Notes under the pieces: model-generated
The model's input: the letters and a program-made list of their open reading frames with translations, nothing else
What the model was told of the DNA's origin: nothing
Database searches by the model: none
Assembly (NCBI GenBank): GCA_027946365.1
Contig: JAPEUQ010000014.1
Coordinates: 1,116,001 to 1,180,000, forward strand
Origin: Kalmusia sp. IMI 367209
Taxonomy: Eukaryota > Ascomycota > Dothideomycetes > Pleosporales > Didymosphaeriaceae
DNA length: 64,000 nucleotides
Direction: 5' to 3'
Position numbers and translations under genes: made by a program
Shown here: positions 1-64,000 of the stretch, in pieces
How the letters are laid out: the number at the start of each line of letters is the position of its first letter
Numbering within the stretch: the stretch's first letter is position 1

Positions 1-95
1 GAAAACAAGGCCGGTTGGCGCGGTCGTTTTCACAACCCATAGCTACCTTCCTCGTTCTCTGTATTCCGATATCCCAACACTGTTACTCGTTCAAC

Positions 96-1369
96 ATGAC
101 TTCGTCTACATCAGCTACGGAACCGACACCCGAGGAGCAGGCCTTCTTACAGTATCAGATGTCGGTCAAAGATCAGACACGACAGCCTGCTTTCTATACT
201 ACTGTCGCTGTGTGTATGTTCCTTGGATATGCTTCTATTGTCCTACGACTTCTCGCCAGGCGGAAAAAGGGACAAAAGTTGAAGGCTGACGACTGGTGGA
301 TCATTGGAGCTCTTGTACGGTGCACGATATTGACTGGCCTAGGATCTTTACTGACCATGTGTTAGCTACCTGTCAGTGTTTGGGATGCTTTCAACTTCTG
401 GTCCATCTATACCGGGCTGGGTCTCCACATCATCCGCGTCACGAATCCTAAAGCCTTGATTCAATCGGCAGTGGGTTGCATGATCCTATACCCAATGTGT
501 CTGCCTCCCATCAAGTACTCCATTCTGTTCCTCTACCAGCGATTCTTCCCTTCCAAAATGATCAGAATCTTTAGCATTACCATCGCTGCCATCGTGACTT
601 CAATGGCCATTGCAGCGTCCGTTTCGTTTGCACTCCAATGCATCCCTTTGTCGAGCTTGTGGGCCGGGACACATGGGAAGTGTATCGAGCTGAACAAGCT
701 CGCGATAGCGACTGGGTAAAAGCCGAATAACGGAACCGGCGAGATGTTCTTACTGACAAAAATATAGAATTGTTAACATCGTTACCGACGTGGCAATCCT
801 CGCGTTGCCCATTCAGCCACTAATCCATCTGAAAGCCTCATTCAGAGTGCGACTTGGTTTGATTGCAACGTTTCTGCTCGGAGGCTGTGTATGCGTTTTT
901 AGTATAATTCGCACTAAGATTGTTGTGCAATCTAGCCAAGCCGATCCTAGCTGTACGTTAACCTAAAATATGTCATATCGTTTTGCAGAGCTAAAGCCTC
1001 GCAGGGAACAATGCCATCGGTGGTATGTGGTCTGTTATTGAAGTGCACGTCGCCATAGTCAGTGCCAACCTGCCGGTTCTCAAGCCCCTGTTCATGAAGC
1101 ACGAGCCAGAAACGTCTGCTTCGTATGCCAGGCCAATAATAAAGTCATCTGGATACATCCGCTCCGAAGACTCCAATGGGACCTCAAAAAAAAGCAAACG
1201 TAGAGGTCCATACTCTATCACGAACGGCTCCTTGTGGAAAGATGACGATGAAGTCCCGCTTCAGGACATTGAGCATGGAGTGCAGACTATCTCCAAGCAA
1301 ACGCAGTTTGAAGTGCATAGCGTAAAGGAAGAGCAAGAGAAAAGCCAGCAGACTGAAAGGGTTTTCTGA
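96..1369 (+). CDS. Rhodopsin-domain (Pth11/SAT4-like) integral membrane protein
   Basis: Four exons (96-314, 366-715, 768-952, 1005-1369) join with GT-AG introns and agreeing phases to 372 aa. The product has about seven hydrophobic segments. Family hallmarks are a basic loop followed by DDWW after the first helix, the TGLGLHII stretch, a central YSILFLYQRFFP segment, and WSVIEVHVAIVSANLPVLKPLF near the last helix. The C-terminal tail (about the last 85 residues) is hydrophilic and rich in Ser, Lys and Glu, as is usual for cytosolic tails of this family. I chose the ATG at 96 because the open frame further upstream has no ATG and adds no family-like sequence. Ligand and role are unknown; Pth11-like proteins are often sensors. 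The gene looks intact. Confidence 0.85.
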
Positions 1370-1919
1370 GTCTAGGTTGGTATTCACGTTGCTTTGTTTT
1401 TCACGTCACTGTAGGTTTTTTTTTTTTTGGCTATATCACAATTCATTATCGCGTTTGAAGCCAAGTGTAACTATAATATGCTCACAATATATTAATCAGC
1501 AGCTTTTGATTCGATTGATCAGAAGCTATTCCAAGTGCAGATTCTAATTTCCGAAGTGTCCCTAAGAAGTGCCTTTGAAATTATGTATGAGACTCGTTGT
1601 ATCGCTCATGCAGTGAGCCAGTCTTGATTGAAGGGAAATTGAGATTGATTATCTGCTATGTTATGGAAATATCTTAATTTACTCTAAACTGATTGTAACG
1701 TATAAGCTTGTTGAACGAAAATGCGAAAGCGACTACTTGCGGATCCGTTAGCCCCCTAGCACCACCAGCACGGCAAGCTCAAACAGGTATATCCCGACCA
1801 AATTTCCGGTAATCGGTCTCGCCAATGCTTCGACGCACTATGCACCTTCAATTTAATGTAGGAATGGCTCTGAGGTAGTCCTATGCGAACAGCAGTTTCC
1901 AGGTTTTGTGAATTCTACA
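1370..1919. other. Intergenic region, no gene seen
   Basis: About 550 bp between the membrane protein and the P450. It holds a T-rich run just after 1410 and AT-rich sequence. No coding pattern was recognised. It presumably contains the 3' end of one gene and the promoter of the next. Confidence 0.5.
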
Positions 1920-3741
1920 ATGATTCTCGAGCAGCTCAGAGCGCAAATTCTTACCACACTAGGTCAAGATACCGTACTCCTATTAATCGCTCTAGTTAGT
2001 GCATAATCACTAGAAGTAAGAGAAACAGAAACCTCGCGGGCTAACGGCCCCATAGCTAACGACGTATACTGTCTACCATCTCATCTACAACGTCTGGTTC
2101 CATCCGCTAAGCAACTTTCCCGGTCCCCTATTGGCCCGGTCCTCCCTACTATGGCGTATTATTCACTCAACAAGAGGCAAAATGCACCTTGCCATCCAAT
2201 CTGAGCATCGTCGTCGAGGTATAATCTTCCATTTTGCCGAACATAGTCCTAATAGTCACAGGACCCGTCATCCGCGTCTCCCCTAATGAGCTCTCCTTCG
2301 CATCCCTTACCTCCTTCAAGACCATATATGGTCATCCACCATCTGGTCAAACGATCCCCACCAAAGACGAATTTTACGACATGTACGGCGCTGCGCACAA
2401 AGAAGGCTGTATAGGCAGTGAGCGCGATCCACAGAAACACAACCGCATGAAAAGAAGCCTAGCTGGCTCATTCTCAACGCGCGCTCTAGTAGAGCAGGAA
2501 CCAACCATAAACAAATGTGTTGATGAATTCATCACCAAAATCAGGAGTATGCCACTAGTAGACACAAAAGGGCTTGACATGACACATTGGTTTGAGATGG
2601 TGGCGTTTGATATCCTGGGCGAGATGGCGTTTGGAGAGTCTTTTGGGGCGGTGGAATCTGGTAGGTATCCTTGTTGGCAGAGTATGTACATGTATGGGCA
2701 CGCTGAGACTAACAGGCAAACCACACTTTTGGTCTGATCTTATCCTGCGGCATGTCTTTATTGCGACGGTCCTAGATAACCTGCGGCGCTATCCACTACT
2801 TGTCACGCTAGGGAGATGGATTTTGCCCTGGCTGACTACCTCGGTCAAGAACAAGCATTCGGGGTATACACGAGAAAAGGTTCAAAGACGGCTTGCAAGC
2901 GAAGCTGACCGCAAGGATTTTCTCACAAACGTCATCTCGAAGGTTAAGTCTGGGGAAGTAAGCCACGAGGAGCTGATTGGCCATGCATCGACTCTCGTGT
3001 AAGGTCTCTCGCGATCTCGCATTCTAAACCTATTCGCTAAGCGACTGTGCAGAATTGCAGGAGGCGAGACCATTGCTACCGAGCTTACAGGAATAATCTA
3101 TTATCTGCTAACGGTCCCACGCACCCATGCGAAGCTGGCTCAAGAAATACGGGATGCGTTCACGTCGTATTCGGCTATTTCTGCCACTGCAGCGCAGCGC
3201 CTCCCGTATCTGCAAGCCGTTATCGAAGAGGGATTACGCATATATCCCTCGGGTGCTTTGGGATTTCCCCGCAAGTCCCCGGGAATACGGATCGACGGCT
3301 ACTGGATCCCATCTGGGGTAATTCCTCCGGCAAAGCCTGCTTCCAGATATGCAGCTAACTGTATGTAGGTGGAAATCTATACGAGCTCCTGGACCACCCA
3401 TCATGATCCGCAATATTTCCACGACCCGGATACGTTCAAGCCTGAAAGGTGGCTCAGTGAATCCTCTGATATAAAAGAGGCCAGCCAGCCATTCTCACTG
3501 GGGCCGCGTGGCTGTCTTGGCAGAAAGTGCGTTTCAACTTTCACTCCAAAGGGAATTTTCTGAATATGTCGTGTGTAGTTTCGCGTATGCTGAAATGAGC
3601 CTCATCCTAGCAAAGATGCTGTGGACGTACGATGTCGAGCTGGTAAACGTGGACATCAATCTACCTGGGCAAGGCCGTATGCATGTCATGTGGTGGAAAC
3701 CGCCAATGTACATTCGATTCCGGCCGAAATTGGCTTTATGA
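1920..3741 (+). CDS. Cytochrome P450 monooxygenase, intact, seven exons
   Basis: Exons 1920-1994, 2056-2218, 2262-2660, 2716-2998, 3053-3317, 3369-3526 and 3579-3741 total 1506 nt, giving 501 aa, the usual P450 length. Exon 1 encodes a hydrophobic anchor. Exon 2 carries the proline-rich hinge ([10 protein letters not shown]). Later exons carry [13 protein letters not shown], the I-helix oxygen-binding region (AGGETIATE, where A-G-x-x-T is typical), the K-helix ExxR (EEGLR), a PERW motif (FKPERWL) and the haem-binding loop [11 protein letters not shown] with its Cys ligand. The general pattern resembles fungal CYP65-type (isotrichodermin C-15 hydroxylase-like) enzymes. Substrate is unknown. 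A naive single-frame reading would lose both N-terminal exons. No frameshift or stop was found. Confidence 0.88.
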
Positions 3742-4126
3742 GGAATTTCAGAAGTCATAGGAAGAAGTATTTGTGGCTTCTTTAGAACACAGCAAGTGAG
3801 TCATCGATTCAGGGCGAGACGTTACAGGTGTCCCTTGAGTCATTGGTGGGAGGTGTCTTCGAGAGCTTGGTATTTCCTTAAACATGAATTTCAACGAAAA
3901 GGAGGAGAATGGGTGAGATGGGGAAACCCTTGCAAGGCCTCCCATAGACGCCTTTTAAGAATATTACTCCTTTACATAATATTTATACCCTGATGAATTG
4001 ACGCCATCTCCTTCTAAACCGCTTACATCCTAACACTATCAGATACTATTCAACTACACAATCTGCCCCCCATTAGATCGTCTCTACATCTTACTAAGCA
4101 CTCTTCACCACCAATGAGTTATGAAA
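3742..4126. other. Short convergent intergenic region
   Basis: About 385 bp between the stop codons of the convergent P450 and peroxidase genes. Only 3' flanking sequence is expected here, and no gene was recognised. Confidence 0.5.
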
Positions 4127-5128
4127 TCACCACCCTAATCGTTCAAACATTCCTGACCGCTTAACATCCCTCTTCGAACTCCCCCTAGGCAGCGCATTCG
4201 TACAGTCCGTCAACATCACCCCATTAACACCCAGCATACTCATCTTCATCATAGCCGGCACAAATGCAGCGCTCCACGCCCCCTGACTAAGCGCAAAACT
4301 CTTCATCGGTACTCCTGTGACAAGATTGCTCGCCATGTTCTTATCACTTGGGATTGTTACAGGCGCGTTGCCATTGATCGTTTCGGTGTAGTACTTTGTA
4401 TCCCATACACCTGGCGTCGAGTCCATGGTCAAGTCTACTTTTTCAGGCACAGTGACGCGATTCCGCGCTGCCGTGTGTGCACCAATGAGGGCGGCGAGGT
4501 CAACGGCGGAGAAGCCTTTGTGAGCGAAGCGGGCGATGAGTTCGGTGGCCGATTCACGCCCCGTTGGGAGGATGCCAAGGGGGGCGGCGGTGGAAGAGTC
4601 TTTGCGGCCTACTTTGGCGGGGACGGTGGGACCCCCGGGACAGGTTTTAATAGCGTGTGCTGTGACTTTGTTTAAAAAACGAATTGGAGATGGTAGGCAT
4701 ATGGACAGATTACCTGCTGCGAACTGGATCAAATCTGCGACACCAACATTCTTTTGTTGAGCCAGACTGCCCAAATTTCCACACAGACGTTCAAGACCGC
4801 GGTTCTCAGAGTTGGAGCATTCATTTGCTAAGATAAGAGAGCCATCGCAAGCGCCATTGAAGCAATCATGAAATGCACTTCTAATAGCTGCGCGAGCGGC
4901 ATCTGTGCATTGTCCGTCCGCAAGAAATTGCTGTGTGAGGGTGCTGGAAATGTCTTTCCATACGGGAGGGCAAGAGTCCTTCCTTTGAAAGATGCCTTCT
5001 AAGAGCTTGCTTGCAAGCCCTCGCTTTTCTGCGACTGTGATTGTGATATCGGACAGCTGGAGGGCTTGTGCGATGCCAGCCGCGGTGAGAACAGTGACAA
5101 GGGGTGTTGAAATATACATTATAAGCAC
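4127..5128 (-). CDS. Secreted class II-type haem peroxidase
   Basis: Two exons (5128-4714, 4659-4127) give 315 aa. The intron (4660-4713, GTAATC...CACAG) is 54 nt and contains no stop, so an unspliced reading is open and adds 18 spurious residues. The N-terminus is hydrophobic, as in a signal peptide. The distal haem site shows the conserved Arg and His (RAAIRSAFHDCF), and the proximal His is in LAALIGAHTAAR. The family pattern QFAAAHAIKTCPGGP is restored only when the intron is removed. Many Cys residues suggest disulfides, as in fungal secreted peroxidases. The overall resemblance is to ligninolytic-type (class II) peroxidases. No acidic Mn-binding triad or exposed catalytic Trp could be assigned by eye, so substrate type is open. 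Confidence 0.85.
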   Translation of the reverse strand: MLIMYISTPLVTVLTAAGIAQALQLSDITITVAEKRGLASKLLEGIFQRKDSCPPVWKDISSTLTQQFLADGQCTDAARAAIRSAFHDCFNGACDGSLILANECSNSENRGLERLCGNLGSLAQQKNVGVADLIQFAAGNLSICLPSPIRFLNKVTAHAIKTCPGGPTVPAKVGRKDSSTAAPLGILPTGRESATELIARFAHKGFSAVDLAALIGAHTAARNRVTVPEKVDLTMDSTPGVWDTKYYTETINGNAPVTIPSDKNMASNLVTGVPMKSFALSQGAWSAAFVPAMMKMSMLGVNGVMLTDCTNALPRGSSKRDVKRSGMFERLGW

Positions 5129-8100
5129 GGAAATATTAACTTAGATTGAAGTGAAAGACAAGGCGATGATCAGCATGGAAAGACCAGTGGAAACGATTGC
5201 CGACCTGAATAATACAGTTACACTGCAGACATGCCCCAAGGCTTTATACATGTTGATCAGCATCCATATGAATCGCCAAATTAGTATCCCCTGTGAAGAT
5301 CCATCGGCAATAGCATAGAAATGCCGTGGGGCCTTGTTTGAGTGTACGGCTAGGGCTCACGAGTGGCACTGGTAGAGTCGTAGCAAGACCCTACAATGGT
5401 GCGGTTATGGTGAAAGTATTGGCTTGAGGTCATTTCTTATCCGCAGCCCCACTGTAAAGAGTTGCATTTAGCGATATACATACATATGCCGGTTGACAGC
5501 TCACTAGCAGGACGAGTAATTGACCAAATGTGATGGAGTGACAGGGCGAATTTGCCCGATTTGGGGCCTCGAGATCTACACTACAGTCTAAGCACCCTTC
5601 TCGGCATATAATCGTCGGATAATACTACGCTGCGAACCGACGATCTCTTCGCATCACGTCCCCTCGGAAGCCGGTGGGGGGAGGCAAAGATGCAAACATA
5701 TTCAAGACTCGGCCATGAAGAGAAGTCAAACGCGCCTTTGTTTCCTGATGCAGCTGACTCGCACAAAGTTTTGAAATAGGAGGGATATATGTTCGTCCAC
5801 GAAGGTGACCGATTGTATCAGGACTGACGTAGGTGGAGGTTCATTCGCTAGTGAAGAGCGTGCGGCCTCCCGTTAGCTGCCGCAGCTAGCTAGCTAGCTA
5901 CTAGTAAGCAACGGCCAACAAACACGCCCGCAATACCGAACGTAGACAACTCAAGAAATTCATATTGTCGCGATAAATCAAGTTACCCAGATGTCTTCAC
6001 ATATGCATATAGTTATTCACGGCAAGTCTTCCATATTCCTCAAATTGCTTGCTTTGACCTTGTGACTAGAGATGGTGTAACATGCTATCAGAAACTTTCA
6101 AGAAGTTGTCATGTTAGAGACCCGCTCAAATCGATAGTGTACCTCATGCATAAACATTGAAGCTGAAACGAAGCCACACGCCCAAATCTGGATAGCATTG
6201 TGAAAATCGTTGTGCGACAAGGTGCGATTGATATTCAGCTCGACGAGCAGGATGAGAGACCCTGGGAATTTGTAACCAATGACGCCCATTTCATTTGACT
6301 GCCTAAAATTTCCAATGTCATAGCTTGGATGCATCTCCGGATGTTGCGATGGGGAGCCGAACCTCAGCGCGCTGAAGGGGCCTAGCGCGAGCAAATACGC
6401 TAGTGTAGTTGGTGATCTACTTGAGATTCGCGTACCCCTGCCGCCGACCATACCATCGCATCAGTGCCAATGTGAGGCATTCAAGAGAGGAAAATTTTCA
6501 CTGGGGGCGGTGCGACTTTCAAAAATTTGCGATAATATGGCTTTTGCATCCGTTTCCTTTGCCTTATTCTCGATTATCATGTGTTCCCCTCCACGTACGG
6601 TTTTGCAAAAAACTTGTCACACAGCAAAAAAAAAATTATGAATGAGTATTTTAAGTAAAAGATCAAAATTGGTGCGACAGGGGAATTGTTCATCATAAGA
6701 ACGAAAGACCTGAAGGCTTTCGCGACACTTACAACAGATGGAATGGGTGTTCAGATATGCAATATTAGATACCTTACCCCAGTGGCGTCATGGTAAGCAA
6801 TACTCTAACCTACTATAGTGGCCTGTGAGTGTCTCTGTATGCGAAAAAGCAGAACCTAGCCGACCGATTAGCCATCATATCCATCCTCAATGGACTCATT
6901 CAACATCTGACCTGAACAAACTTACTAGTCTAGGGTACAATCTTGCTAGTTGCTTTTTGTGCAATGGGATCTGAACGTCAATCTCTCATCTGTGTGAGGA
7001 GAGAATGGAATCAGTTATGGTAGTTCGGGCCTTGATAAGGAGGAAAACGTCGTTCTGTTGGGATTGGACGGCGCAGAAATGGAATATCAATCGCCCTATA
7101 CTAATTTGTAGGCGCTTAGGTTAGTCGAAGGGCTGATGGAGTCGCGTCTGATCAATACGAAATATGACCAAGGTCCTCCACGGCGGGATTATCATTCCTC
7201 GTTGCAAGGATCAGACTAACTCCTACACATCAAAGGCTGGCTGTGGAGACACAACTAGAGGCTCAAGGTTCTTCACTTAGCCAAGCGCTTTTACTAACGT
7301 TGATGCAATTGAAATCAGCGAGCCAGCAAACATGACTCTTCGTCGAAACTGGCAACATCAATGTGCAACTTCAAAAGCTATACTTCTTGGATATAAATTA
7401 TTTCTGTTTCAAGGAAGATCTTCCAGGCGTTACTAAGAGCTTATAGCTATCACTCCTTATATTTGAAATAGGTCTAGAACAAGTAGCCGTAATCCAGGTA
7501 GTTACACAACAAGATAAGGAGTTGAGAGGAATAATACATGTTCTCGAATTCGAAAAACATTCCAACCAAGACAAACTTGATATCGTCCGTAATCACAATG
7601 CATGCTTCAACTTTGGATCATCTAGAGGGAGATCCACGAGGACAATATTAATATCCCATGTTCGTCAATTGTCAATAGAAGTCATACCATCTTGAGAACA
7701 ATGTCATATATTTTTGCCTCTACCGGAAAAACCCACACATTCACACCTCGCTGCACACATAAGAGAAATAACCAGTGTGAAGCCATGTGCCTGAAGCAAT
7801 ACTGTCGCTTATGGATAGTAGATATAGCGTTTATCTTGACATTTAGCACTATTTACGCTTCACCTAAGCTAGTTCGTAATAAGTTCCTCTGCTTTAACTG
7901 ACGAATGTGACTCTAATAGGTACGCTTACTGACCTTCTCGGACTCGTTATTGGGTATCACCAGTTATCGATCTCAGGGTAATATCTTTTTAGAATATGTT
8001 CTGACTGCGCATTAATGGTCGTTTAGTAAGCCCTAGAGGGCGCTAAAGGAGCATTATTTCGTGTGTAGATATAGTTAGCCTTGTAACCCTCGACTGTGAT

Positions 8101-8379
8101 AAGAGCCGGACAACCAGGGCTGCTTTCGCTACGTTGTGCATATTGTGATACGCGTCACTGCTTCGATGTGATCACACCGCATCAATGCTTCCCCTCAATT
8201 CATCAGCCTTGTACAACCCGACCATGCCGTGCCGCCCCATCGCCGTCCTCAACAATATAGGATCGGAGATTCCTTGATATTTGATTGGTCATAAAGAATC
8301 GAGATAAGATGACTGCCGAACTTATATTAGAGCTAGTAACGTACATAATTAGGCAACAGCTACTCGGACATCTCTGTAA
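5129..8379. other. 3.2-kb gene-poor region
   Basis: No recognisable gene in either strand. A short GCTA tandem run lies near 5885-5901. One 117-codon minus-strand open frame (6451-6098) matches no family I know and is probably chance. Composition is mixed and unremarkable. The region may hold eroded sequence, but nothing identifiable was seen. Confidence 0.4.
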
Positions 8380-8509
8380 TTGTACGCCCGCCTAACCTCT
8401 TCCTCGGGGCCAGCATTATCGGTCAAGCGAGGAGTAGCCATGAATCAGCTACGAGTGCCTATTTCCCCATCCACGCTTACAAAATTTGCAAGTCTAAACT
8501 GCAACAAAT

Positions 8510-9744
8510 CATCTCTGCAACAAACTGGATTATGGAGAAGAGATCAAAGTTTCAAGAATTCATCAAGGTGAAGAAGTCTACCCATGTTATTCATAATGAC
8601 TGAGTGTATTAGTTTTATTATCCACTCATGGCGACCTATCGAATATAACCGCTCCACCATTTTTCCTCGCTTCCGTATCCGTTGTCGAGGTTGATTCCTG
8701 CTGGACTCAACGGCCCACACTATTCGCCTCCTCTACCAAGGAGCCCGATCCTGAGAAGAGAGCTCTTCTCGTCCTCAAATGGATACTGGTTGCCCTCAAA
8801 TCACAATTCTATATCGGGGGAGATTCCACAGTGTCCATCAAGAAACCGATCAATGCCTTCCTAGGTGAACCGTTCTTCGGCTCATGGGATGATGGAAGTG
8901 CGACTTCTAATCTGGTCGCTGAACAGGTTTCTCATCACCCGTCAATTACAGCTGTATACATGTGGGATTATGAGAATGGGATCTCAGGCAAGGGCTACAC
9001 TCGTGTCGAAATATCCTTCTCTGGCTCTTTAAACATACGGCAGACTGGTCATGCTATGGTTCATATTGATAATCACGATGAGGATTACCTTATCCCGCTC
9101 CCGAACGCACGTGTGAAAGGCTTTCTGTCCGGTCATCTCTATCTTGAACTATATGGAACCTACCATGTTATCTCTTCGTCCAGGTTTATCTCGAAATTGC
9201 GCTTCGAAGGTCGAGGATTACTATGGGGAGGCGTAAAGAACAGGTTCGAGGCGTCCGTGTATCGCCAAGGTGATGCTAGTATGAAGCCCATATTTGGCGT
9301 CAAAGGTCAATGGAGTGATCAATGTACAATCCGAGATTCGAAAGGGTCGGTATTGGAAGTATATGACACGAATGCCGAGGGTAATAGCCCTGCCGACGTG
9401 TGAGTTGCACCCGTGAATGAGCAGGATGCATGGAGACACGAAGAGCATGGGAAGGTGTGCTTGCGGGTGTCAAAGCAGGGAACATTGAGGCAATCTTGGC
9501 GGAGAAATCCAAAGTCGAACAGGCCCAAATGCTAATGCGATTGAAGGAGAAAGCAAATGCATTGAAATGGGAGCCTTTACTCTTCCAACCACTTCAAGGA
9601 GCTTATTCCTTATTCGATAGACTTGGTTCTGTGACTGGTTGGAAGTTGCAACGGGAACACACAAAGGGAGTACGGAAGGTGGATACGGACATGGCCAAAC
9701 GGGTCAAACGACCACTTCGCGGAGAACTGACTCTCCTCGGCTAA
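8510..9744 (+). pseudogene. Oxysterol-binding protein (Kes1/OSH-like), broken
   Basis: Translated pieces follow the OSBP-related family in order: a KFQEFIK-like N-terminal piece before a likely intron (about 8540-8568), GDLSNITAPPF (about 8630), EPDPEKRALLVLKW (about 8735), KKPINAFLGEPFFG (8840), the signature EQVSHHPS (about 8920; the family has EQVSHHPP), and a C-terminal RRAWEGV...KVEQAQ segment. Two lesions end the reading. One is an in-frame TGA at 9401-9403; the other is a one-base shift at about 9432, where the frame must move to keep the family pattern. Functional homologues carry sterols or PI4P between membranes. The 3' end is only 5 bp from the stop of the convergent membrane protein gene. 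Confidence 0.8.
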
Positions 9745-9749
9745 TTGTT

Positions 9750-10971
9750 TTAGTCTTCCTTGCCATACAAATCATCATCTGACAGTAAACGCTCATCTCT
9801 ATTCCACATGATCGAAATCAGAGCTCCAGCAGGCCCTGCGACGATAGAAACTCCCACCAACTCCTTCATCAACCGAACCCAATCCTTGAATGTCATTCTA
9901 TCCTTCTTGGAGTTGATGTTGATCGCAGCAGCCCATGCCAATGCAGCAGTTGAACCGACATATTGATCATATTGAAAGAAGTTATGTATACCGCTCGCCA
10001 TTGATTCCATTGGACCTGGATCTCGGAAGAAAGGTGGGATAAAAACTTTGCTGACAGTTAAGGTCTTTTGAGCCAGAGGGGGAAATAGGAACGGGAAAAG
10101 CTTCCGAGCGGCGAGTGTAGCGAAAGTTGCAATGTGAGAGATGCTAGTTGAGCCAAACGCGAACATATATGCACAATGCAGTAAGTAGCGGTTCGCGATC
10201 TGAGTTCTGGCTGGTGGAGATTGTCCTTGATAATGGCGGACCTTGCAAAGAATCCACTGTGCGAGCGAGACCCATACCGGAAACCCTTGCCACAGACCCG
10301 TCAGCCACTGATGAAGATGGCTAGATGGCAAAGGAATAGCCATGAGAGCAGTCGGGATAAAATAACCGACGATAAAAGCCAACGGTAGGTCTTCTAGGAA
10401 TTGTAGGTTCTTGATCTTGACGGCTTCTGCAGCAGCTTGGTGAAGCATGCCGGCGGTCTCCGAGGAGAGCAAATGTGCGATTCCGTAGAGCGGCATAGTG
10501 AATCCATAGCCTAAGCCTTGAATTGCGCATCCCCATAAAGGATAGCTGTAAGGTCAGCGATTTTCGGACATATGGTAAGGGAGCAGCTTACAGCGACATG
10601 ATACCATTTTCGTGTCCTTCTCTGAGACCCTCGATAGTCATAACTGTGAATATGCTAACAAGCTGCCCGGCGAAATAGAACCCGTATAGCGAGAGTTGGG
10701 GGGCGGATCCGTCAGTCACATTTGCAAACATGACGCCAGCCAGGGTGAGTACTTTGTCCAGCGGGGGAAAGCCCGTGAATCGGGTGAGAATCGGGTTGTT
10801 GGAATCTGGAAGGAGATGAGGTCCATTGTCTCTCAGGTCCATGAGTGCGTCGACATAGCCGTTTCGCCAGACTAAGCCATACATGCTATCTAGTCCCACT
10901 AGGTGCACAGTGGCGAGGGCCACGATTGTCGCACGGCTTACTGGGCTTAGTGTACTGGTTATCGCACCCAT
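9750..10971 (-). CDS. Uncharacterised multi-pass membrane protein, 391 aa
   Basis: Two exons (10971-10592, 10545-9750) flank a 46-nt intron and give 391 aa ending in a charged tail (DERLLSDDDLYGKED). Several hydrophobic segments are visible, including those near FYFAGQLVSIFTVMTI, FIVGYFIPTALMAI and STAALAWAAAININ. The N-terminal region reads like a conserved fungal membrane-protein family of unknown function that I cannot name with certainty. Membrane cyclases of some fungal terpenoid pathways have a similar look, but no catalytic motif was recognised. It is the only intact gene in a block of pseudogenes (8.5-15 kb), which suggests a use of its own or recent decay of its neighbours. Confidence 0.75.
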
Positions 10972-11382
10972 GTTTGTAGAGCCACGGGGTAAAAGGGGAG
11001 GAAAACAAGAGGCGCAGGTGAGATTGAAAAGCTATGGTGATTATAATCGGAAAGGTTCTGGTGAGCAAAGCTCGAGCCAGATTCCCAGCCGAGCCAAGAC
11101 TCGGCCCGGGCACAAGGAGGCAGGAGTGATAACACAGGGCGCGTTTCGCAAGGCAGGCAAGTGACCACAATTACACGGCCCGGAGTGTGGGTTTTTTGTG
11201 TCCGGGTGCCCAACTGACGGTCGCACAATTGACGTCACGAGGCTCTCTCCATCACTAGGACCAAATCGGTTGGTGCACAAACAAAGCACACATACACTCG
11301 TGCAGCAGCAAGGCAGCATCGTGCAGCGAGAACATGGTTAGAACAAGGCAACCTTGTACTTCTCGAAAAAGAATCCTTCAAC
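10972..11382. other. Divergent intergenic region
   Basis: About 410 bp between the starts of the minus-strand membrane protein and the plus-strand P450 pseudogene, GC-richer than most gaps in this window. It would contain both promoters. No defined element was recognised. Confidence 0.4.
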
Positions 11383-13281
11383 ATGGTTGTGCACCAGCAA
11401 GGCATTATCGCGCAGCGGGAGTACAGCACTCTACCATCAGGCCCAAATCATATTCCTTTCTTGGGGAATTTATGGACGTTCTATGAATTAAACACGGAAC
11501 CAACCGATGTCTGCATGCGCCTTTCACGCCAAGGGGATCACATGACTACACTGTGGCTCGGCTCTTCTCCCGTGGTTCTGATCAACAGCCCCAAAGTTGC
11601 TCACAATCTCCTTCAAAAGGTATGATAGTCAATTTACATTGGATTACAAGCATCAATCATATATCTAAGCCATCGAAAGCTAACTTAAAGTTCAAAGCAA
11701 GCATCTATAACTTCGTCTAGACCGATGCACAACACATTTCAGTATGAAAGCTTACCGTCCAGGATCGTGCTAACTCCAGCCGGCGAGGCATACCAAAAAC
11801 TGCGCAGTATCTATCAGCCCTGGCTCCATAATGCAAACTTGCCAATATTTCGTACACAACAAGCTGAAGAGTCAGTGCATTTGCTAGAATCTCTTCTTCA
11901 TTCACCTAACTCTTTTCGCTTTGAGTGTGAGCGATACGCAATGAATGCCCTCTTCAGAGGCATATATGGCACACGAATCGACGAAGGAGATAACGAAAGA
12001 ATGCGTTCTATGTACAAAATCTGGGAGCGGGTATACCTCTGTAAGATATGTTTTCTTTCGCGACGACTTCAGACATAATGTTCGCCAAAGATAAAACAAT
12101 CTAGACTTCCTGCCGGGTACCTTGCCATTCGACTATCTCCCATTACTCCTACGACTCCCATCCTGGTTTCAACCATGGAAGAGAGTAATCGAGCGACTTA
12201 AAAGAGACGAGCTGTCACTACACGCTTCCGCATGGCACAAGCACAAAGAATCGTCGCAGATTTACATGGAACAACAAGAGACCCTCGCGGCAAAACTAGA
12301 AGATGTAAGTAAAGCTGGCGAGAGGGAGGAAACAGAGGCATCAGTGACATTAAGAAGTTCATTGCGGACCATAGCGATTTTCATGCAGCCGGAATTGATA
12401 TCCTCGCCATGCTGCTGGGGGCAGGGTCAGACACAACCAGCGCAGTCCTTCAAAACTTCTTCAAAGTAGCCGCTTTACATCCGCATCAGACCGTTCGAGC
12501 GCAACATTGTAGGAGATTCATCGTCGTTTGTACAATCATTGTGCAACTGTTAATGATCGATAGAACTTGACGTTGTCGTGGGGCGTGATAGACTACCTTC
12601 TTGGCAAGACGAGTAAAGACTACCCTACGTCCAAGCTTTCATCAAGGAGATCCACCGCTGGGCTTCAATCGCGCCGATAGGTATTTCCTCCCGCCCATCT
12701 CATCAGTCATCTACATATCGTCTCGAGAACTAACAGATTGGGTAATGTCTAGGTATTCCGCATGCAGCTAGTGAAGACATCACGTACAGGAGTTTCATAA
12801 TTCCCAAAGGCACAATACTGATACCAAATATTATTGCGCTCCACTGAAATGCTACGAAATACCACAAGCCTCATCTCTTTCGCCCTGAGGGGTTCTTGGA
12901 TCGCGCGTATATCGGGAGGTCTCCTGCACAACAAAGCGTAGATCGCGACCACTATCATTTTGGTTTTGGTAGGCGCTTGTGTCCAGGCTATCATGTCGCT
13001 GAAGCCACGATTTTAATTGCAGTTGCACGGATCTTATGGGCTTGTGACATCGTGTCCTTGCCGACGTCTCCAATCAATATGGAGGATCAAAGGGGTGAGT
13101 AACACCTCTACAGAACGTCATTTACAAGCCTAATTGCTAATGAATTGTCCCAGAGGGTCTACTAAGGAAACCACTCCCTTTCGAAGTTGGTATTCAATGT
13201 CGAGGGTCTTTTGTTTACCATGTTCTAGCCCGAGAAGGAGCTCATGCGCAGCGACCGTGTGACAGGTGTCAGATAGTACCG
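11383..13281 (+). pseudogene. Cytochrome P450 with two nonsense codons
   Basis: P450 features appear in order across several exons: the LPSGPNHIPFLGNL hinge, an I-helix LLGAGSDTTSAV segment reached only after removing an intron starting at about 12306 (GTAAGT...TTAAG), a K-helix-like KEIHRW (ExxR), an FRPEGFLD segment, and the haem loop FGFGRRLCPGYH. Two in-frame stops interrupt exons that otherwise keep the family pattern: TAA at 12614-12616 in the Arg-rich region before LPYVQAFIKEIHRW, and TGA at 12845-12847 where related proteins have Trp. Neither can be removed by a plausible intron. The haem Cys and ExxR remain readable, so inactivation looks recent. Other introns seem normal. Confidence 0.82.
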
Positions 13282-13684
13282 TAGCACTGGCGACACAATT
13301 ACGCGATTGGACCTCATACGTTATTGATTCTATGTCTGATAAGCTGCTCATATATGGTCACGAATTTCGGGCCCAAGGCTTACAAAGCCCAGCTAGGGCC
13401 CAAATGGCGGGAGGCGCTTCGGCATAGGGCATTTTGCTTCCAGGCAGCCGACTGCACCCATGCTTTGGGTGACCGCCGTAGTATTGCTGGCTCGGGACGT
13501 CACATCGATATCTCTGTAGTGTAAGCTCATCTACCTTCGAACGGAGATTACTTCCTGTTCAAATACCAACCCGGGCAGATCTTTACATCTGCATTCCCAC
13601 TCTACGATTCACATTATCGTAATCTCTCCCAGAGCTGCAATTTTCCGATCAACACCATCGTTTAATTGCGAAATTCCGCGCCAG
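13282..13684. other. Intergenic region before the next membrane protein
   Basis: About 400 bp with no coding pattern. It presumably holds the promoter of the membrane protein gene starting at 13685. Confidence 0.4.
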
Positions 13685-14971
13685 ATGAGTGCAATTGCGA
13701 ACGGAACGGATTCTAGGGACGGTAACTTGGATGGGTATCTTCACCAGATACGAGGGGCACAATCGACATATTCTGATCTTGCTTTCTTGTTATATTTACG
13801 TGTACCTGGTCCTGCACTATACATCAACTATCCGCGGCCGGATGAAGGATTCTGGGCAGTGGTGAAACGCAAGTCTAGGTGGGCAATTCTTTCACTCTAT
13901 GCCCCAGAAGCAATCACCTTGTTTGCCGCCTGTCAATGGTCAGCCGCTCGGACGTCCATGAATAAAATACAAGCCCTCAATGGCGGTAGTCACTGGACTA
14001 TGTCTCACGGATCCTTCATAGAAAGCGGCGGATTTTGGCTACACCCTCCCGATTTTCCTGCCTTTCCGGTCAATACTCGCGCCATCTACTATCTCGCGCA
14101 ACACAATTATATTCGAATACCAAATATTAGGCGAGATGACTTGTGGGAGCGAAGCAAAGCGGATCGATTCACAAAAGTTGTGGCGTTATCTCAAAGCCTA
14201 TATCTCGTAATCCAGTGTATTGCAAGATGGAAACAATCGCTGGCTATCTCGCCACTCGAGTAAGTTACCCTCGCATTCTTGTTGTGCACAGCCTTCACAT
14301 ATTGCTTCTGGATGGAGAAGCCATTTGATGTCGGCATCCCTGTTCCCATCTATATGGAGACGCCAATCAAAGTAGTCCTACGGGAGGCTGGTGCTGTTGC
14401 CCAGCAGCCATATAGAGACACGCCTATGGACTTTGTCGAGCAACCGGGGTGGGCAATTTGGAGAAGGCGAGCTCTCTTCCTGCGCTTTGATGGAACAGCG
14501 CAGAGACCACTTCAACGCATACCGAATGATTTAGTTCAGCCACCGTTGACTCTGCGACTTGCGTTCTGTACGTGGGGTGTCACAGTCTCCCATGCTGCGA
14601 TCCATATACTGGAATGGAATTTTGACTTTCCTGCGCATGCTGAGAAGTTGATGTGGCGAGTCTCAAGTCTCGTGCTCTTCCTCGATCTCTTTGTCTGGGG
14701 CCTGGTCGAGGTATATTCAGTCAAACCAGGCTTCGACTATACGCTTACCCTACTTGGCATCTGGGAAAAGAAAGCCACAAGGCGTACATTCTGGAGAGAT
14801 TGGGCTGTTGACGGACCGGGAACTATTAGTGCAATCATGTATTTTCTTGCGAGGTCAATTTTGATTGTGGGAACATTTGTCTGCATGAGACTTTTGCCGA
14901 GCTCTGTATATAGTACGGTCCAGTGGACGAACCTTCTTCCGCACTTTCAATCCTCGGACATAGAAGAATAG
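13685..14971 (+). pseudogene. Fungal multi-pass membrane protein with one in-frame stop
   Basis: One reading frame runs 428 codons, interrupted by a single TAA at codon 193 (14261-14263). Both halves belong to the same uncharacterised ascomycete membrane-protein family. The first half has GPALYINYPRPDEGFW, MSHGSFIESGGF, LWERSKADRF and LYLVIQCIARW; the second has TLAFLLCTAFTYCFWMEKPFDVGIP and C-terminal hydrophobic segments. The stop falls between LSPLE-like and TLAFLLC blocks that are contiguous in the family, in the same frame. The only GT-AG reading that removes it is 32 nt and would delete conserved residues. The gene is either a young nonsense pseudogene or affected by a sequence error. 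No enzymatic motif was recognised. Confidence 0.75.
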
Positions 14972-16288
14972 GAATTTCGGATATAGGCTGCGATACTTTC
15001 TTGAAAAATTCAACTACGACTGAATCAAGGGTCGGACGCAATCATCTGCGCAACCTTGGTGATGGCGGCTAGGGCTTTCTAGCGCATGTCCATCTTTGAG
15101 TCTAGCCTTTCTATCTCGGAATTAGAAACGAACCTGGTTTTATCGCAATTGCGAAGGTGTCTAGCTGATACTGTGGGGTGATTTCTGTATCTAGCAGAGC
15201 TGAACACACTAATACACTCTTATACACACTGTTCAATGCTGGCTACGTGGCTCTTTGTCTGTATGGTCGTTCTGATTGATGCATTCTAATCACAATAAAG
15301 CAACTGGCAATCGGGGTGCTAAGCAAATTCAACGGCTGATGGCGCCGATGCTGCTTTTTTCGCATCGTCGTCAATGATTCGCCATCGGTATAGTATCACA
15401 AGTGGGGGCAACCGGGCCTTTAGATGATTGACAGAATCTTCGTAGATAAATTGAGAGGGTGTGCTATTGACAGCCAACTACGCGGGTTTGATGATTCCGC
15501 CATACTAAATCTATTTTCCCGTCACCAAAACATTGAAGATAGCTTCTGACCGGTTCCGCTTCAATTGAATTTGGAGCCGATGTCACTCCTCCTATCATGA
15601 ATTTGAGGGGACCGTGGCTACAATTTGATGAGATCTCAGTTTATGTGGTACTTGGGTCTTCTTGACTTGTCTCATTGAACCTTTTGAAGATGATTTTATT
15701 GTATAGTAAGGGGTGACATTAGCCATGACTGGCTCCAGTAGATCTTCGGATCCCAAGGCGTCAAGAGGGTTTGTAACAGGGTGCTTTGATAGCGGTCGAG
15801 CTTTCGTTCATTGGGATTTAAGCATCGACTTGTCCAATTAACCATTAAACAGGTGCGTCAGTCCAGTCTCAATGGATGCCGTTTCATCATCTATGCGTAG
15901 CTTTGATCCGCTAGATGCTTCGGAACTTACTAAGTCCAACTTCTTGTATATGATTAAAGGAACATGAATGTTGTACATCATTTGTTCTTATGGCAGAATT
16001 GACTGAATGTTAGCTAAGAAATGCGACGATATTTGAATGGGTCTCTAGCGGAGTAGCACAGAATCAGAATCTGGGCATAGGACTAACATCTATTGCCTAC
16101 AGCGGGTTATTGAGTGCCCATCATTAGCTCTCTTACACAATCCCTGCGACTCGAATTTTGAGCATGCTCTACCAAGTCATTCGATCACGTACATTCATGT
16201 AACAACTGGCTTCGGCCGTTCACCTCGTGAACTCATCCGACATTTATCCCTCCCATATACAAGTCCCAATTCCTAATGCTTAGCAAAC
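14972..16288. other. 1.3-kb convergent intergenic region
   Basis: AT-rich sequence between two genes reading toward each other. No open frame of note and no family resemblance in either strand. Confidence 0.45.
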
Positions 16289-17598
16289 TCAACTCTTCTT
16301 TCCAACCAAGCCAGACAGTTTGACCTTCCCCAGCTGCGCCCCGCCAACCTTCTGTACCTGCGCCACAGCATCGCCCAGCAACACCCGTATCGCCCCTTCG
16401 AATCTCCGGTCCTTTCTTCGTCTCATCCATAATAACACTATCGCTAATATGACGATGTCAATGGCAATGTGCTTCACGCTGCCCCAGACAACCCTCCATA
16501 TAAATCTCAAGAAAAGGAACTTTCTTGTGTGTGTAAATAGTCGTCTTGACTCTAGCTGTTCCCGCAGAGCAGCGACCTCGGCTGTCATCTTGACGAGGGC
16601 CTGCTCAACCCGCTTCCGCCATTTCTGGTCGGCAACGGATTCGCGGGGTGGCTGGGCGGGTGCAGCGGTCGGTAACGCGGGGGTGAGTCGCGACATGAAG
16701 CTCCGCTGCTGCGGAGGTTTCGAAGGTGTGTAAGGCGTGGGCTCCTGCGGTCTGAGATCGGGCTGGACGCCTGCGTCCTCCGAGTTGGGATTGTACTGCG
16801 AGTCCGGTGCATCAACAAACTCCTCCTCCCGCTCAAGCTCCGCTTCTTCCTCTTCCAGCGCCTCTTCGCTCTGGCTCATAGGGCTCTTGATCTGGAGTGG
16901 ACTTTGGTCATCCTCATCGCCCAGCCCAACTGCTCGCGCCTTCCCCTTATCGCTTCTTGTGTTGGTGTTGAAGCCCTGGTAGTCCGGCGGAATATGCAAC
17001 CCCACAGAGCCAAGTGTCTGAGTTTGGTGCGGAGAGGATGATGACGAGGAAGGTACGTTGGACTTGACCTGGTCCCAGACGAATTCGAGCTCTGCGACGA
17101 GTTCCCGCGAGTCGGGTGAGGGCGAGGCGTATTTGTGCATCGTATCGATCAGCGTCGTGATGTACCGCCGCTTCGCTTCGGTTCGCGAAAGACCGTTCTG
17201 CTGTTTCCAAGCATCCCTATCGTTCCTTCCATCAGCGTGGAATCGGAAGGTGCGTGTCGCGTGCCTACCATTTCTCGCGCGCGCGATGTTCCTCCTCGTT
17301 GTTCCCCTCTGGCCGTTCCATTATGCCATCTACGTCGCCCTCTGGAGCCTGTTAGACGTGCATCGAAGGCGCGCTGAGCAGGGCGTACCCATGGCCTGCT
17401 TGTACAGTCCGTACAGCTTCAATCGTGTTGCAGACGGCGGCTTCTGGGAGCCGGTGCGGATCTTGTTGACTGTGTTGAGCGCATGGCTGAAAACCCTATC
17501 TGTTCACCGCTACGCATCAGCGGGCACCTCCAGACCCCGCAGCGTTGTATCTTCCAGATGTTGCGGTTTGGGGACTACGTACCCACAGAGTCGGCCAT
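16289..17598 (-). CDS. Acyl-CoA-binding, tail-anchored protein (ACBD5/Atg37-like)
   Basis: Exons 17598-17583, 17499-17389, 17341-17269 and 17216-16289 total 1128 nt, giving 375 aa. Residues about 5-105 form an acyl-CoA-binding domain: DRVF near the start, LKLYGLYKQAMEGD, EKWDAWKQQNGLSRTEAKRRY and a C-terminal helix ending LEFVWDQVKSN. A long Ser/Glu/Pro-rich disordered linker follows, then a predicted coiled coil (KWRKRVEQALVKMTAEVAAL), and then one hydrophobic segment (AIDIVILAIVLLW) followed by Arg/Lys, typical of a tail anchor. Family members bind long-chain acyl-CoA on peroxisomal or ER membranes and act in pexophagy or membrane contact. The first exon is only 16 nt; it was chosen because it supplies a start in phase with the domain. 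Looks intact and house-keeping. Confidence 0.88.
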
Positions 17599-18310
17599 GG
17601 CGGGCTTCGATTACGCGCCCCGCTGTTGGGTGCGCTTCATCCAAAGGCCTCGGGAGCTGGAGAAGGCCTCGACGAAGGAAAGCAATGCGTGTTGTGTGCG
17701 AAAGGCTGGAGGTGGGCGTCGAAGTGGTGCATGGCGATAGCTGCGGAGCCGTCCATGGTGGAGTGCTGGCCACCAGCCTGTTGATAGGGCCTCGGCTCAC
17801 CCAAGGGCCAACACGTGCCGAACTCGGAGAGCGACGAATTCACTTGTGACGACAATGTCCAACAACATACATCCCAAACCCAAAGTACGTTCAAAAAGGT
17901 CTTTTATCGGTGATAAGGTTATTATTACACACATGGAAGAGGGCATGCTTTGGTCAGATTCGTCACACCCCCGCCCTTATGCATCGTACAGACGCGGATC
18001 CCCAGCGCCATCTCGAGCGGAGTAAACGTCTTCGTGGGAGACAGCTTTCCCGCTGGCCTTGGACACAACGGTGCGAGTTGTAGTGCCATTTGGACTTGCC
18101 TTATTCGAGACAGCAAGACATGACATGTCTTGAGCGCGTGTTGTGGAAAAGCAACGGTGAACGACCTCCTCAGAGATACATTTTGACGATCGTCCACTCC
18201 TCAATGTTCCCAATACGAACACCGTGAATCATATTCCCGAGCTCCTATCAAGGGATCTTGCGCATTATAGTGATACTTGATTTGTTAATTATCAGTGGAT
18301 GGACCTCACT
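17599..18310. other. Intergenic region, no gene seen
   Basis: The 5' flank of the acyl-CoA-binding gene, then about 400 bp with no readable gene before the glutamine-synthetase relic begins. Confidence 0.4.
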
Positions 18311-18319
18311 GGGGTACTT

Positions 18320-19083
18320 CGCGAACCCATCGTCCGAGTATTCGAGATGATTACCAACGCAGGCTCTGCATCCGCCCGCTCTCCGGCACCGATGTACCGA
18401 AGCCACCCTCAAGCTTCTTACCTGGCGATTGGAAGAATCTCGTACCCGCTTGGTCCACAATACGAAAGCTACAGTTTGGTCACGCTTTGGTGATATGCAA
18501 CGCAATCCCTGACCAAGCTAGTCCTATTCACATGAGCCTGATTTCACCCCTGAAGGGATGCCCACGAAAAATGCTAGAAAAGGTAATTGCAACTGCCCAG
18601 GATGAGCTTGGTGTAACCTTCACAGCTGGCTTCGAACTTGAGTTTTACTTAACCAATGCGACAGGCAATCCATGGCACGGTGAGAGATGGCTCCCACACG
18701 GCGACGGACGAATATGATTGGAGTGAGATAATCGAGATATGCCTTTCCGACAGATAGCTTCAGGACACTGGAAGATCCGAGATATTGATGCTACTGCAAA
18801 CTTGTTCCTTGCACTTGCCGTTATAGTCGGATCCGGGCTAAGATGCATTCCGAACGCTGAAGAGCTTCAGTGGAAAGATTACACGATCATGCTTATCGAG
18901 CAAGAGAAAGTTGAACTTGGTCCGATCACCAAGATGCCTACATGCCTTGATGAAGCGATGGCTGCATTTGTCAGAAGCTGGAGGGACCTCGATCAAGTGT
19001 TGGATCTTTATATTCTTCATATATACTCTGCGGCAAATGAGCTAGAGGTAGTAACCCTCAATCACTTCTCCCAAAAGGAGTAG
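18320..19083 (+). pseudogene. Glutamine-synthetase-type relic with its centre deleted
   Basis: Two blocks fit a type-I-like (FluG/GS-domain) glutamine synthetase. The first (about 18320-18660) ends in LGVTFTAGFELEFYL, the strand bearing the Glu metal ligands. The second (about 18740-19083) resumes at DATANLFLALAVIVGSGL, a C-terminal block that normally lies some 200 residues later, and continues with LPTCLDEAMAAF-like and terminal helices. The intervening catalytic core, including the ATP and glutamate sites, is missing in about 80 bp of sequence, and the frame changes between blocks. It cannot encode an active enzyme. Whether the source was glutamine synthetase proper or a FluG-like amidohydrolase fusion cannot be decided. 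Confidence 0.72.
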
Positions 19084-19759
19084 GCAAGCATGTATAGAAG
19101 ACATGTGTAGTAAATACGATCAGACCCATAGGCATTTATGGTAGTGAGTGTATCTATGTACATCTAGATTGTACTACGCAGGTCGATGTATAAACAGGTT
19201 TTGATGACCAGCTTTGCTGGCAACCACCGCTCGCGGGCGGCGCACAATAAATTATGCCTCAATCCGATCGGGCGTGGGTGTGATGAGCTTAGTAAGAGAG
19301 CTTACGTCTAAGCACGACTTATAGCCACTTCGTCGCTTTATCTCAGGACCTCGTTCTGTTTGTGTTCCAGCAGTTCCGGGGCCAGAGATGCGGTGTTGAG
19401 TCCGTAGTGTGACCTTGGATGCGGGTGACGCTTGCCCCATCTAGCTAGCTCGAATGACTCATTATGAGATTGGACAAAGCCACACGATTCAAGTCCAAAG
19501 TTCGCTTACATATGCGTTCGCAACCCTTCCGACCACCAATCATAACTCAATTCCGTGGGCTGTGGCTGCGGTGCACGCCGAACCGCTCCTTCGTGGACTG
19601 TTCCTGGGCGGGCGCAGCAGAAAGTCTCTCGGCCTAGTCCATGCATGTAGTGTATAATAATGAGCTCTTAGCCTGCTACGATCACGAACATCAACTTTCA
19701 ATCTTTCTCTCTAAGAAATACTCTTCACTTTGATACTATCTGCAACAACCCCGAGTTTA
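19084..19759. other. Intergenic region, no gene seen
   Basis: About 675 bp with no coding pattern, including the promoter side of the zinc-finger gene at 19760. Confidence 0.4.
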
Positions 19760-20942
19760 ATGGTCAGCACACAAACAGTTGAATTATTCGACCAGAGTGA
19801 AACAATGCTAAACACTACCTCCACGGGCCCGGACAACCATGTCAACCAATTTTCCACCCCACGCCTATCGACGAACTACTTATGCGCTTCGTGCCATATC
19901 TCCTTTTCAAATGGACAGGGACAACGCGCACACATGAAAGAGCCATGGCAGTATGTTTAGATGCCTATGTTCTAGAATTCGAAAATTAATTCTGGATAGC
20001 GTACATAACGTCAAACGGCGTATGGCATGCTTACCGCCGACCCCGCTCCATGAATTTGATATACAAGCCGAGAAAAAGGTTTCCACCAAGAAGACGTCTC
20101 CTACCCGCAAAAATATACGTGCCAGTACCGTTTCCAATGACGAGGACTCAAACGAAAACAATGAGGAAGAGGAAGAGGAATCCTCGTCACCATTCCATTG
20201 TCTATTTTGTCCCGAAACCTTCACACTAGATGACGTAGGCCTCATCTCAAATCTTTTACACATGCGTACTACTCACTATTTCTCTATCCCCCACTCGGAA
20301 ACTGTGTTAGACATGCAAAGCTTCGTGGGATATCTCGCCACGGAGATCCGCACTTGGCACGAATGCCTCTACTGCGGAGCCACAAAGGACTCGACCGTGA
20401 GCATACAGAGCCACATGCGGGATAAGGGACATTGTGTCTTGAACCTCGACAGGGAACCGGAACTGCGAGATTTCTGGGAGACTTTGGAGTGGCTCGACGG
20501 GAACGACGACACCGCGCAGGTGAACGAACGCGCGATTCATCTCTCGGAGACAGAAATGCGCTTCGCTTCCGGCAAGGTGATCGCGTCTCGGCACACTACT
20601 CCCTCCTCGAGAAGACCGCCCCGAAATCGTAGTCCTGCGGCATCGACAAAATTGGCTCTACCTGCGGATTCCGAGAATGCAGAAACATTACCACCACGCT
20701 TGGCACCACAGGCATCGTCCAACCGCCGACTAGCACGCCACGAAGAAATGGCGCTGGCGGGTATTTCAGTGCAACAGCGGCAAACGCTTGTTTTGGCGGA
20801 GAAGAAGGCACAGAGGAGCGAGGCAGTCGCGAGGAGGGCGAGAGAGTGGGTGTATGCGAGGGGGGCGAATGTGCAAGAGTTTGATCAGCTGGATACGAAG
20901 GGGAAGTGGGGTAAACAGAACCATAAGTTATTGCCGAGATAG
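19760..20942 (+). CDS. Rei1/ZNF622-like C2H2 zinc-finger protein
   Basis: Two exons (19760-19950, 20000-20942; 49-nt intron) give 377 aa. Finger 1 (CASC...H...H) is followed by VHNVKRRMACLPP, matching the WHxYNLKRRVAxLPP block of Rei1. Fingers 2 and 3 are FHCLFCPETF...HMRTTH and HECLYCG...HMRDKGHC, again the Rei1 order, with an acidic EEEEEESSS stretch before finger 2. The C-terminus (LVLAEKKAQRSEAVARRA) resembles the basic tail. Rei1 acts in late 60S ribosomal subunit maturation by recycling Arx1. This protein is shorter and more divergent than typical Rei1, so it may be a second, specialised copy rather than the house-keeping gene. Confidence 0.78.
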
Positions 20943-21658
20943 AGAAACTGCTGGCTCTTTGATCTGGAGCCAGAACTATAACTTGCTCGGCTTCAGTCAT
21001 TTTGGCTATCCATTATTAGCGGCATACTACTTGAGACCTCTGGTAATTCAATATAGGTTATTGTCATGAAGCATGAATCATTCACTATGAAATATACTCT
21101 GATACGAAAAGAGATGTAAACCCTTCTATTAGCTAGGGCCTATTACCGGGCTGATTATATACGTTCTGCTGTAGCCTGTCGCCTAATGAATTGGAGCATG
21201 GCCAATGAGAGTGGTACTGCTACTACTCCCATAACTTTACACATATAAGTCTAGATTGCAAAGTAATGATGCAATGAACGAATCAAGAGATAAGGCAGGT
21301 GATGTGGGAGGCGAAACGAAACCTGTTCGTCATACCAGAATACGGTTCCTTTACCCCGTCTTGTGAATACTCACGAGCTGGTGTATATCATCTTATTGGT
21401 AACGTCAAGAAAAAGAGTGACTGTTGGACTATTTTATATCTATTTTCATTATTTGATTGGCTGATAAAACCCGTTTCTGTTCTCGTCCTCCCATACACAT
21501 AGGGTTCAAAAGTCAATACATGGAACAGACTCGGCATTTCAGATTATCTAGTGAGTAGAGAACTACCTACACCTTGAAAGAAACTTTATGAAGATACAAG
21601 ATAACAGATAGGACGCCTGTTGTCATACGAGATGATGTCTTAAGGCCGGAATTCCCTT
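20943..21658. other. Convergent intergenic region
   Basis: About 715 bp between two convergent stop codons, AT-rich, with no gene recognised. Confidence 0.45.
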
Positions 21659-24600
21659 TTAGCCACTTCGACGCCACAGCCTTGATAATGTCTTCTTGAA
21701 GGAATCCGGTCCAGAGTGCAAATAGAATCCCACCGTGAAGACCAAAATATTGAAAATAATATAGATGAATAGAAGTCCAATATTCCTCCACCTATCTCCA
21801 TATACCATGTTAAGTGACGAGAGATAAACATCCGCCACCGACACGGAACAAAATTCGCAATCTTGGATTGCGTCAGGATTGTATATGGAAGCCATAGTAG
21901 AGTTTGCAAATGCGCCAGCATACTCTCCGCATGTTTTGCCTTGGGGTGGCTGGAACACGTTGATTTCGGCTGGCGCGCATCGAACCAGGACACCATGCGT
22001 GCCAGTAGTCATCAGAGCCGAGACTAGCCAAGTGAAGGGACTGACGTAATACGCAAAATGCCAAAATTTTACGAGCTGGCCGAGAGGCTGTAGGACGCCA
22101 CTAAATGCTAAGATGAAAGTGTAGAATAAGATGGTAGTCATGGCTGCTGTTTCGGGATTGGGTGAGACGATGGAAATTGCTTGGGAGAAGGTGGTGTGGT
22201 ACGCCTGGTACAAAAGAAAGACGAACAACATAATTCCGCTTCGACTGGCTGAGATATCGCGCCACCAGCCAACGGGAAAGAACCACGATATGAAGCAGAG
22301 TGTGGAAATGATAAAATTGAAAGGCAGCTCCACGATGACGTTGGCGACGAGGAAGACGCTCCAATGATACATGTTCGAGTGCTTCTCACGCACATCGTAA
22401 ATGTTTCGTAGGGCAATAAGGCGTGGTTGCAGGAGAAAGATGAGCGTGAGGCATAGGAGGAGGACTAGGAAGATCGCAAAGACTTTGTTCTGGAGACCTT
22501 GGATGGAGGTGGACTCTTTGTAGAATGTGAAGGCCATGAAAAGGCCACCAATAATGTTGATGAAGAGTTTGCCGTGAATATAAGCTGGTGAGCGCCAGTG
22601 TTGGGTGAAGAGCCTCTTTTGAACGATGCGATATTGGTGAAACCAGCTGACCGCAAAAGCTGAAGTGGAGCTCTGAGAGGAGAGCTGAGTATTCGCAGAC
22701 ATTGAAGATTCTAGCTGATGGATCCGAGACGTTACGGCTTGCCGTTCAGTCGACATACTCCATATAGAGGGCCAGTCCATAGTCGCTCGTCCAGACGCGC
22801 CAGCACCAACCTGTTCCAGCATATACTCAGCTGGATTGGATTTCTCTGGGCACGGGGGCGCGCCATATTGCTCAAAGTACGCGAGTACCTTCGTCGAGTC
22901 CCGACCAAGGTCACCAAAGTATACCGTTTGGCCACCACGAGCTAGAAGGAGGAGTCGGTCGAATTGATTTAGGAGCGTGGACGAAGGCTGGTGAATGGTG
23001 CAAATTATAGCTTGCCCTGCATTGGCCAAGTCGCGTAAAAGTTTCACAATGGACCATGCAGATTGCGAGTCTAGGCCCGAAGTTGGCTCGTCGAGGAATA
23101 GCAAGAGCGAAGGGCGCGCTACAAGCTCAATTCCGATCGTCGTGCGCTTTCGTTGCTCGGCACCAAGCCCTCTCCCTGGGCTGCCAATTACAGCATCAGC
23201 ATACTCATCCATATTCAACAAGGAGATGATCTCCTCAACGTAAACCTTTTTCTCGGAAACAGGTGTTTCTTTTGGCTGGCGTAATAACGCAGAGAATTGG
23301 AACGCTTCGCGCACAGTCATTTCTTCCATATGGATGTCCTGATGCAAGCAATACCCAGTCCTGCGTTTGAAATCGTTTAAGAGGGGAGCCCCGTTGACAG
23401 TTACATCTCCTGAAATGACTCCCGTGCTCACACGTTGGGCTAGAACGTTGAGCAATGTAGTTTTGCCTAAAGATTGAAAATTAAAGTCAGCTCATCTTTT
23501 AAGGTGCACCGCCAACATTCGATTTACGTACCAGCTCCAGAAGCGCCCATGAGAGCCGTAAGCTTTCCAGGCTCAACGAATCCTTGAACATCTTGTAGAA
23601 GCCTCTGATTCTCTCCCTTGATCTGAATGTCATAGTTAATGTGTTTCCAGCAAAAGACATCCTTGTTCGGCTCCAGTGCTAATTTCCGTTCACTGTGTTT
23701 CTCGCTGCCTACAGAATGGCACGACCTGGGCGAGGGTTTGCGGAAAACCATGTAGTTAGAAGTAGCATCGTCGAGCTTCTTAAACTCAGTTGTGAATGCA
23801 TAAAGGAACGTGAAACCGACGAAAAATACGACCGAGATGCCTAGGTTGCGCCAGATATTCGAGTAGTAATAATCAAAAGATAGCCCAATATAGTCGTCGC
23901 CCAAGACAAAGTCACTTCCGGGCTTCGCGCCAACAACAGTACAGACCTGATTGGCGACGTTAACATTTTCAAACCCAGGACCCGAGGGTATAAGCGACTG
24001 GCAGGGGGCTTTGCGTCCATGGAATTCGATGGCCATTAGCGCCTCAACAGTATAGAAAATCGGATTCACGTATGAAATCCATTTAAACCATGGATGCATG
24101 GATGGACGTGGAATTACGTAGCCTCCATACATGGCGAGTGGGAGAACTGTGAGTCCTGCGACTGCAAGCGCAAGTTCGATAGTATTCACGAGTCCAGCAA
24201 CGAAGCGAAACCAAGCCGTCATCGTCAGCGTTGTGAGATAGACGAATACCACAAAGAGAAAAAATGGCCCGACTTCCCGCTTGAGACCGGTCATAAAATA
24301 GACGATTACGGTAAAAACGAGGATATTCAGAGCCTTGAGCGGGAATTGTGATATCATAGTCGCGAGGGCGTCGATGTACGGGTGATACATGCCATAGGAG
24401 TGTTGTTTTTCCACCACCGGACGTTGGGAGAACTGAGCGGCAACCTCGGCAAAATTGACAATGATGTTGAATAGGACAATGAAGAATATGGCACCACCCT
24501 TTGAGAAGAATCCGCTTGTTCCCGGGTCAATGTCGAGAAACATAGTCCCTATCATCACCGGAATGACCAACATGGCAACGGTGATAGCGACAAAATATGC

Positions 24601-26013
24601 GTATTCTCCTCGGATACGTTGGAGAGCGCGATGGAAGGTGGTTACAAATTGCTGTGCAAGGTTGAGGCAGTAAGGAGATCGATGCCGGGTGATGGGCGCT
24701 TTTTCAGCCACAACATAGGCTTTGAATCGGGAGATCTCCGTCGAGACTCGACTACTCTCTGTCGCTTGTGTTTCGATCTCGAGTTGTAATTGGCGATATG
24801 CGTCACTTGCTTTCCACGTATCTGAGAACTCCGATGGTGTGCGAGGAACCCTGTGGCGGAAACCGCCCCGTACAACACATGCATTTCTGTCGGTGACAGT
24901 GACCAAGAATTCCGAAGTTGTCTGGCGTAAACCACATACAAATCCCAAGTCCTCGAAATAGGTTTTGGCAGCTTCGAGCGTGCCAAAGAAGACCTGGTGG
25001 CCTTGATAGAGTAGGGTCACCTTGTCGTAAAGGCTGGCAAGGGTATCGCTGGGCTGATAGAGAGCTGATATAGAAACGTTTGCTGTCAAATTGGTAGCAA
25101 CGCGGAGAGCCTCAGCAAAATCTAACGAGGTTGACGAGTCGAGACCGCGAGTAGGATTGTCCCAGCAGCTGACGCAGGCCCGAGCGAGCAACTATTCAAG
25201 ATAAGCGAAATGTTTACTTCAGTCACGATGTACCCGAATACAGCATACCATTTCCGCGATCGAAACCCTACGCCTTTCGCCACCAGACACTCCACGCACG
25301 AAGTCATTGCCTACACGAGTCTGTGCCGTGTGATTCAATCCGAACGTGGCGAGCAGGATTTTCCTTGTCGTTTTGATGTATTCTCGACGTGAAACACCGT
25401 GGATGCGAGTATGCGGTGCCTTCGTACTCGCAGCGAAATCGATCGTCTGCGCAACGGTGAGATACGGAAAATGTGTATCCACCTCACCATTAAATAACAT
25501 CATGCTTCGAAAGCGCTGGCGCATTGTCTCCAGCGGAATACCATTGTAGGTGATTAATCCGCTACAGCTTCGATAGTGCTCCGTGTGGCCAGCTAGCACT
25601 TTGAGCAGTGTGGTGCAACCGCTGCCAGGCGCACCGAGAACAAGTAACGTCTCTCCCGGAGCCATATAACCGTCAATTGAATTCAAAATTGTCTTCTCTC
25701 TCATTGGGCGCCAAAGACTCGGTAACTTAGAGACTATACCTGTGAGAAGGGAGCCAGCATCCTTTTGGGTGATCTGGTCTGCGTCCTCGCCAGTCACGGT
25801 GAGATTCTGCCAGCAGAGAGAGACGGGCGGAGAAAGAGGCTGAGCATCCTCTTGCGATCGGTCAATGGCGGCTCGGAGGGTTCGCTCGAGTGTCCAGTCC
25901 GGGTCGCGCACGTCGAATGGGTCGACAGCAGCGGCGGCTGTGCGGGACGCATAAGAGACGGTGCGGATGAGTTGGGAAACCCGCTCTTGTGATATCTCTT
26001 CTCCTTCGCGCAT
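21659..26013 (-). CDS. Full-size PDR-type (ABCG) multidrug ABC transporter
   Basis: Exons 26013-25249, 25191-23532 and 23466-21659 sum to 4233 nt, giving 1410 aa in the (NBD-TMD)2 order of fungal pleiotropic drug resistance pumps. NBD1 has the PDR-typical degenerate Walker A GAPGSGCTT (Cys in place of Lys), signature VSGGERRRVSIAE and Walker B-like CWDNPTRGLDSS. NBD2 has a canonical Walker A GASGAGKTT (split by the second intron), an LGAEQRKRTTIGIELVARP signature region and LLLFLDEPTSGLDSQSAW. Two sets of about six hydrophobic segments follow the NBDs, with extracellular Cys-containing loops near each end. It probably exports lipophilic compounds across the plasma membrane. It is divergently placed to a Zn2Cys6 regulator 437 bp away. 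No lesion was seen. Confidence 0.93.
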
Positions 26014-26450
26014 GGTTGATTAATTGACAGACAAGCAAATGTGCAAGGTAATCTGGGAGATGGAACGGCTCACTCTTATTGCTTGAGCCCTGATTGTATG
26101 CTCGGCCGGGGACGTCATAGCTTGAATGCTGATCAACGCCCAACATCCTTGTTGTGTCTTGTCAGAGCTGAACCATTGATCTTGTAGAAAACCAAGAACC
26201 GGTACGTAGCGAGGCATAGGTCGTGCTCATCGTAGGCGTACCAACCATCATGGCTGCGTATACATGGTAATGAGGTGAGAAAGAAACATGAAACTGCAGC
26301 TGCTCGGCTCTGAGCCTCTGCAGCAAGTGGGTCCACTAATGCCTGCATCTCTTCGGTTCCGAACGCCTTGTTCAACCCTCTCTTCTACCCTCCTTAGCAT
26401 CTCTAACATTTCGGACGATTTCGATTAATGTTAGTGATGAACTTTCCAAA
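26014..26450. promoter_or_regulatory. Shared divergent promoter of ABC transporter and regulator
   Basis: The 437 bp between the two start codons must carry both promoters. A shared promoter fits regulation of the pump by its neighbour, but no palindromic CGG-type Zn2Cys6 site was assigned with confidence. Confidence 0.4.
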
Positions 26451-28667
26451 ATGAGCGAGAGTGACCAACGAATGAAATCATGCGACCTGTGCAAAGCGCG
26501 CAAAGTGCGATGCAGAGGCGCAGGTACGTCTGTATTCATCTCAAGATATCTTTTTAATTCACTATACAGGGCATCGGGGGGCAACGAGCTGTATCAGTTG
26601 TGCTCGCCGCAATGTACAATGTCACTTCAGCCTGCTCCGGAAGCCTCGGCGAGTACCCATAGCATTAGGGGCCGCATCGCCAACAGTGAGAGAGGATACT
26701 CCGGAAAGTAATTATGAGATTACGAAGTACGACGGCTTGCAAGAGCTATACCTAGACAAGCTGCTCGCATGCACTCGCTCTGGATCGTCGCGGCAAATTC
26801 CCGGCGAGTCTCTCCAAGTGGGTTCGGCCGCAACACTTGCACGCTGTACTGATACAGTAAATAGACACTTGGGGTCTTTGGAGGCGAATATAGCCTGACA
26901 TTCTTTTCCGATGCGCGGTTGAAATCGCTTGAGCGGCGTCTTGGCCACGACCGCGTGTCGCGGATGAAATCCCAAATCTCCACGGTCATTGCTCAGCGCA
27001 TGCGGACCGTCGAAGGCGTTCCTGCACCGCCTGCTGATATTGATAGATTACGCATCTTTGGCTTGAACGGGAACTTCGTTACCTCCTGCATCCAAGGTAG
27101 TCTCGCTCAAGGATTCTCCCCGTCAGCAGGACAGTTTTCTGATAACGGGCATTAGCATACTTTGAGAACTTGCATCCAGTCCATCCATTCCTTGATAGGC
27201 AACATATCGAATCGATGGCACTCAGTCCACAACTGGAACACAAGCTCGGTTCCGACAAAGCCTGGTCTGTGCTTTTCTACGCCATCCTGGCCCTCGGGTC
27301 TCAATATCGTGATGGTGGGAGTTTTCAGCCTACCAACAACGTGGCCTGGAGGTTTTTCTCCACCGCATTGGCGCTGTTTCCTGACTTACTCATCACAAAA
27401 GCAAATCTGACCGTGGTCCAAGCCATTACTGTCATGGCGATCTTCGCATCCAACGTGTCGTGCATGCAGTTTGAGTACGCAATGGTCTCTGAAGGTGTGA
27501 AAAAAGGCCTAATGCTTGGATACAACCGATCACCAGCATCAGGACATGATGCGCGTAATCGCACGTTCTGGGTGCTGTATTGTCTGGAGAAGACTATGAC
27601 GTTTACGATAGCGAAGAGCTCTTCCATCATGGACCCGGACATCAGCAGTGCAATCCCAACATGTAGTGACCGGCCTATAGAACAAGCACCATTCGACTCG
27701 TTTCTTTCCTGGATCAGACTGTCGAGGCTACTGAGTCGCATATATGCGTCGCTCCACTCGGCAAGTGTGCGCGGCCGATCCGTGTATTACTTCAGAGCGA
27801 CCATCAATCATCTCAAAGAGGAGCTCGAGCAGTGGCGTACAACAATTCCTGCACCATTTCAGCCAGCCTTGCCAATGCGGAGCTATGATATTCAGACGGC
27901 GCAGACGATGAGTATTTGTATCCGGCTGCACTATGGATACCATAATATCATGCTACATCTCAATCGCGCTGTTCTCCAGCTACAGCATCTGGAGACCAAC
28001 GTCGAAGAAATTGTCTCTGACATTATGCATACAACGCGGTGTATTCTTGAATTGACAAAGTACATTGAAGTGCAGCCATATACACCGCTCTGGTAAGTGG
28101 CTTGCCCCTTTCCCGTTTCCGCACTCTACTCGTGCTCACAATCTGAATCCACCCAGGGTACTTGCAGCCGTGCCCCTCGCAGCATTCTTCGTCCTCTTCG
28201 ACCTCGTCGTCGACAACCCCACACATCCTGACACCTCCTCCAATCTCGCCTTACTCGATGTTGGTAGCGGCCACTTCAGCCGCATAGAATATGCGTCACA
28301 AGGAGTCTTACCAGGATCTATCCTCGCCGACTTCGCACATATCGCACGCTCCTATGTGCGAGAGAAGTCTGAACTTCAGACAGTCAATAGTCGAACAGCA
28401 TCCATACCCCCAAGTTTTCCTCCTACAGATGGAGAAACTACTAGTAGCCCACCAGTACAAATGAGCGGCGTACAAGTTCCAGTGAGTGTTGGGGGAGAAC
28501 CACGAGAGCAAGTGGGGTTCGCCCACTGGGATCTTCAAGGCGACGGAGGTCATATGGAAGGAACTGATATTCTGGATTTATTCGGTTCGTATTTTCCGGG
28601 GTTGGATGAAGAATGGTTATTTGGCCCTTTATCGACTAACGCTAGTACTGTGACGAGACATGAATGA
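26451..28667 (+). pseudogene. Zn2Cys6 transcription factor, apparent one-base frameshift
   Basis: Exon 1 (26451-26523) and exon 2 (from 26570) encode the binuclear cluster CDLCKARKVRC...CISCARRNVQC. Later parts form a fungal transcription-factor domain (YFENLHPVHPFLDR; exon 27156-28092 after a 59-nt intron at 27097-27155; last exon 28157-28667 after an intron at 28093-28156). Exon 2 (26570-27096) is one base short: the frame before about 26880 ends at a TGA near 26897, while GEYSLTFFSDARLKSLERRLG reads in the next frame. A 38-nt intron with GT...GGAG ends would also repair it but is unusually short with a weak acceptor. So it is probably broken, unless this is an unusual intron or a sequence error. 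It lies beside the ABC transporter it would be expected to control. Confidence 0.7.
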
Positions 28668-29368
28668 TATCTTCAACGTAAACCCCACTTAGGCAGTACA
28701 TAAGCAGATGATACGAAATGAATCAGGGCTGTAGAGCGCTATGTGGTGTCCTGAAACATGTGACGCGGTAAAGGAAAGCACTCAATCAGCATGAGACACC
28801 AAACAGCAGAGTATCTACATTGTGAATGGCGTTGCTAGAACTCGCTTACGATGCTCCTATGAACTGTCTTTCCTAAATCACCAGACTACCGAAGAATGAT
28901 AGAGCGACTTTCTGATTGAACTTCACATCACAAGATGTCTTGCAAAAGGCCTTCGAAAAATTCGGGTTGTACATCATGCATGGTGCATGTGGTGCAAATT
29001 TGGCACAACGAACCGCAGCTTTAATAACAATTTGGTTTGGGAGGTGTTCCCTATAACGGCGTGATCCCTCGGGCGCAGGCTGATTGGCAGTATATCACAC
29101 GGAAATGACTCGTAAGCTCATATAAGTACTTGCAAGAAATTAGTCCCGGTCTAAACCCAGCCCTCACGATTGATATTCAGCATAAATCTTTCGCGATAAT
29201 AGTTTACGAATACACTTTTTTTATTCCGAAATGTGGGGATCTTGGCCTCACTATCCACTCTGAAAACATACCGCACTAGTCTTGGTATGTGTTATCTAAT
29301 TTCAAATCGAGCGAAGTACACTCCCTTTACTTATAGTACACCCATTCCGTTGTCTTTCCTTCCAGTAA
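28668..29368. other. Convergent intergenic region
   Basis: About 700 bp between the regulator's stop and the thioredoxin-like gene's stop. AT-rich, with no gene recognised. Confidence 0.45.
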
Positions 29369-29833
29369 CTATATCACTGACTCCGTTTGGCCAGCAACTA
29401 AATGTACCAGCTTCATCTGATCGAGCAGCTCACTCTCCACCAATCTCCCAGTCTCTTTCACCTCTCCATTGACACGCTGGTAGCGGACAAGCGTCGGCAC
29501 AGCATTAACATTCCACTTTGTTCGATGCACATTTGTCAAGTCCTTCCACCTTGATTCCAGTCAGCCGAACATCGCAAATACAACGAAAATATGTTCACAG
29601 TAGTCAACGTACTCAGGTCTCTGCCCCACATGCACATATCCAACTTTCGTGCCTTCAGCCGCAAATGCAGCGCCGATAATTGGCAGCGCAGCCCTGACAT
29701 CTGGACACCATGACTCCTTCGTCTCTGGGTGGGTCGACGAGATGAAGTTGAGGAAGAACGTGGCCTTTTCCTCATTCGGCACTGGGAGATCCTCCACGGA
29801 CTCCGGCAGCTGAAAAGGGTCCTGGACCGGCAT
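29369..29833 (-). CDS. Small thioredoxin-like protein (DUF953/TXNDC17 type)
   Basis: Two exons (29833-29613, 29549-29369) join across a 63-nt intron (GTACGT...CAAG) to 133 aa. The thioredoxin-like pattern is clear: FLNFISSTHPETKESWCPDV, with the WCPD active-site motif in which the second Cys of CxxC is replaced by Val, then RPEWKDLTNVHRTKWNVNAVPTLVRYQRVNG across the splice junction. The cis-Pro of the fold (AVPT) is conserved. A one-Cys active site suggests a thiol-reductase relative with altered chemistry. The C-terminal exon is recovered only with this intron; reading through gives a stop. No signal peptide, so cytosolic. Confidence 0.82.
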
Positions 29834-30012
29834 TTTTGAATGTTCGATGGACACAAAAAGAGCCAGGAAGAGTGTCTCCGCACGTCTGGGATATTGCAAA
29901 GGGACGAGACGGTGGTGTCAAATGGTGCGATTGGTGCACCCACGGTGCGCAGTGGCGTCATTGTAGCGGCTCTTCGCAAACCACCATGTGGGGCTCTGCT
30001 ACATAGACGTAA

Positions 30013-31560
30013 AACTAGACACCTGTCTTCACGACCACGACACGGAATCCGTTCTCTTGCCAGAAGCCCGCGGGCTTTAAGCTTCCGCGATACGAACACG
30101 TCGCCTTGACTTTGCCGCAGGAGAAATAGCCTCCATGTAGCACTCTTCGCGCAGCCTTAGCGCCTCAACTCCAAAGAAGCATGCCTCAACGCGACCTGCT
30201 CCGTCGGCCTCTTCTCGCGCAGTCGCTCACCCTTCGGCTGCTACGACATGACGGCCCAGGTCTGGAAATGGTGCAGCACGCTCTGGGGCGAAGACATGAG
30301 CTCCCCCTCGTTCGCATACCCCTAACGAGCCACCGACGGGCGTGGCAGCGTCGGTTTGCCATGCTGAACCCCAAGGTTACACAGGTTCACCTTTGACGAC
30401 TTCTTCTAACTTGCCACAGGATGCGCACTCCCATTCAGACTCTGTGGGCAGGCGCACTACTTCACTACCCTTGATTCGAGCAGTTGCGCGCCAGCGCTCT
30501 GTTAACCAGGCGCAGTAGGCGTTTGCATCGTACCATGTGAGGTCTGTCGCTGGAAAATTTTGTTTGTCGGGTACGCGAGCGACTGGGCTGCACCATTTTC
30601 GGGCACTTTCTTCCATGAAGATCAAGTAGTTCCGATTTTCAACTGGGTAGACTCCAACGCGATAGTCCACAGGGGAAACCGAGACTGGTAGTTGGCTATT
30701 GGAGTGGCTGTCTGAGCCCATGGTGAATATGCCCGCAGTGATAACGATGAGAATTCCGAGATTATGTAGATCTCCAGGGCGAGATAGGACACGGCCGGCT
30801 TTTTCACGTTCTGTGGTAGATAGGGTGCCTTGCTCGACTATCTGGAGAACTAGGGCGAGAGTTCGGGCTCGAAAGATGCTTGACTTAGCAATACTGAAGT
30901 CTGACACGAAAGGAGCGCAGCGTTGGGCATATTCGCTCTCCCCTTGGGTCAAGCCATCTACGAGGATGTGTGCTTAGGAGGATGTTCAGCGACGAGCAAG
31001 TCGGCTGTGAATGATCGGCTCCCAAATCATCGGCGCGCGGTGGAAGAGATTGACGACCTTTTTTTGCGGCAGCTGCAACAAGTGGCAAGCTGCTAGTAAC
31101 TGCTGTATAACGGCTAAGGACAGCATTTACTGAATTCTTTCTATGCGAAAGCCACCTATATGAAACATCTTCCGCGCACGATGCTGACTCGCGCTCGAAT
31201 CGCTTGATTGCTTGAGCTGCAAGTTCATCTGAACCATTTTCCCTCGGTATCATACCAACTCAACAAATCTCCCGACAGGAGAGGTATCTAGCGAAGTTCG
31301 ATTTGCCACTTCTGCTCGGCTCAGTTAGAAGCGTGATTTTACTATCCTTGACAACTTCTAGCGCAGTAATGTAAACGGCAGACTGGTAAATCATCCGGTT
31401 TGCGCTTGCACAGACCGTTAGTGGCGCGGTCTTCGAAAGTGTAATTCGTCAAGAGGGGAATGTAGGCTGTGGCAAGATCGATGGTACGGCTATCTGAGAG
31501 GGTGAGCAGTGGTTCGCAGCCGAAGTTTGAGCTGATGCTGTGCAGATATTGAAGTGGTTG
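30013..31560 (-). pseudogene. NACHT-FGE-sulfatase (NLR-like) relic
   Basis: Decayed minus-strand gene. From its 5' side: AYIPLLTNYTFED (about 31475), a P-loop KITLLTEPSRSGKSNFARYL (about 31350-31290) whose first Gly is replaced by Glu, a poorly preserved middle, then the sulfatase-modifying (formylglycine-generating enzyme, FGE) domain: ITAGIFTMGS, VGVYPVENRNYLIFM, FPATDLTWYDANAYCAWL, VRLPTESEWECAS (30952-30410) and the C-terminal GGYFSCGKVKATC...GFRVVVVKTGV with a stop at 30013-30015. Several stops and frameshifts separate the pieces. About 180 bp of the FGE domain lie on the opposite strand (separate entry). NTPase plus FGE proteins are known in NLR-like repertoires of fungi and bacteria. 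This copy cannot function. Confidence 0.75.
30163..30345 (+). other. Internal inversion inside the FGE relic
   Basis: The plus strand encodes the missing FGE piece: KEACLNATCSVGLF, RSPFGCYDMTAQVWKWC and LWGEDMSSPSFAYP. In family members this belongs between the DAA block (minus strand, near 30345) and the ARRVLHGGYF block (minus strand, near 30160). The minus-strand blocks stop exactly where this plus-strand block starts and ends, so about 180 bp have been flipped in place. Short GCC/GGC identities lie at both junctions. Confidence 0.8.
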
Positions 31561-33944
31561 AAGGTGTCGGTCATGCTGAGTATGAGCATTGCCATGGCAT
31601 GCAAACCGGGCAGAAGAATGTTGGGTCGGTGTGCGAGTGAGGCGTGTCGGTCAATGTAGCTTGCGTTGCAGATTCGACCCAACGCTTCAGGGTAAGTCAG
31701 TTCAACGCAAGAGAAAATTTCACTGATAGATATCAATGTTGTTGGTGCTTTCGGAGTTTATGCTGGAGGCTAGTAATGACGTGCACAACAGTGGGGTGCG
31801 GTAGGTTTAGCTTCATAATAGGTTCGACTCATGCATTGAAGCCGATCTCGGATATCCCTTTTGCAGGCCTATCGAATGATATGATACGTCAAGGTCGGGG
31901 TATTAGATACGGATTTCAATTTATCAGACGATCCTATGAGACTACTAGATTAATGTCGTGCAACAAATGAAGCCTTGGGTGTGGGAAAAGTTCATAGAGA
32001 TATTATATGACTAGCAATACGTTAGCCTGTGATAGTGATACATATCGGAGCGCAACTACATACATTTCGTCATTAGAATGGAGCTTAGTAGTCGTACGTG
32101 TGCTAGAAAACACATCTCCATAGCCCGATGCTCTAGGTCCCCTAGAAAAATCGTTTGCTTGACATCTACGGTGTGGGTGGTGCCAAATAGTTCTAGATTT
32201 CATTTTGGGGGTGGCAGGGTGTGGTTTTGTTAATGTGTTCCTTTGTTAAAGCGGATCTCCACCCTGGGCGCGTATGAGGGGTAATCAGAGATGATCAAAT
32301 CAATCTACGAGCATGTTGCTGACTAGTGCACCTTCGTCAACGCCGGGAAGGAAAGGAAGAGAATCAGAACTTTTGAAGACTTGCTATGCTATGGGAATAT
32401 CGTGCGAAGCAGCTAGATTGATCTCGTTCGGAATGTAACGGAAATCGGCTTATACTCGAATTCATGTCACTGCGGGGTAGCCTTGAACGTTTATTAGTGC
32501 TTATCTAGGTTGTAAACATGAGCTTTCGATGAAATGGCTGCCAAAGGGTTCTCACATCGATCGAGGAACATCAGCTATCTACTCTAGGGGCTTGAATATC
32601 TGCTAAATAATTTGAGCTTGAGCCATTGAATCGATAATGAGGTGGCTTTGGGAGACGCAGGAAGCAGAGCAACTAGCGCACATTCAGCAATTTCTAGAAC
32701 ATTGGGAGGTGGCAAGGAACTGTGGCGACGCGCATCGTTGTATTTGCAAATGGTGCTGAAGGCTCGTTCATTGATACATCAGCCCACTACGCAAGAAGGT
32801 AATAACTGTCTGCTATTTTAAAAAGTGACCATCATTCTACCGCGATAATACTTTCTTCACGATGTTCCACTAGTGATTTAGCGTACCCTAGGTGTATGCA
32901 ATTGCAGTAAACATGTCTATGACTGTTCGGATCGAGATCACGCATGTAGGGTTCATTTGAGTATGGGAACTACCGCCATCATGCTTACTCACTGGAAATG
33001 TGCCATGTTCCGAGTGAGTTCCCGCAGAATTATGACGCCGAGTTTTCGATAGAGAATATTTTTAGTTCTTGCCTGCAACATGAGAAGCAAACGCTTCCTC
33101 GGTCTTAACACATCCGTACCCGTTCATTCTCCATAGTTTAATATTATACTTCAGCATCGCCACCGATCTGACGAATTGGGCCGACATGTCGGTCCGGCAG
33201 ATTGGTGATAATCGGAATAAGTCAGTGGTACAGCTTAGGCATACGTTTGTTCGTGAGGAGGCGTCGGGGCAGGATGACGGACACGACGTTTCTAGTCCGT
33301 CGTGTGCTCGAAGGCAAGAGGTACCCGAAATTTAGCGGTATTCACTCGCTAGAGACTTCAAAAGTTGCAGCCAAGCAGGTTCATGGGCGAGGGTGAATAT
33401 TTATATGTCAAGACAAGCAACAGTACGTGGTGAACAGAGCGCAAGTGAGTGCAGGTGGTGCATTTGAGCTCAGGTGGGATCGGCATCGCGCCTTGGGACC
33501 ATCCATATCTCCACGCCTCAATGAATTGACTACCTATCAGTTTATTTTACTTATTCTGCCCATGAATCTTCCCAGAGAGGTCTCTATAAGAGTTGGGAAG
33601 GTAGGGGGAGCTTGCTGAGGAATCTCACCTATTGTATCCAACGTTAGACCTTTCGTCATATAGGGCCAATATAATCCGATTTGAGATCTTATATCTGGTC
33701 AAGTGTGGGAAGTCATTGTGAAACTGGGCTCTGTAGTTACGACGTAAAAGTGGCCTGTATCAAATGGAGCGGCTAAAAAAGATAATGATACTAAGCCTTC
33801 GAGAAAGAATTTTAAAATGCAGTCAATGCGTCCTAATGGATACGCCCAGTAACTTAACAGGTTCCATTTGTTACGCATTAGTCCAAATTTAAATGATACC
33901 TTTTTACTCAGACCTCCAATGAGGAGGACACGTACGAAATCATC
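31561..33944. other. 2.4-kb gene-poor region
   Basis: No family resemblance in any frame and no long reading frame. It may contain eroded 5' parts of the NACHT relic at its left end. It forms the left border of the RiPP-like cluster. Confidence 0.4.
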
Positions 33945-35107
33945 CTAAAAACATGCGTTCACAATCCACATCAAGGACGTACCATTAACTTGTGGATCCA
34001 TACGGTGATGTGTTTCAAATCCCTGCTTCCGATTAGTATCAATGAGTCATAATGACCAAGTAGTTCCCGTTCAGGACGACGCCAACTCACATCAAATGCG
34101 TAGCTCTCAAGCACACCAAAGCAGTGGCTGATATGATTGTGGTCAATATCCCTAGGACAAACATGATGCCCCGACTCCCTCGCCTTCCAATACCTCTTCA
34201 TTGTAAGGACGCAATGCGCAACATGAAACTCATGGTCGATGGCGAGCGGATAGCTCCTTGTGTCGCGCCAGTAGCTCTCATTTAGATAAGATTTTGAGTC
34301 ACCGACTTCGGCGAACCACGGGTAGTATTTCGCATACCAGGCTTGGTACTGAAGTTCGAATTCATCGACGTATTCGGTAGGTATCATAGTCTGGTCGTCG
34401 AGACGAAGGTAAAAGTCGTCGACACTGCGATCGTTTTCAGCAGCCCAGGCCGTGAAGTTAGGATGCGGCCACGTGAACTGAAGCTGGTTCTGCGGGCCCT
34501 TGCTATCTTTCGGTAGATTCCAAGATAGCCAAATATTAGTATTGGGAGTGGGTTGATGAAGCGTCGCCGCAAGTGCAATACCCATCACAACAAGGATCAA
34601 TGCGGCAATGATGAAAGCGAGGTTCTTCTTGATGTAGCTGCGATATTTTTCGACGGTTGGGCGGCGACTTATTCCCCCATATGGGGATTCTTGGAGGGCC
34701 TGACGGTCCTGGTATGGTATGGTGATAGAATTCGCTGATTCGGCATTGATGCTCAAAATAGAGATCATGAAGGTCTTGTGTTGCGCTGTATTTTCATTCA
34801 CCGAGTCGTTTACATTACATAGGATGACCGCAGCTTCGACCCTGGACTGGCGAAGATGTTGTTCAAGATATGTCTGCGCTTCATCGAAAGTCCAAGACGC
34901 CGGCTCGAAAGCCTCGTGCGTCCATATGAGGAACGCGCCATTGCCGCAAACTTGTAAAAGGGTTCTATGGCCGCGAAATCCGCTGCAGCTTGCACACAGT
35001 ATGTCTCTGAGGTCGCTCGGTCCGTTGTGAAGATTTGGAGAAGTTGAGGAGATAATGCGCACAGTAGAGTGCTCGTCGTCTAAGGCGTCGCTGATATCCT
35101 TCGCCAT
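33945..35107 (-). CDS. UstYa-family (DUF3328) oxidase with long N-terminal extension
   Basis: The preferred model has exons 35107-34091 and 34022-33945, with a 68-nt intron (GTGAGT...AGCAG), giving 364 aa. Without splicing the frame stays open to 33971 (378 aa). About 160 cytosolic residues precede one membrane helix (LAFIIAALILVVMGIALAA). The lumenal part carries the paired UstYa motifs HVAHC and HISHC, spaced about 30 residues apart. UstYa-like proteins perform oxidative cyclisation or other oxidation of fungal ribosomal peptides in the secretory pathway. Members are usually about 230-290 aa and start close to the helix. The extra N-terminal region contains several Cys residues (LCASCSG) and matches nothing I recognise. 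Confidence 0.82.
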
Positions 35108-36458
35108 TGTGGTTTTTAGTGATATTGATGGCTAATGAACTTGTAGAGCAGGACACAAGACGAGTTGCCTATAGCCGGAAAGCTCGCACTCTGATTACGG
35201 TGGTATTGGCGCTGTTCCCACCTGTAATATGGCTTATATAAGTATCTAACTGTATAGATTCTCACGCCTCAACCACGTATCTCAAACGCTGCCTCGAATG
35301 TCTAGCTGTGTAAGATTCATGGATATTCAGGCACTCTACAGATCTCCGACCCCGCTATATACACTAGGCTAGAATCCTACGCACGGTTCACACTACGCTA
35401 TCTGTGTAAGACAGAACCTTGTGTCGCCATACTACGCTAAAGATGTGAACAGGGGCTGATATCCGGTCGTCGAGGACCGCCCCAGATCACGATTCAATGT
35501 AACGCATACTTTCACGGAATCTAGATAGGTAAAGCAGGCTTCCGGAAGGAAGGCTTGTAATTCCAAGTTCCTTGACCCCACAAACTCAAGGTCTTATCTC
35601 GATTTACCTCTGTACCGCTGGAGCCGAGTAGGTGCGTCAAATTGAGTCTACATTTTATGTCTCACAATGGTACTTGGCCCTGCAGGATAGTCTTCAACGT
35701 ACAAGCGCAATCGATAATGTGCATGACACAATCCAGAGTAAATCTTACGGAAGCTGCTGAACACCTGCTCTCGCGAGCAAAATGCAGCCTGTCGGAATGG
35801 GATATTCCGTCGCAATTCAGTTTACATGATTTCTAGCGCTGATTCTTATCTGTTCAAGATTCGACGGTCCGCAATTTTCTCCGAGACACGGAGCTCTAGG
35901 CTCCTGTATACACTATCATAATTACCGCAATTTTCATGCTATAGTTCTTCCGGCCGCGAAAATTGATTGGTTCGGGGAAACTCTTTATAACAAGTAGGCA
36001 TTGAAAGACTTCAATTGAAGATCACAACCAACTGGTGAGAAATGGAGTGCAGGCAAAACTTGGAGGGCGAACGACGGTATAGACGGCCCGTAAATTGATC
36101 TGGTGGTCCACATTGAGTTCCTACACCGAGCCGCAAATTTAGGGGCCAGTATGCACTGTAGCTGCATATGCACTCTGCATATTTCTGCACGATTCTCCGA
36201 CTCCTGTAGTCTTCGCGTTGCATTAGCAATTGCTCGTTATAGGATCGTTAGTCTGGGCTAGAGCTTATGTTACATCTCTAAGTCTTAGCCTCGAGCACAG
36301 AACTGATTGCCCCAATGGGGATATGCGTCGCATTGCAGATCACACGGCTCGCTAAACTGCTGCCGAATCAGTTTTCCCGCAAACCGGGTGTGCAGGTTTA
36401 CAGCATGCTGACCACTTCTAAACCTAATATCCACGATAGTTCAGCTACACCATTTGGC
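35108..36458. other. Intergenic region inside the cluster
   Basis: About 1.35 kb between two minus-strand UstYa-like genes. Small open frames only and no additional cluster enzyme recognised. It should contain the promoter of the gene at 35107. Confidence 0.45.
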
Positions 36459-37278
36459 TTACTCCGCTACAGCTTCGTTAGTGTTCAATGCAACACCTGA
36501 AATAGTTCCATATCCCGGTTCGCGAAACACCATTCCACAGTGCCTTATGTGAGCCTCAGTATCCGACCTCGGTTCGATAATCTTGCCATTCTCTCTTGTG
36601 CGATGTAGCTTCAGCCAATAGAAGAAACAGTGCGTTTGGTGCCAGTCTTTGTCCATGTGTACGCGTTTGGAAGAGTCGTCTCCCATCGCAGCAACTTTAG
36701 CGACATCGACTTCGATGGTGTGCTTAGTGTCTGCGTAGTAAATCCAAGTTCCATTTGGCCCTAGATAACAAAATTAGCTATGTGTCTAGGTATCTCTCAG
36801 GGTTGATTTTCTTGCCTTTTCCGGTCGTGTCAAACTCTGCGGTAAGCTCGTCGTCTCTGCAGTGCTCTGGAAGCCAGGCCATAGACAGCGCATCGAACTT
36901 GCATCCCCGTGCTATAGCTTCCGTAATTGATTCTCCGCAATCGCAGCCTTCAAGCCTGGGGTCATGGATTGTAAATGCTCTGGGGTGATGTCGATATAAC
37001 GCGAACACATGCTGAGCGATGTTGATGAAGCCCCAGAGTGCGAGCGAGTAAATGATTAGGCTTTTGAGAACGTAGAGATACCGATAGGGTGGTTGCTTCT
37101 TTCGAGACGTCTTTGTCTGTCCCCATCGTGGGAAGTCTCGCCATGACGAAGTCCGGATTGGAGATGATAGCGTATCTTCATCTCCTTCCGCTACAGCTTC
37201 CAGCCTAATACATCAGCTCTTCAAAATCTTGGTCCTCATAAAACATACTGTCACTTACAATCGGTATTTACTGTCCAT
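36459..37278 (-). CDS. UstYa-family oxidase, with a GC-AG intron
   Basis: Exons 37278-37259, 37204-36816 and 36760-36459 total 711 nt, giving 236 aa. A short N-terminus (MDSKYRLLEAV) is followed by one membrane helix (SLIIYSLALWGFINIAQHVF), a Cys-rich block (GCDCGESITEAIARGCKFDAL, WLPEHCRDDELTAEFD) and two metal-site-like motifs, HQTHC and HIRHC. The second intron has the non-standard donor GCAAGA with a normal TAG acceptor. A GC donor restores the frame and the family GPNGTW block exactly, while reading through hits a stop. This subtype has an N-terminal Cys-rich region unlike the other three in the cluster. Its start faces the plus-strand oxidase gene at 38160. Confidence 0.85.
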
Positions 37279-38159
37279 GTTACTAGTCTATGAGTATTTG
37301 TGAGCGGTAAACGGAGTCTCAGAAGGTGGACAAGATCGTAATGATGCTTTGGAAACTGAAGAATGTTAAAAACAGGATCTCCCATCAGATCAATTAGGAG
37401 CGGTGGGATCACTGACGTGCCAATAGCAGCTCCAAGCAGTGGATGGGGTCCAAGCTCTAATCACTGCCGGAGATAGACTAGCGGCTTGACGGCATTGAGG
37501 GAGCTGTGGAGCAGTTCGTACATTTCTGGCTAGAGGCAGACAACACTGTTTTGGCTCGATTAGCTCGATATGCTGTTTCGTGGCATTGACGCTATGACTT
37601 GGTGTAAACAGTGTACGTGCGCCGTTGTGGAACCCTTCCTGATGCTAACCATTTCGGGTATTGAGCATAGCAGTCTGATTGGCTTGAATCATGAATCACT
37701 CGTAAACTAAGCCCAAAGAGAAGCGCCACTAGGAGCCGAGACCACGCGTGAATACCCTGTGCGTGGGATCAGAGAGCATCGGATGAATGTCGCCGTGATG
37801 CTCTTAGCCTACCCGCACCTCATCGACTTGCTTATGATGTCGATAGCGGCTCGTTCGACGGCCGGGCCCACATTCCCATTCAGGTTTAGCTGCATGATCC
37901 TGCATGATCCTCCTGTAGTCGGCCGTAACTATGTTTCACAGGATCCCAGCTATTTTGTAGAGTGGTGCTGGGGTCAGCTTGTGGGAAGAAGACTGAATCA
38001 CAGCAACCGCAACACTGCCGTCTTTTTCTCGCCCTTGAACTGGGGAGAGCAGACAGAGTGCCAGTTCCGTCTGCCTTTGCCAACTATCTACAGGCCAGGC
38101 TTCATTCTTCAACCTTACTGAAAGTTAGTCCTCCTCCACATTTTCTCCTAGTCTCTGCC
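37279..38159. promoter_or_regulatory. Divergent promoter region between two UstYa-like genes
   Basis: 881 bp separate the start codons of oppositely oriented oxidase genes, so both promoters should lie here. No binding motif could be assigned. A few small open frames are not supported. Confidence 0.45.
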
Positions 38160-38955
38160 ATGGCGTCTAAAACAAAATACACTCAATTGGCCGACTCTAC
38201 AGAATTGGAAGATGGAGCAAGGCTTGAGAAGTCACGATGGGATGACGAAAGATCCGAACGACGAACATCAAGGCCATGGCTTCGCTTACAATATCTGCCA
38301 ATGTTCTTTGGTGGAATATTGATTGGGATCCTACTCAGCAGCGTGTCTATCCCTATAGGAAACGGAATCTTGAAAACAATTGAAAGTGCTCGTGAGAAGG
38401 CACTTTATCCAGATGCAAAAGATATCAATGAGTACTATGGTACAGTCCTAAAGCCAGGCGCAGACGACCCTATCTGCGGCAGCGATCGCCATGAGGCAAA
38501 GGCCAACGGCTGCCGTTACGATCTCATGGCATCTCGGTGAGAGCTATCCCACATTTCAGAAACTCGTCTCTCATGCATGAGTGTGCAACAGATGGTATCC
38601 CGACGAATGTTTTCACGAAGATGTGCTCGAACAATTTTTGCAGGAGGTCCATTTCGACTGGTACCGAGATCCGGAGCACACTGACCTCGTGTCTGTTGAA
38701 ACAGCTCTGTCGGGAGACTACGATAAACTCTACCCGCTCTATGATTTCCACATCATTCATTGCCTTTATCAGTTCCGCAGGCTACACATGGCGATTATTG
38801 AGCACCGCCAAATAGACGACGACGTCTTCAGCTATGGGCATACCGTTCACTGCACTAAGCTCATCATGCAGTGGCCAGATGAGATCAGGTATGGAAAGAA
38901 CACAACTACTCAGTCACCATCGGACGTTTCGTACTGTATCAAGCCGTTCCTTTGA
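38160..38955 (+). CDS. UstYa-family oxidase
   Basis: Two exons (38160-38536, 38592-38955; 55-nt intron GTGAGA...ACAG) give 246 aa. A Lys/Glu-rich cytosolic N-terminus of about 45 residues is followed by one membrane helix (LPMFFGGILIGILLSSVSIP). The lumenal domain contains Cys residues (DPICGS, NGCRYD, PDECF) and the two motifs HIIHC and HTVHC. The order Cys-rich segment, WYPDECF, DFHIIHC...YGHTVHC is the pattern of another UstYa subfamily. It lies 881 bp from, and divergent to, the preceding oxidase, and 1.2 kb upstream of the precursor gene on the same strand. Confidence 0.85.
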
Positions 38956-40139
38956 GGGCACTGGATGTCAGAGTTGACCGTAGATGATGCATGATGTCAT
39001 ATAATGTTACAGCCAGGTAGCAATTATATTATATAATGACATACATGACATTGTTTCTCACACGATGAAAATTCGTAATCTGGGTGACATGTGTATACAC
39101 TAAGGCCGGAGCGTTTGCTTTAGGTTCGTACCTTGAATAGCTGGGCGAAGTTCTGAGCACAATTTCTCCATTTTCGGAGCAGGAAGAGACTTGCTCGGTT
39201 CTGGAAAATGATCGACCGGAGGATCAAAGCTCAAGCGCTATAGTAGGACGTGGTGCGTGGTTGACCGCGCTGCCGAAGGAGTGCAATGTAACATTCAATG
39301 TTGAATCGAGGAGCCCCACATCATCTCCCACCGGCAGCTTCGCTGGAAGATTTGGGTTAACCCTATTTACGGCTTAAGCGTTGAAGTATACCTGCAGCGG
39401 TCAGACTCAGTCAAGTAGTGCATGTATCCGCATACGGTTAGTGCGGCTTACAGAGCGACGATTCGCCTCGAAGGAAATCCACCATTACCGGGAAGGCTGT
39501 CTCAGCTGATCAAGATAGCTACCATTAGCAGCATGTCCCAAATATTGGTAGATGACGCTGAACACCAATTGTTCGTGTTGCCAAGGGAATGGTATGACTA
39601 CATTGTCTGACCTCACGAGTGATCATCTCTAGTAGCTCCCAATGGCGTCAGCATGAACCAGTGCCCGTAGTATCCCACGCTACACTTTGAACTCGGATAG
39701 CTACACGGACTTGCATTCAACCTGTGCACGAGATACCACCGCTCCTTCTCCTTCCATGTTAGCGCTGGCCACGTGTTTCACCGAGCTGCCAGGTATTACG
39801 CAAACCTGACTTTTGATCTAGAGTGCCCCATAGCGGCAGGTGATATGCACCTGAACCGACGCGTGCGCTTGAATTTGGCCGCACATTACGTGTGCAAGTA
39901 GAACTTGCATGCAGAAAGTAAGCACGGGCTAGCTACTGGGATGCATCACATCAAGCCGGCGAAAAACCGGAGGTTGACATCTGAGCCGTACGAAGCGTCT
40001 AGGTATGCTCCTTCTCCTCTGTGGGAACTGCGCCTCTTAATTGAACCTGTCTCCTGATCTTTCTAGCACTCATCTGGCCCTTCTCCTGTCTTTCTATCAC
40101 AAACAATACTTCCCTCGTTGATCATTCAAGCACATCAAC
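38956..40139. other. Intergenic region upstream of the precursor gene
   Basis: About 1.2 kb with only small unsupported frames. The last 120 bp before the precursor ATG are pyrimidine-rich, as is common before fungal transcription starts, and the context ATCAACATGAA is a favourable start context. Confidence 0.45.
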
Positions 40140-40670
40140 ATGAAGAGTATCTCTGTATTCGTTCTTGGCTGCCTTGCCTTGCAGTCCTGGGCTCTTCCAG
40201 TTGACACTAGGGCTGTCGCTGTCGGACCTATCATCGAGGAAGCCGGTGAAGGCTACGAGAGCAAACGCGCCGTTGCTGTTGGTCCTATTATTGAGGAGGC
40301 TGGCGAGGGCTATGAATCGAAGCGTGCAGTAGCCGTCGGTCCCATCATCGAGGAAGCAGGTGAAGGATATGAGAGCAAACGTGCTGTTGCTGTCGGTCCT
40401 ATCATTGAAGAAGCCGGTGAGGGATATGAATCGAAGCGTTCTGTTGCAGTTGGTCCTATCATCGAAGAGGCCGGCGAAGGTTACGAGAGCAAGCGAGCCG
40501 TTGCCGTCGGACCTATCATTGAGGAAGCTGGTGAAGGCTACGAATCTCGCAAGCGCGCCGTTGCTGTTGGTCCTATTATCGAGGAGGCCGGCGAGGGCTA
40601 TGAAAGCAAGAAGCGCGCTGTAGCTGTTGGCCCGATTATTGAAGAGGCTGGTGAGGGTTATGAGTCTTGA
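40140..40670 (+). CDS. Kex2-processed repeat precursor of a candidate RiPP (dikaritin-like)
   Basis: A single exon of 176 codons. Residues 1-19 form a signal peptide (hydrophobic VFVLGCLALQSWA), followed by a short LPVDTR spacer. Then come eight tandem units with the consensus AVAVGPIIEEAGEGYES, separated by Lys-Arg. Unit 5 begins with Ser, unit 6 ends RKR, unit 7 ends KKR, and unit 8 ends at the stop codon without a dibasic site. The units are nearly identical in protein but use many different synonymous codons. Kex2 cleavage would release up to eight peptides of 17 residues, each with one Tyr, two adjacent Ile and four Glu. Four UstYa-like oxidase genes surround it, the known genomic signature of dikaritin-type fungal RiPPs. 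The product is unknown. A repetitive secreted or surface protein is the alternative. Confidence 0.9.
   Translation: MKSISVFVLGCLALQSWALPVDTRAVAVGPIIEEAGEGYESKRAVAVGPIIEEAGEGYESKRAVAVGPIIEEAGEGYESKRAVAVGPIIEEAGEGYESKRSVAVGPIIEEAGEGYESKRAVAVGPIIEEAGEGYESRKRAVAVGPIIEEAGEGYESKKRAVAVGPIIEEAGEGYES
40212..40667 (+). repeat. Eight in-frame tandem repeats of the precursor
   Basis: Unit length is 57 nt for units 1-5, 60 nt for units 6 and 7 (one extra basic codon each) and 51 nt for unit 8. Nucleotide copies differ mainly at third codon positions while the protein stays constant apart from the first residue of unit 5 and the added Arg or Lys. Confidence 0.95.
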
Positions 40671-41322
40671 ACAGTAAGTCTACTAAGACATCGGAATTCT
40701 TGAAACCTTGTGAGTTTTAATGCGTGGTAGCATGAGGTCACGTCTTACAGCAGCCGAAGAGTGAAAATGACTTCTTCATGAGAGCGTTTTCTTATCTTCC
40801 GATGAATTTCTGTTGATTCATCGAATTGGGATTTTGTATCGGTGTGGATGCGAGAGCATAGTGAAAGGGTCTCAGTCGAGGACTAAGAGTGTATCTCCAT
40901 TGGCTTACATATCAATGAATGAATTGTATGTGTTACATGCTATACTCGTTCTATCATAAAGACAAAATGACCTTCCCTTGACTTATATTCGCTTTCACTG
41001 TAGTTTTCAAGGTTCAGAGATGCGTCTTGCTTTTTTCCACGCCATGACTCTTTTGATATATCCAATTCAATCGTGAGTATAAGTTAAGAGTGGTGAATAT
41101 CATGTATACAGTGTGCATGACCTGCAAAAAAAGCCTCACTGATTATTTCGATCTTCTTACATTACAATGCCAGTATCAGGCTAAATGCAAATGGAAATAT
41201 ATGATTTCATTGATTTATAAACCAAACAGATGAAAAACACCGATGTTGATCCCAATTAGCCATGGACAGCATCACTACACAAAAATGCGGATGAATATAT
41301 ACATGTCTATTTGAAGCCCGGA
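40671..41322. other. 3' flank of precursor gene
   Basis: About 650 bp with no further coding pattern. A strong splice donor (GTAAGT) lies four bases after the precursor stop, so a 3'-UTR intron is possible. The rest is AT-rich. Confidence 0.4.
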
Positions 41323-42313
41323 TTAACGATCCTCCTCAATCAACTTCGATTCGTCAACCTTGTTTCTCGGTTTGCCCTCTACATCCGCTTTGTGGAAGTC
41401 GAAATTCTGCGGCAATAGCTGGCCACTTAGGTCCCAGATTGCCCTGTCGTTTGCCCAACCAGTCAAGGCGTCATAGTCGACGCAGCTATGCGTCTGACCC
41501 CAACCAGTGCTCTTGGTCCAGGAGCCTGTCTCACCCTCCAAAGTTGTATCGCCGGAACACAGAATGCCTATTGGGAACAGATTGTTAGTACACTTATTCA
41601 TGCGATGCCATTCGCGTCCAGAAGCGCTTACTCTGACGCAGATATTCAACACAATGGGATCGATGTTCCTTAATCTTGGGATTCATCTCCTTCCAGTCCT
41701 CGATCGAGGTTGGCAGAGATGTGGTGAGAATAGAAAGGCAATGCAGCTGGTGATATACAGCCATGATGTAGCCTTCGTAATGATCGCCGTCAGTCAAGAC
41801 ATCCCACATCTCGAATGGTGGATGCAGAACTTCGAAGTCATCGCTCGGCTTGACAGAGATGTACCCTCTGCCCTCTAGTAGTGATATTAGCACAGCCAAG
41901 GATCATATAGCTGCGGCTATTGACTTACTAGGAAAGAGTTGCTGCCAATTACGATGTATCCTCGCCATTTCCGTCCTATTCTGCAACATCTCCTGGTTGT
42001 TATATTCTATCGGTGGACCGAAACCAGCTGCATTACCCAGAATCACTTCTTTTCGGGGCAGAGTAGGCCCAAACTTGCGGTATTTCGTCTCACCATGCGA
42101 GAAATGTATTGAGCCTGATGCAATCAAGCCTAACAAGATTATTGCCAAACCTAGCTCTATGGCTACACGTAGGACGCTGAGATCCAATCCTAATGGTCGG
42201 CGAGGTTCGTCCATTGTCTTGATGCTTCCTCCAATGAAGCCTGCCCTCTCACTCTCGGAGGAGGCAGAGGTAGACTCAACGTCTTCGTATATGTCTTGCT
42301 TCTCAAATTCCAT
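41323..42313 (-). CDS. UstYa-family oxidase (classical type)
   Basis: Three exons (42313-41929, 41874-41632, 41567-41323) sum to 873 nt, giving 290 aa. About 45 cytosolic residues precede one helix (IELGLAIILLGLIASGSIHF). The lumenal domain shows the classical UstYa order: VYHQLHCL, then HRSHCVEYLRQSILCSGDTTLE, then GWGQTHSCVDYDAL. The two HxxHC motifs are thought to hold the catalytic copper. The Cys after the second motif and the GDTTLE block are typical of members in ustiloxin-type and phomopsin-type clusters. Both introns interrupt at the phases expected, the second just before the SILCSGD block. The gene converges with the precursor gene. It is the closest match here to a peptide-cyclising UstYa. 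Confidence 0.9.
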
Positions 42314-43150
42314 TGAGCTATTATGAAATCGAAACGTTCTGTGATGTGACTTATCGACCTAAGGGCTCAAAGTCTTGAGCAGACAAGCGTGGTAGGAAAT
42401 CAGTCGAGGGTTTGAACAAGCTCACAAGTCGTCAGCGACGTGAGCGTTGGGGGAACAGAAAGACTCTGACTTCATGTCTTCTGCATCACATGTAGATGAG
42501 GCCCTAGCGTGGTGACTGTAAAGCATGAGTCGTGGCGTCTGCAGGATCTCGAACCACCCAAGAAGGATGAGTGCTCCGGAGTCAAGGCTAATCCATCCGA
42601 TGGTCGCCTATGGCTGCCCCGCTTGCAGAGTGGCATAGCAGATAGCCCCGCAACGAAGGATTGCAGGAGGCGGTGTGATCTTAGCGGCGGTGTCAGCACT
42701 GCGTACAGCTTTCAGGATCTCCCACATCGCACAGGCCTCGATATATTCGTTCCAAAGCCTGCTAGCGTGTGCTACCACAAGTACCACATTGCTAACTATC
42801 TGGAGCAGTATCCTTACAATTCTGCGGGCCTACGTTATACACTTGAGTAGTGGAGTAAGCACTAGTAAGCGGCCAATCGTGTTGGTGTACGCCCTGCACA
42901 GCTGCCTTTTTCGGCAACTTTGCATAGCGGCTGAGCTTTTATCAGCTGGGGCCCACATCACAAGTTCGAGCGAGATTTTACGACATGTTGTATACGAAAA
43001 TAACGGCGTTTCATACATTTTACCACTAGAAGGCGAACCGAAGCTAAGCGAAAACGGCCTACTCATTGTGAGCACGTCATATGAGCGCCAAACTCTCGAG
43101 CTATCCCAATCGTCTATCATTTCAGGTGTCCCGTGATAGCAGCAACCAGA
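42314..43150. other. Region between the oxidase and the ankyrin gene
   Basis: No recognised gene. A 153-codon plus-strand open frame (42675-43136) ends in TTTCAGGTG just before the ankyrin gene, so part of it could be an upstream exon of that gene. This is not supported by homology I can see. Confidence 0.35.
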
Positions 43151-44041
43151 ATGCCTGTGCCCGGCATCCATTTTGCTGAGGATGAAGAAGATGATTTCAC
43201 AGCCGATGACGCTCTGACACCTCTGCAGCTCGCTGCCTGGCAAGACGACCTCGCCACAGTCTTAAGTCTCCTCGAGAAAGGCGCTGACCCCAATGAGGAG
43301 CCCAGAGGGTGGTATGGCAAGACAGCTCTGCAGGCAGCTTCGGTTCAAGGCCATTTCCAGATCGCAAGTCTCCTCTTGAAAGCTGGCGCCAATGTCGATG
43401 CGCCAGGTGGAAACAATGGAGGGCGCGCCGCGCTCGCACTTGCTGCTTGGGCCGGACATGGCGCAATCGTAGACTTGTTGCTAAATGCTGGCGCTGATGT
43501 TAATCTGCCGCCGCATAGGTATATGGGGCGTACTCCCTTACAAGCTGCGGGGGAGTTTGGCGACCTCATTATTGTCACGAGCTTGGTGAAGAGAGGCGCA
43601 GAGCTAGATGGTACACTGGCTCAGCATTTTGGTCGCACCCCGCTGCAAGCGGCAGCGGAGAATGGGCATTTGAAAGTTCTTGAATTTTTGCTGAAGAGCG
43701 GCGCAAGCGTCAATGAGGCGCCTTCCCGCTACAGAGGCATCACGGCGCTTCAGGGTGCTGCAGCCGACGGAAACGTGAAGGCAGTAGAGAGACTTCTCAA
43801 AGCCGGGGCGCATGTCAACGCTGAGGGCAGTCAGTATCAGGGCGGTGCGGCGCTTTGGCTGGCGGCTGGTGCGGGCCACGTGGAGGTCGTTGAGGTGCTG
43901 TTGGATGCAGGGGCAGATGTGAGCGCACTATCGGGGAATCGAGGCAAAAGATGTACAGCCCTCCAAGTAGCAAATTGGAAGGGCAGGTCAGAGGTGGTAC
44001 ATCTGTTGAAAAGAAGACAGAAGCAGCAGAACTATTACTGA
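43151..44041 (+). CDS. Tandem ankyrin-repeat protein
   Basis: A single exon from the ATG at 43151 gives 296 aa made almost entirely of about eight ankyrin repeats of 36-38 residues, each with the TPLQLAA/TALQAAA helix start, GHxxxVxxLLxxGA helix end and a Y-x-G-R/G-x loop. The first 20 residues are acidic (EDEEDDFTADD). Uniform, slightly longer repeats with this loop are typical of the sensor arrays of fungal NLR proteins. Here no NTPase is attached, and none was found upstream. It could be a truncated array, or a stand-alone adaptor. An additional upstream exon is possible, since TTTCAG precedes the start by about 20 bp. Confidence 0.82.
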   Translation: MPVPGIHFAEDEEDDFTADDALTPLQLAAWQDDLATVLSLLEKGADPNEEPRGWYGKTALQAASVQGHFQIASLLLKAGANVDAPGGNNGGRAALALAAWAGHGAIVDLLLNAGADVNLPPHRYMGRTPLQAAGEFGDLIIVTSLVKRGAELDGTLAQHFGRTPLQAAAENGHLKVLEFLLKSGASVNEAPSRYRGITALQGAAADGNVKAVERLLKAGAHVNAEGSQYQGGAALWLAAGAGHVEVVEVLLDAGADVSALSGNRGKRCTALQVANWKGRSEVVHLLKRRQKQQNYY

Positions 44042-47000
44042 ATTAGATTGATCTGTAGTAACGCTTTGATCTGGAAACGGTTTCTGTATGTTGATTCTAC
44101 AAGTAAATTCTTGCTATATTCAACGTAAATCGTGGGCTTAAGGCGAATTTAATGCACCTTGTAAAGAGCATTTGGATCAAATGGTTAGTGATGCATGCTG
44201 CGCGAGGAGGAATGTAAGCGATGCATAAATTATTACAATTATGCTAATATTCTTATTGAAATGATCATTACGAGTTGTCTCGTTATATTTATTTCAGATT
44301 ACAGCATTGGTAAGTCAATGTGAAGATTGAGCTTTTGCAGAGCTGCTGCTTCATTACAGAACGGATGATGTGCGGTGAACTACAAGCTTTGGCCAAGTGT
44401 AAGTCGAACGATGACTACACTGTGCGGAGTAGTCTTCAAATTTGCGTTATTTTGGCTAATAGAAGTTACTATATGTTCGAATTTGGTCTCTTATGACCTT
44501 TTGGCAACACATAAACCCAAAGTTGAAACATTTATCCGTATGTTCCTCTTCGCTCCTACTTCATCTTCCTCGAATTTGGTCCGCAGTTTGTGAGATACAT
44601 TCAATAATATGACAGGTTTTCATGATGCTTGCCTGGCTACGGTTTTTCAGCTTTATCTTTCGCGCCAGAAAACCTGCAAAATTCAGAACTTGTGGATATC
44701 AAGCGAAGTATTATATAATACCTAGTTTTACTTACGTTCTCGTCTTGATATCAACTTGTACTACTCCTTCCTTCTCAGATATGCCGAATACCAAATTGAT
44801 ACCAAGAAAAAGATAGCGTCTTGGAATGGGAATTTCATTCATCCTTAGGTACCAAAAGGAGCGAGTACAACTGGTGATATTCTCAGACAACCTTTAAGGT
44901 GATCATAATCCATCTCACCACCTCCTCATGGTATTGTTGTTCCAAAAGAGTATCGCACAAAAGGTTAGAGCGTCAAGCGCCAGACTATCTGGTTATCTAA
45001 AAAGGTACATAGAGTTGTTGAGATTTACCGTAAAGACTTTAGTATATTCAGATCACATATGGAGGTCAATCTCGACTAGGAGGTCTTATGTCCCCTGCTT
45101 AACACGATTGCTCTTTAGAACGCTTGGAAAGTGTGGTATTCACACACCCAGCAGGAGTATGTCGTTCCGCCAAGGAGCTTATGGGAGATTGTTCAAACCG
45201 CCTATAGCATATATCAAATACACCGGTGCAGTATATATTGTACTAAGAATAGCGATTTTATATTCACTCAGAGAGCTCATATCTTGGTGAAGGTGAAAAG
45301 GGAGTTCAGCCGATGGGAGAAAAGTAGCCATTCGCTCACCAACTCGTCTATCTGTACACGACTCGCTTCAAATGGTAGTTCACTAACGCATCCTAACACA
45401 AAACAGACCTAAACGCCTGGCTGTTCACTTTTCGCCACCTCGTCCAGATACGGCTTTCTCTCCTGACCTCCTCACCACTTTTGTCTCGTCCAGCTAAAAG
45501 GGCGCCGCCTATCGTCTTTCCTGGGCCCTTTCCGCATTTGTCCGTTCACACCGCGTATTGTCTTCTAAAATCATCGCGATTCGCCATTGTACCTTCAGTT
45601 CGGCCGCGTAACCTCCCCGCAGCCAGAGCGTGCCTCGCTCTGCGGCATCGAAAGACTTCCCCGCGACCGCGAGCAAACTTGTTGGATGCTCGTGCGCGGT
45701 TGCTGTAACCTCGTTTAGGGGTGTGAGGAAGGGTTGCCGACAGATGCTCTCAAGTGGTCTCAAAGGCGAGCCGCAGCAAGCCGCCTAGTACCAGAGAAAG
45801 AGCGTCACCGGCATGTCAGGCAAATCTAAGCTCGCCACACGGGATCATCCGCAACTTCTAGAGTTAGCTGCACGATCGTACTACACTGGTAGTATACGTA
45901 TCGGTGGCCTGATCTCAAGAGTGGCGTCTTGGGAGAAGGGTCCTTGGCAAGATGAAACGGCCCCGTGTGCGAGTGGTCCAACTGGATACTTGTTTGCGTA
46001 TGCGAACCTGACAGACTGAAAGGTCCTTGGCCGCTGAGGGACGTGAGCACACCGACCAAGGCACTAGGCTCAGACATCTGGGACTCTGGTACTGGATAGC
46101 TATCCGACCAACGGAGGTAGCCGAGCCGCGGCAGAGAAGGACATTGAGTAAGGATGGAAGTTTTGCAGGATGGAGGAGCTGGGAAATCAATAACAGAAGC
46201 TCTATGGTGATGAAGCTTCAGCGGAATCATGGAAGACTGGCGAAGATTCTGGGTTTTTCAATTTGGCATCTGATGATGAAGTTGAATTTCAGACGCGTGG
46301 ACGCATTTCTTAGACTACAGTCCAAGAAACGTCGAGCGTCTTGAACAGAGCTGAGAATGCCTTGACACATAATTTTCAACCTCTGAAAGCCTATTTACTA
46401 TTGAACTGAGTGCGATTTCATCTGTGAAGCATACATTGACCTCTTACCCATTTTACTCATTTTTTTCGTGCGTCTCAGCAATAACCTGAAATGTTGACAG
46501 CGCAGCAGAAGGTTTAATTGGGCAGACATCGTCGATATGAAACCATAATCAAGGCGCAGGGGAGATTGTATATTAGAGGATGGTACTTTTGGTCCTTATG
46601 AAACTTTTTCTAGAACAAAGGCACGACACAGGCACGCGTGTAGATAATTGTTACGCCGTCGGTTAGTAAAGAAGCAGGCAGTAACCTTAGCGGTCTACTC
46701 AGGAACTCAGATCGGAATGCTTACTTGATAGTTTTCCAAAGTCAAAAGAGAAAGTAAGTATTTGTCAAAGCTAATAGGTGATGTTAAGGGTGTATGCATG
46801 TGCTTGGCGTGAACTCAGTACAATGTTCTAGGGTGAATATGAGCACTGTGAGCCGTTTTTTCTACACAATGTGCTTATAAAACCATCCTTTCCGATAGAT
46901 CTAAGATCTCACGACAGTGTGAGAGTAGCGTAACGACCGGCATCTGCCGTGCTAGAACGCCTGAGGTACTTCCTTGTGTCTCACGAGATGTCAATAGATG

Positions 47001-47911
47001 TAAAATGAGAAGAAATATTAGAACAAGTAAACATATGACTTCATGCTTTCCAAATACAGCACAAAATACATTATACAGGTAAGAGTAGAGATTTGAGGCA
47101 TAATGAAGACAGTATATAGTCTAGATAAGCCCAATAGTACATTCACCGAACTCTTTATCAAATCTGTTCAGAACTATCCGTTTAGGGTGTCTCAATTTTC
47201 ATCCTTGAAACCAAAATTTGCTCTATCGCGTACATTCTCAATCTTAAGAATTTAGGAATTGGACCCAAATTTGTTCTTGCTTCAGAAATAAGCCTTTGAA
47301 GCTACGATACCTGAAGCCATCAGATGAAACTTGACCATGAATGTGAAAAAGGTATATAGGCCCAACTGCCAGAAAGTCACGGCTGTCTCAGTCATTGGGA
47401 AAAGCTCGAAAGGAGGTCCAGTCAGAATCGAAGCCATCAGTATTGTCGATGTATGCCTAGGTTTCCGCATCTTCGTCCTAGCTTAAATGATCGATCAATT
47501 GGACGTGTCCTCTCAATGTCAGGATAGCTTCAGTAACAGCACCATATAGCGCTTTAGGTTCCTACAGCATAATAGACGAGCGAATCAAAGGAGGCTCTTT
47601 CAGGATCCCCGGAACTTCTCCATCCTCAGAGCTACGCACTTTACTAGCGTAGTGGAAGCTGATGTGCGAGTTGATACTAGTCCATGACTAAGACGGTCTC
47701 AGATAATAGAATCAGAAAAAGCATGAATTTCCAGTGACCAGCTAGGTAAGTATTTTCCTTCCGATCGAGTACCAATTTCGCGTGCTAAAGCTGATATAGC
47801 AAGAGTTCGAGCTTTGGTTTCAATGGGTTCCGAGACGTGTAGTGTTCAATCAAATCATGCCATACTTCATGGTGCTGTAACCCCCTGATGACATTTTTTT
47901 CAGAATCGTGA
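44042..47911. other. 3.9-kb gene-poor region
   Basis: Several open frames of 100-130 codons occur on both strands (for example 44928-45290 plus, 46230-45826 minus), but none resembles a known family and they overlap each other. The segment 45430-46340 is more GC-rich than its flanks. AT-rich sequence dominates elsewhere. No gene can be supported. Confidence 0.4.
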
Positions 47912-48745
47912 TTAGCCACGTAGTTTTCCAAGAAAATGGCAGCGCGTGAATGTGTGGTCGCTGAAGTAACGGATCCACCCGTTGGCCTCGCCAGGATGAC
48001 GCATTTCTTTACATAAGAAGCGCACCTGACATATCCTATAATCCAAAACTCTTGCTGATATCAGGAACTCTTGTAGTGACCATGCCCGCCGATGAAGCGG
48101 CTGCAACGTAGAATCTTCGGCGAGTTCGACCAATACAATAAAGGAGAGCGTAGAGGCAATAAGTAGCAATAACTGACGCGATTCTGTCGAACGGAGGGGT
48201 GTCTGCTGATTTCATAGCGAACCACAGCTCAGGCGCCAACTTACCATTCCAGTCGCCTGCTATATCATATTTGATCACGTATGATAGTGAGGCATAGTAG
48301 TTTAAATTTCCCATGTAGCTGCTGCCGTCCGTAGTCAAAATCAAGTTTTCTGGGTAATTATCTTGTGTCGTTGACCTTGGAAAGATTTGGAATGCGAGGC
48401 ATGTTGGTACGCAGCCGCTGCTTTCACTAAACAGGCGGTGTCGCCACATTCGCGGCAGCGTATGATAGGTACAAAAAGTCTCACTATGTAAGAAGCACTT
48501 TGCACGCTTTCCGGAACTGTCAAAGGAGGTTGTCCACCAGTAAACCCTGTTAGCTTGAGAATCTGGGTCAGCTCGCTCGGGCGTGAGAGATCCTGGTAGC
48601 GCTTGAGGCTCACTTTGGGATCGAAACTGCTGATGAATGGTCGGTTCACAGTAATATTAGAAGCAGTTGTGTTTGGCTTCGATTCGACGCCTGAGGTTGC
48701 TGGTGTGACGAGGGACGCCAATGGTAAGCACCTGCAACTAATCAC
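47912..48745 (-). pseudogene. Probable HET-domain relic
   Basis: One stretch (about 48110-48050, minus strand) reads LQPLHRRAWSLQEFLIS, the hallmark RxWxxQE block of HET (heterokaryon incompatibility) domains, followed by a CKEMRH segment that fits the next part. Upstream, pieces such as GGQPPLTVPESVQSAS sit in other frames. Stops and frame changes separate them, so no continuous gene remains. HET proteins trigger cell death on non-self recognition. The assignment rests on one strong block. Confidence 0.5.
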
Positions 48746-50174
48746 TTAGCGCACCATTAGGTCACATTATCGCTAATCTCAAATTGAACCAGGATATCAA
48801 GAGAACACGACGAGCAATGCTGGCACCGGAAACTTTATAATTTGATTTCGGGTTCAGCAAAGTGAGAATTTTACGATTCACAGCAAATTCTGTATCGATA
48901 GTATCTATCTGGACAGCTCCCTGACGGCATTTTCGCCATATCCATCGCATACAGGCCGTTCCAGCAGTATAAATAAGACAGGCTTATACGAGGAGTGCGA
49001 AAGCAGTGCCGAGTCTATAACATATGTCAGTGCACGGGGATATCTAGTGGCTTTCTGATGTACCTTAGCGACCATTGTTGCCTGGCAGTCGATTCGACGA
49101 CCTAACCATTGAGCTTTGAGCAGAACAGATGTGGAACGACAGTGTAGGCTACGCCGGGGGTGAATGAGCTTATCGTCAATGATACAGTGACCGCATACCG
49201 ATAATCCTTCTGAAGAGGGGCTCTGCGTGATATGATGGCTGTAGGGTTTGCTTTAGAGAATGATGGTCTGTAATTGTCAAGACCACTTTACCTCCTTAGG
49301 ATCTGTTGCTGGATGCAATCTTTGTCCTATTTGAATTGAAGTATTTTAGTAGACCTTTCATGGTCGCTCAGAGTCTTAGGGCATCAGACTTGAATTAATA
49401 AATTGTATAATTGGGGTATAGGCGTAAAGTAGAGGTTTTAATGTTTTGGACTAGCAAGTTGGAGGCTGCTGGGTATGTTAGGCTTTATCTTAAGATCATT
49501 GGCTATAGTATATTGACAGAGCGACAGCTGACCCCAACGCTCTGTTGCATTTACAGTCTTCCGATTATCGTTACACATGTTTTGGGTTGTCGTGCTGCAA
49601 GCACGCTCTCGGAGACTTTACTGGCTCACTCTGGGGCCGAGCAATTGTAATTGGCTAATGTAAAGTACCCGGGTGGCGGAGTAAATTAATGGACTGCAAA
49701 ATTATTTTTATAATTATTTCTATTTCATAATATTAGGTGGGCTATTTACAGTAGAAAGGATGTTATACATTATAACTTAGTATATATACGTGCTAAGAGA
49801 TAAGATGTTTAGAAGGTAGAGTACTTCTAAGCCTTGGCAGCGACTATCACCACATGTCATGGCGTGTGATTCGCTGACTACTTAGCGTTTGAACGAAAAA
49901 GAGCCGAACTCCAGACCCCGCTTCTCCTCTTTGCCCAGCCATCTTATCTCCAGACCTTGCTAAATTGCGCACATCGGCCTCGACTTTCCGAACGAACTGT
50001 TAAATTTGCCTCCTTGGGTAATTGGTGGGTAGAGCCAGGCGTAATCTAGACTAAGCTCGGAGTTGACGACGTGGGTGTGTACATGACGTTCATTGACATA
50101 AAAGCGCAATGCATCCCATTGCATCTTCATCTCAGCAACGTTTCCTCTTCCCCATTCCGCATACAAAACCAAAG
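48746..50174. other. Gene-free region with an AT-rich tract
   Basis: No gene recognised. 49650-49830 is strongly AT-rich and looks like eroded repeat DNA. The final 250 bp become GC-richer toward the oxidoreductase promoter. Confidence 0.4.
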
Positions 50175-51345
50175 ATGGGCTTTGATCCTCCCCAGAACGT
50201 CGTTGTCATCGGCGGTGGTATAGTCGGATCATCCATCGCTTGGCATCTCTCCCAATCATGCACCACGAACACCACCATCATCGCAGCTCAGATCGGAGGC
50301 ATTGCAACACCTAACTCTTTCGCGTGGGTAAACGCGGGTTCCACCGATACCAAGTATTACTACGATTTTCGATACCGGTCCATGAACCGATGGCGCCAGA
50401 TCGAGAAGGAAATACCTGGACTCTCCAAGTACATAAAGTGGGGTGGGTCCACGAACTGGGATATCGAAGATGAAGAAGAGCGGGCTGCGTATGGGGAGAA
50501 GTTGAAGGGGTGGGGTTACGATGTTGTGACGGTAAATAAGACGGAGATAGAAGCGAACTATGAGCCTGCGTTAAGTGAGGGTTTGCTGCCGGATTGGGCG
50601 TTACGGTATACGGAGGAGGGACAGATGGAGGCTCATATCGTTGCCGAGAAACTGATTGAGGAGGCACAGGCTAATGGTGCAGCACTACTGGAGGCGAACG
50701 TCACTTCGTTCCTGAGGGGTGAGGATGGTCGGATCACAGGTGTAGTGGTTGAAGGAGGCCAAGAGGTGCAGGCCGACCATGTCGTTTTGGCTGCGGGACT
50801 GGGGAGCGTAGATCTGCTAGCTACGGAGAATGTGACTTTGCGTAAGTGGAAAGGCAAACTGAGCTTAAAGGAGATCTAGCTGACAATACACAGCCTTGAC
50901 GCCGAAAGCAGGTCTGCTTGTGAATACTGCCCCAAGCAAGAAACGACTTCTTAATGGCGTTGTTAATGCGTTTGAGCTACACCTGCGGGAGACAGAAGAC
51001 GGTCGTATTCGCTCTGGATCTCAATTTTCAGGCTCGCCGCCGGGCGACGACCCGCAAGTAACGGCAGACGAGCTGTTCGCAAAGATAAAAGGCGCCTTCA
51101 AGGATGGTGACGAGTTGACATACGACTATTATACGATTGGTTATCGGCCAACACCGCAAGACGGTCTTCCAATCCTAGGCGAGACGGGCGTGAAAGGCTT
51201 GACGGTTGCAGTCATGCATTCTGGTGTTTCTAACGGGGCTCTTGTTGGAGAGCTGGTGAGCAAGCAGGTCTTGACAGGCGAAAAGGATCCGGCGCTCGCC
51301 CACTTCCTACTGTCGCGCTTCAGTAATGAAACAGCTGCCGCTTAG
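50175..51345 (+). CDS. FAD-dependent oxidoreductase (DAO superfamily)
   Basis: Two exons (50175-50841, 50894-51345; 52-nt intron GTAAGT...ACACAG) give 372 aa. The N-terminus carries the FAD-binding VVVIGGGIVGSSIAWHLS (GxGxxG) motif followed by an NSFAWVNAG segment. The C-terminal part has YRPTPQDGLPILGE and VAVMHSGVSNGALVGEL, the usual flavin-contact blocks of D-amino-acid-oxidase/glycine-oxidase-like proteins. No signal peptide is seen, so it is probably cytosolic. The substrate is unknown; amines or N-methyl amino acids are typical for the superfamily. The ATG at 50175 is preferred because it lies directly before the Rossmann strand; an in-frame ATG at 50109 would add 22 residues. Intact and isolated. 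Confidence 0.87.
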
Positions 51346-53780
51346 AAGCCTTTGAAGCACGGAACCTTGTCGCACGCAGTCAACGGTATACCACAGTATG
51401 CTCAGAAATAGGCATGGTCAACATGTGGGGTTATCGATCTCCTAAGATTAATGAGGGCTATATGGCCTCCTTGTGTTATCTTAGAGGTGATTTATCACCT
51501 TGGCGAGGATTTCGGATTTGAATACATTGTGGTAGACGAATCTGGGCAAGGCGTGGAGTGCAAGCCGTTCGCGCTTAATGCCTTTCTTCATGGCGGCATT
51601 GGCTGTAATCCACCCGCACAACACGACTCGTAATTCCTTGGTTTGACACTAAGTCTTCATGTGGGCGTGTCTCCTTGACTTTAGCTTGACTATCAATAGA
51701 TTTTGAGACAAAATACACAGTTGTTTCCTACATTGGTGGACCCCATTTCACGACCGATAAGAAATTCTGCATCCCCTATTAAACGGACTATAAAAGTAGC
51801 CGGTCTTTCTTGACTTTGTCGTACATTAGAAGTGGTGAACCTTTAATTAAATAAGTCTATTAGGAACTTAATGGCTTATCAAGGACAGGTGAATCTTAGA
51901 GGCAAATAAGGGACTTATTGAAGTAAGCGTAAACGTAGGGAATTCCTTATTGAAGGCTATAAACGCAGCTGAAGTTGTAGAAGACCCCCGTAAACTTTAT
52001 AGCATAGCCATCTTACATTAAAAGTCGCGGTAAATATAGCTAATCTTAAGGTTAATGAGGGTATGATAGCTAATACTTAGTGAAGTAAAGGCTGTGAAAG
52101 GTAGAGCTATATAGATTTTAATTCACCAGAACAGAAAATTGGGCCTAACTAGAATCTCACATATATCTGAAGAGATAAAGATACTGTTGTAGAGAGGCTT
52201 TGTCTATTTGAATGTTATCATATCCAAGATCATAAGAACACTGACTAGGAAGCTAGAGTTGCAATTTTTCGGATTGAGAGATAAAGCCATCCAAAAATTA
52301 ATTGATGAATATATTATTAACCTTTATAATATGAAGCAAAAGTATATGATGACGCTGTGATCCTTTAGATGGGAGTAAGTGGATGTCTAGGATCCCACCG
52401 TAGCCCGGCTAGTTACAAATGACACGATGAAACAAAAGTCTACTGAAACCCCCTAGGTTTATGCTGCCAAGTCCTATGACATGTTTTAGATAATATAACT
52501 TAAGTAGGAAGGAATGCTAGTATACCTGACTATCTGCTAATTAAGATCCGGGTCTTGTATACAACCCTATAGCTCGAAATTTCAGGCTCAAGAAGGCCTT
52601 ATATGTCTGTCTCACCGCTGTAGTGACATGTATTGCACTCATATAATGTGGACAAAGTCTATCCCATAGATTTCAACTATTAGCTCCCATCATTTCGACC
52701 GTAATTTCCAGCTTTCTCTAACCTGATCCGCTTTTCGTTGGGTGCCACCCAAAGACTTCACTCGCCTGGAGTAGGCTTTGCTTTTATTCTAGCGCATATC
52801 TCATTGACCATATCCGTTGTTGGACTTCGTGGCAATGGTGAAGGGGACATGAGTTCATTGTATATGAATACCCAGCCCCAACGCGCGGCACAGTCTACCA
52901 CTAGGGTACGTAGAAGCAAAGCTAGTATGCGAGATGATGTTTCACAACGCCATGAAAGCCAGTATCGCTGGGCTGGAGTTGCTAGAAGGGAAATGTGGAG
53001 CTTTGGCACATGTGGGGGTTTACCTTCTGTCTAAAGTCATTACATATGTTCATCACAGGACCTTTCTACCCTAGGACCCCGTTATGCAAGAAGTACGTAA
53101 ATTTATCGAGCTTAGTTTAACACTCCTGTTTACATCGATCGAAATGCTGCATCCTATCGTCCGGGATAACGCTTCACAATAACTGTAATAGCTCTAGCGA
53201 TGTTGATAATCCACAAAAGAAAAAAAAACAGCGACCCCGACTCTCGACGACCAATTACAAAATACTTCCAATGATCAAAGCTCGTGTGCCTCCTTCGGAA
53301 CTGGCGACACCAAGATAACCGCTAGTTGCATCCCTTTTGGGAATCAATGAGTTCTTTGGATGGAAGGTCTGACATACTCGAGGCACAGCAGTGGCACAGC
53401 AGCGGCACAGCAGCGTGCGAACCGGCTGGGCGGTGGCTAATTCGTGCGCCCGCTTTGCAATGCGCCTTTTTTGTCCTCGCATACTGCTCAACCTCTGTAT
53501 TCTTTGACCTGGGCCCCCTGTGACCGCCTCGCCCACCCTCGCTCCGCAGAGAGCGCCAAAGCGCCATTTCTCCACGCGTCAACGCTCGCCACTTCAAGCT
53601 ACCAGTAGAGAAGGCCCGCTGCTGCCTTCAGAATAGCATCAATCACTTGTCTTGGAACACCGTGCCGCGAGCTTAGAGCTCCGCCGTCTGCTTGCCACTC
53701 ACTCGTCTTCAAGTCCGACCGAGATTCCTATTGCTAGGCGTTATACACCGAAGCTCACATCTGGCAGACGTCGCTTCACC
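51346..53780. other. Gene-free region with eroded AT-rich repeat-like DNA
   Basis: 51650-52700 is AT-rich and dense in TA and TTA steps and stop codons in all frames, the look of repeat DNA mutated by RIP. No transposase, reverse transcriptase or terminal repeat could be read. 52740-53640 is more GC-rich with open frames on both strands that match nothing known. Confidence 0.45.
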
Positions 53781-53790
53781 GCTAGCGCTA

Positions 53791-54842
53791 TGACGGGTAC
53801 AATAATCCTCACGGGAGCGAACAGCTCTCGGCATCCCGGCGTCCGAGCATCTTCTCGCGTCATACCCCGAGTACACCGCAATCTTCACGGTGAGAAATGC
53901 TTCCGGTTCCGACAAGAACACAGCTCAGCTGCGAGAGACCATTGCCCGCTTTGCCAACGCAAAGGCCACAATTCATGCTCTTGACCTTTCAAGCTTGTCA
54001 GACGTCTACGCTTTTGCAGACCAAATTTCCTCGGACATAACGAGCGCAAAGTTACCCCCTCTCGACGCCATCATCGCCAATGCGGACTACTGGAATCTTG
54101 TCGGCGACCCTGAAATCACCTCAGATGGCTTCGACAAGACCTTCCAAGTTGCTCACATTGCTCACTCGGTTCTCGTCCTAAGTCTGCTGGGCAGATTCGG
54201 AGAGAAAGGCCGCATTGTTTTGTTGTCGAGCGATTCACACTGGCCTGGCCGGAACTCAATGGAGAAATATCCACCTGTGATTAGGCCCGACAACTTGGAC
54301 GAGCTCATCAAGCCATTTGTGATGAGGACAAGCGAGGCGGTGGCTACCAGAGCTACCAGAGGTATGCGACCTCCAAGTTGGCCATCACAACATGGATGTA
54401 TTCTCTGAATAAGTACCTTCAGATGATAAGCGAATTCATCGTGGTGTCTTTGAGCTATCTAACCATATGCAGGACCCATCTCTTTCCAAGATCAGCGCCG
54501 TTGCCATTAACCCAGGCAATCTCGTCGATTCGCGTGCCTTAACTAGTAATACCCCCGTCAGCATGCACAGACTGCAGCGATTTGTCTTGAAACCTCTGCT
54601 GCCCCCTCCTCAAGATCCCCATGGGCCGGACTTTACGCACCGCTGGCCCCGCCGGCATCGATGTCATCGAGCTTGCGGTCAACCCTGAATATGCCGACAA
54701 GATGGGTTTCTTCACGCTGTTGCAGGAGGACACGAGCTCTCCGGCCAGTCAAGATGAGAGCAAGCAGGAGGCTCTGTGGAAGAAGACCCTGGAGTGGGCA
54801 AAGATCACAGCGGAGAGCACAGCTTTGAATATTGGAGCGTAA
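53791..54842 (+). pseudogene. Short-chain dehydrogenase/reductase, multiply frameshifted
   Basis: The start (53791, MTGTIILTGANSS) has the NAD(P)-binding TGxxx motif. The frame then changes and resumes at TVRNASGSDKNTAQL, continuing through HALDLSSLSDVYAFADQI, DAIIANADYWNL, a TFQVAHIAHSVLVLSLL helix and GRIVLLSSDSHWPG. It shifts again at about 54345 into YATSKLAITTWMYSLNKY, which holds the catalytic YxxxK. After a presumed intron whose donor is no longer GT (about 54420), SKISAVAINPGN follows, with a further shift at about 54600 before the C-terminal block ending near 54842. All catalytic segments are still readable, so decay is recent. The substrate is unknown. Confidence 0.8.
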
Positions 54843-55002
54843 GCGATGCAATTTAGGGCTACTTCACGAATTTCACCTTGTTGTCATAACAGCGTTCGCT
54901 GTAGCCATTCTGATAGTGCGAGAGGCAAATTCGCTGCTTGTCCTTGTTCCCTTTCTCGGCCATGGGTATGGTCAAAGGACTTTACATGCCTACATTTGAT
55001 CA

Positions 55003-55640
55003 TTATTCTTGTTTTGTTCTATCTGCAAACCTCCTCAGAAACAGTGATGTCTCCATCTTTTTGCAAGCCGTCTGCCAGTCCGACGTCCACTTCGGACGGA
55101 ACGGCTGATATCCCAACAGTCCCCCCAATCCACCTCCTAATGACGATACCTGCGAGCTGCGCGGGCCTCTCGTTGAAAGGCAGCCAGCTGGGAAACGAGA
55201 AGTACGATCCGCCTGCGTCGAACATCTACCAGTACCCATGTCAGCCTAGCATGCATCTTCGCGTAGAGAAAAGCAACACAGACGAGCGAATGACGTACAT
55301 AGCCTGCACTAGATCCATCTTCTCGCCCCCAACAACCACATCATTCCGATACCCGTACCAATTCTGAAAGAACACAGTGTCAAGCTTGAAGGCATCCGCC
55401 GTATTCTCGCACGACAGCAGAAACTTGGAAATCTCTCCGCCCTCTCCCTCCGTCGGTGTAAGGGGATACAGTCGGTGGTTTTGACATGGCCGTATAGCGA
55501 ACTCTCCATCACTGCGGGTGAGCTCGTATCCGTGGCCTTGAACCTCGACACCGAGGCGACGGGCGGTGACTTGAATGTATGCTTCTTGGTAGGGGTGGAA
55601 GTGCAGTGGGGGGATTCTCAGCGGAGGACAGTTTGACGAG
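55003..55640 (-). pseudogene. Cupin-domain protein with a one-base shift in a G run
   Basis: The minus strand reads PLHFHPYQEAYIQV, the cupin metal motif (HxH, then Glu), then GEFAIRPCQNHRLYPL and VFFQNWYGYRNDVV. An intron (about 55312-55237) leads to FDAGGSYFSFPSWLPF, then IRRWIGG, where the frame must move by one base to continue as GLLGYQPFRPKW to the end at 55003. The shift falls in a run of six G on the minus strand (near 55122), a place where a sequencing or assembly slip is as likely as a real mutation. No clear start codon was found; an in-frame TAA lies upstream near 55660. The family is uncharacterised in fungi. Confidence 0.65.
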
Positions 55641-55799
55641 GTGAGGGTGGGTGAGATGGAAGATTACGGCAAAGTAGAAGAAGCACGGGGAGGTTTGCGA
55701 GGGCGGGCCGTGGTGGATTACGGTGATCGCACCATCGAAGCTGAATGGGTAGTGTTTAGCAGCGCGGCTTTTCTTTTCTCAGTCCAAGTGGGACGTGTC

Positions 55800-58578
55800 A
55801 TCGTAGGGAAGACGCATGCAAGCCTTAAAAACTTGTCTTCCCACGGATACCTTGAAATGTTTCACTAGCGCCAACGACGCTGGACTTTAACTAGATTTCA
55901 TCTGCAACCGCTGGCTACACTTTGCTCGTGCAAAGAATGGGCGCAAAGAGTGGTTTTCCCCGCATCGTTCAAGACTTGGCTTTCAATGCTATCGTGTTCT
56001 GTCAGTTCGGTATTCAGGAAGTTGACCATAAGAGAATCTTTCAATGGCTTTCGCAGTGCACCACAAATATAGGCATCAATTTGATGCACCTTGAGTGACC
56101 CGATTGCCCCTACTAGTTCCAAAAAAAAAAAAAAAACTCCTCAATGACACATTTTGTAAGACAGAACTTCTGCATGAGTAATTCAACTTTATTTGGTAGT
56201 ATAGAGCCGTTTTCCGAAATAATAGAGACATCGGCGTTGGTACTGGGGAACCTGTGATCACCCTCCCCTCGCCCCCCACATGGCCGAGCCCAACCTTCCG
56301 TGGATCTTTTTGATTTGGATTATGGGGTAAAGAAGATGATTGAGCATGATTTGAGGAGTGAAGGAAGCGAAACTAAACGAGTTGAGGTGACTGTGGCGTA
56401 TAGGCTGCAACAGCAATTTCCGAAAAGGCTGGATGGCTTGGTGCATCTCAGCCAAAAGAGTTAGTCAATTCGCGGCACTTTCCCTGTCAGGACTGGAAGT
56501 TGAAAAAAGCCTTTACTCCACTGATCGCTCTTTCAATTATACCATGCGACGAGATCTAGAAAGTATGCTCTCAAATCGTTTTATCTCCGTGGAATGCCCA
56601 GGTTAGTCTAATACTCTAGTACATAGCAATATCAGAAACGCGCCGACTCTCGAGATACAGATCACGAGATAAAGGCGGCCATTCTTATAGTCATCTCCTG
56701 CGGGGCCTTGCTGGCCATCGAGTTGTTACATCAGCTAGCTTCTGGGCCTGCATGACAATTTGAAACAAAAAGCTGATATTTCAGATAGCTTTGAATTTCC
56801 TAATATCTGTTTACGACTGCCTTTATGGTCAGCTCACAACAGAGCGACGCACGGACAAACATCGACGCTAGGACTTCACACATTGGACGGATCCGAAAGT
56901 CCTTCCTACTCTTCTCAAGCGCATTGGAGAGATTTGTGGGGACTATTTCAGTTGGATCTTGAGTCTGGAAGAGGCGGAAACTAAAAGGGATTTATTTCTC
57001 TAACTACTGAGTATCAGGCTAGAGGGTACGAGACTCTCGTCACCAGAATATCGAGGTGCTTAGCCCGAGTTCTTTCGTTGACGCCGCATCCAGTTCACTA
57101 AACTAAACGTCTTCCCAACTTTAGGCCTCCACCATCGTAGAAGGCCGCTTCCCGAAGTAGCGGAAGGCCAAGTTCCTATAGAGATATTAGAGGGTATGGT
57201 ATTGGAAGGAGACACCTAGAAAGGCTCAGGAAGGAAGGAGGTGACTAAGTAAGAGTCCGAATGAGTTAAGAAAGGCGTATCAGATGCCATTCTCAATGCG
57301 AATGCGACTTGCAAAGAGGGGGCAATTGGCTTGCGTGCTTAACGACGTATTGAGCGACTGCAGAGGGAAGAGAAAGGCTAGAGGAAAATTCACCTGGTTA
57401 TGGAGGGCATTGAAGACATTCAATAGTCTAGGCTACGAGAAAGTCTTCAAACCCTGGCAAACCAACCCTAGTGATTTCCAAAAGCGTACTGGAGGGTTTC
57501 GAGAGCGTCTCGCAAATTCTTCTTTCAATAGCATTTAGAGGAGTTGAATGGCAGCCGTTCACAAATTTACCAGCACGATTGTTGGCGGTAGGGAGGCGTA
57601 CTCTTGGCAGTCCGTAAGCCTTGCTAAAAGAATCTGATGCCTATTGAGAAGACAGGCGGATATTCTGTCTTGACTGCCCCGCTTATGTGGTGGCGCTCGT
57701 TGGGTGAAGCCACGCGCACCGGTACCACGTCGGCCGCACCCATCGGTCTGAATGCACAATCTCGAACATCCAAGGCTCCACCCACTGCATCGGGGCAACG
57801 GGGCACGTCCCGTCTACCTGACAGGGCTAGCTGCCGAGGTTAACCCGTTCTTCTGAAGGTATGTTGGCCGACTGTTATCGCAAGGATAACACCTATTGCA
57901 AAATCTGCTTGGCCCGCACAATCTAATCGCTCCATTTGCGAAAACGGAAGCCGTTCGTTGTGCGCGACCTGCCTGCAGCAGTCAGTTAGTAGCATGCAAG
58001 ACGTATGGCGCATGTCTCTTTTGAACACTGATCTGGCCACAGTGTGAAAGCATCGAGCGAGTCTATGAAATTGCCGCGCGGGTCTTGCCGGGACTGCCTA
58101 CGCATTAATACCTAGCTAGGAGTAGCACCAACCTTATCCTCCCGTTTCTCGGATGCTTGTCCACAATCAGCTTCTGATCATCAGGATCATCAAGATGCCC
58201 TGTCGTAATTAACTAGGAAGTCGCAGTTCTTGTCCGAGAATAAAGTTCTTTCCCCACACTTCTCTAACACCAAAAATTTTAGCATCCCGGATCCATGGGA
58301 GATCAACGAGACGGTTGGACTCAAGATCCACCAGCAGGGGAAAAATAAGGGGAAAGGATAAGGCCATGTGTGCCCAAAACGTCTGGCATCCATCCTTCAC
58401 ATTCCCTTTCTGGCATCCTCTTTCCTCGTATTCTTCCTTCTGTACTCCGTGTCTCCAGCCTTATTTCGATTTACCAGGCGCATCTTCCAATTCGTAGATG
58501 CCTTTTCAAGCCTGACGATATATCTCGGTTGTGTCATTGCTTGGATCGATCTGGACCATCGATTGAGCTACATAAGCA
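55800..58578. other. 2.8-kb gene-poor region
   Basis: No recognisable gene. A run of about 17 A lies near 56122. Small open frames occur on both strands around 57280-57840 without family resemblance. It ends in the promoter of the Pth11-like gene. Confidence 0.4.
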
Positions 58579-59899
58579 ATGGAAAATCGAGGTGGACAAG
58601 TTATTGGCGTTGCCGTCACGTTCCTGGTCTTGACATGGATCACCGTATGCTTGCGGTGCTACGTACGGTCAGTCCATTTCTTGCGCTGTTTTTAACGGCA
58701 ACTTACACCTACTAGAACGGCGATTGTTCGAGGCTTTGGACTAGATGACAAGCTCATGGTAGTCACTCTTTTATTTTTCACCGCATATCTCGCTTGCCAA
58801 TTAGGAGGTGCAGCTCACGGAACTGGCCAACACCGCTCAGCACTCACAGATGAAAGTGCAGAAATCGCGCTCCGATACTGGTACTTTTGCGAGATATTCT
58901 ATACCATCTCGACATGTCTTCTCAAAATTGCTGTCGGTTTCTTCCTATTGCGCATAACAGTGCACCCTTACCACATCTGGATTATTCGGATTATCATGGC
59001 AGTTGCTGGCGTCTTGGGTATTGGGTATACTTCCCTGGTCATCTTCCAGTGCAAGCCAATTTCCTACTGGTGGGATCTAGACCCCACCCACAAAGGAACG
59101 TGTCTGGATGCATCGCTCGTCATGATATTCACTTTCGTGGTCTCCGGGCTAAATTCATTTGCGGACTGGACATTCGGCATCTTGCCTATCCTCATCGTCA
59201 AGGATCTGCAGATGAAGAAGCGCATGAAAGTAGTTGTGTCAGGTGTCATTGCGCTAGCAGCAATGTAAGTATTCTATGCTTTCATTTTCCATTCATTCGC
59301 TTACCTATACTTCCAGCGGCTCCACTGCAACAATCATCCGCCTCCCATACACGGTAACCCTCAAGCCATATAAGGGCGACTTTCTCTACCGCACAACCGA
59401 CTTTGCCATCTGGACCACTGTCGAAGTAGGCATTGGCATCACAGCTGGTTGCATTGCGACTCTCAAACCACTTGTCAAATCTAGTTTCCTCAGCACCCGG
59501 TCGGGCCAACAATCTACAGGTAATCCCTGGAGTAAAGGCACTGGCAGCAAGCTTGGAAGCAGGCTCGGGAGGCAGACACCCATGGGGCTACACGAGCTAA
59601 AGCCGGTGACTGGCAAATCGGCGATGACGACAACTGTCACAGCTGGTAGGGAAAGCAGCGATTCAGATGAGAACATCTTGGACCACAATGGGCAGGAAGC
59701 AGGCGGGTGGGAAAATGGGATAAGCAAGAGCGTTACCACCACTGTTGTAGAAGAGCGCGCAGATCGTGGTCCACGTAGAGAGCAGCCCAGCACGCCAACG
59801 ATGGAGAGGAGACGGAATGGTAGTCCAGGAGGAGATAGCGCATCAACACTTGGAGATAAAGATGGAGGAAGGCTAGTAAAGGCATACAGAGTCTTCTAA
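58579..59899 (+). CDS. Pth11-like rhodopsin-domain membrane protein
   Basis: Three exons (58579-58667, 58716-59264, 59317-59899) sum to 1221 nt, giving 406 aa. The start MENRGGQVIGVAVTFLVLTWITVCLRCYVR is the usual first helix of the family; then come FGLDDKLM, FCEIFYTISTCLLKIAVGFFLLRI, FQCKPISYWWD, and a sixth or seventh helix block FAIWTTVEVGIGITAGCIATLKPL. A long Ser/Thr/Gly-rich cytosolic tail follows (about 120 residues). The CKPISYWWD motif and ALTDESAEIALRYWY are characteristic. It is not orthologous in detail to the copy at 96-1369. Function is probably sensory, with unknown ligand. Gene intact. Confidence 0.88.
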
Positions 59900-62446
59900 G
59901 AAGACCATCATAGTGGTGAATGTAACTATAATAAAGTTCTTAATACATACAATATACTTAGCCGAAATACAAAGGCTTTTTCTTTTGAAATTTTTCACTC
60001 ATTGCCTCTATCGATCTTTCACTTATTGTTCTTATCAAACTAGGGAGGCTGACTTTTATGATATCCGTAAAGAAGAGGAATAAAAAGAAGATATCGCTGG
60101 AGAGACCTCATATCGTCCTCCTTTGCTCGCAATACCCGACTTCGTACTCGAACAAGATAAGAAAAGGTGGAGGCTGATATTGCAAATCGATGAAGGATGG
60201 TGGTAAGAAAAGGAAGAGCGACACTTAAAACCCAAGCCTAAACCCAAGCTAGAGCCAGGACCTCTTATCAACAACGTTATTGTCGTTCAGAGATAGCATC
60301 GAGAAGCCAATAGTAAAGGAAAGAACTCAATTTACAAGAGGAAAAAAAGTATCGACTATGATTGCGTATTCCATTAACGTCCAAATTGAGAATTATCTAC
60401 ACGATGCTTAAAATTTTGATCAAAGGGAAAACTTCAAAGCTTATTAAGCTGTTCTGTCTCACATTGCTATATATTTTGCCTGGGTGAGTCATGTAGAACA
60501 GTAGTATATGCGAGATACCCAAAATTTTATTTATAACTTTTTTTTTACTATCGTTGTAATCTCTTTCCCATTCATCACATCTAACCAAGTAGTGGAAGCA
60601 CCGAAGATCCACTACAAACTATTTAGTACTCTACAATCAAGCATCTATTCACCTCAACTATAGCATATTTATTATGGAGAGCTCCTTGTCTCTTGACTGA
60701 CCTATACAGAAATTTCGCATCACAGGGTATAAAATCTACGGGCCCTCCAGCCGGACAAGTGGTGGCCACATCATACCGAGTCAAGCCAAGGACGACTCTA
60801 TCGTTGTGGATGTACACGGCAGGATTACAACAATAGCTGATTTCGCTTCGAGAGAGGTATCCCTGAAGATAGATAGACCCACTGGTTCCAGTGGCATGAG
60901 GTTCGCGACTTAATGACCTTGACTTACCCTAAGCTTTTTGATATTCTTCGACTGCTCAATAAACTTCTTGCATTGCATAGCTCAGAAGGAGAAGTAGGGA
61001 AACCATTAATTCAACGCTTGACGCGTGAACGACGACAAACACAACGGTATCTTCATGGTGAATTATATACAGCATAAATTAATGGAATGCTTTGGACGCA
61101 GAGTCTTACATAATGTTATGAATTATTTCGATAAGCTTGTGACATATATGTAACCTAAATGGGTATCCAAGTGGGAAATATGACAGCGCAGAACGTGGAA
61201 ACAAGGAAAAGACCCAAACAAAGACCATACACGAGCAAATCTAAATCAGTTTTAGCCACTCAATTAGTATCTTATTAACTGGGAATTAATGGTATTACTA
61301 TAACTCTAATAGAGCTAGTGTTTCTATCATATTTATTAAAAGGCATTGTTTAAGAAAAGGTAACTATAATACCCAAAGCTTAAACCCTTTATATTACTCT
61401 CTTTTACACGCCTTCTTGAGTCACAAAGCAGGAGAGGAACCACTGCTATTTTATCATTTACTATCCTTTTCGGCTATTACACCTTCCACTGCAAATCTGG
61501 TACAATGATACCCAAAGCTTTATAGATCACATGAATTAAATAGTATACTGCCGCATTATAGTAGAGTCCTTTAAAGAGGATTAAATTCTAGTCATGATAT
61601 CACAGTTGGACTGCCACGCCAGTTGTGACTATTCATAAAAAACTCACCAGAGCGGAGATAGACGAGCTCAATAGAGAGCAGACCAAAAAGGTAATATGAG
61701 AAAGATAAAGAGAAGGATAGGGATGAGAAGAACAAAGATACGGATGACGAGGAGAAGCATCCGGCAGGGGATGAAGGCAATGTAATTCAGGCCGACGAAG
61801 AGGGCGGATCGGAGCCCGGAAATGACGTCCCAGCTACTTCCCTCTAAAATAATGAGCTGCGACGCGTTTTTCATATTGCAAACTCATTAGCAGAGCTTCA
61901 AGGTAGCCTGAGAGAGATTTTCTTTCAGACTTTCAAAGCGATCTTTCGAACTGATTGCGACCTTACGGTGTTTTAAGAGATCTTGCTCAATCAATCTGTG
62001 AGCCAAAGCTCCACCCATGATTTCCGTGGTGACCTCCATTATGGTATAGTCTCGACATCCTCTCCTCTCTAATCAACTTCATTGGCATCTCCATTCCCAG
62101 TTTCAAGAATGCTTCATATCTTTCATTACAATCGAGATTGACATCCTCTTTGTATCCATAAGCTGTAATGCTCATAGTAGGTAATTTAAGGAGGAGGGAT
62201 AGTCAGTGGTTTATAAAAAGTGAGAACTAACGTAACCATATAAGGTAAACAGGATCATCATTGGACAGAATCATGGAATACGTGTGAATGAAGGCAAAGC
62301 CGTCTGGGTCTAGTTGATGGTCTGAAGAACAGATTTTATCATGATGCCCAAGAGAGCGGGGTCATGAAAGCCAACAAAGACCAAAGCATCGCACAAACAA
62401 TAACATTTATCGTGTTTGCATGATATAACCCCCTGCAAACGTTCCC
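59900..62446. other. 2.5-kb AT-rich gene-free region
   Basis: AT-rich with all frames densely stopped. The 12-mer TACCCAAAGCTT occurs twice in direct orientation (about 61370 and 61509). No coding relic could be read. It looks like eroded repeat DNA. Confidence 0.4.
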
Positions 62447-64000
62447 TTAATCATCATATAAGCCGAGAATCTGCCCTACAATACTCTTGAAGATCCCTTT
62501 GGGATCAAACTTCTCTCTGACCGCCTTGAACCGAGCGAGATGTGTCGGGTCAATCTTATCCTTGGCCAGCGTGAATACCTCTCGTGTATTCTTCGTCCAA
62601 TGAGGGCGACACGGGAACTCGGTGATGAGCGCTTGTGCAAGATTATGGTAAAACGGCTCGTTATACCTTAAATGATCGCCAACCGTGGGCTGAAAGCTCG
62701 GGAAATCGAACATGATCGCGCCTTTGCTCCAATCCGCGCCATCTGAAGTGTTCGTTGTAACTTGACCGAGGAGATCAAAATACGGCTTTCCGAACTTAAT
62801 ATTTATGCCACTCCTGTATGTGGAAGTCATCACTGTACCCTTTGCGGCCGAGTCGTCGAAGGCTTTGCGGACGCGCTTTAGTACGGCATTCGCTTGTGTG
62901 ACAGGGAAAGCAAGTTCGAGTGTGAGCCCGCGAAGTCCGAAGTCCCATTCGGTGCCATAATCTGGGTAGAGACCACCAATTAGGACATCGTAGTTCCAGC
63001 CATACACAGGCCAAGTAAGGATCGCAGTATTTGTAGTCTTCTCACGAAAATTTGGAGGGGACCATAATGCGAAAAAGGTTGTCTCCGCCAACTGATTCGA
63101 GGTCCCAAGGTACTTTCCTATCCGAATTGTTAGCGATTAACGAGGTCAAATTGTACTAGGGTCACTGACCTGAATTGAGAAGGGCGAGCGCAGTGTCAGC
63201 CTCCAGCTTAGTGACACTGAATGTTGATTGGAAGCCCTCTTGGGTGGAATTGTCGGCATCGACCTTATCGTAGTACCTATGGTGGAACTTCCTCAGGTAA
63301 GGCCACCACCAAAAGTTGGCAGTTGCATAAGGTGCAATTAGCCCGTATATGTCTCCCTCAAGTACCGCTTTCTCCTCGAGACTAAGGATCGTCAGCACCG
63401 ATCTGGAATAGGGCCAGGGTCGTACGTTTTTTGCTGGGCATAGACCTTAAAGTCTGGATAGATCTTGAACTTCATGCGCGCAATGACACCAAGTAGTCCT
63501 AGCGATGTCGACGCCGCTAGCCAATCATCATCATTATTGTCGCGCTGCACCACAGTCATATTTCCGTTTCCATCAATGATGTGAAGTTCAAGCGCTCCTG
63601 CTGCCACCATGCTGTCTTCCCTGAGGCTGCTGCGATGTGCACCCATAGCCACGCTGCCCGCCAGAGTAATGTTCCAGTTGACGAGCGTATACCCAACACT
63701 TGCGCCGTTAGCATGCAGATATTCGGCGAGCTGGAAAAATGTGACGCCTGCTTCAATCATGACAGAGCCCTCAGATGCACCTTTAGGCAGTGAGAAGTCG
63801 GAAATCTTGTTAACATTTTCGGTGCGGATGATGATTGTTGTAGGGTCGTCGCTGCACATAGTATCGTACCACATGTGACCTTTTCCACTTGCTCGCACAG
63901 GTGTGTTGTCGTTTGCTGCATTGCGAACGATGTCGACCATTTCATCCACGGAAGTCGCATTGTAGACCTTTGCGACATTGTTGCAGGCAGGATGGCCGGG
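62447..64000 (-). CDS. FAD-binding (PCMH/BBE-like) oxidoreductase, 5' end beyond window
   Basis: Partial gene; exons 64000-63426 (continuing past the window), 63381-63170 and 63117-62447 agree in phase. The visible start matches the FAD-binding PCMH domain: AKVYNATSVDEMVDIVR, VRASGKGHMWYD, IIRTENVNKISDF, VMIEAGVTFFQLAEYL and VNWNITLAGSVAMGAHRSS. The last part corresponds to the substrate domain and ends in HLARFKAVREKFDPKGIF, which is typical of gulonolactone/aldonolactone oxidases. No bicovalent flavin Cys could be assigned, as this region lies in divergent sequence. The likely reaction is oxidation of a sugar lactone or a related alcohol, with O2 as acceptor. No lesion was seen in the part present. 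Confidence 0.85.

What the first reader, a model, noticed from the sequence alone, without database searches (positions are those of the whole stretch)
33945..42313. Candidate dikaritin-type RiPP cluster: repeat precursor plus four UstYa-like oxidases
A secreted precursor with eight Kex2-bounded repeats is enclosed by four UstYa-family genes (33945, 36459, 38160, 41323), with no unrelated gene between them. This is the signature of fungal ribosomal peptides such as ustiloxins and phomopsins (established). No tyrosinase, methyltransferase or FMO gene was found, so if active it would be a minimal pathway. The core repeat has no resemblance that I recognise to described cores, which makes a new product likely (inference).
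Basis: partly seen in the sequence, partly recalled or inferred. Interest (0 to 1): 0.93.

Follow-up and report, generated by a model that had tools for sequence, protein, structure and literature searches.

The report
Fungal repeat-peptide cluster with oxidase genes
A fungus carries a small gene cluster that very probably cuts one repeated ten-residue peptide out of a secreted protein and modifies it with likely copper-dependent oxidases; the class is known, but this peptide was in no paper I could search and three of the four enzymes fit no Pfam family model.

Summary
At 40140-40670 (+) lies a 176-residue repeat protein with eight [A/S]VAVGPIIEEAGEGYES units parted by Kex2-type sites. Four intact genes beside it each carry two HxxHC motifs 29-30 residues apart. 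Correction: only g4 matches Pfam UstYa (E 6e-29). g1, g2 and g3 do not; profile comparison makes them remote relatives, g2 and g3 one family.

The repeat is selected: all 17 codons vary silently between copies, with one amino-acid change (pS 0.87, pN 0.01). PIIEEAGEGY is identical in 26 of 27 repeats of seven precursors, including named Pleosporales and Helotiales species. In this genome 5 of 5 other regions with a g2-type gene also hold a UstYa match and a different repeat precursor.

Best reading: a dikaritin-type RiPP cluster without tyrosinase or S41 peptidase, making an oxidised, perhaps Tyr-crosslinked peptide. No product, expression or copper binding was shown. Against it: none of the three named species with the precursor appeared among the g1 or g2/g3 search hits, and g4 relatives were not searched. 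What is new: a core kept across two fungal classes and HxxHC proteins that the Pfam model misses.

The parts
40140..40670 (+). Precursor gene, 176 aa, single exon: hydrophobic N-terminal signal (MKSISVFVLGCLALQSWALP, by inspection, no predictor run), then eight 17-residue repeats
   Evidence: one match in the genome
40212..40667 (+). Eight repeats [A/S]VAVGPIIEEAGEGYES with KR (5), RKR (1) or KKR (1) between them; invariant decapeptide PIIEEAGEGY
   Evidence: pS 0.87, pN 0.010; 26 of 27 repeats in seven precursors
41323..42313 (-). g4: canonical UstYa protein, 290 aa, 3 exons; HQLHC at 41752 and HRSHC at 41665 (29 residues apart)
   Evidence: PF11807 E 6.1e-29, 101.9 bits against a cut-off of 25; motifs
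38160..38955 (+). g3: HxxHC protein, 246 aa, 2 exons, no Pfam match; HIIHC at 38749 and HTVHC at 38839 (30 apart)
   Evidence: relatives 84% identical in Bimuria novae-zelandiae and 79% in an unnamed source
36459..37278 (-). g2: HxxHC protein, 236 aa, 3 exons, no Pfam match; HQTHC at 36641 and HIRHC at 36551 (30 apart)
   Evidence: 102 hits to the g2+g3 profile at E <= 1e-10; same family as g3 by hhalign
33945..35107 (-). g1: HxxHC protein, 364 aa, 2 exons, no Pfam match over cut-off; about 150 residues before the membrane helix; HVAHC at 34225 and HISHC at 34135 (30 apart)
   Evidence: relatives P0008-P0012 at 58-73%; the tail of P0012 supports the second exon

Best explanation
A Kex2-repeat/UstYa (dikaritin-type) RiPP cluster. 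The precursor enters the secretory pathway, the fungus's Kex2 cuts at the KR/RKR/KKR sites, and trimming brings each unit towards PIIEEAGEGY. Membrane-anchored HxxHC proteins facing the Golgi lumen, g4 and its relatives g1-g3, use a binuclear copper site and O2 to oxidise the peptide, most likely joining the single Tyr to the beta-carbon of one of the two Ile residues (loss of 2 H). Shown here: gene structures, repeats, selection on the peptide, motif pairs, remote family relations, gene partnership within this genome. Inferred from relatives: Kex2 cutting, copper, oxidation. Guess: the Tyr-Ile bond, the trimming ends, the division of labour between the four enzymes.
For: g4 is UstYa. All four genes carry HxxHC pairs 29-30 residues apart. 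hhalign: g2 family to g3 family 99.6%, g2 to g1 94.7%, UstYa to g2 84.5%, to g1 65.6%, to g3 63.4%; in a rerun real scores were 39-157 and reversed or column-permuted ones at most 24.7. 8 of 68 g2/g3-family proteins match PF11807 at E <= 0.01, best 1.8e-4. 5 of 5 other g2-type regions hold a PF11807 match and a repeat precursor. One match to the proprotein domain of Kex2 in the genome. HxxHC(x)nHxxHC is a binuclear copper site in CctR (PMC12435403, parts 1 and 2 of 3 read). Epichloecyclins join an N-terminal Ile to an internal Tyr (PMC9233826, passages).
Against: No product, transcript or enzyme data. g1-g3 have no Pfam match over cut-off. Ophiobolus, Dothidotthia and Cudoniella, the three named species with the precursor, are absent from the 8 g1 hits and from the 102 g2/g3 hits at E <= 1e-10; Bimuria and Tricladium, which have g3 relatives, gave no precursor. 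Both searches depend on shared words and on annotation, so absence is not shown, but it counts against a fixed set. No search was made with g4. DUF3328 genes also serve polyketide and non-ribosomal pathways (PMC12048977, section 22). The core is unlike YxIx. No S41 peptidase, tyrosinase or kexin match in the window. The g1 paralogue on C12 has no repeat precursor seen in the 11.1 kb read around it.
Confidence: 0.7

Rival explanations
1. The repeats yield an unmodified linear secreted signal or effector peptide; the oxidase genes lie nearby by chance or serve another product.
For: 78% of 7878 Kex2-repeat proteins had no DUF3328 gene near (PMC7329392, passages). The core is unusually conserved, as for a signal. 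The three named species with the precursor are absent from the g1 and g2/g3 hit lists.
Against: Four HxxHC genes within 6.2 kb of the precursor. About 72 PF11807 gene-like groups in 42.8 Mb make one within 1 kb by chance about 0.6% (my arithmetic), and g2-type genes are far rarer. 5 of 5 other g2-type regions repeat the partnership.
Confidence: 0.16
2. A relic cluster, no longer made.
For: No expression data; silent clusters are common in fungi (general knowledge, no call).
Against: All five reading frames are open with standard splice sites (one GC-AG); pS is about 85 times pN between repeats; g1-g3 keep the residues that are invariant in their families.
Confidence: 0.07
3. RiPP cluster as in the best reading (so this overlaps it), but g1-g3 do other oxidations (hydroxylation, desaturation) or are non-catalytic partners, and the product is not a Tyr-Ile macrocycle.
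For: UstYa homologues of phomopsin also desaturate residues (PMC10512285, passages); CctR hydroxylates.
Against: None specific; cannot be separated by sequence.
Confidence: 0.4

Closest known systems
Ustiloxin B and phomopsin clusters (dikaritins)
   Same: Signal peptide, Kex2-bounded repeats, DUF3328/UstYa genes beside the precursor (2 and 5; PMC7329392, passages)
   Different: Core is PIIEEAGEGY, not YAIG/YVIG/YVIP; Tyr last, not first; no tyrosinase match in the window
Epichloecyclins (gigA cluster, Epichloe)
   Same: Repeat precursor, DUF3328 gene, Ile ahead of Tyr as partners (PMC9233826 passages; PMC7317419 passages)
   Different: The four-gene gigA cluster holds its own kexin gene and one DUF3328 gene; here no kexin match in the window and four HxxHC genes; repeats of 27, not 17 residues
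CctR, cyclochlorotine hydroxylase
   Same: HxxHC(x)nHxxHC, membrane helix, lumenal helical domain (PMC12435403, parts 1-2 of 3); the model of a g2 relative puts the two motifs on two helices
   Different: Acts on a non-ribosomal peptide; dimer and copper shown there, not here
Dikaritin clusters of Venturia inaequalis
   Same: Several precursor-plus-DUF3328 clusters in one genome, nine there (PMC9632046, passages); at least eight precursor-plus-PF11807 loci here
   Different: Their cores were not compared; V. inaequalis has a g2 relative at 54% (P0034), context unknown
Kex2-processed repeat proteins at large
   Same: Repeat architecture (PMC7329392, passages and section 6 part 1; PMC6339444, passages)
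   Different: Most of their types were found in a single genus; this core spans Pleosporales and Helotiales

Membership tests
Dikaritins (Kex2-repeat precursor + UstYa homologue; definition from PMC10512285, passages) | Secreted precursor with Kex2-bounded repeats | tested here: met
   signal peptide judged by eye
Dikaritins (Kex2-repeat precursor + UstYa homologue; definition from PMC10512285, passages) | At least one UstYa/DUF3328 gene beside the precursor | tested here: met
   g4, PF11807 E 6.1e-29, 0.65 kb from the precursor
Dikaritins (Kex2-repeat precursor + UstYa homologue; definition from PMC10512285, passages) | Peptide cyclised by UstYa homologue(s) | not testable with these tools
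   needs LC-MS
Ustiloxin/phomopsin subtype | YxIx core | tested here: not met
   core PIIEEAGEGY
Ustiloxin/phomopsin subtype | Tyrosinase gene in the cluster | tested here: not met
   0 of 37 genome matches to PF00264 lie in C6:1116001-1180000
UstYa (PF11807) for g1, g2, g3 | Match over Pfam's cut-off | tested here: not met
   0 of 3; 8 of 68 g2/g3 relatives match at E <= 0.01, best 1.8e-4; Pfam column empty in 102 of 102 rows
UstYa (PF11807) for g1, g2, g3 | HxxHC(x)nHxxHC | tested here: met
   3 of 3, 30 residues apart; spacing 30 in 8 of 8 g1-family rows P0007-P0014 (P0007 is the window's own g1) and in 80 of the 88 g2/g3 hits that have two motifs (102 hits in all); 24-38 in 13 own-genome UstYa
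UstYa (PF11807) for g1, g2, g3 | Copper binding and O2-dependent oxidation | not testable with these tools
   shown for CctR in the paper read
UstYa (PF11807) for g1, g2, g3 | Same fold as a solved UstYa structure | tested here: inconclusive
   no PDB sequence match at E <= 1 for g4 or g2; no Foldseek match under E 0.001 for the model of a g2 relative; g1 model too poor, pLDDT 39.6

The most novel reading that the evidence does not exclude
g2/g3 (and g1) are a second branch of HxxHC copper oxidases, missed by the Pfam model, that works only as the obligate partner of a UstYa enzyme, forming a mixed binuclear-copper dimer dedicated to ribosomal peptides; here the partnership makes one modified decapeptide, PIIEEAGEGY, kept unchanged across two fungal classes, hence a conserved signal and not an arms-race toxin.
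Probability: 0.2. Interest if true: 0.75.

Novelty: new variant of a known kind. Interest (0 to 1): 0.55.

Why it matters
A partner family that sits with a UstYa match and a repeat precursor in 6 of 6 regions of this genome (own window included), but that PF11807 does not catch, would be overlooked by mining that relies on PF11807/DUF3328, and could mark precursors that are hard to see. A core kept identical across Pleosporales and Helotiales is unusual for a class in which most precursor types were found in a single genus and points to a conserved role that can be tested. The CctR authors hypothesise an accessory protein for electrons or Cu(I); g2 and g3 are candidates.
Full report
Setting. 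The window is G000:C6:1116001-1180000 of an unnamed assembly of 42,784,582 bases in 30 contigs. Spliced genes, fungal Pfam domains and near relatives in Pleosporales make it an ascomycete, probably of Pleosporales (inference; no marker gene was compared).

The precursor. 40140-40670 (+) encodes 176 residues: a hydrophobic start (by eye a signal peptide) and eight units of 17 residues. The copies differ at silent positions in every one of 17 codons but in one residue only (Ala to Ser, position 1 of repeat 5): pS 0.87, pN 0.010 over 28 pairs (pS is saturated and includes serine codons that differ at more than one base). So the peptide, not the DNA, is conserved. The genome search gave one match. 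A search of 5.77 billion proteins gave six relatives at E <= 0.001 (only the 7997 candidates sharing most words were scored, lengths limited to 0.55-1.75 of the query): Ophiobolus disseminans, Dothidotthia symphoricarpi, Cudoniella acicularis and three without an organism name. In these and the window's own, 27 units match P[IL][IL]EEAGEG and 26 read PIIEEAGEGY; the exception is PILEEAGEGY, last unit of Cudoniella. The five residues before Pro vary (such as AVAVG, SLGTT, SMAVG, SMATK) but stay five in number, and what follows Tyr varies; in P0006 two units run straight from Tyr into RRR or KR. Pleosporales and Helotiales belong to different classes. Seven strings from this peptide occur in no paper of the 5.39 million searched; figures, supplements and papers outside that library were not searched.

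The enzymes. g4 is UstYa by Pfam, E 6.1e-29; g2 and g3 have no Pfam match at E <= 1 and g1 only one far below cut-off. Each of the four carries two HxxHC motifs 29-30 residues apart; the window has 15 HxxHC in six frames against a mean of 3.5 in 100 shuffles. CctR, a DUF3328 enzyme, uses this motif pair as a binuclear copper site, needs O2 and electrons, is a dimer, and is thought to face the organelle lumen (PMC12435403, parts 1 and 2 of 3).

How g1-g3 relate to UstYa. hhalign: g2 family to g3 family 99.6%, E 2e-24; g2 to g1 94.7%, E 6e-8; UstYa to g2 84.5%, E 7e-6; UstYa to g1 65.6%, to g3 63.4%. Rerun with first-sequence columns, the five comparisons scored 39-157 (UstYa to g2 then 67.8%), while the reversed and the 20 column-permuted versions of each scored at most 24.7. 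Apart from g2-g3, the aligned part is the stretch with the motif pair. 8 of 68 g2/g3-family proteins reach PF11807 at E <= 0.01; the 13 own-genome UstYa proteins all do, as expected since they were picked by PF11807. So remote kinship is likely and membership in PF11807 is not met. Spacing separates them too: exactly 30 in 8 of 8 g1-family rows, one of them the window's own g1, and in 80 of the 88 g2/g3 hits with two motifs (102 hits in all; 11 have none, 2 have one, 1 has four); 24-38 in the 13 UstYa.

A model of the g2 relative P0016 is confident (mean pLDDT 86) and puts the motifs on helices 177-197 and 208-219 after one long helix 51-92. No PDB relative was found. g1 has about 150 residues before its membrane helix; its one own-genome paralogue, on C12, matches from residue 31 on at 27%. 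Relatives P0008-P0012 are 58-73% identical.

Partnership in this genome. The g2 search found 9 further matches in five regions (C4, C25, C26, C27, C29); the g3 search found 7 further ones, all in the same regions. All five hold PF11807 matches and a Kex2-type repeat precursor with an unrelated core: four by a scan for at least two 5-mers present three or more times plus three dibasic sites, the fifth (C27) by a looser scan and by eye. Distances: precursor to g2-type match 2.4-3.2 kb, to PF11807 match 0.5-1.5 kb. For comparison, of 20 UstYa loci held (of 102 matches), 16 lie in no g2-type region, and 2 of those 16 show a repeat precursor within about 1.5 kb (C7, C30); more sequence was read around the g2-type regions, so the rates are not strictly comparable. 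The genome has about 72 PF11807 gene-like groups in 55 regions, a lower bound. Several such clusters in one genome are known: nine in Venturia inaequalis (PMC9632046, passages).

Linkage elsewhere. A g2 and a g3 relative (P0016, P0017) come from contigs of the same length, 3980 bases; g1 and g2 relatives pair likewise at 3184 (P0009, P0107) and 705128 bases (P0008, P0108). This suggests, without proving it, that g1-g2-g3 stay together. No precursor relative shares a contig length with them.

Against. None of the three named species with the precursor is among the 8 g1 hits or the 102 g2/g3 hits at E <= 1e-10, although g2 relatives of 50-60% identity were found in many annotated fungi; Bimuria and Tricladium, with g3 relatives, gave no precursor. 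Word-based searches and missed gene models may explain this, or the precursor may there work with other enzymes; g4 relatives were not searched. The g1 paralogue on C12 has no repeat precursor seen in the 11.1 kb read (frames under 90 residues were not listed). DUF3328 genes also serve polyketide and non-ribosomal pathways (PMC12048977, section 22). No tyrosinase, S41 peptidase or kexin match lies in the window; the one kexin-type match is on C11. Methyltransferase and FMO genes were not searched genome-wide; 19 window ORFs outside the cluster put to Pfam showed neither, but did show an FAD-dependent oxidoreductase (50097-50879), a P450 and a peroxidase far from the cluster.

Mechanism. Kex2 cutting, trimming to about PIIEEAGEGY and oxidation with O2 and copper follow from the relatives. 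Ile near the start and Tyr at the end of the core fit the epichloecyclin pattern (N-terminal Ile to internal Tyr; PMC9233826, passages) better than the ustiloxin one. That bond is a guess.

Verdict. A real, probably working, dikaritin-type cluster with a new core and enzymes outside the Pfam model: a new variant of a known kind.

Noticed in passing
L008, L013, L016, L017, L045, L048, L054 (own genome C4, C7, C26, C30, C29, C25, C27): Seven further Kex2-type repeat precursors with unrelated cores, some cut by the locus ends, each within 0.5-1.5 kb of a PF11807 match.
   Followed up: partly
G000 whole genome: About 72 PF11807 gene-like groups in 55 regions, many more than the precursors seen so far.
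   Followed up: no
P0019 (Colletotrichum melonis), 377 aa: One annotated protein with four HxxHC motifs: a g2-type protein followed by a second g2-type domain without its own membrane helix. A real fusion, or two genes annotated as one; if real it fits the paired-subunit idea.
   Followed up: partly
L043 (C12:3947228-3948244): g1 paralogue with a similar long N-terminal part, on a contig without PF11807 matches; a neighbour looks like a MutS homologue (recognised from memory, not searched).
   Followed up: partly
window 21659-26019 (-), 27146-28667 (+), 30377-30973 (-): PDR-type ABC transporter, fungal transcription factor and an FGE-sulfatase-domain gene near g1; export and regulation of the cluster is possible, untested.
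   Followed up: no
P0002, P0004: Two precursors carry extra short units (such as AVAVSPIIAPIEKR) between the PIIEEAGEGY repeats.
   Followed up: no
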